A stretch of 64,000 nt of DNA from the NCBI GenBank assembly GCA_014871385.1, contig CM026427.1, positions 7,135,909-7,199,908 on the forward strand, read 5' to 3'. The notes under the pieces are model-generated. The model ran no database searches. It saw nothing but the letters and a program-made list of their open reading frames with translations, and had not been told where the DNA came from. This document shows positions 1 through 64,000 of this stretch, piece after piece. The translations under genes and the position numbers were made by a program. The DNA comes from Ceratodon purpureus. Taxonomy: Eukaryota > Streptophyta > Bryopsida > Pseudoditrichales > Ditrichaceae. Each line of letters begins with the position of its first letter. Position 1 is the first letter of the stretch.

Positions 1-1242
1 CTCTACATTTGACATGTAAGAGCTTAGTGGTCTCTAAACACAATCAAATTATATTTGAATGATGGAATGAAAGCTCTATGAAGTTCCTTGTAACCTTATT
101 GGTTTCGAGATTTTAACCATGAAATTTTGGCAAAATAATATTTAAATCTAAATCCTATTTGATTATTTTCCAATTCATTAGATTATAAATCCTACCTAAC
201 AGCTAAATGTTAATATAATTGTATTTTCATATTACAATGTTATTTAATGTTGTAAGTTTTAAAAATCTGAATTTTATGCCCTCTAAGTTAATCTATATTT
301 CTCTACTTATAAAGATCAATTGAATTTTCTAGAAGAATGTACGATTTTATTATACAAATTTTTATTTGAAATTGCAATATGATATTGAAGTAATAAATTA
401 AATTATCATATTAACACTTAATCATATCATTTAATACATCAATTTCAAATGATTGGAAATTGACAAGTTAGATAGAATAAAGTTTCCAATACATTTGTTT
501 TGCCTTTAGCGTTATTTTCATGAATGAAAGAATCATACATGGATACATTGTAAATAAGTTATATTTTATTGCTATAGAAATACAACTAAATTACAAAATT
601 ATATCATAACAAAAAATCCATAGATATTTACATGTAAAATACATATGATTATGCTAGGATAAAGTCAACGTTTTTCAGAAAATTATTCAATTATTCACAT
701 TTCAAATAATTATTTTGATATGAGTTACCTTAGCAAGAGAAACATAATATTTTTGACCTCCAAACAATTATTTATTCATTCTTAAAAAGTATGATTTTTT
801 TCCTCCAAAAAGTGAACTTATTAAATTGGGTGTTTATGAGGAAATCCATAGCAAACATATTTATTTCTTTATTTGATAAATTTTTTATTTTTCTGATTTT
901 TATTAGAAAATAAACTTTTAGTCAAACCATCTTCTCGGCTACGGGGTGTTTGATCCAATATTTATGAATTGTGTTGTAATATAAAAGTGAAAAATAATAG
1001 AACTTCTCAAAGAATATATAAAAAGTATGTACTTTTCACGTTGTTCAATAATTTCATGACAAAACTAAACTAATTATTCATATTAATAAAGTACTCCTGA
1101 TAAATATACATTTCACTTATACTAGTAGATCTGCTTCCCGAATATAAACCACACACCAGGTACATGCAAGAATCATCCCCGAAACCGAGAAATGCATCCG
1201 AATGTTTCATCCATTTCCGAAGTATGCGTCCAAGGCCTACTC
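1..1242. other. AT-rich intergenic DNA, no gene seen
   Basis: This stretch is strongly AT-rich and holds only short chance reading frames. I see no tRNA, conserved coding block or clear repeat structure in it. Confidence 0.6.
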
Positions 1243-1275
1243 CTAACCCTAACCCTAAACCTAACCCTAATCCTA
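1243..1275 (+). repeat. Short interstitial telomere-like tract
   Basis: About five units of a CTAACC/CCTAAA type repeat lie in a row with slight variation (CCTAACCCTAACCCTAAAC and onward). It resembles plant telo-box or telomeric DNA but is only about 33 bp. It sits just before a more GC-rich stretch (1300-1900), so it could be a promoter telo-box cluster or a scar of telomeric insertion. Confidence 0.6.
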
Positions 1276-4001
1276 TCAATCAGAGCCGCACTTCCGATGA
1301 GATGGAATGCTCGTACTCTCATACAAAGGCCGTGTCTCCCTCTCTCTGAAAATCACTCGCCAATCTTGTTCAGCATCGATCGTCTGGGGTTCTTTAGGAC
1401 CGGCTTTCATTTTCTGCCGTGTCTGCCTCCGGACCTCTCCAGATTTGGCATGGCTTGTTACCAAGCTTCGGTGGATTTCGAGGTTAGCTTGTTGGAAACA
1501 CCGTAGGCCTCGTAACAAGTCATGCCGAAGCTGGGGATGTCCGTCGTGCCTTATGAGTGTGTTCGTTTAACAGATTAACGAGTGTCGTATTGGGGAGGTT
1601 TTGTGTCTGGGGTCCTCTTGGTTCGTTTCATGCAGCTATGACGAAAAACCTGGCAAACAGACTGATTTGCTATTTGCAATGACGTTTACCCAATTGTAGT
1701 CAAATTCTGAGCTGCCTTTTCTTTGGTGTTTTTCTTGATGGCGTACCGTGCGTCGGACCGTTGTTTGCTTCTGCAGGCCATTGCTGTGATAAGTTCTTTT
1801 TCGGGGTTTCGGTATAAGTGATTTCGAGGAGTTGAGTTTGCGGAAGGGTGTTTTTTAATCGGCGACTGACTTTTGATCATTCTTGTTGCTAGACTTACGG
1901 TAGATGTTGATCTTGCTCTGTTTTAGTCAATGAACAATACGTGTCTTTCATGTTTTTTTTGGATTGTAGGATCTCTGATTCGAGTATCCTCTGTATGTTT
2001 GCACGAGGTGAGCAATGCCACGGTGAAGTGCTTAGGCTGAGTATATTTTTCTCAGATTGAGTTCTAGTGAATGAAGTTCTGGGTTATCCGTTAACTCTTC
2101 ATAGACACTTCAGAGATGGAATAAAAGGAAAGAGTCTCTCGTTTGCTTGTACTTTAAGTACGGATGGAGACCTCAAAGATACATATTATCCTGCATTGGA
2201 ACTGTATAAAGAATTAAGATTTGGATGACTATCAGCGCCAAGCAGAGGATTGAATTGGTTTCAAGCCGCATGTAAGAGGAAGTTGTAGCATCGTCGAAAG
2301 GGGAATTGAAAAGTAATCGTCCATCTCCGATAAAAGGACATGTGCAACAAATGCATTGACAATTACTCGTGTTCAAATAGATATTTTCATAGACCCTCCA
2401 AAGCCACAAAAATGACATCACGGCATTGCTCCTGTGATTTTAAAGACTTGACCGTGTTGCAAATACCGTCACTAGTTTACTCTGGCATCAATGTCCCCTT
2501 CCAACCGGAGTTCATTTCGGGAAGTTTTTCACAACACATCTTTGCTGCGGAATAGAAAATGTAGAGACCCATCGCGGCCGAAGCAAAGCATGTAAACCAC
2601 CCGAACTGTATGGTTGCAATAGTTCTGAGGAGCAAAGCAATTACAACTTTACCAGTTTATTGTAAAATGCACGAGGCTTTACAAATCCTTGGAAAAATGC
2701 CAGGTGCAGCGTTGAAACAATTTTCACAACTCATCCAACTAATAAGGAGATTCACGTAGTCTAAAGGTAACCAATTGATTTCTTGTGTGAATTCCGGTCA
2801 CTGAATATATTATCTACATTCTTTCAAATTAGCAACCAACGTCATGAATGACGCAGCGCTTTAACCCATACTTATTGCAACTGATCCCACGAAGACGTTT
2901 TTAAACAGGCGAATCACTTTCTCCTCTCAGCAATTACTCGATCTCTGACCCTTGGCGGGATCAATTCTTCGCCATCTCTTCTCCTTCATCTCTCTTCAAC
3001 TGAATGTCAAACCACTTTCTCCATGTCATCTCACATCATAACTCCTGCCGAATACAAGCACGTTTCATATGTCAAACATGACAATGTTCCACCACACTGG
3101 TGGTGGTGGGGGAGGAGGGGGAGGGAGAGAGAAGGATGTTCACACAAGCGCAAAATTGCGCTGATGATTATCACACAACAACACTCACCATCTCATGCAT
3201 CATTCAAACACACCAACAAACACACCAACGAGGATGATGTCGACCTCCATTGATGGAGGCGACCCTCATTTTTTTGTTTACTGTAACCCACCTCCGGTCC
3301 AGCTATGGAAATGTTCACACTGTACTACTTGCCTTCATAAATAGCAGCAAATTGCGGAAAGCAATTGCATACATACACTATTGCATTTGAAACGGTAGTA
3401 CCAGTAATCGTGATTTGAAATTTTAAAAATGAAACTCCTGTCTGCAAGGGGGTGGATGCTTACAACATAAATTGGGCATTTACAAAATATCCACACTGGT
3501 AAGCATAATATTGCTTGGTACTGAAAGAGCCAGCCAAGTTCGCAAGCCACAACATTTGAATACATTTACTGATTTATTGTGTTGCGAATCACAGCGTTTG
3601 GATACTGAATGTTCAAACTCGTACCCGTATCTGAACCACTTCACGAAGTCAATTCTCATTGTTACTTAAACATCACAGGTGATGACATCAATAGTAGAAA
3701 GCCTCGAACCCTGTCTGCAACTAAATTGAAAGCTCCCTTGATTCAGCATGCTCATATATTGTAAGCCCTCATGAAAGAGACTCAGTCAGTTGCTGGCATC
3801 ATGAAACAGCCGTGCTTCTAAACCCATACTGTTTGCATCTACTTTCAATGCAATTATATAGATTGGCGAGTAAAATGACTAATGAAACATCTTTTCCTTA
3901 ACAAATCTTCCTCTTACGATGCAGCAACACATCAAAGCACTCTTCACGAAACTCTTCAAAGATATGTAACCGGAAGTTCACATTTCCACAATCTCTCCGT
4001 G
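1276..4001. other. Intergenic region with transcript-like GC content, no recognisable gene
   Basis: Bases 1300-1900 are less AT-rich than the flanks and could be untranslated leader or non-coding RNA. All open frames are below about 105 codons and none resembles a known family. Around 3100-3130 there is a GGT/GGGGA purine-rich simple tract. At 3232-3263 lies a small hairpin (GTCGACCTCCA, loop, TGGAGGCGAC) whose 18-bp left part recurs at 4215. Confidence 0.4.
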
Positions 4002-4105
4002 GAGGAGGTGGCTGCACCTGCTGAGGAGGCATTTATTGCTTGTAATGGTGCTTGAGGAGGTGGCTGCACCTGCTGAGGAGGCATTTATTGCTTGTAATGG
4101 TGCTT
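4002..4105 (+). repeat. Perfect 2 x 52-bp tandem duplication
   Basis: Bases 4002-4053 and 4054-4105 appear identical (unit begins GAGGAGGTGGCTGCACCTGC). Read from the unit start, each copy encodes EEVAAPAEEAFIACNGA. A 52-bp period shifts the frame between copies, so the pair cannot be an in-frame protein repeat. The perfect identity suggests a recent duplication. Confidence 0.85.
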
Positions 4106-4555
4106 GAGACACCTCAAGCTCCTCTTGAGGAGAATGGGTTGAATGAGGTTACCTCCGAGGGGAGGGGGAGGAAGGGAAGGAAAATGAGCCACTATGTCAC
4201 CCAATTGTTCCAGTGGATGATGTCGACCTCCAGCGGAGCGACCCACTTTTTTGGAAATTTCAATCCAAGCGATAATTTCCATTGAACAGAAGTGGAAATG
4301 CATTTACATCCTCATCAACCATGTTTTTGCGTGAAGATGCTTGATCTGAGTGGATTATTCGATGATGTTCGAGTACTTGCGATGCGCGCAAGTAGGGTGC
4401 AAAAGCTTTGTCACATCTTTTGTTGCACTTGTCATGGAGTTCCAAAATGACCACTCATGAGCTGTATCCAGTACATTACGAACTTCATGAGGAAGCGTAC
4501 GTTTCCAGATGAGGATGGATGTTATTGTGGAGGTTGAAGGAGCTTTGGAAGAGTA

Positions 4556-4844
4556 AAGAATTCTCAACTACGGCCGCAAAGCGTGCCCGAAAGATACAAC
4601 GCAAAAGCGTGTTTCATGCAGACGTTATGCTCCCTGGCCTAGACCGTTTATTGAGTGTGACGAAGCCTTTGCCATGGCAGCTCGGGGGCTTGTTTTTGCT
4701 CTATTGATGCTTGTTCGCAATGCAGTATGTCAGGCTGCTTCACAGCTAAAGCACGCCCGCTGCAGGTTTGTAATACTAGACTGGGAGCTTAAAACTATGG
4801 TAATGAGCTGCTGCGAGAAGGACCAGGTTATTTGGAAGTTCTGA
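4556..4844 (+). pseudogene. Possible decayed coding exon, family uncertain
   Basis: One plus-strand frame is open from just after a stop near 4556 to a TGA at 4842-4844. Its first ATG, at 4674, would give only 56 residues, MAARGLVFALLMLVRN onward. The peptide has an amphipathic pattern (a hydrophobic run, then AVCQAASQLKHARCRFVILD). This loosely recalls the N-terminal coiled coil of RPW8-type plant NLR proteins, but that is a visual impression, not an identification. Neighbouring segments (5090-5280, 5830-6410) also read as broken coding sequence with stops and frame changes. No NB-ARC motif is visible. Confidence 0.2.
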
Positions 4845-6472
4845 AGCGTTCCTTTGACCATGAACAGCCTTGAAATCCGTCGGCTTCAGATGCAACCAGC
4901 ACAATGGAAGCAAATCCCAAACGTAACATGCTTCCAAGATTGTGCTAAAGAAGCAGGGCGACATCGCTCGTGCTGAGGATCAGGATCAGGTTCCAGCTTG
5001 CGGATAAGAATCTTGAGCATATTGCACGAAATAGACGGTAAGTTTCAGAGCGACCAGTTTCTGGAAAATCTTCTTGAAAGGTGCTGCATCTGAAGCTCTC
5101 TTTTGGAGACTTTTGTACGACGATCTGCCACTCTAAGCAATCGTTGCAATCCTACTCTTTGTCAGTGGTAGAGTCACCCTTTTCTCAGAAAACTGTGAAC
5201 TTTGTGATCCACCAAACTCTCTGGCAGACAGAATCTTTGTCAATCAGGTATCATTCATGGGAGCTGCCGCTTATGAAGGTTAATGGTCCGTAATCCGATT
5301 TGTGATGCCTTAGAAGTATCACTGCAAGAATTTGAGGAATGAATCAACTGCAATTCTCTCAGGAAGTATGCTGTGCAATGTCCCACTACAAAGATATCGT
5401 TCACGTGACTACCTTGATTGTTGACACACTCCTATTTCATGGTGTTAAATTGTTAAATCATGTGGAATGATAGTCCCAGAATGATCCGGAAAGAGTTGAT
5501 TGATAACCAGATGTGCGTGCTTGATTAAAATATTGAACAAACGATGTCTCTGTATTGCCTGAAGAAACAATCATGTTGGACATACACGTACAATAAGCCA
5601 TCACCGAGCTTTGAGGTTGAGGTCAAAAGTGTATTAAGAATTTGGAGATCGATGTGATTCTAATGAGCCAGTGATATCCTAATTTAGAGCTTCTTAATGG
5701 TAGCAAATCATGTAAAATATGGTGCCGCATTTTTCATGTCCGCTCGGTACCCCTAGGGGTTGGTGTGTTAAGAGAGTCATTGAAGGTATGCACGTGGAAG
5801 AAATAGCCATTCTGATGTACAGTATATTGTGTGCCTTATAGTACAGAAATTCCAAAAGAAATTGTCTATCAAACTTTCGGACTGGCAATGGAGTGAGTTC
5901 ACAACATTCAAGTACCAGAAGCAGTACTGGAGGCCAAACACAATTGTCGCAGAATTTTCTCTATTACTACCATCCTCGAGCGGAAACTCCTTGCACATTG
6001 TTGAGATGATGCACTTCTCAATGTTAAGGTCGTCATCTACTTGGTGCCAGGAAAACCTAATTCCTCACAAATTTTGGCATATCATCTTCAGCTACATGAT
6101 AGGACCATTGGGGCAGGAAGAAGAACCAGCAAGCTTCCCTGCTCAATGTGGAAAATTTCTCACATATTGTGTCTTTCACTGTGCGATCACCGTACACAAG
6201 TTTTACAAAGTTGTGGTAGAGTTGCGAAACCTCCATCTTTGATACCCCTGCCAGGAGGGATCTGTGGAAGAACTTGTTGCAGCAGATGGTCTCCCTGGAA
6301 GATGTACGAGTGGCTTAGTATTCAACATCATCGTACAACCAACGAACGTCCCTTATTACTCTCAACGATTTCTTGCTGCAATTCTAATGTGGACCTAGAT
6401 AGTAGGGTTTGAAATATCTCAAGGAAAATTAGTAGTTGCTACAAACTGACAAGTTGCTAGACTCATGAGTAC
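4845..6472. other. Region of short broken frames upstream of the fructokinase 3' end
   Basis: The base composition is coding-like, and two plus-strand frames of 137 and 123 codons overlap at 5829-6412. No recognisable domain is present. I read it as either a decayed gene or chance frames. The last part presumably includes the fructokinase 3' untranslated region, since that gene ends at 6473 on the minus strand. Confidence 0.3.
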
Positions 6473-9189
6473 TCAAGGAGTGACTTTACTTATCATCCTG
6501 TTGACGGTATCCCTGTCAGGCATCGATGGAATTGCTCCTCGCTCTGTGGTCGTAATAGCTCCACAAGCATTAGCAAATTTTAGAGCTTCTCTCAACCTCG
6601 GTTCATCCTGAAATAAAGAACAAGACATTAGAAGTGTTTGAAAGCATATTTACTAATTCTGATCATACAGAGTAGCAAACAAATGGAACAAATCAAAGTT
6701 ATGACTAAAGTTATAGCTTCATACAAAAGTCAAGTACTAACTTCCATAATGCTAACGTCCTTCACAAGGTTACTCAAAAGACCAGCACAAAATGCATCAC
6801 CAGCCCCGGTTGTGTCAACGACTTGCACTTTAATGCCACCCACTTTTCCCTTAAATTTCTGCATGCTCACATCATCGCCACAAAATTAGTGCCCCAATGC
6901 AGTTAAAAGATTGGTCAAATGTCTTCTAAAAGACAAAGGTGGTCTCTATGATAATGACCAGACCTTGACAAGAAAAGCAATTGCATCCGCCTGCCTTCCA
7001 TTTAACATCTAAAAGTGTACAAAATAGGTTTTGCAAAACGTTAAGCAAAACGCTAAGATAGTGAAGTACAAAATGTTGATACGAACATGCTCTTTGACCT
7101 GATATTTGCGGGAAGATTATTTGTCAGCAATTGCGAATAGAGACTGCAAAATGTTGTGAAGAAAAACCATCACGAGTGTACGTCCGAAGCTTGTACTACA
7201 GTATGCATGAAAAGAAAGCCTTCTTGAGAAATGTATAATACCGGAGTGTAATACCGGCATCCTTCTCCACCCTCAGTCACGAGCATCAGCTTGCATCGAG
7301 GGTGAAACATTCTCATGTTATTCTCATCCTTCGTGGGATCACCACCGGTGAGGAATATCACCTCCTCATCGCTGACCTTCAGAACCCCATTTCACACATG
7401 CACATTTCCCGTATCAGAAATTCTCAAAGCATGTAGTAGGTCAAAAAATCCTCCAGGTATCACATAGTTTATTCATGGGAAGACACACTTCTACTCAGAA
7501 GGTCGTCATCGACATTCATGCTTGCCAGATTTTCACCATGGTTGTCCGAAACTGGGCTGCCTAAATACAACATACTCAAAAGTATCAACAAGTCACTCTT
7601 GACTCCATTGAGGATAACTATTAGTAGTTACTGACAATTTTAACTCAAAGACAGAACTTTCTTAGCCTCTGTTACGTTTTTACTCAACTTTATTTACAAT
7701 TGTGACGCAGTGGAGTACGTCACTAGTAGGAACCTCAGAATCCCCACCTTGATAATATCAGCTAGATCCCAAATACTCTTGATACCGGTTTTAGCAGCCT
7801 CTGGGGTTGGCCAAAGTGGAAGTCGAAGATTTGGGTCATACGACATCAGGCACCCAGATTCTTTCGCAATCCTCATGGCTTCAATGTGTGTTGAGCGTGA
7901 AGGCTCCGTGATTAAGCTGATAGACCCATAATGCATTATAGAAGCCTGCAAAGAACATCTGATCTCATCAATAATTATGCCACGCTAATTAACCTTTGAT
8001 GACGACAATTTGTGCGACTTCCACTGGCATTTCATAGGAAAACTTCTTTGACAATTTGTTGACTTCCAGGTAATGAACACAGGAGGTCCAAGTATGGGAA
8101 TTTTATTGAATAGAACGATAATGCAATACCGATTTAAGAATATCAGTATCAAGTTCCGCAATCTCAAACAACATGTCTGCGCTGGGATTACGGTAGAACA
8201 TGAATTCACGCTCCCCATCATCCCGCAACGTTACAAACGCAAGCGCAGTCCTGGCATTTGCATCAAATCGACAACCTTTGGTTTCAACTCTGTTCTCTTT
8301 TAAGACCTCCACCAACATGTATCCAAATTCATCATCTCCAACCTATCGCCATAAAGCAAGCTAGGGTGAGTTAGTCGTTTGTTTCTACGTGAACAGAATA
8401 CAGAGGTCACAAATAAAAACCGCAGTATTCATAATAAGTCGGGCAATTAGGATTACCATAATACCTTGCCAACAAAGGCAGAATTTCCCCCAAGCTTTGC
8501 AATGCCAACGGCCACGTTCGCAGGTGCACCTCCAGGAGCTTTCTTAAATGCTGGGGCATCAGCAAGCGAAAGCCCTCCCACGGTTGGCACAAAATCAATG
8601 AGCAATTCCCCAAAGCACACCACCAATTCATTCTTGCCCTTCACTGCACACACGCAACACAGTCCAAGAAACATTTGTAGCATTAGTAGCAATTCTAACT
8701 CCGATTGTGCGAACAAGACATCAACACCCTCCTGCTGATTCAAACAGCTAGCTAAATACCTCCAGCATATGATTCCATTCCCTGTCTTCGTCTGTGACAC
8801 CCTCGTTTATCTAGATGCTTGTTAGAAGTGGGAGGTTTCTCATGATCACTAGGCTACATCATGGAAACTATCAAACTTCAGCAGATAATTCACCTCCAAA
8901 CGAGCACGTGAAATTACCCCGATGATGATATGCATCCTCAGGACCGCGAGAACAATCATCTTCGAACTTGAAAAATAAAATCGAACACCGTGGAATCAGA
9001 CAAGGGAAGGTTCACACGAGCAAAGAACAAGAATGCTTGATTCCCACCTTCAGAGGAACGGATTTTGGTCGAGAAAGCCCTAACAGGTCAGGTACCTTCC
9101 AGGTGGCGAGTGGCTACAAGCCTTTCGACACCAAGAAGGGGAGACAATTGGAAGGATAGAAGGGAGAAACGACGAGTTGAGAAAACCAT
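6473..9189 (-). CDS. Fructokinase (PfkB/ribokinase family), 7 exons
   Basis: Phosphorylates fructose to fructose-6-phosphate, feeding glycolysis, starch and nucleotide-sugar synthesis. Exons by similarity and GT-AG sites: 9189-9096, 8643-8465, 8342-8130, 7945-7748, 7376-7242, 6858-6742, 6607-6473, all phase-consistent, giving 356 residues. Visible motifs are [11 protein letters not shown] (about 42-52), the N-terminal PfkB signature [16 protein letters not shown] (69-84), [24 protein letters not shown], and the catalytic DTTGAGDAF (288-296) with Asp294 as the expected base. The core from residue 33 matches plant fructokinases of about 320-330 residues. The first exon is my least certain call. 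It begins with an ATG after an in-frame TGA and adds 31 residues rich in Ser, Arg and Leu ([14 protein letters not shown] onward) with few acidic residues, which could be a plastid or mitochondrial targeting peptide. The donor at 7747 (GTGGGG) is weak. Confidence 0.9.
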
Positions 9190-11798
9190 CCACTGGCGAT
9201 GCCTTCTTCATGCCAACTAAAATCATTAAACCTAGAACAAGCCCAAGAGATCGTAGCATAGCAGAAATGCGAAGATAGCTGTACATGAGTTACATGCATT
9301 TGAAAAGACACCGCCGCCACATGTGCACGCCATCGCACCTTCCTCTTCTGCCTCTCTGGTTTCACGCTAAGTTCTTTTGGAGATAAAATCCTCTTCCCTC
9401 CAATCACATTCCTCTTTCTCTTTCTCTTCTTTGGACATTTCTTGATCCCTGTATGCAACAATACACAATTTCCTTCTTCGATGGCACTACAGTCGTTCCA
9501 TATGTTCCACACCCCATACACACCATCCAGTTTCTTCCAGGACTGTACTTTGTAAGATTCGTACCAATCCCGAATTGTGCTGTAATGACATGAAAACACA
9601 GGTTTGAAACCCGATGGTTCCTCCCTCGGGCAGACGCGCCCGCAATCACTTTCTTCCTCTGAGCACCCCTGTGTAGTGAAAGAGTACCCTAACCGCTAGC
9701 TGCACACACGAACCGGCACTGGTACCAGTGGGGAGCTCACGATCAATTCCCTCACCACAGAAGGCTCCCCTCTCATGTTGCCGATTCCACCAACAAATTG
9801 ACCAGCGCCGCAGAGAAAACCAGAAATAAGCTCGGTACCTGCTGCTCATCACATGCACAAGATATTCAAATTTCATCAACTCATTGCACCCTGTATCCTA
9901 TCCGTTCTCAATTCCTCCGTTCCTCGTCCGCCAACTAAACCCATCAAATCCTTCACATATGCACTCCATCTATTCTTGCTGCTGGTGAGTACAATTTTTC
10001 AAATTCACGGGAAGATGTGGAGGGAGCACAGCAATATCAGGGAAGAGATGATGGGAGGCAGTTCCAGGAGGCAACAATGCAGGAAGCATAACATGTGCAG
10101 ATCTTTGTTTGTTCGTTTTGCTCCAGTCGTCCAGAGTCATGGAGTCACAAAGACGTGTAGAAAGAAGGATTTGGTGAGGAATTACGCTGGTACCTACTTT
10201 AGTACACTGCAGACATCACATGAATCGCCCGTGTCTGAAGGCTGGGCTTCGACCTCGTCATCTCGATAGACAGCAGAGTTTTCCCTGGCAGGTCTTTCAT
10301 CAGAACAGTTCTGTAAACAGTTCCATTAGAGAACCGTGTGAGTTCTGAAGTTCCCATCATAGCTCACATGCACAAGATGGTTCAAACACGGTTTGCAAGT
10401 TACCCAGAGACTGAACGAGCGAAACTCTTGGCGTATAGAATCTCATCAAGAGCCAACCGCCGGAACACATACTCACTGCAGTCCTCAACGGTACAGCTTA
10501 ATCGGTGTTTGCTTCACTCCATATCACTTGAGGTGTACTGTGATGCATGGTGTATGATACAGGCCCTCGGTAGTTCGGGGCCCAAAAACAGGTGGCAACA
10601 CCTGAAGGCAGCGACTCCAAAACGCCACCGAGGCGATAACGAGTCAGGTGCTTCTCTACTTTAAAATTAGATTCAATCATAACGAATACAAGTAAAATCT
10701 CTCCATAATTGGTGGAAAAATTCTCAGTTTAGCAACCCACAGATTCTCAACACAAAAATTCCACACTCAAGTCTTCAATACACGAGCGTCATCTACGTCA
10801 TACATTCAGCGTTTGTGACGATAGAAATACACTGAAAACGCCCAAAAACATTGTCAACATTTAAGGGACAACTCGTACGGAGTACCAACTAAACGGCCAT
10901 GGCTGCTAACCTGGTCCACCCATTGGCTGTAAAATATCCTTAATTGCAATGAAATTCTGGAACCCATAATGTACCACACTAACACAAGCACGCATCGCGA
11001 TCAGTCCTGGTATTCAGGCTGTTGGATACCCGATGGATCATAAATTTGAAGAGCAGCAAGACCTTAGGTGGTCATTCTGCAATGAATCATTGAATAAAAA
11101 TTCTCACAAATGAAGAGAGATATTGCACTCCTCACCATGGTCAAATGGTTCACATAAATTGCTAGTAAACTAACAAGTAACATTCAACCACTGCATAAAA
11201 ATTTGTAATGGTAGACTAAGTACTGCACCTGTGAAGCCACACCAAGTTCGGCAACCTGGCTCTTGATCTTTGGAAAATAATCTTGAATGCTTTGATAAGG
11301 TCAACCTACAACTCCAAATTCCAGAGCTGAAGCTTTTCAAATGATCAGAGCAAGAGATTTAACTCCCTAACACCCGGTCACCCGTCGAATGCTTAAACCC
11401 CGAGCAAAACCTGGAAGCTGGAGGTGTAGAAGCTGAGGGAGCCTGCTTTGTGCTGCTTTGGATCCAAATAAATGCAGGACAAAGTCTTCACGTTACCGAA
11501 CTAGAAGAACTACACCACGCTCCAGTGTACGGATGCCCTGACAATTTCAGAATTTCTCGCTTAGAATACGAAAAATAAAACTCAAACACAAAGCCTAAAC
11601 CCTAAAACCCTAAGACCAATTAAAGCTGTTTATCGGAATTTCAAAACAAAACCTAGCATTGACCATAGAACTAAACAACAATATTCATTATAACAGTAGT
11701 TGGCAATGTACCTTCGGCGCCGTCTGCAGCTGATGCCCTGGTACTAAAAGTGAGTCTCCAGTCCACGAAGATCAAACGCATTTCGCCCCCAGCAGATC
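9190..11798. other. Intergenic region between fructokinase and DUS2
   Basis: The first part presumably contains the fructokinase promoter and leader (minus strand). Frames at 9114-9599, 9646-9879 and 9853-10269 show no known family and lie over that leader and promoter. Telo-box-like sequence (CCTAAACCCTAAAACCCTAA) occurs near 11594-11614, downstream of DUS2. I see no other gene, tRNA or repeat here. Confidence 0.4.
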
Positions 11799-12812
11799 CT
11801 AGAAACAATCTTCCGTGTAAGACGCACGCTCGCTAGGGTCCCGAGAAACATCGAATTCATTGTAATAGCTCCCCAATTCATACATGTCAGCAATATCTGC
11901 AAGGGTTTTGCAGCGGTACAAAGCCTTCCCCTCCGCAAACTCCAAACAAGAGTGATGCATGATCATCTCCTTCAACGTATGCTTCGTCCACCTCACATCA
12001 TTATCCCACTCAATACACTTCCTAACATACTCCCTCTTCACGTCCTCCCAAAACAATGGCCCCTCAGGACGAAACACAGACGCATTCCACATCGCCCCTC
12101 TCGCCACCATCACCGACGACGTCCCAGTCGCATCCTTAATCCGCCGAAAATCATCGTACTCCAACACATCCCCATTAGCAATCACAGGAATCGACAACGC
12201 CGACACGACCTCCCGAATCCCATCCCACTTCGCCGGATCACGGTGCGTCCTATCCGGCACTCTCCTCCCGTGCACGGCCAACGCAGCCACCCCGGTCTTC
12301 TCAATCCGCCGCGCGAGCTCCACCGTCTCCCCATACGTCTTCAGTAACCTAATCTTACACGTCACCGGAATGTTCAAATTCCGCTTCAGCGTCGTCAAAA
12401 TGTCATGAATAAGCTCCGGCTTCGACAGCAGCGCCGACCCCATGCCCCCGCTCGTCGAGAAGCTCTTCGGACACCCCATGTTCACATCAAACGCCGCCAC
12501 ATCGTTCGCCACCAGAGTCGCGGCCTTCAAGCACCGCACGGCGTCCGCCGTCCCGACCTGGAACACCACGCGCCCTTTCTCCGCATCGCAAGTGCGGAAC
12601 ACCACGTCGTTGCTACCACTCTCCACGAAGTCCACCGTCCCTAGGGTTTCATTCTCCACGCGCCTGCACCGCACCATCTTATGGTCCACAATCTCCTCCC
12701 CGTAGGTAATGTCCGCGCCGTAGGACGCCGCTAACATCCGGAACGGCAGCCCCCCGACGCGCACCATAGGCGCCAGCACGTGCTTGTCCCGGTAGTCGAG
12801 CTCGATCGCCAT
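11799..12812 (-). CDS. DUS2: tRNA-dihydrouridine synthase, DUS2 type, intronless
   Basis: FMN/NADPH enzyme that reduces uridine to dihydrouridine in the tRNA D-loop; the DUS2 class acts on U20. The 337-residue frame from ATG 12812 (MAIELDYRDKHVLAP) carries the family landmarks in order: FMN-binding LAPMVRVG, DITYGEEIVDHK, FRTCDAEKGRVVFQ, the active-site NMGCPKSFS with Cys114, VTCKIRLLK, ALAVHGR, IPVIANGD and MVARGAMWN. These fit DUS2 better than DUS1, DUS3 or DUS4. An in-frame ATG at 12926 would add 38 poorly conserved, acidic, Cys-containing residues. I chose the later start because homologues begin close to the DYR..LAP strand. There is no C-terminal dsRNA-binding domain of the animal kind. 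The frame is unbroken and GC-rich, unlike the intron-rich neighbours. Confidence 0.92.
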   Translation of the reverse strand: MAIELDYRDKHVLAPMVRVGGLPFRMLAASYGADITYGEEIVDHKMVRCRRVENETLGTVDFVESGSNDVVFRTCDAEKGRVVFQVGTADAVRCLKAATLVANDVAAFDVNMGCPKSFSTSGGMGSALLSKPELIHDILTTLKRNLNIPVTCKIRLLKTYGETVELARRIEKTGVAALAVHGRRVPDRTHRDPAKWDGIREVVSALSIPVIANGDVLEYDDFRRIKDATGTSSVMVARGAMWNASVFRPEGPLFWEDVKREYVRKCIEWDNDVRWTKHTLKEMIMHHSCLEFAEGKALYRCKTLADIADMYELGSYYNEFDVSRDPSERASYTEDCF

Positions 12813-14826
12813 GGCGCTCCGCCCGACCTCCGCACTCGTGCTCCGCAGACAACAATCTTCGTCTTCGAATTCCCATTCAACAGAATCATCTCCACAACGC
12901 CGGAGTCCGAGGCAAGTGTGCACCATGCTCGGTTGATATCCGTAATATACTTACGTGATATTGGCTCAATAACCATCTCATATCCGCTAGAGAACACTTA
13001 ATTTTGTTGCTATACCCGCAAAATACCCGGCTCTCAATGCTTCTTGTGTTCAGAGGCGCTGAGTCGGCCCCTCTGTGTTTGTGCCAGTCAATGCTGCAGG
13101 GCGCTGTTGGGCGGGTATCAACTTGCACTGGGAAATTGCCATTGGCTTTGAAAACGGCTTTGGGGTGAGAAGGAAGCTTCAACTACTTTTCTTATGGAGA
13201 GGATTCTTGGTGACTTCCATTGGTTTTGAATATTATGATCTTGAAATATAGGGTAAGAAGATCAAGGATCAAGGTGTTTAGATTTTCCCAAATAAACACA
13301 TGGCTATAGTATTACCTATAAACACTATCCCACCAACTCCACAGAATGATGCCACTGTGACTTGATTTCTAATAAACATAGGATACTAGTGTCACTATGC
13401 ATGGATTTCAAATCCAAAATCCTATTGATACGAATATTGGAGAAAAAAACGTTCATTTTTCATGAACCTTACTTCTCTAAAAGGGAAAATTTTTGTTCTA
13501 AAGACAACACTTTTAGAAATAGATTAGATTTTCTGAAGTTCGTGGTTTTAAGCCAACTGACCTTACAGTATGTCCCATATTTCAATAAGAAATGGCCATT
13601 TCGAATTGATGATTGTTAGATTCTTGTCAGCAGACTTTACCACATACCTGCATGACTACCGTTTGGAAAATTGGGAAGGCTCTGAATGCTACAATAAGCC
13701 TGTCCATGATAAACCCTGCACAGTATTCAAGAGTTTGCAAGGTCACACCTGAGACCCATCTGCCAACATCTACCTCCGAACAGATGACTGCTCATCCCTG
13801 CCGAACACTTGAATGCAACATCATGGATTCATCACCTCCTCACACACACACACTAATCACCTCATCACACTAATCTCACCAAACCATCAAAACATGGCTT
13901 TTCCAAGACCCACTGTTCCCATGAATGCATGCCAGAGAGCTGTGTGCATGTCAACTTGGCAGAAAATCAAAAGTTGCAGTCAACAGTGACATCCCATCCT
14001 TCCAAATGACGCAAGCTTTATGTGCAAATTTAGAGATCCAGCTGCAGCTCCGGAAGCTCTCATGGTGGTATCGTCTCCACCTTTACTCCGTCAGGGGAGG
14101 AGCAACATGCCAATGGTTCGGACAGTGTCGCAGTATATCTCAATTAAGGCTGATGAGTCATTGATGACACCGGATTTCTAACTCGGTGAGTTAGTTTCGC
14201 AGTTGAAGCTGCAGCTAATTAGTTAGCTGCGAGACGAGGTGACTGATGTGCTGATCATGGACTTGCAGGTGAGAGCTGGTGGAGTTCACACAAACCGAGA
14301 GCTTGATCTGAGCGTTCAGTGCCCGGCTCGTTGTTTATTCCAAGTCTTTTGTTGACATCTTTGACCTGGAAGTTGGTTGGGACAGTGTCTTCTTGACACG
14401 CTTCTCTTTCCTTCCCTTTTTTCCCTGAGCCTCTTTTTCTGTTACCAATTTCTTGGAGGGAGGTACTAAGGTAGAGATGGAGGCTTAACTTAATAAAATG
14501 GTGAAAATGTACTATGTTAGCTCATTTCAGGGCGGACATGTAGGTGCCTAGGACATCGAATATTTTGTTTGGTCACTGGAAGGGAGCCGTAGCGGAGAAG
14601 ATATTTGGAGGAGAAGCTACTCATGAACCAGCAGACCAAGCTCTGTCTCCTCATGCAAGAGCTGGAGTTCGGGACGACGAGCTTGAGGACGCAGTGGTAG
14701 CAGCTTGACGACTGACTGAATGAACGACTGACTGTCTTCTGTGTCTGTGTGACCGTCTTCGAGCAAGCGTCCTAGTTTTCTTCGCACGACTCGAGTAAGA
14801 ACAGGATTTTGAAGCAGTGGGCATTG
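12813..14826. other. Intergenic region between divergent DUS2 and epimerase genes
   Basis: DUS2 reads leftward and the epimerase rightward, so both promoters should lie here. Bases 13200-13600 are AT-rich and 14160-14800 more balanced. Short open frames (60-98 codons) show no conservation pattern I recognise. No RNA gene or repeat was seen. Confidence 0.45.
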
Positions 14827-17800
14827 ATGGGTAGCTTGGGATCGGCTATGCCGACCTCGGGTACTTCTTCGCCCTTCTTTCGTCGTCGAAGTCCTCGGCT
14901 TTCGCGAACCTATAATTTTGGAGGTAAGGTACCATTTTTTCAGTTCGAAGGTCGTGCTAGCTTTACTGAGTCGGTTGCAAAGGCGATGTGGGCGTGTTTT
15001 CGGGAGTGTTTTGAGATTTGCAGCAACGGTTCAATTTTGTGGACATAGGTTTGTGCGATGGGTGTCCTGCAATTGTTTTTCAAATTTTCACGCAGTAATT
15101 GCCGTAGGCAGAGAGGTGAGTGTTCCGTGAACTTTGCAGAGATAATTTTCCGTCTTGTTACAATCGTGGACACAGAATGCAATTTCGAAACCGGCGAAGA
15201 GAGCGGCACAAACAAGAGGTTGTGTGCAATGGACTCCCAATCGTCTTCTTTTTAAGTAACTAAAGTCTGGAGAAATTGGAAGTCGTGGGATCGCGAGAGT
15301 TTCGTGCGCGCACGTTCATGCGTGATTTTGTACAGACGTGGTTTCGTGCCTTAGGTTGTGAATTAGTTGCGGATCTTCGTTTTTGCGAATACTATCTAAA
15401 TTGCCAATTTGGTTTTACAGAAACGAAATTGGCTTGGTTTGCCACCTGTCATCGCATTTTCAATGTGGTGTTAATTACTTTGGTTGAAGAATGTTGATAA
15501 ACATCGACAAGGAACAACTCTAATTCAGCGGGAATGACCTTCGTGACATGGATACTATAAATTATTTTGGCAACATGTTTCGCGATTTCGCCCTTTTCTC
15601 GAACACAACACTTTCAGAGAGTTTCCTCAGAGGGCTTGGAGGAAAGAATGAAGCGGCTACTTAACCTATGCTCGGTCACTTTCTGCAGGTGTGGATTGCG
15701 CAAGCATGCAACCCCGGTTGTACTTCGTCGGCAAGGTGCTCCTGGCAGTGTTGTTCACTGCCTTTTGCATGAGTGCCTTGCGCCAAACATCTTCTCTTGC
15801 AGGCCCCAGCAAGGTATTAACCACATTCTGCCACTTGAAGAAAGCTTAGCGAGAGCGACAAATAATTCGCTAACTTAGGAGGTTTGCCATTTGATTACCA
15901 GTGACCAATTTCTTATGAATGTGACCAAGTTGAAGGTAGTGGTGGATTCCCAGCGATTAAAAATGTGTAGCTTAACCATGCGATTGTAATTTCTGTGCAG
16001 TTTGCAACGCATGAGAGGGGAGTGACTCATGTGCTGGTTACGGGAGGGGCTGGGTTTATTGGCTCGCATGCAGCTCTTCGCCTGCTGGAAGACGGCCACC
16101 GCGTGACTATCCTTGTATGTTGTTCAACCTCTCTTTGATTGAAATTTTTACTATGAATTACAAGGTAGCCCTCTAGTGTTCGATAAATAAGGGCTTCGAA
16201 TTTATGATCTGGGCATACGATTTCTGGGATTTTGACCACAACCTGAGCAAGAATAATGTTCTGGGTTAATACCCCTAATTTGAATAGTTAGAGAGTAGTC
16301 GTGACATGATTTGCAAATGACTACGATCCGAGTTGTGTTGGTATGTTGAATGCTGTATCTTACTCTTCTGGGACACAGGATAATTTGTCACGTGGGAACA
16401 TGGGAGCTGTGGAGCAATTGCAAGCCTTGTTTCCCGAACCAGGCAGGTTGCAGTTCGTCTATGGCGACCTGGGTGACAGCAAACGAGTGAACGAGATTTT
16501 TGAACAGAATGCAATAGACGCAGTGATGCATTTTGCAGCTATTGCTTATGTTAGCGAAAGTATGGCCGATCCTTTACGGTATTACCACAACATCACATTC
16601 AACACTTTGACAGTCTTGGAGGCCATGAAGACCCACGGAGTGAAGAAGCTTATCTACTCCAGCACATGTGCGACTTATGGTGAGCCTGAGAAGATGCCCA
16701 TCACTGAAAATACACCTCAGGTATGCCACTGACTGAATTACATAACATACCGTAGCATCATAGTTTGTTCGTCCAAGATAATTCTTAAATAAGAAAACAA
16801 AGAATTGGGAAAATCTAAGGATAGATAAACCAAAGTAGGATCAATTATTTTTAGCGATCTTTTGCTAAGTTTTAGCCATTTGAGGCTATTATTAGATCGC
16901 TTTTGAGAACACGAAAATCAATAAATCCTTTTTTTTCAGAATCGAACATTATTTTTTCCAAAAGGAAAAAAATATTCTGTAGGTGGTCGACGACCCACTT
17001 ATGGTGCTACGGTTGATGAGTAGAGTTCGAGTATTTTTGTTTTATTGCTGGAATCTAATGAATCGTTGACACATTTTGCATGCACAGGTACCAATCAACC
17101 CCTATGGAAAGGCGAAAAAAATGTCAGAGGATCTGATCAAGGACTTCGCAACAACTGCCGATTTGTCTGTCATGATATTGAGGTACCGGCGTACCGCTTT
17201 GCTTGTACATTTCTGTCGTTCATTACAGCCGTTTTCAGGATTGAGTACTATTTTGTAAGGTGGATTCTGAATCTTGGCAAACATGAAGGTTACGTTGTTT
17301 CATCTTGTTCTACTACAAGACCTAACCTGCACTCTTCTAGGCGATGAAATAATTAATGAATCAAATGACTTGGGTCCAGATATTTCAACGTCATTGGCTC
17401 AGACCCAAAGGGCAGGCTTGGAGAAGCACCACGACCGGAGCTTCGAAAGCATGCTCGCATTTCGGGAGCTTGTTTTGACGCTGCTGCGGGAATCATCCCT
17501 GGAATACAGGTTTGTCTTCGATATATGTGTGTTTTCTACAGCGTAACTTATCTCTATGCTTGTCAAACAACTTGTTCTATTCTTTTTCCCGAAAATACCA
17601 GTAATTACAATAATCAACTTTTATTCATAGAATTTACCAAGACGGTATATTTGCCTTCCTAGACTGTCTTTATCCAAAGAGATGGACAACAGCATCTTTG
17701 CATCGTCATCGTTGAGTCCATTTATAATTTTTTGAAATTTCTTCGTTTTGACCAGGTGAGAGGACAAGACTACAATACCTCGGATGGCACATGCATTCGT

Positions 17801-18247
17801 GATTATATCCACGTTACAGACCTGGTTGATGCTCACGTCAAAGCCTTGGACAAAGCAGAGATGGGCAAGGTTTCGATATACAATGTGGGCACAGGCAAAG
17901 GTACAACGAGGCCTATCTACCGCTTGTGTTTCCAGGCTTGTTTTCGGTTTGTGTATCAATTATATTCCTCGAGAATAGTGGCATGAACAAAGTGTTGTTG
18001 GTTCTTTCCTGCAGGGAGTTCTGTGAAAGAGTTTGTAGAGGCATGCAGGTTTGCAACTGGTGTAAATGTCACTGTAACCATGCTTGATCGACGACCTGGT
18101 GACTATGCCGAAGTGTACAGTGACCCGTCCAAGATCCAACGCGAATTGAATTGGAGTGCCCAGCACTTGGATTTGAGAGAGAGCTTAGCTGATGCATGGA
18201 GGTGGCGCAAACGGCATCCTGATGGCTATTCGGTTGCAATGATCTAA
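14827..18247 (+). CDS. UDP-arabinose 4-epimerase (UXE/MUR4 type), 8 exons
   Basis: Interconverts UDP-xylose and UDP-arabinopyranose in the Golgi lumen for arabinose-containing wall polymers. Exons: 14827-14923, 15689-15813, 16001-16114, 16379-16720, 17088-17182, 17380-17509, 17756-17900, 18015-18247. All junctions are GT-AG and in phase, giving 426 residues, close to Arabidopsis MUR4 length. The N terminus is Ser/Arg-rich, then a signal-anchor helix lies at about 43-63 ([20 protein letters not shown]), the usual type II topology. The catalytic SDR domain follows: NAD-binding TGGAGFIGS (88-96), HFAAIAYV, the active-site segment SSTCATYGE (206-214), YGKAK (Tyr232, Lys236), [47 protein letters not shown] and [13 protein letters not shown]. 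The long anchor and RPELR segment favour UXE over cytosolic UDP-glucose 4-epimerase. The first two exons were placed by reading frame and splice phase, so they are a little less certain. Confidence 0.95.
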
Positions 18248-18436
18248 GCAGTGATTAATTTTACAGCTGGCCAAATTCTTTCGATTAATTCGGGAAGGAG
18301 AGTAAATATGTAAGTGAAGTTGGACACTGCACAGGAATTATTATGTAGGTCCCCTACAGAGGGGAACACAGAGCAATAGAGTCCACTAGCATAGAGGAGA
18401 TACATCTCATTCTTTTGACAATCAGCAGTTGTGTTC

Positions 18437-18442
18437 AATAAA
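18437..18442 (+). promoter_or_regulatory. AATAAA poly(A) signal candidate for the epimerase
   Basis: A canonical AATAAA lies about 190 bp downstream of the epimerase stop codon on the same strand, a suitable distance for 3'-end formation. Confidence 0.4.
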
Positions 18443-19538
18443 TGTGTGCTTCACACGCGGCTTTAGTAGAAAGGACATCGTCCAAGGATTAAAATCTGAG
18501 AGGTTGTCACTTACTCAATTGAATTCGAGTCTTGAAGCAAAGGCTGCTTGTGTTGATGAATCTTGCAGCTATCCATACACTTCGCGAGCCTAACAGCTGC
18601 AACTCGTGTGTTTACCTGCTGCCGTGCCACACCGTACATTTCAATGCAAGCTGGGTGCACAGCGCAAAGCGATCTATGCTTTCGCCTTTTACTGAAGTAT
18701 TCCACGCGCTGGGTATGCACACCGGCATACTTCTTTTGTTGTACTCAAGTAAGGGACCATGAATACAATATCTCAAGTGAATAGAACAAAGTAAGGTACA
18801 GAAAGCAAGGAAGTTCTAGGAGTTACGAATCTGGCCTAGAATGCGTCCAAGCAGTCTATTACAAATTTACTTTTAATGATTGTCATGTCATCAAGTCGTT
18901 TTGAGTGGCGCACCAGAAGCAAAATCTGGCTCTGATAACAGAGACTTACTAGGATACTTTTGCCATAGATAATGCTCACTTTGAAATCTCTAGGGGAGTA
19001 AAAGCATCGAAAAGCACAAAACTTTGCCCACATAGCTCATTGGAGAAACCAAAGTGCCCAGAGCACCTTGCAATTACCAGCGTGGTGGTGTACTGAGCCG
19101 TGCCAGCTGAAGCACCAAAAAGAAAGCTGTAGAGAGCAACAGAACTGAAAGAGCATGTAGGCTTGGATAAGCTCACAGCAAAACTAATTCAACAACAGGC
19201 TCATCTAAACCACGCCCGCTTCTCTCTACACTTGTGATCCTACCAAGCGTTGTTCTTCATCAAAAAAAAAAGTTCTCTTATGCAGAATTTGCAATTACTA
19301 AATGGATGCAGTAAGTTATGAGGCAGGGAGATAATAGAATAAACCTTCGGCCCTTTGCCTACGGGGCTAGTTAACAGACGCCTTGAATCACCGACCCCAA
19401 GGCATACTCCAATTCTGCAGAAATATTGACATCCCACAGAGACCCAGCTGGCACAAAAACATATAACGCGTTTCAAACTCTATCAAAATAATCATTTTAA
19501 GAAATATGGTGACTAAGAAAAACAAGGTTTAAACATTT
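18443..19538. other. Intergenic region left of the palindrome
   Basis: Apart from the tRNA remnant, I see only short frames with no family resemblance. A short segment at 18545-18735 has patchy similarity to 35265-35445 (shared GAATCTTGCAGCTATCC and CCGGCATAC), possibly an old dispersed repeat. Confidence 0.4.
18902..18937 (+). pseudogene. Internally deleted initiator tRNA-Met remnant
   Basis: The segment starts like the intact initiator tRNA genes at 20249 and 23982 (GAGTGGCGCA, then AGAAGC). It then jumps to the 3' end (CTGGCTCTGATA), losing the anticodon arm and most of the T arm. Short flanks also match the intact copies (GTCATCAAG before, ACAGAGAC after), so it derives from the same locus type. 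It cannot fold as a tRNA. Confidence 0.75.
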
Positions 19539-20940
19539 AGACGACATGCGGAGGTGAAGCTAGTCTAGTGGTAGATTACTTTGAGTTGATAGCACCATCC
19601 ACACTACCTATTTCCCGAGAGTTATGTTTTGATAGCACTTATAAAACAAAGTGTATGTGACATGTTACTGGCCAAAAGAAGTCCAGTCGAAAGATCAAAC
19701 TGGTGGTAAGCTTCCCGAGTGAGATGATCCAATCCACAGGATTTCAGAACTACAGAATTCATTTAGTTACAGATGGCATGTCAAAGAAAAAAAAAATCGA
19801 AACCGTAAGTCTAGTCGTCTCTTGAATTCAAGATATGTAAACGGATCCACTGGAAAAATACTCACTTCATACTACTACCGGTGCTACGAGAATGAAATGA
19901 TTTTCGATGGTGAGAATTCACTCGAATCTCCGCAGCTACAGATGCTTGGAGACCGTGTCTTGAAACAGCGATAAATAGGATTAATTAGTGCCTCACATGT
20001 TGATGATCAATTTTTCGCAATGAGATGAAATTTACAGAAGAGAACTGGTCGATCTTTCATATCATTCTCTTCACTAAAAAATGAAACTAGGATTGTTTCT
20101 TTTCATTCAAGCTCAATGTGACTGGACCAACGGAACATAATCTAAACATGATGTAGGTAATAGTTGTCTCTAGGCGGTGTATGCGAGCTCTGTTTTCTCC
20201 GTTAAATCTACCTGCAAACCGCGCGACGTCATCAAGCCATTCTGGCAAATCAGAGTGGCGCAGCGGAAGCGTGGTGGGCCCATAACCCACAGGTCCGAGG
20301 ATCGAAACCTCGCTCTGATAACACAGAGACAATAGCTTCTGAATCTGATTTCTTTTCATATTTCTTACCAAAATTTTTGAGCTGATAGTCTTGAGAGAAA
20401 CAACATTGGCGCTCATACCTCACATGAATCAGTTGTGCAAGGGTGTCCTGATTACCATGGGAGTTTTGTACCTGTAGAAATGACTCTTACAGTGGAGGAT
20501 TGAATTTCTTTTATCATGCCATCTCAAACTGAATAAACTATAGTCTATATTGTGATGTCATTATAGAAGCTTACTACCGATTGGTCTTTCAACTCGACCA
20601 CTACTTTTGGCTACCACTACTCTTCGCTGATGTGTTACCTACACTAATTGATTTATGAGGGTTATAACTTGGCTCTATTGGGAAGAGGAGCTTTGAAGCC
20701 TTGAAAAGCCATACTCTTTTCCATGCAGCTTGACTTCTTCCTCCCTACTTGACTAGGTTTGTTTATCCGTTGTCGCCTTGTGTAGTCCACGTCTGTCAAT
20801 GCCTTAGTTGCCCATTGTCCTTTGCTCTTTATTTGTAGATATTATTCATTGTCTCCTTCTTCCAATTACTCTATTTGCTCTAAGCTGCTTCAGCCATGGC
20901 ACCACAAGGATTTTGGGTCTTCTCTCACATTGCAAGCTTT
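19539..20940 (+). repeat. Left arm of 1.4-kb palindrome
   Basis: Reverse complement of 23362-24764. The outer boundary is at AGACGACATGCGG and the inner boundary at CATTGCAAGCTTT. In the stretches compared base by base, the only differences are one insertion/deletion and a neighbouring substitution near 19582 (ACTTTGAGTTG against ACTTTTGTGTTG). The arm contains one intact initiator tRNA-Met gene. Confidence 0.92.
20249..20320 (+). tRNA. Initiator tRNA-Met (CAT)
   Basis: A 72-nt gene that folds completely: acceptor ATCAGAG pairs with CTCTGAT, discriminator A; D arm with TGGCGCAGCGG (A box); anticodon stem GTGGG/CCCAC around loop CCCATAA, anticodon CAT; T stem CGAGG/CCTCG around ATCGAAA (B box). 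Three consecutive G:C pairs in the anticodon stem and the A-type T loop (ATCGAAA rather than TTCGA) are eukaryotic initiator features. Compared with the usual plant CCAGG/CCTGG T stem, the second pair is flipped but still paired. No intron or CCA is encoded. A TTTT stretch about 30 bp downstream could end RNA polymerase III transcription. Confidence 0.97.
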
Positions 20941-21873
20941 TGTGGAGTGTAGCATTTTTTTGTTCCATTTGCACCGTCTATTTGTGTGGAGACAAATAGG
21001 GTATGGCAAAGTTAGGTATAGATAAGGATGAAAGTTTTAGAATTTGACACTCTTTCTGTTAATTTAAAGAATTGGAGGGTATGGTTTATTGAGAATGGCT
21101 TTAGTTTTGCTTTTGAATTACTTTGGTTTAAGAAGCAGCATAATATATAAGTAATAACTCAATATAATGGAACAAATTAAGCCCTCTTTGTTATGGGCTT
21201 GTATATTTGTAGAGAATGTGCACGTTTCTTTTATTGATGGTGGCGCAAGATATTTTTTGTTCCATTTTTGGAAGGGCTAAGAGAATAAAGAAGAATTACT
21301 TGTGTAGCTTTGGCAAAAGTCTTGTCTTCTCTTTTGTGTATGATTTGCCAAACGCATCACTTAGTAGATGACTTCCTTTGTGCTTCTTTCTTAGTCCAAA
21401 TGTACTCTTGAGAAATTCCATTTCGGTTCCGAGCCCTGCGTGGCAAAGATAGGCGTGGCGTACCAGACTTCCTCAAACAATGTGAGCATCTTCCTCCTTT
21501 GTATGTCACTCTGCTTGAACCGAGATATTTCCTTGAAAACCTGCATGTGGATGCAGATTGTAGTCCGCCACGCCTAAAAGATTCTTTCTTAAGGAGTGTC
21601 ATTAAGCTCATGCCTACATTTTTGGATCCATAGTTGCCAAATGATGTTGACTCTAAAAATGTCCCATGATGTGTTTTTGATGACAAGGCGTTTGCTAATG
21701 TTTTGTCAAACTTATGCAACCTTGTTATGTTGTTCGTTGGGAGGAATTAGGGGACAATATATGATGTGTGGTGATGTGGTGGATTTGTTGATGAGACTTG
21801 CTTGTGAGCGGAAGGTCACTTATAAAGAGCAGGGCGGTGCTACAATGGGGCATGTATACATTAGAGGAAAAAT

Positions 21874-22202
21874 GGGGTCTCCAAAGGGCCTTGTAAGACA
21901 GCCCGGATTAGGTGAGCTTCCTGCCCGCTGACACTTCTCTGCGAAATCTCATTGGTGGATATCCTGCCCGCTGACAACACAATTCGCCCCGTTGACAACA
22001 GGATCCACTACTGTCCAATGGGGTGACAGCAGTGGGCAACGCCTTCGCTGCAAGCGATTGGCTAGACCCCCCAAATGCCAACTGCTGGCAGTGCTGGAAG
22101 CATTTGGCGACCTGCTGGCACCATTGGTGCCAGCAGGTCAAGTGCACGGCCATGGCCTAATTTTCAGGCACGGATTTTGACCAAAGGCCTTTTGGAGACC
22201 CC
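21874..22202. mobile_element. MITE-like element with GGGGTCTCC inverted ends
   Basis: The left end GGGGTCTCCAAAGGGCCTT and right end AAAGGCCTTTTGGAGACCCC are imperfect inverted repeats of about 20 bp, 329 bp apart. The same three bases, AAT, flank both ends (21871-21873, 22203-22205), a possible target duplication. The interior is non-coding and holds a strong hairpin. A 3-bp duplication with G-rich ends recalls PIF/Harbinger MITEs, but those prefer TWA, so the superfamily is unsure. Confidence 0.6.
22109..22139. repeat. Perfect 14-bp hairpin with ATT loop
   Basis: GACCTGCTGGCACC at 22109-22122 and its exact complement at 22126-22139 are separated by only ATT. It lies inside the MITE-like element and would form a very stable cruciform or RNA stem. 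Confidence 0.85.
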
Positions 22203-23361
22203 AATCTTCACCTAATGAAGAGCATGATCAGCGGTGTCAATCTTGGAAGGTGAGAGAGTCAACAATTGCTTTTGCTAGTGAGCTTAGTGCCGTCCAACTA
22301 CGATAGGCAGCCCCTTTGCAAGTGTGAGCCACTTGATCGTGTACACAGAGCGTGAAAGCTAGAGATGTTAGATGCACTCTTAGAACTTGGTTGTTTAAGT
22401 GGGGGTATATACTTGTCTTTGCAGTGTTGAAACTTGGGGAGTCGAGGCTAAACTTGTGGCAATGCTATTCTGTATCTAAATTTTGTCTAATAACTGAAGA
22501 ATTTGCAGTTTCTATTGGTACTGAGTTTTCTACAGCGCCATTCAACTGGGTCCCAGGGTAATCGAGAGATTGGTACCGTACTGTGTAACCGGCCTCTTTT
22601 CAAGAGTTTCTATACTGGTTGGGTAGGATTGTAGTTTTACACCTTATCCACGAGGCCTTTAGTAACGATGACCATAACCGGCTCCGTATAGCCTCATGGT
22701 AAGGAAGAGAGTACGGCCTTGGGGATAAGGAATTACGGTGTTGAATCTTTGATCATAGAGTCGTGTCTCTTATCTTCAACCCTTGCGAGAGTATATGTGA
22801 GAAACCTTCTGTACAAGGCCATCTGAGTCGAATGTCACCTAGTGCTAGGGGTGATATCTTTTGAGATTCTACAGGATGTCGTTAATGATTTCTCCTCGGT
22901 GCATAGTAATGTTGCGTAATCTCACTTGGTTGTTGGAGCTGTCTCAAAAGTCCCAAGGATGTAGCTATTTCAGACCTCGTTGACTTGTGACGAATGCTTT
23001 ATGATTTGCTTCCAAGATACCTGATGCTGCAAGAAGTGCACTTCTCGACTGCATGATAAAATGGGGGTTAGCAGCCTTCTTGCCCCTCATGTTACCTATG
23101 AGTCTAATTTGTGTGACCCGGTGTTAGGCGAGGGTCTTCCACGGAGCGTGGCCGAGAGGATCCCTTGAATTAGCATCTTCGGTAAAAGGGCACCGACTTG
23201 AAATCTGATGATCGAGATTGCAAGGACTTGACGATAATATCAAAGCAGCAAAATCAATGGGCCCACCACCTTGTCTCAATGGCTAAAAGACATTTGATCA
23301 TCAATCATGTGCTCCTCCCCGTCATATGCTAAACCTGTAGCTCTGCAACCTTGATAGCCTT

Positions 23362-24764
23362 AAAGCTTGCAATGTGAGAGAAGACCCAAAATCCTTGTGG
23401 TGCCATGGCTGAAGCAGCTTAGAGCAAATAGAGTAATTGGAAGAAGGAGACAATGAATAATATCTACAAATAAAGAGCAAAGGACAATGGGCAACTAAGG
23501 CATTGACAGACGTGGACTACACAAGGCGACAACGGATAAACAAACCTAGTCAAGTAGGGAGGAAGAAGTCAAGCTGCATGGAAAAGAGTATGGCTTTTCA
23601 AGGCTTCAAAGCTCCTCTTCCCAATAGAGCCAAGTTATAACCCTCATAAATCAATTAGTGTAGGTAACACATCAGCGAAGAGTAGTGGTAGCCAAAAGTA
23701 GTGGTCGAGTTGAAAGACCAATCGGTAGTAAGCTTCTATAATGACATCACAATATAGACTATAGTTTATTCAGTTTGAGATGGCATGATAAAAGAAATTC
23801 AATCCTCCACTGTAAGAGTCATTTCTACAGGTACAAAACTCCCATGGTAATCAGGACACCCTTGCACAACTGATTCATGTGAGGTATGAGCGCCAATGTT
23901 GTTTCTCTCAAGACTATCAGCTCAAAAATTTTGGTAAGAAATATGAAAAGAAATCAGATTCAGAAGCTATTGTCTCTGTGTTATCAGAGCGAGGTTTCGA
24001 TCCTCGGACCTGTGGGTTATGGGCCCACCACGCTTCCGCTGCGCCACTCTGATTTGCCAGAATGGCTTGATGACGTCGCGCGGTTTGCAGGTAGATTTAA
24101 CGGAGAAAACAGAGCTCGCATACACCGCCTAGAGACAACTATTACCTACATCATGTTTAGATTATGTTCCGTTGGTCCAGTCACATTGAGCTTGAATGAA
24201 AAGAAACAATCCTAGTTTCATTTTTTAGTGAAGAGAATGATATGAAAGATCGACCAGTTCTCTTCTGTAAATTTCATCTCATTGCGAAAAATTGATCATC
24301 AACATGTGAGGCACTAATTAATCCTATTTATCGCTGTTTCAAGACACGGTCTCCAAGCATCTGTAGCTGCGGAGATTCGAGTGAATTCTCACCATCGAAA
24401 ATCATTTCATTCTCGTAGCACCGGTAGTAGTATGAAGTGAGTATTTTTCCAGTGGATCCGTTTACATATCTTGAATTCAAGAGACGACTAGACTTACGGT
24501 TTCGATTTTTTTTTTCTTTGACATGCCATCTGTAACTAAATGAATTCTGTAGTTCTGAAATCCTGTGGATTGGATCATCTCACTCGGGAAGCTTACCACC
24601 AGTTTGATCTTTCGACTGGACTTCTTTTGGCCAGTAACATGTCACATACACTTTGTTTTATAAGTGCTATCAAAACATAACTCTCGGGAAATAGGTAGTG
24701 TGGATGGTGCTATCAACACAAAAGTAATCTACCACTAGACTAGCTTCACCTCCGCATGTCGTCT
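23362..24764 (-). repeat. Right arm of 1.4-kb palindrome
   Basis: Reverse complement of 19539-20940, one base longer. The flanks outside the arms (AAACATTT on the left, ATTGTTTTG on the right) share no convincing target-site duplication, so it need not be a transposon insertion. Confidence 0.92.
23982..24053 (-). tRNA. Initiator tRNA-Met (CAT), second copy
   Basis: Exact reverse-complement copy of the tRNA at 20249-20320, with the same acceptor, D, anticodon and T arms and the same downstream T run. It lies in the opposite arm, so the two genes are transcribed toward each other. Confidence 0.97.
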
Positions 24765-26348
24765 ATTGTTTTGCAAGAAAATCATGATATTTATAAGTTT
24801 TCAAGAAAACGCAGCTGTGTACCTTTTGGAAGTGCATCTTTTATTTTGGCATTTTGAGGAAATATGCCATTGTAAATGTTTCACTTCAGTCCTTCCAAAG
24901 CCATCTGCAACGCGGAGATCTAATTTAAATCTGACCAAAAATTGTTGCATTCTCTTTGCACCGCTAGTTGACACAGGTACACTTTAAATACTATATTGCC
25001 GTAGGCAACCCTTTGAACATACTTGAATTCTGCTAAGAATTTGGTTCTGCACTTACGTATCTTGGTAACAAATCCTCAAAGCTGAAGGCTTTTGGCATAT
25101 AATGAATTGCGCTAATGAAGACAGTTTGTGGAAGATATGCACAGGAATGCAAGAGCCATTCTGATGAACATTGTATGCAACTGGTGTTTTCTTATGGGAC
25201 ACAATCGGCAATAAAAGCTATCTTTGCTCATTCAAGAGTTCATTCTTACAGGTTAAAACTTCGCTTGTTTGAGAAATCAGACTTTCTCTGTTGATATCAA
25301 TATATGAACGTCGAGAACTGATGTATAGAGTGGAGTTGTAGCAACCATCATTGCATTCTGCTTTGCGTCTCCGGCCAGTCACCCATAGTTGTTGGGCGAT
25401 TGACCCAGATTCTGCCAACAGCACCTTCGACGCCACGACACATCACTGTAATCCGGATATCAAATAATGTGGTCAAAGTTGGTACAGGTAGACCGTAACA
25501 TGCAGCTATGGTGCCACTTGTTCGACACTGTACAAGCGCTTTACTGTATGTACTATTTCGTCTGAGCTGTATGACCCAAATAACTCTATCCAACAAGACA
25601 TCGCATGATCAGCCACATGATTGAAGTACCAGTAACCGTCAATACAGTTGAATACATGAATCCATTGAATAACCACTGTTCAGTTTTGACTTACGAGAAT
25701 CTTTATTTTGCTTCAACGACTTTTCCAAGTGGTATGACATGAAGGTGAGTCGCGGTATGTTCATAGCTACAGTAAATCATTGCGATCACCAAGTTGAAGG
25801 AGCTTCTTCACACCAGCAATCGGAAAGTAATCAGGAAGTTATGAACAGCTTGAACTGTAGCATATATCTCAAACGTCAATAATAGTCTTGCCTAATCAAG
25901 AGTGAATACAAAACTCCCAAACAAATCTTGAAGTCGCGGCTTCAGTGTCAAGTGCAATCAAGCTCGGAATTCAAGTGATTCAACATTGAAACCTCGCCAA
26001 TCATAAAACATCCAGCTATCGCGGGATTACCCAAATCACCAAGATTAAGTCAAGACAATCATGCTCTGAATGCGCAATAGCACAGAATTGCAGATATTCA
26101 TGTGCTGATCATGTTATTGAAACTAGGTCAAAATTGACCAAAGAAGAAGTCCAATGGAGTCGACAACTATTCTCCGCTACTCTACAAATTACCGAGTCCT
26201 CTTTCAAGAATCTGAACACCAGATCACCATAGCCGTTATCCTCCCACTCCGATATTTTACACTCGCACAATTGGCATCTCAATTTCTAACTGGTCATTTA
26301 TGTATACACATCTACTCTAAAGTTTTAGAAACTAAACCAATTGGTAAT
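24765..26348. other. Intergenic region, nothing recognised
   Basis: Short frames only (73-82 codons, plus a 158-codon plus-strand frame at 26154 that runs antisense into the DUF7796 gene). No repeats or RNA genes seen. The part near 26345 presumably includes the 3' untranslated region of the minus-strand gene. Confidence 0.45.
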
Positions 26349-27626
26349 TCACTTCTTCGACAAGGCGCGCTTGCAAATCGTCTCAGCGGGAGGCGAATCC
26401 CAAACCTCCCACATCATCTCAAACTCCCGCATCTCGCTCACGCAAGCCTCCATCCCGCGAGTCTCATTAAAACTCCTGATCTCTTCTCCGATATCTTTCT
26501 TATAAACCTTCTCCGCAACCTCTCGCCAATTCTCAGCCCAAGGCTCGCGTCCATCGCACACGGTCACTTCACTCCCGCCGATCCCTGGCCAGTCCCAATT
26601 GCGCATGCAACCATCAACAATGGCAGCTGAGTATGTTGCATTCGCCTCCTTCTCACATGGCCTGCAGTAAGTCCCGCTCATGGGCCCCTTGGACGCCATC
26701 GACAACAGGAGCAATCCATACGGCGGCGGTGGATGCGCCATCTTCCGCAGCGTCATGACGCAGAACGGCACCTGGATGCGATGATATGGCACTTGCGAGA
26801 CTTCGAGCTGGGCCTTGTAGGCAGACTCGGAATTCAACCCGCGGAGTCCGCGCTGATGCATCAGCGGCAGCAAGCTGAGCCGCGAGTTTGCAGCGCGGCT
26901 GGCGTGTGCGTTTCCCATTCCGAACCTGTCGTTGAGGCCCCTGAAGTCGCTGCCTGCTGCGACGTAGTAGAATTTCGGATCTAGGTCGGTGATGTTGGGG
27001 ATGGGGTGGCTCCAGTAGCCGTCGACGCGCGTGCGGATGATCCAGTCGTACTTGATGTGGTGGCGGACTTCGTATTGCTTCACCATGCCGTAGCAGCCTT
27101 CCACGAGGTTGAAGTACTGGAGCAAGCCCTGCAGGCCGGCTGGGGAGCCCCACGAGGTGATGACCTCGGTGGTGATGCGGGTTTCGGGGATTGGGGTCGG
27201 GGTGAAGATCCTGGCCGCGCGGAGGTTGCGGCCCGCGAGGAGGGTGAGCTTGTGGCTGTCTTTGTCCAGGGGCGAGTGCAGGAACACGTCCGTATTGGGG
27301 TAGGCGTCCAGGAGGTTCTTCCGGATTGTCCTGCCGGTGATCTCGAACATGCGAGCGCCTCCGACAAGGCACACTGCGATCCGGCGTGTGTCGTTGTAGA
27401 GGAATGTGGTAACGTTAAGGGAGGGAGTTGGTGGAGGAGGTAAGGGTGAGGCGTTCGGGGTGAAGTTTGGTGTGAAGCTGATGATGGAGCAGCCGAAGAA
27501 TATGTTGGCGCAGTTCTGGGGGTCAAGGAACTGGTAGTAGCCGTAGGTGAGCAGGCCTGCCGCGACCATGATCATCCATGGCAGCCAGAGACGTAATCGC
27601 AGCTCGTTCACCTTCCACCACCCCAT
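26349..27626 (-). CDS. DUF7796-family type II membrane protein, intronless
   Basis: A plant-specific family of unknown biochemical role; its fold is often suspected to be glycosyltransferase-like. I start at the ATG at 27626 (MGWWKVNELRL), giving 425 residues; the frame opens six codons earlier only through a GTG. A membrane anchor spans about 12-32, followed by a Pro-rich stalk with candidate N-glycosylation sites (NFT, NAS, NVT, NDT). The lumen-type domain begins at RIAVCLVGGARMFE (82-95). Conserved blocks follow: NTDVFLHSPLDKD, GLLQYFNLVEGC, YDWIIRTRVDGYW, GGLNDRFGMGN, LNSESAYKAQL, PFCVM, SGTYCRPC and the C-terminal SPPAETICKRAL. Type II topology suggests the Golgi or ER (inference). The frame is GC-rich and unspliced, which produces long antisense open frames that are not genes. 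Confidence 0.88.
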   Translation of the reverse strand: MGWWKVNELRLRLWLPWMIMVAAGLLTYGYYQFLDPQNCANIFFGCSIISFTPNFTPNASPLPPPPTPSLNVTTFLYNDTRRIAVCLVGGARMFEITGRTIRKNLLDAYPNTDVFLHSPLDKDSHKLTLLAGRNLRAARIFTPTPIPETRITTEVITSWGSPAGLQGLLQYFNLVEGCYGMVKQYEVRHHIKYDWIIRTRVDGYWSHPIPNITDLDPKFYYVAAGSDFRGLNDRFGMGNAHASRAANSRLSLLPLMHQRGLRGLNSESAYKAQLEVSQVPYHRIQVPFCVMTLRKMAHPPPPYGLLLLSMASKGPMSGTYCRPCEKEANATYSAAIVDGCMRNWDWPGIGGSEVTVCDGREPWAENWREVAEKVYKKDIGEEIRSFNETRGMEACVSEMREFEMMWEVWDSPPAETICKRALSKK

Positions 27627-30600
27627 CACTGATGATTGCTCCACTGTCTCCCGCTTCGGTCGGCAACTCTCCGCATGGTAAACCCTGGAAGATCAATCAA
27701 GCAAATGCCAACAATCGTCAGCCAGAATTCAGCGAAGAAAAATGCTGCAGATCTGGTAGCCGAGAGTGCAAACTATTCCATTGTGCACACAACACAGAAA
27801 GATCATGTCTACGAAGCAGCAGCCCAAATCATTATCCTGCGATTTCCTGTACATCCTTTTGAGATTGCAAGAACCAATTTCTTGGACCCAGCTATCATAC
27901 TCAAGTCGTCCCAATCAGTTGGTGAGACACAAGTTGTCTCCTGATCGGCACATTAGAATCATTGGTGCACAAAAAAAATCATTCTACGCTTTAGAGAGCG
28001 TCCCTGTTACTCCCGATCTTGACATCCAAAGATGGTCCCCACAAAAATCGTCCTTCGCTTCAACTAAGCCCAGATTCTTACCTCAATTTGGACATGTAAC
28101 GATACAGCCATGCAATCAAGGGAATCGGAATGTAACGCCGATTATCGTTGTGGCTATTTAAGTAATGAACCTTTACTAATGCCCCAATTTGTAGTTTTTT
28201 AAGGCGATGTCAAAACAAAATGTGTAAGTTATCCCAGATCACATGCACGTGCTGAGAAACCTAATTATGCATTGGCACTCAAACACTCTAAAATTGCATC
28301 CAAGTGCACAGTGCGGTACTCATGCACCGCATGTACCATGCACTTGGTGCAGCTGCAGACGAATTGGGAGACTCGATTCTAAGTGTGACAATGAAATTCT
28401 AACGGTCAGAGCACACAAGAGTACTGTGCCATGTACTAGATGGGATTGACGAGCCTCCCTATTAAATTACTAGGGGCATTCCTGCTTCACTTGCACCTGA
28501 CTTACGGTTGAGTGGGAAAGGAAAGCTTCACCTAAAAAGAATGAATTCAGGGCTACTTTTTCAAAGGAAATACAGCCTCTTTTTCCCTCCCTAGAAAACA
28601 CCTACATCGCTCTGTGAATAGGTCAAAATGCTACTTGATCGCAGCTTCGTGAAACTACGCCTCGCTCGCACTCAAGTACAATGATCAACTATCCGAACTT
28701 GCAACTGAATTGAAAAGTCTTGGTATGAAAATTCTAACAAGGATAGGACGGGTTCGTCACATGTACAATTATTGCTGGACAAGGGTAGATTTGAGTAAAA
28801 AATATTCGGAGTTGACAAGTTCCGTGCCATCAATCCAAATGTTTGGTCTCAGGATATATTCTGCAGTGGTTTCAGAACCTTACTGGAGTACTATCAAGCC
28901 TCACCACTTCGTCACCTAAATCTTGACGAGTGGACTTTGAAACTTGACGAATATGCAGAGCCTCCAGTATATGCTGCGAGGGTCACATGCTTGATTGATA
29001 CTGAAGATTTCTAGCAGGGCGTTCGTACGGATCAAAAGCAAGAGCTAGAAGATATGAAGCAATTATTGTTACTACCTTCGGGGCATTCGATTGCGAGAAT
29101 AATGCACATTAAAAACGAAGGGTGCGCTACAATGGCTTCGCATGAATCCATTTAATGACACCAAGGATTAAATTGTGAATTGGCAACTGGAAGTACAACA
29201 TTCGAGCTCTAGCAACAGAAGAGAGGACATGTCGCCTACTCTCGATTCACAAACCGCGTTCCATGACCAATTTCTAACACTTACAGTTGCCAATCCATAA
29301 CCATCTAATACCCAACTTAAACCACTGAGATAATCGAAAGCGAACTCTGCTTCTACCTTCTCAATCTTTCGCCAACGCTGGTGAAGAGCCCATAGACACG
29401 ACCGAGTACCAGAAACCAAAACTCGTCCCTCTGCTCCCAGATAAAAAAACCCGAAAACCAAAACTTCCACACTACTTGCCCCAGGTCCTTGAAAATTCCA
29501 ACACAGCACCAAACCCACCCACAGAAAAAATAAAAGATAAGAAAAAGCTCTGGGTCAACTTCACACCTTATAATTAATCAATCCGCTCTCCCAATCCGAG
29601 CTCCACCACCGTCGCCACAAACTAATACTCCACGCTAGATTCTGAAACCCAAACCCGGCTCCAACTACCACCACGCTGCATCACAACTGCCCCGCAGCTG
29701 CAGCTCGCCTCGAACCAGCAACATACACACCAAGAATATTTCTTTCACCCACCGGTACTAATCTAAAACTCTAATCCAAACTCCACTAGACGAGACACCA
29801 AACTGGCTGCTTGGACGCCGAAACAGCACAAGTTCTAGTCTACCTGTGAATCAGATACCGGTACTAGCCTAGCAGGTAGCATCATAGAATACGTTTGGCT
29901 AGAACAAACCTCCCTCCACATGATCTAGACAAGGACCAAGCGCGCTGCTGAGCTTGAATAATTCTGCACTGCCTCCCCAGGCTACATAATTCTGGTACTA
30001 TCTAGTATCGTGCAGTGACTGTGATCATGATCGACGGGCTGCAGCCATGTCTGCAGTGTCAGACCATCACTTGCCCGGCCTGTTGCCCTGCCCCGCCACC
30101 AGAGCCCGGAAGGGACACTGCAGATTACACACAAGGAGTCTTCTGAGGAAGTTTTGTCTAGAATTCCCAACTGATATCTATGCAATACTCAGCTGATACT
30201 GATCCAATACATCTACCATACTCATGTGATATCTGTGTGATGAGCTTGGGAAATGGACAAGAGTAATAATACAGTGAGTTGGTCATTTGGTTGCTTTTGG
30301 AAGGGGGTTCCATCTGGGTGCGATGTGGAGGGATGGGGATGGGCTGGAAGAGCACTGCATGGTGCCCAGATATATGATGATGCGGGATCTGAGGGGGGAG
30401 TGGCAGCTGCGCAAGGAAAATTATGTCCCCGGGTATCCCCGGTCTCGTTTCGTTGATGCCACGATGCATGATCGATGATCGGAGCTGCAGTTGGTGATTG
30501 CGCAAGGCTAGCGTCATGGAAGAGGCTTTCGGGGAATCACGGCATGTTCCGGTCGCCGGTCGGGGTGGCCCTGGCCTGGCTGACTCCCGGGGTGGGGCTG

Positions 30601-31085
30601 TGGGGTCGCTGGGGAGGAGCCATGAATCTCATATGAACCTTCCTCTGCAACTGGAAAAATAATTTTGGTTTAGTAGCAGCACCAGAAACTCACAAAATCA
30701 GAGCCTTTTGCTGGCTAAATGGCACTGAAGGTGTGATAAAAATACACAAAGGGTGGATGAATATTGAGGATATAAATCAGAAAAAAATCAAGATTTTGGA
30801 GATGTATGGGAATGAAAATTTTGGAGTTGTAAGAAAATCAATATTTTGGAGTTGTGTTAGGTTCTTGTAAATTTTCAACGGTTTGTAAATTAGAATTTCA
30901 ATAACTGTGAGTAGGTGCTTGTGAGAAGCGCAACTAGCTCACCACAAAAAGGTGAGTGTTCAATTATTGACGGCCGATGAAGAGCCACTGGCACTGACAA
31001 TGAAGAGATGGCTAATTAGGAGCAAGTGCTCCTGACAATGACGAGAAGGTTAATGAAGAGCCATTGAAGAGCCACTGATACTAAC
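27627..31085. other. Intergenic region upstream of the DUF7796 gene
   Basis: It presumably begins with the promoter of the minus-strand gene. Open frames (up to 131 codons at 27766-28161 and 119 at 30158-30517) have no recognisable family. Bases 30530-30640 form a small GC-rich island. Degraded copies of the GAGCCAC(T/C)G minisatellite described next start near 30975. Confidence 0.4.
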
Positions 31086-31209
31086 AGTGAGGAGCCAGAG
31101 TCACCAACATTGTCAATGAGGAGCCACCGACAAAGAGGAGTAAAAACAATGAGGAGCCACAGCCACTGACATTGTCGATAAGGAGCCACCGACAAAGAAG
31201 AGTAAAAAC
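31086..31209. repeat. 62-bp tandem repeat, two diverged copies
   Basis: Bases 31086-31147 and 31148-31209 align throughout with several substitutions (both contain GAGGAGCCA, ACATTGTC, AGGAGCCACCGACAAAGA). Partial older copies with GAAGAGCCACTG lie just upstream (30975-31080). Confidence 0.75.
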
Positions 31210-31437
31210 TATTGGCATTATAAGTTGTTAATGGGAGGTGTGAAACAGTTGATTGTTGGTGTTTCACATTTGTTCGCACCTTTGCCTTAGAGGATGTATT
31301 TTGATCTAGAGAGAACTGTGCAAGGTATAGTAACTAGTAATCTAGAAATCATGTAGGAAATAAGAATAAATAGGAATAGTAAACGATTGGAACATTGTAG
31401 AGTTTACATTTCTCCGTTACTAAAATCAATCAATTAA

Positions 31438-31840
31438 CCCCTAATGTCGAAATCAACCCAATAAGGGTCAATTTCGGTCCGGTCAGGCTCGCAAGTACTA
31501 AATTTAGATAAAATGAAGTTCCTACTTTTGGCAGAATCTAGAGCTCTTTCATACCTTTCCAAAAAGTCATCTCATGCTTCAAAATTCCTCGTACTTTAGG
31601 AGATATTCTCAGTCAAAGTTACAAAACACTAATTGAAATCTGCTCAAAACTGCCCAAACTACGGTACATGCTCATTTATTCTCAAAAACTGCCCAAAATC
31701 AATTATATTGCAGAAACGTCAAAAATTCACCAAAAATTGAGATTTTACTTTTTTTCAAGTTTTGTTTTTTTTCAAGTACATAAGGTTTGAAGGCATGATC
31801 TCACCATATGGATTTTCAATCCAATTATTCTTCACATGTA
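31438..31840 (+). mobile_element. Truncated TTAA-family element (left end)
   Basis: Preceded by TTAA (31434-31437), the left end CCCCTAATGTCGAAATCAA and the next 400 bp closely match the left half of the element at 48914 in the same orientation. Shared strings include GTCATCTCATGCTTCAAAAT and TTCACCAAAAATTGAG. Similarity stops near 31840, at CACATG, and no matching right end follows, so the copy appears truncated. Confidence 0.75.
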
Positions 31841-33135
31841 AAAATCATATCCCAACTAGAAAAAAATTACATGTATTATATGTCAAGAGAGATCTCTACT
31901 AAAAAATAAAAGAGTTCTTTTTGGAAAATTTGTTTGGGGAAAGTATTTCGCTGCACATAGTACATGCAAAAGCATACGGAGTATCATTTTGATACACTTT
32001 TCAATAACAAACCAAGCACTGTGAAGACAAAATGCAAAACTTTTGCACTGTGAAATTTTGGTTTTCTTTTTTTTGGTCCAAGAACAAAAAACAAAAAACA
32101 AAATATCATACCTGAACACACAAGCTTATGTGGAACAGGGAAGGATTCTTCTGAACGGGCTGTATGGGTTTTAAAATTTATTATGATTTTTGCTTAGTTT
32201 CCCCTTGGTCTTGCCAATTGCAAGCGAGCCATTCTAATTACATTAAACTATTTTTGGATGCATTGTGCTGTACTATGTGTATATGGTCAAAATACAACAA
32301 AGTCAAAACTAGTACACATATCAAAGAATCTAGATTCATACAAACGATAAGGTACTGCACACAAACATTGGGTGTGCCCAGCTAGATATACAGTAGTGTG
32401 TACTGCAAGATATATCATCAAGTCAATGGAGTAGAACATTTCCGGGTATACTTTTGCATGGCTTTATTCGTAGTTCAATCTCACAAAGACATTCAGGTGC
32501 TGTGCAAGTCTAACAGTCAGCGCAACCTTGCTGTTTGCCCAGAGCAAGCGACACTTCTCACCATAAATTGCATACCCTCCAGGTTGGTGAAAGGTGGGAC
32601 TTGAATTTGCAACTGGGATTATGAATATTATAGAGGGGTCATTGCATTTATTCCAGCACTGGTTGGTCCTTGACGAGCAAGGCATGTGTATGTGAACCAC
32701 TTTGATCTACATCAAAAGAATGCAACTTACAAGGTACATGGTCCAATCAGAGAAGATTCATGGATATCTTCTTGATAGAGAGTGACTATGTTAAATTATA
32801 ATATATTTTATATTTAAGGTGTTCCAGTGTTATGTTTTACGAAATATCCAAATTTGAAGATGATGTGATTTATACATAATTTTTGAACAAACGTTTTAGA
32901 GGAAAAATTGAGTCCTAATAGTGTAGTACCATAGCAGAGTTGCCAGTCATTGAAAGATTCTTTTTAATTTTGGAATCCACAAGGTTCAACTCTCAAAAAG
33001 TGAATTTCTCAAAAAAAAAAAAATTAAAAAAAATCAAAAAACCAAAAAGACACTAACAATAGGCTCAAATGGTTTAGAGATAGGAAAACAACACTAAGAT
33101 AATTTGTTCTATATTCATTTATTTTTTCTATCATA
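31841..33135. other. AT-rich intergenic DNA
   Basis: No gene recognised; A-rich low-complexity runs occur near 33010-33050. A TACTCCGTATG motif (minus strand, near 31975) resembles Stowaway-type ends but is isolated. Confidence 0.5.
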
Positions 33136-33393
33136 CTCCTTCTGTCTCACTAAAGTCTAAAAGACCTTGGTTTGAAATGCAGTATTTTTTTGACCTACTT
33201 TGAGAAAGCATAAAATATTATTACTTATTTATATATTGAATTAATACGTATTATTGGCAAGAGTATATAGTACTACATTATAATCAATAATTATTGTACT
33301 ATTTATAGAAAACATGCAAAAGATATAAATTTCTCAAAGTAGGCAAGAAAATACTGCATTTGAAACCAAGGTCTTTTAGTGAGATGGAGGGAG
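33136..33393. mobile_element. Stowaway-like MITE (258 bp)
   Basis: The ends are inverted repeats of about 65 bp: left CTCCTTCTGTCTCACTAAAG, right reverse complement CTCCCTCCATCTCACTAAAA. Pairing continues through GACCTTGGTTT and TACTTTGAGAAA. TA flanks both sides (33134-33135, 33394-33395), the Tc1/mariner target. The interior is AT-rich and non-coding, so transposition would depend on a transposase from elsewhere. Confidence 0.9.
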
Positions 33394-36300
33394 TAATTTT
33401 TTTAAATAATATCTTCTTTTTCCAATTTATATATTTTTTAGAATTGTTTGAAGGCAGCCTACTATAATTCTACATTTCAAAATTATTAAAATTACACAGT
33501 TCATTCTAATAAATAAAAATATTTGAAGAGTAATTTTGAATATCATTCTTTTGTTTACAAAAGTTGAATTTGGAGAAAATTTGAATAAAATACATTCATT
33601 GAAGTAAGAATGTATTTAAAAAAAAAAATTAATATATCAATCTCATTATAAAATTCATAAAACAAAATAATAAAAAAGTTACATTTGAGAAATCCAAGGA
33701 ATTTAAATTTCAGTATTTAAATTTTTTTATGATTAAAACAATATATAATCCTAAAAACTCATTAAGGGCATGCTTCAAAGTTTGACAAATTAAAAAGTTC
33801 CACCGTTGTTGAAAAACAACTTAGTCCACTTTGATTTTTACTATCTCACAAATGAAGACAAATGAGCGGTCCAATTTTGGAATATGAGTAAAATATCAAG
33901 TTAATTTCAAGATCATATGGCTAAATGTACTTTAAAATGCTTAGATTGAGATTTGTTAAGTTTGAAGTAGAAAGGAGTCAGTCTTGGCAATTTTTGGCCA
34001 ATTTGCAACAAAGATCTTTAGGCTAACCCAAAACCAAAATATTGTTTGCATGAAACATAATATATTACTCCGTAACTTTTGGTACGCATAGTTTGACTTG
34101 GACACTAAGTTCTGATTGAATATAAGTCTCCTAATTTAACAGTATGAATGAATGATTTAGCCCAAGTTGCAAATATTCTAGCACAGCCAGGAAATTATTC
34201 GACCAGTCGACAATCACTAATCTGTTGAGGACTGAATAATCAAAATTAAGGATCCTACCAACGAAGTGCAGTTCCTCACATGTAACTCTTGTGACTTTGT
34301 AATGCAGTGACTTGTAACGCAGTGCATACAGCTTGGATCATCTAACATGACAACAACCATCATAACCATTTACAATTACAGATGGTTGCAGTGGCTGAAA
34401 TGAACTCAAATAACCCTCTACTCAGATCTGAGAACTATTCTCCAGAAGTGATACATGATTTTAGCTGTAAAGCCACCAGAGACTAGAGTTGAACTGCTTC
34501 CGGGTCACTCTCTTGTTAGAAGAGTACAGCACTCTGCAACCCTGGCGCCCTGCGAAAGAGCTCAGTCACAGCAGCAACAGATTGCCATCGCCTCTGCATT
34601 GATAGGGAATTAAACGATGTGGACTTAATCAGAAACTAAAGCCCAATTTACAAGTAAACATTCGTATTCTGCACAAAAGCATCAATTATTGGAGGCGGTT
34701 AGAACAATGGGAAATATCCTTCCTGTGTGTATCACTTCTTTGAACCTCCTTACTATGAATCTACACTCTACTCTGCACACAGGTGTTGTTGTGTGTTGGA
34801 GGCATTTTCTTGATCAGGATGTTTTAAGGCAAACCAATTTTTCGGACCACAAAAGGGTAAAGTTGGTGTACGGCAATTTGAGTCTCTACTTCAGCAATCA
34901 CAGGGCAGAAAGATTAAATTAGCACTCAAATTGAGAAATTCAGGAGGGCATTCCATCTTTGAAGTGATATGGATGGGTCAAGTAAGAGATAACGGATCAC
35001 TTTCAAGCTTAATTTCGTCATGTTGTGCCATGAAAGTCCTGTTCTGCGACGCGCATACAGAGGGCATTTATCTCAAATTCTAACACATACATTTTCTCAC
35101 ATGAGCATTTTCTGCTGATTCGATGATACTAGCCAGCCCTGCGTCCGATCAAGTCCAAAGTCTAGTAAGGAGGTCTTTTACACGGGCCTCATCTACCAAA
35201 TTAATGTTTGAGAAGTTGAAACAAACTCTAACTAGCTTGCAGCGAAGGCAAGGTAGCTGTTATTGAATCTTGCAGCTATCCGACATCCGTTGCTTGGACC
35301 ACTGCACTTAGGTGTATGAGAGCTGCTGTGTCAATGAATGCAGTCGCTGACCGATTGCATATCAAACGGTGAATTCTTTTTCGACTTTTATTAAAAATGC
35401 TGTGCACTTGGTACACGTAACCGGCATACCGGATCCCCCAAGTTTTCGAAAAGCCCCTCACGCAAATATGTAAGGGCCCCAGTAACACAACACTTCAACA
35501 TGGGTTCTAGTACTACTTCAGCTTGCTAGGCACAAATGTTAGAAAATCATGATCTTGGAAGGATGAACTTGAATGTGAATTTACAACTTCTGGTGTGCAG
35601 GAGTGTAGTCGAAACTCCTGCTCGCACACAATCGACACTGATCATATTCTTGTTGTAGATCAGTAGGTTCGCCAGCAAATCCTTTCCCATCTTATCATAT
35701 CCCCAGAAGAACAAGTATGATCATCTTTATCATGTGTGCAACGATCAGTTTTGCATCGGAATGAGAAAGTACTCCATAATCAAGTCTTAGTTCATCCAAG
35801 AGGATTCCGACCATGCTCTACATGGAGATATTCATTACTTTAACAATTTTATGCTTACCAAAATGAGATTTGGAGTTTCAAATACACTACATAATCATGT
35901 TAAAATCTAAACTGCCGAATCTGTTTGAAGAAACTGCCAATATAGTGAATAACTCCATCTACATTAAAATTGCCATCCGCTACGGAGTTGGAAAGTGAAT
36001 TTACCGGGCCCCAAACATATTTGTCGTGCTGTGAACATGCTGGATTGTCCAGTAAGTAGTGAAGTACCAAGGTCCGTGAGAGAGAATTTAAAAATTTCGG
36101 TTTCGTGCTGCTCTGAATTATGTTTTGGCGTAACTTATGACAATCACCATGGCAAGCATGAATCCATGCATGAGCAGGTGTAACATGCAGATTGTTGGGA
36201 GCTCAGCGTTACCAATTGCAACTGTTAAGTAGCGGCCCTCGAATGACACCAATTGTGAAACAGTACAGTAACGTCGAACAGAAACAGGACATGAGGCAAG

Positions 36301-36732
36301 CGGCACACAGTCACCGCGTTTCCTCCATCATTAGAAATCATACTGTGACCGCATTTCTAATGATTCGATGATTCATAATCTGGCTGTATCATTATCGAAA
36401 TCCGGAAGGCGTGTGTATGTGAACAGTACACAAGCAATGAGCATGATATGTTTACAGATTTTCTGGAGCCTTTCGAGCTGTGGCATATTGTCTGGGTACG
36501 ACCTGGGTAGAATGTCTTCAGCCTTGAACGCTGGACATATGGCCATGGCTTCATGGTTTTCACTTACAATTGTCAAATATTTAATGTTGTAATGTTTTCA
36601 TAGATGAGTGTATGTGTCTATGGAGTGCAGTAAAATTTTCATTGGTTATTGTCAAAATTTGAAATTGTAAGAATACTTTGTTTAAAGTGTTTGTAAAGAA
36701 AATTCTTATCAAGTCTAAAATGTAATTTAGAC
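33394..36732. other. AT-rich intergenic DNA, no gene seen
   Basis: The largest frames are 60-80 codons with no family resemblance. Bases 33400-33770 are almost pure A/T. Bases 35265-35445 show patchy similarity to 18545-18735. Confidence 0.5.
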
Positions 36733-37130
36733 CAGTCAATACGGTGTGAAAATTTTGATATTTTGTGGAGTGAACATTTTGTACTGAAAGAAGTTTTTTT
36801 GGAAATATCAAAGATGACATTAAGTATTTATAGAAATAATCTCAGAGGTAATAGATGTATTTAGCATGGCTACTTGAATTGCCCACCGAACAGAAATTTT
36901 CACTTCGGGTACCATAACTATTTTTTTAAATGTCTAATTGAAAAAAATTAAATTCTCTTAAAATTCTTCTTAAGGCCTACATTCACACAATAAATCAAAA
37001 CAAATATCTAAAATTGACATCACATGAATCTGCCCAAAATTTTAAAAAGCCTATTCTAGGATAATTGTCCTTTTAGAGGTTAAATGACTTTGAACCTTAT
37101 GATCTTCCAATTTGTGCAATTATAAGTGGT
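36733..37130 (+). repeat. Dispersed repeat, copy 1
   Basis: Aligns in the same orientation with 51918-52330. Shared strings include GAACATTTTGTACT, GTATTTAGCATGGCT and GATCTTCCAATTT. The copies are clearly diverged. Near 37077 the sequence TTTTAGAGGTTAAATG resembles a decayed right end of the TTAA-flanked family. Confidence 0.7.
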
Positions 37131-39026
37131 ATACACCTTTAATATAAGACACATGCAAGATCCTATGGTTACAAATCTAATAAAATCACTAATTCTAGAA
37201 ATCAATAGCCTACTATTACTAAGGATTTGTATTTGCCAGTTTTACTCCAAAACACAAAGGAACGTTAGGAATTTATGCATGTTTTACAAAACACATATGA
37301 AAGTCGAATGGTATTTTGGATGAAAATTGAAGTTACGAATATTTACTGTCAGTAAAAGTCAATTTTTAAAAATTCATTCTGGAAGTGCTGAACATCAAAT
37401 TTTCAAAATATTTAAATATTCAACAGCTGAAGGACGAAGCTGTCAGTAAACTTCGGTACATTACAATTACACAGAGGCTAGAAAGATAACATTACTGGTT
37501 ATAGATTCTTTTACCAAAGACCAAGATTACTGGCCATCCCATTGTCGCACAAACCAGCTTGTTCAACTACAAAGAGTTAAGATTAGAAGTTGCAGAATTG
37601 TATCCAGAGATAGGATTTGCTCACACAGCTGCAGTGGTTAACGATCGGCTTGAAGTTTGTTAGCGCACGAAGAGATCCATCAGGGGCTCACTGGTAGAAG
37701 TGAGCTGTATTCCAGTTCAGTACAGATCATCACTCATGGTAAATCCAAACCAACATGCTGGACACCGAAAAATAATACTTGCCCCTCCAGGCTTCAACCG
37801 ATAAATAATGCTTGACCCTCCAGGACTCTACCGAAAAATAATACTTGACCTTCCAGGCTTCCACAGTTCGCAGCAGATCTCTAAAACTTCGAGACTTAGG
37901 AGACTCCGAGTCTACATTTCAGACAAGATTGCGCCAAAAGAAAAACAAGGTGATTCTGGCATCTTATGATACTCTTTATTGATTCTGGAACTTGAAAAGT
38001 GAATGCAGTAATTGGTACCGTACACTGTTCCGGCTGATTAGGAGTCCCCAAACGCCATGACGTGGATGTGATGCATGCAACAAGATCTGCTAATCTGTAA
38101 AATCTTACAGGAAAGTGTAGAATTAAATGAGACAGCTGGGGAGAACAGTCTTGATTATGCGATACAGTCCAGCATTACTTTTTTTAAGGACAGTTCTAAA
38201 AACGTCACAGCAATGCATTTGATTAACCAACTTATGAGCTCCCATGAAACGATTGAGGACTTTTAACGTAATGCCTGCGACATCGTACTCTCTAAACGTG
38301 TTTACGAAATCCATGTCACCACCATAGTGAGTAAATGCATCTTCAGACACCCTACATAAGAGACTGAGCATAGGAAATTAAACGATGATATCGTCAACAT
38401 ACACAAGAAAATCATAACCAGAGTATCGCAATGATACGAAAAACAAAGAAGTCGAATCAGAATAACATATTAAAGGACCCGTCTTTACTATTTACAAACA
38501 ACCAGACCAGACACATATGTCAGGAAGACCTGGCCAACTATCCAATCCAGTCTCTAAAAAGATGATCAAGAACAGTGAATCGCTGGTGGACGCAATAATT
38601 AATGACCAACAAAACAGATCGCCTGCAAAGAAATACAAAGAGGTAAATGTAACTATATATATATGTATATATAAGAATCTGATCGTCCGTAAGAATCAAG
38701 ACGCAGCACCATGAGCCCAGTCCCAACAGTGAAACTCTAACGAGGTCTACACGATCCGGCATTGGTCCCTCAACATTCCTGTCTCCCAAAACCAACCTTC
38801 ACCTTGCCGGACTCAAAAAAACCGAGGGATGGACGCCCAGTCCTATGCATCCTTTATATCCATCACCACCTGGAGCAATGGCTCCCAAAAACAGATCCTC
38901 TCTCTCTCTCCCTCCATCTCTAAGCACCTATCCACTTATTCCAAACGTCTCTCCTACCGTTATATGTTACAAAGGGGCAAAAAAGCAACCGCTGACGAAC
39001 CCCTCTACTTCTACACATGGTTCCCA
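37131..39026. other. Intergenic region downstream of the histidine kinase
   Basis: No gene recognised besides the minisatellite. The part from about 38500 to 39026 may be 3' untranslated sequence of the minus-strand kinase. Frames such as 38075-38266 and 38538-38795 have no visible family. Confidence 0.4.
37764..37862 (+). repeat. 33-bp minisatellite, three copies
   Basis: Units start at 37764, 37797 and 37830 with consensus ACCGAAAAATAATACTTGAC plus CCTCCAGGCTTC. Units differ by a few substitutions, and no indel changes the period. Confidence 0.85.
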
Positions 39027-42000
39027 TCACGTCCTCCTTGAACATGAGTTCTCCACCCCGTAACGTGCCAACAGCTGTACAAGTTTGTCTCTCGATAAAG
39101 GCTGCACCACCACAACAAACCACCCACATCAGCCACACCATATCACCACCTCCTCACCAAAGATCCACGCAAACGACCATGCACACGCCCAACAGCAAAA
39201 CAAAACATCCCCGCCACTGCATCCATGCATCTCCTCTGTCCTTAACAAGGGGGCCACGATGTGTACCTTGGTCTGGAAGTCGTCGACTCCAGCCTCAAAA
39301 AATAACTCTCTATCCGTGGTAAGTGCATTCCCAGTCAGAGCGACGATCGGGGTCTTCACTCCCATGTTCCGCAGTTGTCTCGTAGCCTCGTGACCATCCA
39401 TCACAGGCATCTCTTTGTCCATCAGCACCAGATCGTATCTCTTTCCTTGTCTGTGCAGATCTACTGCGATTTGACCGTTCTCTGCTTCATCGCACTCCAA
39501 ATTTAGATTCAACAACACCTTCCGTAAAATTATCTGCACCCCACACACAAAAAAAGAACACGATAAGACCTCAGACAACACTTGAATGAGTCGCTTCTCA
39601 GAAGCGAACAAAGCATGAAAAAATAAGCCCCTTCTCATACTCACTAACAATATCACGCTCACATGAGATACTATACTGGATCCAAGCAACATACAGCTCA
39701 GCTGATTAATCAAGTCATAAATAATGCAAGCCACTTACCCTATTAATTCGAGTATCCTCCACAAGGAGAACCTTTCTTTGACTTCCAGAGGCTCTCTTCT
39801 CCTGTTTGCTATTGTCATTTTTAACACTATCTATCTTCAGAACACCGTCAAGTTTTCCCTTCTTGACACCACAAATTTCGCTTTTACCGTCCAGTATATC
39901 TACCGCTTTCACTTTTACAAATGGCTTTGCCTCCTCTTTCATAGATTCTCGCCTTCGAGTTAACGTGATAGACTCGTGCACAACCGTCACACCTGAACTA
40001 CTTGTTGACTGCGTCACCTCCGACTTCTGAATCACGGCGTTAGTTCCATCCGACTTCACTTGCTCCCGCTCATTATTCGGGTCCACTGGGACCAGCGGAA
40101 ACGGGATAGAGAAGAAGAAAGTACTGCCACTCCCTTCCTCGGATTCCACTCCAATACTTCCCCCAGCTTGCTCCACAAACCTCTTGGCCATACTAAGACC
40201 CAAGCCAGAGACGCCTGCTTTCAGAACCCATCCCGAAGTAACAAACGAATATGGTTCGAAGAGCTTTGCCTGATCTTCAGTAGATATCCCTAAACAACCC
40301 AAACAGACTTAAATATCAGATAACGTACATAATGCAAACAACAATTCAACAGAAAGAAGACTCCATCGAAAACATTTCTAAACACAAATGAAAATCATAG
40401 AAGCATCTAGTAAAAACTCCTTTGAGCATCAAAACGAAGCCTCGACAAGTTCCATTTACGATAGAAGGAAACTAAAAAACCAGTGTCACCAACTCGATTA
40501 TGCAAGCATGCCTGCTCTAAGGCATAACGCCCCTAATTTCAAACCGAGACCTCCTTGAGTACTTTCAAAGGACAAAATCTGCTCACCAATTCCGTTATCT
40601 TTCACGGACAGTCTCAGCCTCGCCACCTTCCCCAGACCACCCTTCATCTGAGATGACGTCTTCGACAGGATCTGAGAGCTCGTTGCTCCCAACAGAGACC
40701 CCTCGCTCGTCGGTAAATGAGGGCTCGAATTCACGATGTGACTCTCCATGTTCGTGCTCTCCACCACCTCCTCGCACTGCAAATCCAGATCCAACTTCCC
40801 TCCCGACGGAGTGAACTTCACGGCATTGCTCAAGAAGTTCCCTACACGTCCATCATACCAATCAGCCCCACACCACCACACGTCTCCCTAAACGCACTCA
40901 CCGCACCAACAACACTCAAATGCCACCTACCCCTACCACCCAGCATGCACGACAACCAAACTCACCTAGAGTCTGCACCACTCGCTGCTTGTCACCAATT
41001 ACTCGATGTGAAGTCAGAAGCTTGCTCGCCAGTTCATCGATGTTCATGTTGAATGCGATTTCCTTCTGCTCCAGAAGATCCTTCAGGCCCCACGACAAAA
41101 ACTTGATCACCGCAAGGATGTCAAACTCGTCCTTGTGCAGTTCCATCTGCCCACCTTCCCATTGGCCTGTACCGACAACCCATTTCACCATATCTTAGTC
41201 ACACCACTATGTTGATAGCTCCTTTCTCTCTGTTTTATAGACCTTACGCAACGCATCCTATCGGTAGACAACAATGTGTCCACCCAAGACACGGTACAAA
41301 TCTAACTTACCCATATCAGTCACGTCGTCCAGCACACTTGTCATGGTCTCAGCACAGTCCAGCATCATCTGCACCAGATCCAGCTTGTCTGCTCCATTTC
41401 CCACCATGCCGCCTCCGTCTCCCAGAGCTCGCATGTGGCCCAGTCCCAGGACAATGGCATTAAACGGAACTGCAATGTCATGAAAACCACCAATTTGTGA
41501 GTCTTTCGACCGTCATTGAATATAATAAAAAACTGTGCACATCAAACAATTTGCCGCGCACTTCACTAACCTCGAATGTTGTGAAATACATAAGCCATAA
41601 ACTGCTGTTTACTTCGTTCTGCTTGGCGAACCCTCTCATCAGCCTCCTCTGCATGTCTCTTGTTCTCCTCACAATCATGACTGTGCCCACAACTCGGTTG
41701 CGAAGACCATTGCCACAAGCGGCCATCCGATGCCCATGCACCAGCCACCACTACAAGCCCAGCAGTCAACAGGCCCAGCAACGGGCATGCCTTTGAAAAT
41801 AGCCTGCATTGAGAGCTCGTATTGTTGCTTCCTGGAAGAGAACTGGACCCCGACCCAGACCCATTCCGTTGCAAACTCGATTGCTCCTCACGGTGGCCGC
41901 TAGTTTCTGAAGTCAAAAATCTTATACACAGGTACAACGTGAACATCGCAACCATCACCGTCAGAAGCGTCGAACCCGCCTGAAAAAATAAAGTCGACTT

Positions 42001-42687
42001 CGAATGCCTCTCAGCTTCAAAGTCAAAATCTTGTATCCTTGACCCGTCGGAGCTGTCGCAAGTCGACGAGGAACCGCTGCTTACACTCGTATGTCGCTCA
42101 GAGTATGTTACATTCCTGGAGTTGCTGTCTCTGTCCAAATGCGTCTGCACTTCCGTCGCATACTGCCGGATGGAATACTCCGTCCCCACCGGCAGGCTCA
42201 GCGTCCGCCTATCATGCAACGAGTAGTTCTTAAACACAAAACTATTGATCTGGCCCTTCTTCCCGGGGGTCGGCGACGACGAATACGTTTCCTGCGAAAA
42301 CTCATGCGACTCCCGGGAAACCTGCCTCACCAGCCCGCCCCCCTTCCGCTGCCCCGACTTCCCCTCGCTCCCATAGCCATCCAGGTTCCTATGGTCCGCA
42401 GCGCCGTGCGACAACCCTAACTGCATCTCTTCCCTCACCTCGCTAACCGTGTGCACCAAACTACTCCGGTTTGTGTCAAAATCATGCTCAAACACTGCGC
42501 TATTATGCCGTACTAGCGCATAGCTCCCCCCTGCACCATCCCCCATCTTCCCTCCCCCCACACCCGCATCCCCTCCGCATTCATTTCCCCTACTCACCCT
42601 CAACACCGCTTCCATACACAGCACACTCCCCCTCCTCCTTCGCCGACTCCTCGACGATTCTTCCCCTCCTCCGTTACTGACTCTCAT
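39027..42687 (-). CDS. Membrane hybrid histidine kinase with receiver domain, 7 exons
   Basis: Two-component phosphorelay sensor: autophosphorylates a histidine and passes the phosphate to its own C-terminal aspartate. Exons: 42687-41571, 41469-41311, 41166-40966, 40841-40587, 40289-39739, 39533-39267, 39101-39027, all GT-AG and in phase, giving 874 residues. A long disordered Ser/Arg-rich N terminus (1-230) precedes two predicted membrane helices (about 239-257 and 300-318) separated by a short Ser/Gly/Asn loop. Kinase boxes follow: H box FMAYVFHNIRVPFNA (His369), N box NFLSNAVKFTPSGG, G1 VKDNGIG, F box KLFEPYSF, G2 GVSGLGLSMAKRF. The receiver has VLLVEDTRINR, LMDKEMPVMDG (Asp800), ALTGNA and FQTKPLS (Lys850), so it looks catalytically complete. 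No CHASE, PAS, GAF or ethylene-binding domain is visible; the ligand is unknown. Reading through the last donor would break the receiver after Lys850, whereas splicing restores the expected KPLSRDKLVQLLARYG. Confidence 0.93.
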
Positions 42688-43217
42688 AACGCCGCAACCC
42701 TCCCCCCCAACCCCCCACCCCTCCCCTCCCCTCCCCCCTCCTCAAGAATACCCCGCACAAAACCCGTACAAGCTCGTATACCCCCGCCCAGATCCGCCCG
42801 CCACACCCCGCCACCGCACCCCTCCGAAGAACTCCCCAAACCCTCCTCCCTCCTCGCGCCCCCGAAACGCGACCAGCATCTGAATCCCCCAAACCCTCAA
42901 TCCCTCCTCCAGCCTCCTCAAACTCCCAAACTCCCCAGCCTCTCCAAGCTCCTAACTTTTATCTCTACCAAAATTGCGTCTCAAAAGATTGGCCGGCGAT
43001 GTCTTGTTGTCTTGTTCCGCCCCCGGAGATGGCGATGGTAGCGATGGTGGTGAGTTACGAAAGATGAGCAAAACTCTCCAACACAGATGCAGACAAGATG
43101 TCGATGAAAAGGAAAAACGAGAGAGACGACGCAGAATGGTCTGTGGCGTGTTCCACTAAAGCACCGGGAAAAAGCCCCCCCTCCCCCCTCCAAACCCTCG
43201 CCCGCCTCCCCGCCCGC

Positions 43218-43223
43218 CACGTG
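43218..43223. promoter_or_regulatory. G-box CACGTG
   Basis: Palindromic CACGTG in the shared promoter (GCCACGTGTCC context), a typical bZIP/bHLH target in plants. It lies on the histidine-kinase side of the skew switch. Confidence 0.5.
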
Positions 43224-43491
43224 TCCCTCCCCGTCATTCCATCCCCCCTCCCTCCCCCCACCCCCTACATCTCCCCCTCTCCCCATCACGTACATTCTCA
43301 CCCCCCCTCCCTCCCCAATATCTTCACCCTACCAAGATTCTTCCATCTACTTATGTACGTATCTGGCATTGGGGGATCTAAACCATAATGAGATGTTGGG
43401 GGGTTGGGCTGGCCTTTAAATGGAAGGGGGGATTTCCCACGCGGGGGAGAGGGCATTCGCCGGAGGGGGGGGGGAGATGTTCACGTGGGGT

Positions 43492-43497
43492 AGAGTG
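43492..43497. promoter_or_regulatory. G-box CACGTG
   Basis: Second CACGTG (TTCACGTGGGG context), on the MED4 side, 274 bp from the first. Confidence 0.5.
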
Positions 43498-43966
43498 AAA
43501 ATGTCGGAGGTGCTTTAATCTACGGATTGTTTTCTGCGGGGTTAATTAGGGCGTGACTCGGGGTTAGTTTTGCTGATTACGTTTGTGTCGGAGACGGGAT
43601 CATCGAGCAATCAAGGGGTGTTCGGAAGTCGACGAGTTAGGATCTGGTTGAGGGGATGACGTAAGAGTGGGATCGTTGTGATGTAAACTTAGTACTGTTG
43701 TGGTGGTAGTGATGTAATGTTGCGGTTGTGGTGATGTGCTATGGTTCTGGAGGAGACTCAGGAGAGCAGGAGAGATTGTGAGAATTTGAACGTTTGTTGA
43801 GATTGTGGTTTTTGGTGGAGTGGTGGCGATGGGGAGGAAGGGTGGTGGGAGTGGGTGGGGGGATGAGGCTTGCGGGAGTTTTGGTTGTGGGTTTGTGGGT
43901 TTTTTGTGAAGTTGGGAATTAGGGTTTGGGGATTGGGGGTTTGAGGGTTTTGGGGGTTTTGTTACG

Positions 43967-45387
43967 ATGAGTATGTTGAGTATGGGGAGTGGGGGGCATG
44001 GGGAGCTCCAAACTATGTGGAATCCTGGGAGGTCGCAGTCGCAGTCACAGTCGCAGTCGCAACAGCAGCTGATGCAGCAGCAGCATGACCAAGCGGCTCC
44101 TATGGATACTGCTGCGACGGCGCGGCCTGTTGTGCGGAGTGCTCTTATGAATCAGCCACCGCAACGGCGAGCGCACATGCTTCTGCAGGAGATGGCGGGT
44201 TTGGCTAATCGACTCGTGGAGATTGCTGGTGAGTCTGTTTTTCTGGGTTAGGGTTTGATCGTGTTTTGCTTTTTTCAAGTGGCTATGCGTTGGTGGTTTT
44301 TAGTTTCTGTAGATATTACATCTCCAATGAAAATAGATGGTGGTCTAGATTGGCAAGAACTGTATAGAACAACAATGTCGAGTTGAGTTTGTTATATGGT
44401 TAGGGGTTCAAATCAGGAAACGTGAACACGTTAAGGCAAACAGGACATCAATTTTTTTTTTAAATGACGTGGTTAATGTTTATGTTATTGTGGAGTAAGA
44501 GATTGGCAGTTGCTGAAAGTAGGGTGTTTGATTGGCTGTATTCCGTCGATGCAGGAACCAAGGGATGGCAGACTACACACAATAGGGCACCAATTCCATC
44601 GTTTATGCCTGGTGCAACTCTTCCTCCCGAAGGGCAAGCTGCAGGTACGTCAAAAGAGATTCTGGCTCTCTTGGAAAATCACCAGAATCTTCTGTATGAA
44701 GCCGTAGCAGAGTTGCAAGAGCTGCAGGATTTGGAACAAGAAAAGCAGCAAATCAGCGACGAAATCAACACCAAGGATGCTGTCGTCCGAGCTTTTGCCA
44801 AGCGAGTTCGGGATGCTCATCAGGTGTTAGAGGGCACACTAGAAGAGTATGCTGACCTGAAGAAAGGGAAGCATAGAAATTCTGTTCCAGTTGCAGAGTT
44901 GGTCTCTTATGCACATCGCATAAGTTACACTACGTTTGCTCCACCTGAACATGGAGCTGGAGAACCGATATTGCGTGGAGCCTTACCGCCAGCTCCACAA
45001 GAGGAGAATATGAGAGCTTCACAACTGTATCGTGTGCAAGTGTCAGAATTAGGTTTTACAAGTGCTTTTGCTCCACCACCTGCACCTGAAGCTCTGGAAG
45101 AAGCAGAAACTACGAAGGCAGAACCAGTCATGCCTGCAGGTTGGCAACCTGGGATGCCTGTACAGCTACCAACTGAACTACCACCAATGCCGATTGGATG
45201 GAAGATTGGTGATCCCATTCCTCTGCCGCCCTTGCCTGGTATGCCTATGGAGGGTCTACCTCCTAGGGCGCCTGCACCAGTGACTATGGTTGTTCCACAT
45301 GTAAATCTTGATCTCAATCCAGAACTGGAAGAGGACCTCAGTAGTGACTACGGCTCGGCCAGCGAATCAGATGAGGACGATGATTGA
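43967..45387 (+). CDS. MED4: Mediator complex subunit 4 (MED4), 2 exons
   Basis: Subunit of the Mediator middle module that links activators to RNA polymerase II. Exons 43967-44228 and 44555-45387 (GT-AG, phase 1), 364 residues. The N terminus has a Ser-Gln/poly-Gln tract (22-40). The conserved helical domain starts at MLLQEMAGLANRLVEI in exon 1. It continues in exon 2 with ILALLENHQNLLYEAVAELQ, the long coiled coil LEQEKQQISDEIN and VVRAFAKRVRDAHQVLEGTL. Then comes the signature VAELVSYAHRISYTTFAPPE. After it comes a Pro-rich linker, including a PLPPLPGMP stretch, and an acidic tail ending SESDEDDD, usual for plant MED4. Exon joining restores the frame exactly (IAG-TKGWQ). The frame continues upstream of exon 2 to an ATG at 44464, but that extension is intronic. 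Confidence 0.95.
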
Positions 45388-47205
45388 GGAATCCATTCTC
45401 TTCGGTGAATTTCAAACGGCCTGGTTACTTTTGTACTATGACCTCTACAGCGTGCACTGCATTTCCGATCGGCTGATTATAATTGTAATTAGCCTGGAGA
45501 GTGGAACATTGCTAGCAACACCCTTGCTAAATTTTAGGGTGAGACCTTTGTCTTCTAGACCTGGAATTTTGTAGTGCATCGCACTTAGAGAATAGTGCAT
45601 TGTTTACAGGATAATGTAGATAAAGCTACTTTGCATGAGAACTGCGTGAACTAGTTATCAATTCACAGAAGATTATCAGCGAACTCGGTGAGTAGAGAAA
45701 TTTCGACTGTTAACAATTACTTCGGGAAATTCTGACGGCTTTCACGGATTCAGATGAGTGGGCGGCTAGAGCCTTAAACGAATGCTGCGATATGCGGGTG
45801 ATCTACATTTGATGTACCGCTTCAGGTTTGATGTACAAAGTTTTAATCTCATAGAGCAGCTGATGGAGCGTTTTGCATTTGAAACACCGTGAACTTGCAC
45901 ATTATATATGAGATTGTCAGAGTTTCTGTGTGGCATTCAGTGTTAGGTCTAGAGAAATGTTTAATGGTCTCACCTGTATTAGGCGGTTTCCTAAATCCTA
46001 ATTTGAGCTGGAGCACATGTCCACATATATGTCACTAGCTAAGCACGAGATGTTATGTGTCATAGAGAAGAGGTTATGAATTTGAAGCTCAGTAGCAGCT
46101 CTTTTCCATACTTCTGGCATAATTGGCATATGAATGTTAGCTGCTAATCCACCCTATTTTGCATGACAGGACTGTGATTTTGGTGCTTACCTGGCATGCA
46201 TGATTTGTTAGTGGATACTTCCCTTCCAGCTGTTCTTGAAATCGGAATTGAGGAAGGTAGCACTGCCAGAGTCAAGTACTTTTAGCATAAATTCTTGCTT
46301 GTTTGGCTACATGTAATACAAGGCACTAACATTTGGTTATGTTATTGAACATGTGTACAACACATACTTATGTCAGAATTGGGGACACTTGCTTTTGCTC
46401 TAGCAAACCTTGTGATATTTCCAGGTGCAAGACATCTTGCCCATGAACACTTGATGATTACATCAGGAGCTGCAAACAAAACAGAGGTCCATCATTAGCT
46501 TAAAACTGATAAAGGTGAGCTGTATTCTAGCTTTTAACAGTTTGATGAATCTGGTTTGCTTCTTGAGAACACAAACCCTTTAACAGACCTGTGTTTTGAG
46601 TCTCTACAATCCAGACCCGTGGCTCAGTGACAGCCTTTTTTGCTCCAAAGATATTGAGTAGATGTATGCGCCGGCTAATTAGTGGTTTGTTCCACTGTGT
46701 CAAACAAGTGCAGTACCACAAGGTGGACATGCAGACTCGAAGGTACAATATTTCTGACAAAATCAGAACCATGTACAAAACTACAATAAATGATGCTCAT
46801 GTCCCTGTTCAGCTATGTAGTTTGCTGCTTGCACAGGTCCATGAGTCCATGACCCATCTTAGGTGGCTTCCCATTGCAAACCTGCAAACCTGAATGTGGA
46901 TGATGACATTGGGAATGTACCTTGCAAGATTGGAAATCCAAAGACAGCAGAGGTTAGGAGTGACATCCAGGTTTGTATATTGGAGAAAACAAGACTGGAA
47001 GCAAGGAAATCTTTTCTTGAAACAGAAGAGTTATCATGAAAGGTTAGTGTTTAGAAGGTGGGAGTAGTGGATCTCACCGACATTCCTCTCAAACTCACAA
47101 GAAATTTCATTCAATTGGTACAGTGAATATTCTACTACAATACAGAAATGCAAGTAAAGATTCTATGACAATACAAAAATGTGAGTAACACTACATTAAA
47201 GTTAA
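45388..47205. other. Intergenic region downstream of MED4
   Basis: The first few hundred bases should be the MED4 3' untranslated region. Frames at 46527-46893 are short and unrecognised. No RNA genes seen. Confidence 0.45.
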
Positions 47206-47959
47206 CCCCCAAATGCCTGAGCCTATGACCACGGAAATAGACTTTGACTTTGGATGCTCTATTATGCTACTATAAATAATGTAAAATATGAATTTTAAAC
47301 TTTTCTTAGCTAGATACACATGTTATCTACAAGAAATAATTCTATCAAAATTAAATGTTTCGAAATATAATTAATATAAAATTTCAAATCAAAACAAACA
47401 AAGAAAATTCATATCAAATATAGGTTATACTAAAAAATTATGAAATATTTACCATAGATGAATATGACAACCAAAAACCTTATATTAGTTACCGTGCTAA
47501 AAAATTATGTTTTAAATCAAAAATATGATGAAAAAACCTAAAACCGTGGAAAATCAAGAAGTAGCCACGGTTATACCCCTTCATCTTATACCAGCTATAA
47601 ATCAGTCAATTTTAGGTATTTTTCAAAATTTTAAATTGGACTGGAAAATAGATTTGCCAAACTACATTTCATTGGTTTACTTCAACTGCAAAAAATATCA
47701 TCTCGATAGTCAAAATTGTGTTTCAGCTGTCTGTATCAAGGAATTTTTGAATACACACACGGTATTGATGTTTTTGACTTTAAAGAGGCACCAAAATTCA
47801 TGAAATTATTATTTTGAGAAATTTTTAATGAGGTTAGATAGATCTCTCTCAACTTTACCACGTAAGAAAAAAATGGATGAAAAATTGTCATTTGGATGAC
47901 AGTTTTGGAACTTGGAAAAATGAAAACGACCAGTTTTTGGTCGTTTGGGCGTTTAGGGG
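47206..47959. mobile_element. TTAA-flanked element 1 (754 bp)
   Basis: Flanked by TTAA at 47202-47205 and 47960-47963. The left end CCCCCAAATGCC and right end, read inward, CCCCTAAACGCC match at 10 of 12 positions. The interior is AT-rich and non-coding and looks unrelated to elements 2 and 3, so it may be another subfamily. TTAA target plus CCC-starting ends is the piggyBac pattern (inference). Confidence 0.6.
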
Positions 47960-48913
47960 TTAATAAGTCATCTCAAGCCAAAGTCATTCTGGATAACTGA
48001 CAAATACAATTAAGATATAACAACTAGTTGTGGTTTTAGTTCCTATGAATTCTCAGCTCTCTTCTTATATTTTTTGTCATCAAATGGGATTCTTGCAAAT
48101 TCCTATCTTCTGTATGTAATTACATTCCTTGAAATTGAAATTACTATCAGACCATTTCTTTATGTGTGGTTACCATATCATCATTTCAGCGACAAAAAAA
48201 CTTCACATTCACTATTGCAAAGTAGGCTTTGTTCAAGATGTGTATCATACAACACCCATCACTCCAGTCAGCAACGCGGTTGATTGGAAAAAGAGCTTTC
48301 CATGCTTTTCTTGATGCAGTATCAGCTTTGGCAATAAGCTTTACTTTTCAGGTGAAGACCTGAATGACAAGCATTCTGATGAAAATAATGTTGGTCAAGT
48401 TATGTAGCTCCACTTTGCCATAGGAACAATCTCTCCGCAGCTGCCTTCCCTGAGTTGTCACAATCAAGGAATAAATACCAGGGTAGCCACCCATTTGACC
48501 ATACATTTGATCCTTTCCGGGAAAAAAGATAAGGTTTGTTCTAAAAATTATTTTGATTTATTCTTCTCGGGAAAAACACCAAAAAATGTCTCAATTGCCT
48601 TAGATATTAGTAAGTATTACTAGTAGTAGATAATATATTTCCATCTTTTTAATCCTTATAAAATAAAACATTTTGATATCCAATATAGTATTTGTTTTAA
48701 TAAATTTTTAATATTTAAATTTTTTTTGACAATGTTTAAAGATAACATATTTTCTGTCTTTTTAATTTTAAGTGTTTTGTAAGTTCATAAAGTATTATGT
48801 AATAGATGAGCAAGAAATGGTCATAATAGAATTTTATTTCACGATCTCACTTAAGTATGCATTTTTTATTTGACAACACAAAAATGTCTATATACCCATT
48901 AAAGGATTATTAA

Positions 48914-49746
48914 CCCCTAATGTCGAAATCAACTTGATCAGGGTCGATTTCCGTCTGGTGCGCTCGCGGTAACTAAATTTTGATCAAATGAAGTTTCTTG
49001 TTTTGACAGATTGTAGAGTTTTTTCATACCTTTCCGAAAAGTCATCTCATGCTTCAAAATTCCTCATACTTTAGGAGATATTCCCAGTCAAAGTTTGAAA
49101 ACATTATTTGAAATTTGCCCAAAACTGCCCAAACTGCGGTATATGCTCGTTTATTCTCCCAAAATCAATTAAATTACAGAAACTTCAAAAATTCACCAAA
49201 AATTGAGATTTTACTTTTTTTTCAAGTTTTGTTTTTTGCTCAAGTAAATAAGGTTTTAAGGCATGATTGCATCGTTTGGATTTTCAATCCAATTATTCTT
49301 CACATGCCTTTTTCATTGTCAAAGATTTGCCTTTGTAGTTGAATTTCAGCATACCTCTATGTGAATAATCAAGCATTTCTTTAGGTTTTATAGGTCGTTT
49401 GAGGGTTAAAATTGCAAAGGCATGTTTCTAACTCACCTAAAAACAAGAATTTGAAGAGCCTCATATCAAATTTTCTAACAAAAATGGTTTTTTTAGCTTT
49501 CAAAAAACTAACTACTTTTTTTTCAACAAGCAAAAAACTTTTTTTCCGTCTTTAAACATTATGATCTCACAATTGGTAAGGAATTTGAATTTAAGATTTG
49601 ACATACATATGCATATAAAAGGTAGGTACAAGATCTTACTATTGTATACTCAAAAATACATCAAAAATTAAAAATTTGCACCTTGCATTTAAAGAGGGCG
49701 GTTTTGAGGGTTTTTTGCAATTTTGAGGGCATTCGACATTAGGAGG
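48914..49746. mobile_element. TTAA-flanked element 2 (833 bp)
   Basis: Left TTAA at 48910-48913 with end CCCCTAATGTCGAA; the right end read inward is CCTCCTAATGTCGAA, followed by TAAA where TTAA is expected (one change). The left half matches the truncated copy at 31438, and parts of the middle (AAAAATTGAGATTTT, GATTTTCAATCCAATT, GTGAATTTCAG-like) match element 3. No transposase frame remains. Confidence 0.72.
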
Positions 49747-49846
49747 TAAATAAATTGGTTAAAGAATTTTAAAGCTTAAGCCCTAAAGGTCCAAGAAACC
49801 CGATTGTGGCTTTTGCTATTTTGGGCAGCCTAAATGGAGAGCTTAA

Positions 49847-50686
49847 CCCCTAAACGGCCTTTGTCCTGGAATGGGTTTTTTTGAAATTTGGGCAGGTTCC
49901 TAAAAATTCAAATTTACTTGAAATTTTTTGTGGTAAAAGATTTTTTTAAGAGGTTTATGGGGATATTTTTTTTAATTTTTTTGGATGAAGTGAGAAAAAT
50001 TTATGCTCCTCTGAGCATAAAACGCCCTTCCGCGGGCAGGCTCTGAGCCACTGTGAATGCAGCAATTTCTGCCCAAAACTGCCCAAAACTGCCCAAATCT
50101 GCCCAAATCTGCCTAAAGACGAAACTTTGAAATTCCACCAAAAATTGAGATTTTGATATTTTTCAAAAATAAAAATTTCAATGTATTGACAAGGTAGTAG
50201 AGCATGTTCTCACCGTTCGGATTTTTAATCCAAATTTTTTTCATATGCTATTTTTATTGTCAAAAAACGGCCTTTGTTTGTGAATTTCAGTATACCCCCT
50301 AGCGGAAAATGATTGTTTTGGCAACCTTCTACAACTTTTTTGAATATTATTTTTTTAACACAATTAGCTAACTCAGTCTTCTTTGACGTGCATCAAAACC
50401 CCCAAAATCCATAATGGAAAAAAATGGTTTTTTGGGCCTTCAAAACTCTGCTGATCCCTTTTTGGCAGGGAAAAAAAACTTGTTTTTCAACTTTGAACAT
50501 TATGATTTTGCAATTGGTGAGGAATGAGTGTGTATGATTTAGTGGACATGTAGACATAGAAGTTAGCTACAAGATCTTACGATTAGATGTACTAATTTAG
50601 ACCCCGAGTTTGCAAAATCCACCTTGCTTTGAAGAGGAGCTGTTTTCAGGCAGTTTTGATGAAAAACACCCTTGGCCGTTTAGGGG
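49847..50686. mobile_element. TTAA-flanked element 3 (840 bp), best preserved ends
   Basis: TTAA at 49843-49846 and 50687-50690 bracket perfect 13-bp inverted ends, CCCCTAAACGGCC and GGCCGTTTAGGGG. The interior is AT-rich with repeated CTGCCCAAAA units near 50065-50115 and no coding capacity. It lies 100 bp from element 2 and shares internal segments with it, so the two are relatives. Confidence 0.82.
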
Positions 50687-50690
50687 TTAA

Positions 50691-51917
50691 AAGTAATATT
50701 TTTGCCTAAGATTTTTCTTAGGCGCTCCCTTTACCGCAAGGTGTACGCGGTAAAATTTTCAAAGTCAAATTCCCATTTTAGAACCTTCCTCCAGAAATTT
50801 TGGGTTTCAAGTCGAAATAGGACAGTTTAAAATCAAGTTTTTTTTCAATTTATTTTTTAAGAATATGTTCATAACCAAATCACTACTCTAAATCCAAAGT
50901 GACCCAAGTAAAAAAGTTTACCAGTTTTACAAGAGTAGCCTTCAAAAATTACATGAACAAACTTCAAAGTTTTTTGTAATTTTACAGTTTTTCCTATAAA
51001 AAATTGTCAAAATTTAAGATTTAGGAAATTCTCAATTTAGATTTCTTCCAAAATTCACAAACTCATAGATGTGACTTTTCACCATTCACTTTTTTCCAAA
51101 CCAAAAAACTTTAATGTTATTTAAGTTTTACTGTATTGAAGATTTTGTACCTGCTTTTGGAAAATAAATTGCATGAAGGCCAAAAAATCAAAATGAGTCT
51201 TTAAAATTTTGCATGGAGGTGCCCAATTTAGTTATCTCTATGGAAAAAAATATGAGCAAATTGTTTGGGAAAACAATCATCAAGTCTCCTTTGGCACCAT
51301 TTAGACTATGCCTTTCGAGCAAAGCCACAAAAAAAAATAAAAAATAAAAAATAAAAATAAAAAAAATAAATAAATTTGAACGTTATAATCTCACAAACGG
51401 TGAAGATCCAACAGTTCAAATTTGACATGGTGTTAGTGCAAGTAGTTAGGGTGAAGATCTTACAGTTGAAAATACCAGAAAAGGAAATATTATTGGAAAC
51501 ATACATCAATTTCCATAGGGTGGTCAAAATTTGTAGTTTCTGGACTTGGAGGTCCCAAAACACTTTGGACCTTTAGTCGTTAAGATTTGTACCTTGGATT
51601 GTTGATTTTATTGAAATAATATAATTTTGAAGTTTCGTTTATGACAATTAGATATAATGTGCTATATTAGTACATTAAAAGCATGCATTTTAAATATACG
51701 CAATAAAAATATATATATATAACGAAATTAGTGATGAATTAATTTCTTAAGTTGTTGATTATTAAAGTTTTAAAACTCATTATCTCACAAAGTCTCAATC
51801 CAAACAGTCAAAGTAAAGATTGATGTCCATCCTTTCAGTGAAAAGAAGAAAAAATCTAAAAAAACAATTTTTTAAAACTATTATGAAGGAAAAAAGAAGT
51901 TTTTTTGGTACATTGTT
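50691..51917. other. AT-rich repeat-like DNA
   Basis: No gene. An A-rich simple tract of AAAAAT units lies at about 51328-51375. The string CTTTAGTCGTTAAG near 51576 might be a decayed TTAA-family end. Confidence 0.4.
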
Positions 51918-52330
51918 CAGAACGGTGAGAAAACTTTGATTTTTTATGGAATGAACATTTTGTACTCAAAGAAGTTTTTTTTAGAAATGTCAATGATAAC
52001 GACATAGAGGATTTATAGGAAAAATCCCAAAGGTAACAAATGTATTTAGCATGGCTTCCCGAATTGCCTACAGAACACATAATTCCACTTTGGGTGCCAT
52101 TACTATTTTCATATATGTATGATTGAAAAAAAAATCCTCAAAGTTCCTATATTGGCAAACATTCACAAAAAAAAATCAATTTTTAAATCTGAAATTGACA
52201 TCTCAGATACATGCCCGAATTTTTTAAAAGCCCAAGTTTGGTAGATTGTCCTTTAGGGGATAAGATGGGGGGGGGGGGGGATTTACTACAAACTATGTAA
52301 TCTTCCAATTTATGGCTTCAATTTTCATGA
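51918..52330 (+). repeat. Dispersed repeat, copy 2
   Basis: Diverged direct copy of 36733-37130. It contains a run of 14 G at 52267-52280 that is absent from copy 1, following CCTTTAGGGGATAAG, which again resembles a TTAA-family right end. Confidence 0.7.
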
Positions 52331-53916
52331 AATTCCTTATACATGTTCTTATAGTATTCTTTGGCAAGATCATACAATTACTCTTCACACTAAAAAGAAC
52401 AATTCTGAAGTGCTTTTGGTGAGATATAATAAAGAATTTTTTTGGGGTTAAAATCTGTCGGCAACATACATTGAGGTTCATTTCAACGCGGTTTATGTTA
52501 CCTTGGAATGCAAGGGCAGTGTGCCCACACCCTGTCTACAGGGTTTAAACTAACCAAACTTCTTTGTACACAGCTTTCAATGAATTTGACAGGTAAGTTA
52601 GACGTGGAGACTTTTGGCATGCCATTCTACTCCAATGTGACAAATGCCCACCAGACTCTTGTCTACAGCCCGTGATTGATGATTGAACTCATCCAAACTC
52701 GGTGCATGTACTTGAATGAAATGCAGACCCAGCAGCCTCGCAGCCTGCCTGGTTTGAGCTGGCAAGATATAGTGTAGCATGTGAAAAATGGCGGACGTCC
52801 CCACTATAACAATCTCAAAACATCCCATGACTCAATCTCCATGTGATCACAGGATGTCATTTCCCAGTCAATTTCTGCAATTCATTTTCCAAGTGTGATT
52901 CCGGAACAAATGAGAGACTTTCAGAATATTACATTCGTGCATTTGCCCAGCAGGAGCATGGAAGAGAATAAGAGGAACTATGTTCGTAGTACTACCTTGT
53001 AGAGCACTGTTGTCAAAGTTCCCCTGTCCTGAGCACCATTATAAGCGATATTTCCATGCAAAACTGCGTCTTTGCAGACTTCACTGGCTGCCAAGTTTTG
53101 CAAATTGGTTGACTTTGAAGCTTTGCTTGATTTCTCAATTTGCCTTGCCTGATTGTCATCCGAAACAAATTCATAAATGGTGACCTCAGCATCTCCCCTC
53201 ATGTGCAAATTTCATCCTATTCATGTTACCCACGCAATTGAAGATTTTTATTCCAACATGAAAGAATCATTTCTCCCTTGTTTTCTACGCAATGGGCTTC
53301 TCCACCTTGAGTACCCACACAATAAATTTGGTACATCTTATATTCACAAGCAAATACCTCTCCAAATGCTATCATGGCACACCAGATATGGCAGAGGCTG
53401 CGGTCTGCACACTTGGGTCCCCTCCTGTGGGTTCCACCGATTCCTTCCAAACATCACCACCTTATTACCATACCACTCACGTTCCCATATTTCAAAGTCA
53501 CCCAGGAGCTGTCCTGACAAACAAAACGCTCACCACTCAAGCATCAGAGATTCATATAAGATCAATTTTCCATCATAACATTTATCATCACATGGTTTAT
53601 CATTCATCCCCTAGAAGACCCCCAATTTTGTCAAAAAGTAAGGGAGGAAGTTACATTACAGGAAAAGGTAGACCTGATATTTGCCCACCCAATCCAGGTG
53701 TCAATGAATAACCCCAACTCAACACAAAAGAATCCAACTTGTCATTTCCTGATCATGCTCACGTCTGAAAAAATCTAGGTCACCGCCATAAAGAGAGGCT
53801 CCTGCACAACTTTTCAGTGCCTGGGAACGTGGGAACCACGAAATTTGATTAAAATTAGCCCCTGTGGTGATTCTTTATAGGCTGTGGTGGGGGCCTTTTG
53901 AGTTGGAATATCACCA

Positions 53917-54075
53917 TTGCACCCAATCTAACTTACCACTGTATACATTTCAAAAAGTTACTATGGTCCTCTTTTTTAACTCTGGGCTAAATGGGTTCCT
54001 TGCACCCAATCTAGACTGTGTGTGTTTCAGAAAGTTACTTTGACCCCTTTTTTTTACTCTGGGCTGAATGGGTAC
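53917..54075. repeat. 83-bp imperfect tandem duplication
   Basis: Copies begin at 53917 and 54000. Both run TTGCACCCAATCTA, then AAAGTTACT, then ACTCTGGGCT(A/G)AATGGGT, with substitutions and small indels between them. Confidence 0.7.
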
Positions 54076-55179
54076 GTTCTTTGCAGATCTTTCCGTTTTG
54101 TGATGTCTGTTTTTTTCTCGTGCAAATATGGGTCTTGACTCTTGACTGATACTTGGTCTAAATGAAGGTGGAATTTACCATTGACATTGGATGTCAACAT
54201 ACTATTGAGAGGAGTCTGGAATATGCTGGAGGACTATTGGGGTCCAAGAGAGTTACTTGCGAAGTTGCGGCCCTTGGTATATTTTGTTGATGTACAGGAA
54301 GATCTGACATGGCTTGTAAGGAAAATATCTAGACGCCACCTTGACATGGAAATGGTGACGAATATAATATTGAGGCACATAAGCGTAGATTCTTTGATGT
54401 GGGAAGGGAATTAATTCAGAACACTTGGCATTCCATACGGACAATAGCAGTGTTGTCTGCCAATGGGGTTGGAGAGAAGTTCGTGAAACATACAGTTTTG
54501 TGATTCACAGAAGTTCACGCAGGTTTGTTGACAATTTTGGGTAAACATGTAAATATCTCGTTCAAAAGACATACGCTACATGATTGGTTTCATTTCACAG
54601 AGCAAGTACTACCCTAGCTTTTGGTAAAAATCAAGCCGCTTTGAATTGAGGACTATTCACATGTGTGTGACCTCAGCTTTGGGAAATCAGCAAGGAGAGC
54701 TCACTGGTTTCACTACCATAACGTAAAATAAAATGTTGTCTAGTAACATGCAGACAAACTTAGCTATGAGGGGGGCACAGCTATTATGAGGGGCACAGCT
54801 GTTACAACCGCAACTAACTTACCTTGAGACTTGAACCTTACCTTTTGTACATTTTTATTAAAAAAAATCGCTCCAAGGAACTGAAGACCTAAGATGCCTT
54901 CTGCGAAGCTACTACGGTATTCCACAGTTTCTTTTTAAATATTGTGATGTAAGAAAGATTAGTATTACACCTTTTATCATGACCCTCCATTGACCATACA
55001 AGCCTTATATAGTTCATGTAAGGTATATTGGTATCACGCCTATAAGGTAGACGGTGCTAAATTCGTGCGTTTTCTTAATCCGTGCATGTTGTCTCGGCAT
55101 AAAAACCATGCACTGCAAGACTCATAACCAACCTAGTAGTGTTCGCAAGTTGAATACACTCGCAGTTGCATGTACGAAA

Positions 55180-55221
55180 CAAAGTGGGTGGATTTGAATA
55201 CAAAGTGGGTGGATTTGGATA
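55180..55221 (+). repeat. 21-bp tandem duplication
   Basis: CAAAGTGGGTGGATTTGAATA is followed at once by the same unit with one change (GGATA in place of GAATA). Confidence 0.85.
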
Positions 55222-55562
55222 CCACGATGGCCAGTTCTCAACTTAGTATTGATTGTCAATAGTAGCATTAGGGCGTGTCTGTAGGAGATTTTGTTGATTC
55301 ACTTTGAACATTTTTCATTAATTGAAGTGGTTTGATATGCTCATGTGATATACTCACCGTGGTTTGATATACTCATTGCTTAACAAATGTCTTTTAGTTG
55401 CAAGCATGTGAAATTTTTGCAATTATTTATGTTTGATTCAAGTTGTTCAAATTCCTTAAGTGCACGGTTTAAGCACCATCTACCTTAACCTTGCATAGAC
55501 CATACAAGGATGAGACCATTGTTTCAAAAGGCAAAGAGATGAAGAAAATTCTATAATTATTA

Positions 55563-55755
55563 CTCCCTCCATGTCACTAAAAGAGCATAGTTTTCTAATA
55601 ATAGCAGATTTAAAGACAATTCTAAATTTAAAAAAAGTTGGACAAATTTAGAAATAGGTTGGCTAAATTTAGAAATAAATTTGCCGAATCTAGTAACCAT
55701 TTTTTTTAGACAAGTTATTTTATCATAGCATGCTCTTTTAGTGAGACGGAGGGAA
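55563..55755. mobile_element. Stowaway-like MITE (193 bp)
   Basis: Left end CTCCCTCCATGTCACTAAAA and right end (read inward) TTCCCTCCGTCTCACTAAAA form inverted repeats extending to GAGCAT. TA lies on both sides (55561-55562, 55756-55757). The ends resemble those of the element at 33136, so they belong to one broad family, but the interior differs. No coding capacity. Confidence 0.88.
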
Positions 55756-55757
55756 TA

Positions 55758-58700
55758 CATCATATTGAATGTGTAAAATTGTAGATGAACAATCAAATGA
55801 GATTTAATGGAAGTGACCTTATCCATTATCTCTCTTCACTTCAAACTTCTTTAACACATAGATTGTATGAAAAAGATTTTCAAAGAAAACAATTGTATAA
55901 AAAAATGTAATATTTACTAAAAGAGATAATTAGAGAAGTTGGGTTGAACAAAATAGATGATATAATATTGGCAAGTGTAAAATTATCTTCAGTAGAAGAA
56001 TCTCTTCTTACAAATTCTAACTTTTCAAATCATCCCACTATGATAACAAACCATAATAACATGGAAATCAATAATAACTAAAAAATCAATATATTTCTCC
56101 TACAATCAATTTCAAAACAAATTCATACATTGCCCAAAAACATATAAAAAATCGAGTTCAAATCTCAAATTTTATCTCACATGTATTCCCATTTCATTTT
56201 TTTAATTTTGAGGCAAATGATACGAAAAAACCCATTGCAAAATCGGCAAATGACATCAGTGCTAAATTTCATTTTTGACGAATGATAAACTAACCAAAAT
56301 AACCAAATACGTTGTCAAGAAACTGCAGTGATTAAAGAGCTGCCACTTTGAGACATATAACAAGGTGAGATCGCCAGCACAGAACCAGAAGGCTTAAAAC
56401 AAACGATTCGGTTAGCGTCCCATGGCTCGAGATTCGGTTCAATTCAACCCCCATTCCAACACACAGCCACGGCGCCCCAGGCTCCCTCCCATTCATGAAC
56501 CTCTCGACGAGTTCCTCGATTCATATATGGCATTATGGCGACGCCATTCGCCCAACAACTTGGTGGAGTGCTGGTGGACGGAACAGCCTCTCTTCCTCCC
56601 TCCCTCCCTCCGGACTCCGGATTCCACACCCCACAGCCCTCCTGAGGCCCATGTCGGCCCCGCGTACATCCTGATTCAGCGTGGACAGTGCTGGACAAAT
56701 CCGCGTCAGCAGCGGAGGAGCTTCATGGAGTGAATTTACTACTCCTTGTGTGTGGCGCCCACTGGGGATGAATGGCCAGGGTGCCACTGTGGGGGCAGAT
56801 TATTAGAGCCTCCGTCGCTTTTGTGCTAGAGGACTAGCCAGTCTACTTGACTGTGCATGTTGGCAACTGTGTGTTGCGACGGAAAGCTTGTAGCCCCATC
56901 CGATGGCTTCCCCTCTTTTTCTGCGTTGCACAGTCATTCGGAGCAACAAAAGTATTGAACTCGGACTCGGTTCATTGGTATGTTTCGTGGGAGTGCCCCT
57001 GCAGGTGCTTTGATTCGGCGTTGGGGGTTTATATAGTGTGGTGTGGTGTGGTGTTTTGAATGGTTACTCTGATTGAGAAGTTGCTTGGATTTCGAGAGAG
57101 ACACTATTTTGAGGAGAAATAGCCACTGAACAAACGAAACATGTATAACTCTCAAGGTAATACTGTAGTCACATGTCGATGTAGTCAGGGTACTACTACT
57201 GTATAGCCACATGTCTCGGTTGTAATGGTGTTTGTAATTATAATAAGGTAGCACTTTGATGAAGATGAGAAATCTTTAGGACTGATAAAAGTTACTCCGT
57301 ATGTTTTTTATCAAATTTTTCATAGTTTACTTTTGTAGTTACAAACGGGTATTCATTCATTTTTCTCAATAACTAAAGTTTTAGTCGTGCATATATTGGT
57401 GGTTTCAAAGGTTAACTAAAAATAATGTTCAAGCAAAAAGTTTTAGAATGAAAGCATTAATTTATAGAAAAAGTTAAATGATAAAATAACAAAGAATCTG
57501 TAATAAATGTTATGGATATTATAATAGCTATTTGCAAATTTAGAAGAAAATAATCAATATAAAATATGCCTAAATTTTTGGAAAATTAGTGGTCTTGTAT
57601 GCCTAAATTGATACAAAATTACATTCAAGTAATGCCTAAAACTAGAAAAGTCAATCATTTGTTGAAATTCTAAAAAAATAGATTTTTGTTGAGTTATAGC
57701 AAGCAAAGCATTAATCATTGTATAACTAAATAAAACACAAGTGTAAGGCATGATGTGTTGTGTCTACAGTATTGTTGACAAAATAATTCATAGTTGGCAA
57801 AAGCATTTAGATTAATAAAGTTGCCATAAACAAAATTATAAAAGCCATTCATGACTTATAGAAACAACTGTGATGAATGTTTAATTTCTAATCTTTTTAA
57901 AATATGTGCAACTTTAGAAAATAATTTTCTAGATTGCCTAACTTACTTTTGCAAACTAACTAGTAAATAGGTGGAAAGGTGACCAAGCTACTGAAAACCT
58001 ATGATATGATTGAAACTTATAATCATAATTATCATGAACTTCTATCAATTTTATAATTGAGTTAAGTTTTTGAATTACAGTAATCAAATCACAAATATGA
58101 AAATGTTATTTCAATTTTAACCATACTATTATTTACATATTTGTAGGGAATAAACAAAATTAGTAAAAAATCTCTAAAAAATCTTCAAAACATCAAACCA
58201 TGCATCTTTGAAATTTTAATAGGATATAAACTCGTTACAACTAGCTTAATCTATATTGTTCATAAGATATGCCACCTATATAACTGTATTTCCATGTTTT
58301 TTAGATGGATAGTCCTACTTTTTGACATAGATAAAAGACATAATTTATTGCAGAAATGAATAATAATTTTTTTAATAAAAAACAAATAAAAGAACCAAAT
58401 CATGAAATGATGTTCTGTAATGAATTCTAAATCCATCACATTCTAGTCAATCTATATTGTACATAAGATACACTATGTATGCTGCTAGACCTACAAATTG
58501 CAACTTTGATTTTTCATATTATTTCACATCGATGAAAAGCACACTAGAGGATTATGGCTAATAGACTTTGGACTTTGAACTTAAATGTGTATGTAGAGAG
58601 GCCGAAATATTTTTTTGGAAATTCAATGTTATTATAAGCAGTCATTAGCTTTTTGACATAGAGTTACAATGTCAAGCAACGCTCAGTTTAACACTGAAGT

Positions 58701-61700
58701 ATCTTACACTACATTCTTGTACCTATGGTTGAATTTAAATTATATGACTAAAGTTGGTTTTAGACAATAAAAATGATGAAGAATAAATATAGTCACTCCA
58801 TAGAAGGTTTTACACTTGGCAGACAAATGTTTAATTTTTAAGAGAAATCAAGGTTTGCCTCTCAAAAAATGAGGTTATTAATAATTATTTTTAGCAAAAA
58901 AATAAATAGAAATGACCCTAAACGATTTAAAAATAAAGAAATATAACCAAAATTATTTTGATCAATTTTCATTACATTAATTTTCTAATTTGTATATTTT
59001 CAATTTTTAGGATTATTTTGAGGCAAACCTGCTATGGTACATCAGAGTTTATTGAGGGGCTACATTCCGCTAGTAAAATGTGAAGGCATGGTAAATCCAA
59101 TGGACAATAAAAACAGTAGGTCTATCGAGGGGCTAATTTTCCGGTTTCCCAGGTCATTCCCAAAGCCAGACTCACTTTCGGCCATGACGAAAGAAACAGC
59201 TCAAGTAAACTCAGCTGCATCTGAAAAGATCTCCCACCTCTTTATCCTTCATCCATATAACGCACCATTTCTCATCAATAGTGATACCAATACCAGTGAG
59301 TACTAACTCAGTACGAACCATCTCTGTTACCATCATCCAGATTCCAGTGATGGGAAGTATGCCATGAAAGCCAGGCAGCCAGGCGAGGACAAGATATGTC
59401 AGCAAGGGGCCCTTGATCTTTTGCCCCCGATCCAGGTGTCGAGGCGAGGTCTGCGAACCCACCTTCTGGAATCCAACCTGTCACCACACCTGCGACGCAG
59501 GCCCAGCAAAAAATCTCCCTCACCGCCATAAAGTACCCAAGTGCACTGCACTGCACCAATTCACTGCACCACCGAATCACTCATTCCCCGATGCATCTGG
59601 AACGACAATAGCGTGGGAACCCAACCCAACCCAACTCCACCATTCCTAGTTTCTTTGCTTATAATATAATATTATCGTATGCGATACCTTTTCGGTACTC
59701 CAGGGCAACTGTTTTAACTTCAGCTCTCAACGGATGGTGCATATTGTACACGCTTCTGTACCCCCCTTCCTACCACTCATCACACGGGCCTCTCCAACAA
59801 ATCCTGCTTCACAAATATAGCCACTCTCGCTTGCATCCTCTCGAGTTTGGAGTGATTTTTGTCTGTCGTGGTGAGATTTTTCTTCCGGGGAAGGGAATGA
59901 TGGTGGGTTTTCTTACGACGAGATTTGATGTACTGTGTATTGCATGCGACGTAGTATAGTATCTTGTGGTAATATGACTTGCAAAAAATTGAGTTTTTAA
60001 AGTGAGGATGAGTGTTTCGGGTAGTGTGCGGTGGGTGTGCACGGTTGCTGTCTGGTTGATGGCATAGCTGCCTTAGCGTGTTGCCACCCAGTAAAGGTGT
60101 ACGGACCTGCCGTGTATCCATTGTATTCAGCATTTTATAGTAATATTACGCACTCAGCTTTATCATTGTATTTATAATATCTATAAAAGAGGCTGTTTCT
60201 CGAACAGTTTTTTTTTTTTTATAAATAAATTGTTGAACAGATGCATTATATGAATATGAAAAAAGCAACTAAAATAAGGTTTTTAAAATAAATGATAAGA
60301 ATGTGCACTTTTTTTGAAAGACTCTTAAAAATTCTATGAAGTTCAAGAAGTATTATTTGATTTATTTTTTTTTTTGCATTTTTGGGGAATTGAAAGTCGT
60401 ATTTTAAGAAATTGTATACTTTCTTACCATTTTGTATGTTGTGTGCTATTTGGAATGGTACTAAGTTTTAGTGCCCTGCCCCCAAGTCCAAAAAATAGGA
60501 TGGAGGTTGAAACGTTTCTAAAACCTATCACACCTTTAATTTCACACATATATTTGGAGCGATATTTTATTGAAATAGCCAATAGGCTGTAGTGTGAATT
60601 TTTTTTAAAAACATATATGTCATGCATGAATTTAGTTATTTTATATTTTGTGTATAATTTTAAAGGCGGAAAATCAAAAAATATAATAAGTAACAAATTT
60701 ACTTGGTTGTTCATTTTTTTAGGATGAAAATTTGAAGAATAATAGGAAATAAAAATAAAATTTATTTTTAGAATTATAAATTTTACATCAAATAGATGAT
60801 GTAGTGAATAATAGACCATTTCAAATCATTGGTACTTACAATGCCAATGTGTATTCATTTCACTAAGCCATTCCAAAAGTATAAGTTAAAATAAAGTAAA
60901 GTCATAGCTCCATTCTATCAAAGCAATTACATATTCCAAGTAATCCGCTTTACAATATAATTATAGAAAATTATTTATATCTATAACTGTATCAAACACA
61001 CAAACTTTTATGTATTTTTAAAACCAAAAATGATTGTGCAATGATCTTAGGAGTTCGAAGGGTTAGAATACGAACAATACCATGTAATCTTACATAATCG
61101 ACAGTTATATTGGATTGCATAAGTTAGCCCTAAAATATCAATTTTTATTGTGGTGATATATAATCACATGAGCAATATTTGTGGTAAGATAATGTTCTCC
61201 ACATCCTGCATGCAGATGGGATACTGTATTGGATACAGTTGGGCGTGGGACTTGGAAAACAGTCAGGGATTGGAAACTGTAGATCCAATCACATGTTGAA
61301 ACTGGGTCAACATGGGAGCACTTTGATTAATCCTCGTCAGCACAAGACAATGGAAAGATGCAAGCATACACAGCACTTCATTCATTACGAAAGAACTCCC
61401 TGCAATTACTGTACCAGTAGCCTGTAAGCTCCCATATACCATGCATACAATCACAGGCTGCAAACTCTTCAGTTTTATTTCTTCAAGTATTTTCATGATA
61501 GATTGCTGAGAAAGCAGATGTGCTTTCATTAAAAAAGTCATAAAAAGTCCTGTTCTCTTTGTCCTACTGTGGACCAGCCTATTCTGAGCCTGTGTTTATT
61601 TCCGGCCCTCGCCAAACCTAAGATTAGCTTGAGGAACTAATAGATGTTACACATAAGAATGTACATTGGTAAAACATGAAAGTCCCCAGTTAAAATTAGC

Positions 61701-63420
61701 CAGACCTAAAGTTGACATCTTAAAAATTTATAAACCAATTATTTTGTTAATATAATTCAAGATCCTACGGCAAAGATAATTGAAAAACTCGATTTTGGGA
61801 TAGGATATTCAAGTTTTTAAAAACCATCAGAACATTTACACATTTTTGCTCATCAAGGTAATGCTCAACTTGACTGATGTTTTACCTCTCTAGTGGCAAC
61901 AAAGTTCAGCACTTTTTTTTGCGATTTATTTAAAAAAGATCCGAAATAATGAAATTTGAATGAAAGTAAAGGGGAGGGGAGTTCTTATCCTGATGATTAG
62001 GGCTGTTTCGTATCCAGTCACAAGTTGGAGAGAGGCATATGTCATGTTCTGTCATAATGTAGGGCATACTTGAGACCGAGGACGGAATATCACTGGCCGG
62101 CGATTGCTTGGTCCTCCCTTGCCTTGGTAGGCCCAATTGGGCCCCGGCCTTTCTTTACCCCCCAGTATACCCCTCCACCACTGGACGCATTTGGCAAACT
62201 TTATTAAATGTATAATACAATTTAATTTCCATGCATCTGATTCAAAAATCTCAAAAAAAGAAGACGTCAAGCATTTCACACAGAAATTGTTTATATAGGT
62301 GAGAGTTTCAAATGTATGTTAGCTTAAATAAAACAAATTTCAAGTCATTTGTCTTTGAAAAATTACAATAAATATGATTTTTATCTTGGATTTTTTTTCT
62401 TTGTTTACAATTGGTTTGAATTATATATTGCATCCATAATCTCTAGAAAATTAAAATTAAAATTTAAGAAGCAATAGTTTCCTCAAATAGTTTTTATTGA
62501 TACACTACAAAATTTTGTCTAATCTAAATCTTTTCAATTTAAAATAGGTTGTATACAACTCTACAAGTTAATCTTTAAAAGATTTGAATGAATAATAGTT
62601 ATGCCATGCATGGTTGGTATTTGCTACCAACTTAAAGCTTGAAATAGGATTTTAGTATGTCATCATGACCAAATTCTAACTTAGCTTTCAAATTCAAATC
62701 CATTGATGATATAAACCTATTCCAAATACAACAGAGATATACCGTACTATGATATATAGAAGTTGAGGCTTTGAATGAGCATGTTCTTACAAGTCTACAT
62801 TCTATATTGACTACATATAAAATCATATGATAGTGTCAATTATTTTATTTGAATGTGATAACTTTTTACTTGCAATTGAATACAATGCCTTTATTTTTAT
62901 CTATACAGATTATACACTATTATATATCGTAACTTAGAATAAGCTACGGCAAAAAATAATTTGAAATAAAAATGTCAGATTAGAAAATAAATTATGTTAT
63001 TTTTTAATTACATGAAATGAAATTAGATGAACTAAGAAATATCTTGGACACGTGAACTAATTTTTTTTAGAGTGATCACATGAGGTCCACCAAAAAAATA
63101 AACATCCAATTAAACTTCATCAATTACAGATGAAAGTCTAACTCAAAGTTACTTCATCAAGGGTGATGAAGCTGCCTCTAAAGTGCGGCATATCCACAAA
63201 CTCATGTATTTTGACAAGTTTCTCAAGGTCAATTTCGAGTGTAATTTTTGAAACCTCTCTAAATACAAGGAACTACAAGAACCACATAAATACATAATAT
63301 ATTTGTACAATCAACATGGGAAGAAATAAGATATGCTCCTCCAAGACTTTATTTTTCCCTCAGATGGGCAACCAAAAAAAGTGGATTCCTCAGTTCTCCT
63401 GCATCTGAGATTCGATATGT
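55758..63420. other. Long AT-rich gene-poor region
   Basis: Mostly AT-rich DNA without recognisable genes. Two less AT-rich islands exist, 56400-57060 and 59300-59900. In the first, a 103-codon plus-strand frame (56422-56733, MARDSVQFNPHSN onward, Pro-rich) starts with an ATG but resembles no family and has low-complexity Pro runs, so I do not call it a gene. No RNA genes or long inverted repeats were seen. Confidence 0.45.
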
Positions 63421-64000
63421 AAACCCCTGAATACGATCATGTTTGAACCCCCAGATTTCCATCAAACGTCTCGGAATCATTCATCCCATTCCCATGCGAC
63501 CCCCCACCACCACCACCACCACCACCCTGGCTCCACCAGATGCGCACAATTACAACAAGTGCGACCCCGTTCCTTTCCCTCCCCTCCCCGAGTCCCTGTG
63601 CATGCGATAAGGTTACCTTCACTTGTAAAAGAACACTCCTTGGGTGGAGTAAAGAGCCACCTCCGGACATGGGCACCCTCCAATGGGGAATGACATCTGT
63701 GTCGCTTTTCCTCGCCCACGCCCCTTTTAGACAGATCTCTAGGGAACCCAAACCGCTTCACTCCCAAACACAACACTAGGAGTAATCTAACATAATCGAA
63801 ATCAAAATCAAACCCCGGCGATATACCATGAACTCAAACGCATCAACCGCGACAAAACTGCCCCACCACTGTAGCATCTCTAGTTCCTCGTCCCTTCCCC
63901 ACATCGCCCTCCCAATATTGGCTCAAACCTGGCAACCACTGACTGCGCCAATATCCCCCCAGATCCTAGATTCCATCCCCCCTCTAACTTATCTGCCCCG
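63421..64000. other. GC-richer DNA at window edge, possible gene start beyond
   Basis: Composition rises sharply compared with the preceding 7 kb and pyrimidine-rich runs appear. This resembles the promoter or leader regions of the genes in this window, so a gene may begin past 64000. Frames here (79-104 codons) show no family resemblance. Confidence 0.35.
63505..63526 (+). repeat. (CAC)n microsatellite
   Basis: About seven CAC units in a row, within the GC-richer stretch near the window edge. Confidence 0.85.

Follow-up and report, generated by a model that had tools for sequence, protein, structure and literature searches.

The window analysed here, a 64,000-nucleotide stretch of the forward strand of the moss Ceratodon purpureus, carries host-gene domains and a cluster of short elements with CCCC-type ends beside TTAA, the coordinates of which are collected in Table 1. 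A first-pass annotation, made from the letters alone, had placed three of these elements (E1, E2 and E3), and both their coordinates and their ends are as it described them, including the TAAA on the right flank of E2; it had overlooked a fourth element, E4, which hosts E3, and a truncated relative of E2, E2b. E1 is bordered by TTAA at 47202-47205 and 47960-47963, and its termini, CCCCCAAATGCC and GGGCGTTTAGGGG, agree at 10 of 13 positions. E2 has the termini CCCCTAATGTCGAA and TTCGACATTAGGAGG; its left TTAA is intact and its right end reads GGAGG followed by TAAA, a decayed TTAA. The ends of E3 form the perfect 13-bp inverted repeat originally noticed, CCCCTAAACGGCC, which grows to 17 bp if TTAA is counted. 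The window copy of E4 has decayed termini (GCCCTAAAGGTCC and GGACCTTTAGTCG) with TTAA outside both, and uninterrupted copies elsewhere in the genome have CCCCTAAAGGTCC and GGACCTTTAGGGG.

Table 1. Elements and flanking target copies in the window.
Feature	Position	Strand	Description
E1	47202..47963 (including TTAA)	+	754-bp non-autonomous element; element proper 47206-47959
E2	48910..49750 (including flanks)	+	833-bp non-autonomous element; element proper 48914-49746
E3	49843..50690 (including TTAA)	+	840-bp non-autonomous element; element proper 49847-50686
TTAA target copy left of E3	49843..49846	.	one TTAA at this site in 9 of 11 E4 copies without E3
TTAA target copy right of E3	50687..50690	.	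one TTAA at this site in 9 of 11 E4 copies without E3
E4	49776..51583	+	non-autonomous element, about 0.96 kb without E3; E3 nested inside
E2b	31434..31838	+	second E2-family copy, cut off on the right so that its 5' half remains
E5	51922..52451	+	possible decayed remnant of another related element; relative of 36741-37083
E6	36741..37083	+	possible remnant; 76% identity to E5; extends to TTTAGAGGTTAA

E2b is 86% identical to E2, with homology that starts at TTAACCCC, exactly at its first position. The two possible remnants are less well bounded: E5 contains end-like motifs at 52252-52263 (TTTAGGGGATAA) and 52444-52451 (GGGGTTAA), and the similarity of E6 apparently runs on past its TTTAGAGGTTAA. 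We rejected the view that 51922-52263 and 36741-37083 are clean elements with their end at TTTAGRGGTTAA, since the similarity apparently extends beyond that motif.

We considered how far the end pattern exceeds chance. AT-rich DNA abounds in TTAA, short inverted repeats can readily be found, and a motif-free scan of the window bears this out: inverted-repeat pairs matching at 9 or more of 13 positions numbered 22 beside TTAA and 55 beside AATT, and at 11 or more of 13 there was one pair beside TTAA and 0-3 beside each of the other 15 palindromic tetramers. TTAA does not stand above other palindromic tetramers in this respect, and pairing alone is therefore weak evidence. The end motifs themselves are another matter: the window contains 10 occurrences of TTAACCCCTAAA with up to one mismatch, where 0.43 are expected (sd 0.56, 30 first-order Markov samples), and TTAACCCC occurs 8 times against 1.57 expected, a count reached in 0 of 100 shuffles. 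Since homology among E1 copies also ends at TTAA in every one of the 28 copies read, we give chance no credence as an explanation.

Copies were searched for across the 362-Mb C. purpureus genome, with 40 matches scored for each of three families. E1 gave 747 first-look candidates, of which the 40 scored, the window copy among them, are 95-100% identical and span 761-768 bp; E2 gave 2,380 candidates and E4 2,241. The shared, TTAA-bounded ends that the first-pass annotation had proposed to look for are present genome-wide in all three families. Both sides of E1 are TTAA in the 28 copies read, where homology between copies halts, and E2 copies have TTAA at 9/10 left and 10/10 right ends, preceded at the right by GGGG or AGGG in all ten, so that the TAAA beside the window's E2 is decay private to that copy. 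E4 copies end precisely at TTAA on the left in eight and on the right in nine of ten. The departures are TTTA, TCAA and TTCA to the left of three copies and an extra base at one E4 right end. The E1 copies read are the best 28 of the 40 scored, and those of E2 and E4 were likewise taken from among the best-ranked matches, a choice that under-represents divergent copies. The E1 copy L095 is flanked on either side by a 39-bp direct repeat, beginning 14 bp outside its right TTAA, which TTAA duplication does not explain. Beyond this genome, the 14-mer TTAACCCCTAAACG was found in 75 stretches of viral contigs, none with homology to the elements; an 18-mer had no match in the same contigs, and a 23-mer had none in a genome-contig collection or in plasmids.

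The nesting of E3 within E4 allows the target site to be seen before insertion. Among 11 E4 copies lacking E3, nine have a single TTAA where the window shows TTAA-E3-TTAA, and the other two have TTAT and TTGA; the single TTAA is the empty site. The ends, the TTAA flanks of the copies read and these one-TTAA empty sites are direct observations. They bear on the proposal that TTAA is part of the terminal repeat and that insertion proceeds by another route without target duplication: copies that all bear TTAA would indeed look the same under either account if empty sites were lacking, but one TTAA stays behind in E4 copies without E3. Moreover, in L081 an E1 copy abuts a neighbouring element, about 75% similar to E2 in its body, and a single TTAA serves both the end of E1 and the adjoining end of the neighbour, CCCCTAAAGCGTC; the far end of that neighbour has its TTAA in common with a third end. 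That adjoining elements share one TTAA marks it as target rather than element, and we regard the terminal-repeat proposal as having hardly any chance of being correct. The piggyBac hallmark, a TTAA target duplicated on insertion, is thus found in E1, E2 and E4 copies and at the empty sites of E3.

The elements had been called non-autonomous, without a transposase, and six-frame Pfam scans agree: no transposase was found in the parts of the window covered, namely all of it outside about 10.0-13.5, 18.5-19.5, 24.4-27.0 and 41.0-46.0 kb together with the gene frames within those intervals. The scans returned host-gene domains and otherwise only matches under the curated cut-off, and 46001-56001 gave no Pfam match in six frames up to E 1. 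Elsewhere in the same genome, as the first-pass annotation had suggested checking, the DDE_Tnp_1_7 domain (PF13843) is abundant: the 998 candidates include 116 scored matches, the best at E 5.3e-84, and 93 of the 116 are free of internal stops; 14 control genomes gave no match, which is a weak control. Six of the 116 loci were read at 8 kb, and in five of them a CCC-type repeat adjoins TTAA at either end; the right end of the other (L125) is decayed. In one of the six, L129, the repeat begins CCCTT and the transposase match is interrupted by stops. Long elements encoding the domain share the end type of the window's elements, and one of them, L127, bears exactly the 13-bp repeat of E3. The likeness goes further inward, as positions 1-181 of E3 are 78.5% identical to the left end of L127 (E 1.8e-42). 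The L127 frame aligns to the T. ni piggyBac transposase (6x67) with E 6.7e-28 and with D268, D346 and D447 in register, and all three catalytic aspartates are kept in the 17 frames aligned, which come from the best 20 of the 116 loci after three interrupted frames were left out; one of the 17, from L118, is the open part beside a stop. Transposase frames with catalytic aspartates thus sit inside elements with such ends, and for E3 the repeat is identical. Pairwise identity between the transposases falls as low as 28%.

The six transposase elements read, of 116, include none with repeats identical to E1, E2 or E4. Sola3 also uses TTAA, and E1 and E2 might on that account be mobilised by a Sola3-type or other TTAA-targeting superfamily, with only E3 belonging to piggyBac. 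We consider this improbable, given that E2 aligns to E3 at 64% over 606 bp, that CCCC(T/C)AA ends are common to E1-E4, and that the right end of E1 is loosely like the ends of L128 (z 7.7) and L126 (z 7.4, each against 200 letter shuffles); that of E2 bears a weak likeness to the same two. Less probable still are Kolobok-type elements, which likewise duplicate TTAA but whose termini, in excerpts of PMC9587614, are 5'-RR..YY-3', against the CCCC..GGGG type in all four window elements. Kolobok identity was rejected on these termini; elements with CCCC..GGGG-type ends encode DDE_Tnp_1_7, and for E3 the exact repeat on L127 already refutes it.

From the genome-wide TTAA ends, the empty sites, the transposases and the likeness of L127 to E3, we conclude, at a probability of roughly 95%, that E1-E4 are non-autonomous piggyBac-superfamily DNA transposons in a land plant, with putative autonomous partners, as the first-pass annotation had proposed. 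It had named other target duplications, or a lack of both empty sites and shared ends elsewhere, as evidence that would tell against this, and we found neither. Its suggestion of a MITE family holds in part: the elements have no coding capacity and carry terminal repeats, E1, E2 and E4 are high in copy number (747 to 2,380 first-look candidates) and the scored E1 copies are uniform in length, but with lengths of 0.75-0.97 kb the elements exceed the usual MITE size. As we picture it, E1-E4 consist only of terminal repeats of the CCCCTAAAnGnCC type and non-coding filling, and the DDE_Tnp_1_7 transposases that other, 4-6 kb long elements of the genome encode most likely bind to these repeats, excise the element and reinsert it at TTAA, which is thereby duplicated. 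The genome's own DDE_Tnp_1_7 enzymes would then move these copies, excision would presumably be seamless, and the same enzymes may serve E1, E2 and E4. We also lean, with distinctly less assurance, towards a recently active and diverse piggyBac population in this moss. It would comprise at least 100 copies of the transposase, divided among several deep lineages, together with non-autonomous copies that probably run into the thousands, so that piggyBac would rank as a major DNA transposon of the genome and might supply native plant transposases.

piggyBac is best known from animals and, as a much-used, scarless cut-and-paste transposon, is a standard tool of genome engineering. A moss with large passenger families and many open transposase frames makes the history of piggyBac in plants, by vertical retention or horizontal transfer, testable. 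Its transposases are candidate plant-adapted enzymes, and its elements offer a natural system in which to study TTAA insertion in plant chromatin. The superfamily is already known; the surprise is its abundance in a land plant. The view that piggyBac is unusual there needs qualifying, as excerpts of a review (PMC10794571) place PiggyBac among superfamilies "in plants" and excerpts of PMC10813416 name plants, in passing, as a source of isolated piggyBac. A limited open-access search found no paper describing piggyBac in mosses, Ceratodon included, among those listed, and the end sequences matched literature text only in papers with unrelated titles.

Compared with T. ni piggyBac (6x67) and piggyBat (9c0f), the moss elements share the TTAA duplication, the CCC..GGG ends and a DDE_Tnp_1_7 transposase with equivalents of D268, D346 and D447, and they differ in having a land plant as host. 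L127 and L128 are larger, at 5.5-5.9 kb against about 2,472 bp for piggyBac in the portion of PMC10813416 available, and their open frames encode 1,038 and 1,007 aa against a 594-residue chain for T. ni piggyBac (6x67). piggyBac terminal repeats are about 12-19 bp and start CCC or CC[C/T]T, the latter strictly so in excerpts of PMC2872659; the repeats of E3 and L127 fall within this range at 13 bp, and the starts are CCCC(T/C) rather than strict CC[C/T]T. The moss CCCCTAA start differs from the CCCTT most conserved in animals (PMC10813416, in part). Among plants, the fern Ceratopteris richardii (PiggyBac label, 1,230 copies, 122 kb; PMC6890710) and the grass Stipa capillata (one copy of 75 bp; PMC8319324) are represented, in the parts of these sources available, by repeat-table lines without ends, target sites or transposase. 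The coral piggyBac-type MITEs (CMITE), as described in excerpts of PMC2872659, are about 100 bp long and live in an animal host, unlike the moss elements of 750-960 bp, but they are likewise non-autonomous, flanked on both sides by TTAA and bounded by CCC-type repeats (13-14 bp in coral), family III begins CCCCT, and, as in the moss, internal sequence is conserved across families whose repeats differ.

We located all three TTAA-flanked segments of the first-pass annotation in the window (E1, E2 and E3), together with a further element, E4, and the perfect inverted ends claimed for E3 proved to form a 17-bp perfect inverted repeat with TTAA included. Allowing at most one mismatch, the end motif TTAACCCCTAAA occurs 10 times in the window versus 0.43 expected. 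A motif-free scan of the window for TTAA with inverted-repeat pairs showed no excess over control tetramers, and the statistical weight within the window therefore comes from the motif and not from pairing. In self-comparison, E2 and E3 prove to be distant relatives, with 64% identity over 606 bp. A motif of ~100 bp (TTTGAACATTATGATCTCACAATTGGT..ACAAGATCTTAC) is repeated near the right ends of E2, E3 and E4 (49551-51468) and, by eye, beside the possible decayed remnants E5 and E6 (~52290-52390 and ~37090-37190); the motif itself recurs while the sequence around it has diverged.

TTAA-bounded elements and a truncated copy in the window
Feature	Position	Remarks
E1	47206-47959	Segment of the first-pass annotation, present
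E2	48914-49746	Segment of the first-pass annotation, present
E3	49847-50686	Segment of the first-pass annotation, present; enclosed by E4
E4	49776-51583	Ends match at 10/13; encloses E3
Truncated second E2-type copy	31434-31838	Starts at TTAACCCC; from self-comparison of the window

Elsewhere, the window carries genes with DUF7796 (a plant family), Med4, dihydrouridine synthase and hybrid histidine kinase domains, as well as genes for a pfkB kinase and for a member of the sugar-nucleotide epimerase family. An inverted duplication (19538-20940 / 23362-24765; 1,404 bp, 99.86% identity, arms 2.4 kb apart) holds a tRNA-Met gene in each arm (20249-20320, +; 23982-24053, −), with no Pfam match above cut-off within 19501-24400. 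A match to U5 spliceosomal RNA at 18649-18764 scores 45.8 bits, slightly over the Rfam gathering score of 40 bits. The MITE at ~33134-33395, with ends TACTCCTTCTGTCTCACTAAAG / CTTTTAGTGAGATGGAGGGAGTA, is presumably Stowaway-like, and a related 35-bp end lies at 55559-55593.

In the assembly containing the window (362,488,568 bp in 151 contigs, one of 110.5 Mb), first-look counts, which are not confirmed copies, gave 747 candidates for E1, 2,380 for E2 and 2,241 for E4, of which 40 were scored for each (44 match rows for E4). The shared, TTAA-bounded ends anticipated by the first-pass annotation were borne out across the genome. Scored E1 copies were 95-100% identical, and the best 28 of the 40 have TTAA at both sides in every case (28/28); homology of one E1 copy's flanks does not continue into the flanks of others, some of which match other repeats. 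Mean divergence among these copies is 3.2% pairwise and 1.8% to consensus, figures that under-represent older copies because the 28 are the best matches. At one E1 locus (L095), the element is flanked by a 39-bp direct repeat that begins 14 bp outside one TTAA and is not accounted for by TTAA duplication. Among ten E2 copies read, TTAA bounds the left end in nine and the right end in all ten; the GGAGG-TAAA at the right end of the window's E2 is private decay of GGGG-TTAA. For E4, eight of ten copies read have TTAA at the left (TTTA and TCAA in the others) and nine have GGGG-TTAA at the right (one extra base in the tenth), the left end of copy L131 and the junction of copy L138 having been read by eye, not matched by automatic patterns.

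Where the window has TTAA-E3-TTAA, E4 copies without E3 read ..GAGG-TTAA-AAGTAATATT.. across the insertion point, with a single TTAA in 9 of 11 (9 of the 10 fetched copies, not the E4 copy labelled L125; the remaining two have TTAT and TTGA). Empty TTAA sites, which the first-pass annotation had proposed to seek in related strains, were thus found for E3 within other E4 copies of the same genome. At L081, an E1 copy abuts a neighbour with end CCCCTAAAGCGTC and a body ~75% like E2, one TTAA being common to both; the neighbour's far end (TTTAGAGG) likewise has its TTAA in common with another such end. The single TTAA of the E4 empty sites and the shared TTAA of L081 therefore identify TTAA as the duplicated target. 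L081 (at 1501-3080) and the fourth of the ten E2 copies display insertion at a TTAA ending another element, giving TTAA-sharing chains.

A search for PF13843 (DDE_Tnp_1_7), also suggested by the first-pass annotation, returned 116 scored matches of 998 candidates in the same genome, all 116 above the curated cut-off and 93 without an internal stop (counted from the match table); one, at C7:7232604, is ~33 kb past the right edge of the window. No match was found in 14 control genomes, a weak control. Reading 8 kb around six matches for element ends, we found that five have a CCC-type repeat abutting TTAA at either end, the right end of the sixth (L125) being decayed; the six transposase-bearing elements measure 3.9-5.9 kb, and one of the five with both ends (L129) has stops inside the match. 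The open frame of L127, of 1,038 aa, matches the T. ni piggyBac transposase (6x67; E 6.7e-28), with aspartates aligned at checked positions to D268, D346 and D447, residues whose roles are described in PMC2533014. All three catalytic-position aspartates are kept in 17/17 aligned frames (from the 20 best loci, three dropped for interrupted frames); because pairwise identity among these frames spans 28% to 97%, several transposase lineages coexist. The frames of L127 (2013-5129) and L128 (2075-5098) carry a long low-complexity, glycine-rich N-terminal extension ahead of the DDE domain.

A long element with the same ends, another proposed check, exists for E3: both termini of L127 read CCCCTAAACGGCC, exactly as in E3, and the first 181 bp of E3 are 78.5% identical to the left end of L127 (73% to L128). 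For E1, E2 and E4 no partner with identical ends occurs among the six transposase elements read; in in-register comparison the right end of E1 resembles those of L128 (z 7.7) and L126 (z 7.4) and the left end of E4 that of L128 (z 6.2), whereas the link for E2 is weak (z 3.9). The simplest account on sequence grounds is that the genome's transposases would act on shared ends by cut-and-paste at TTAA, with E1-E4 as their passengers.

We found no description of piggyBac in mosses among the open-access papers listed by our searches, and an earlier description may exist. Repeat tables list 0.12 Mb of PiggyBac for a fern (PMC6890710) and 75 bp for a grass (PMC8319324), a review counts PiggyBac among superfamilies in plants (PMC10794571), and PMC10813416 states that piggyBac has been isolated from plants. 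Kolobok, as characterized in PMC9587614, has a TTAA target in common with E1-E4, whereas its termini are of the RR..YY type. Among the systems compared, the closest described non-autonomous type is the coral CMITEs (PMC2872659). The superfamily itself is already known, and it is the host and the number that surprise.
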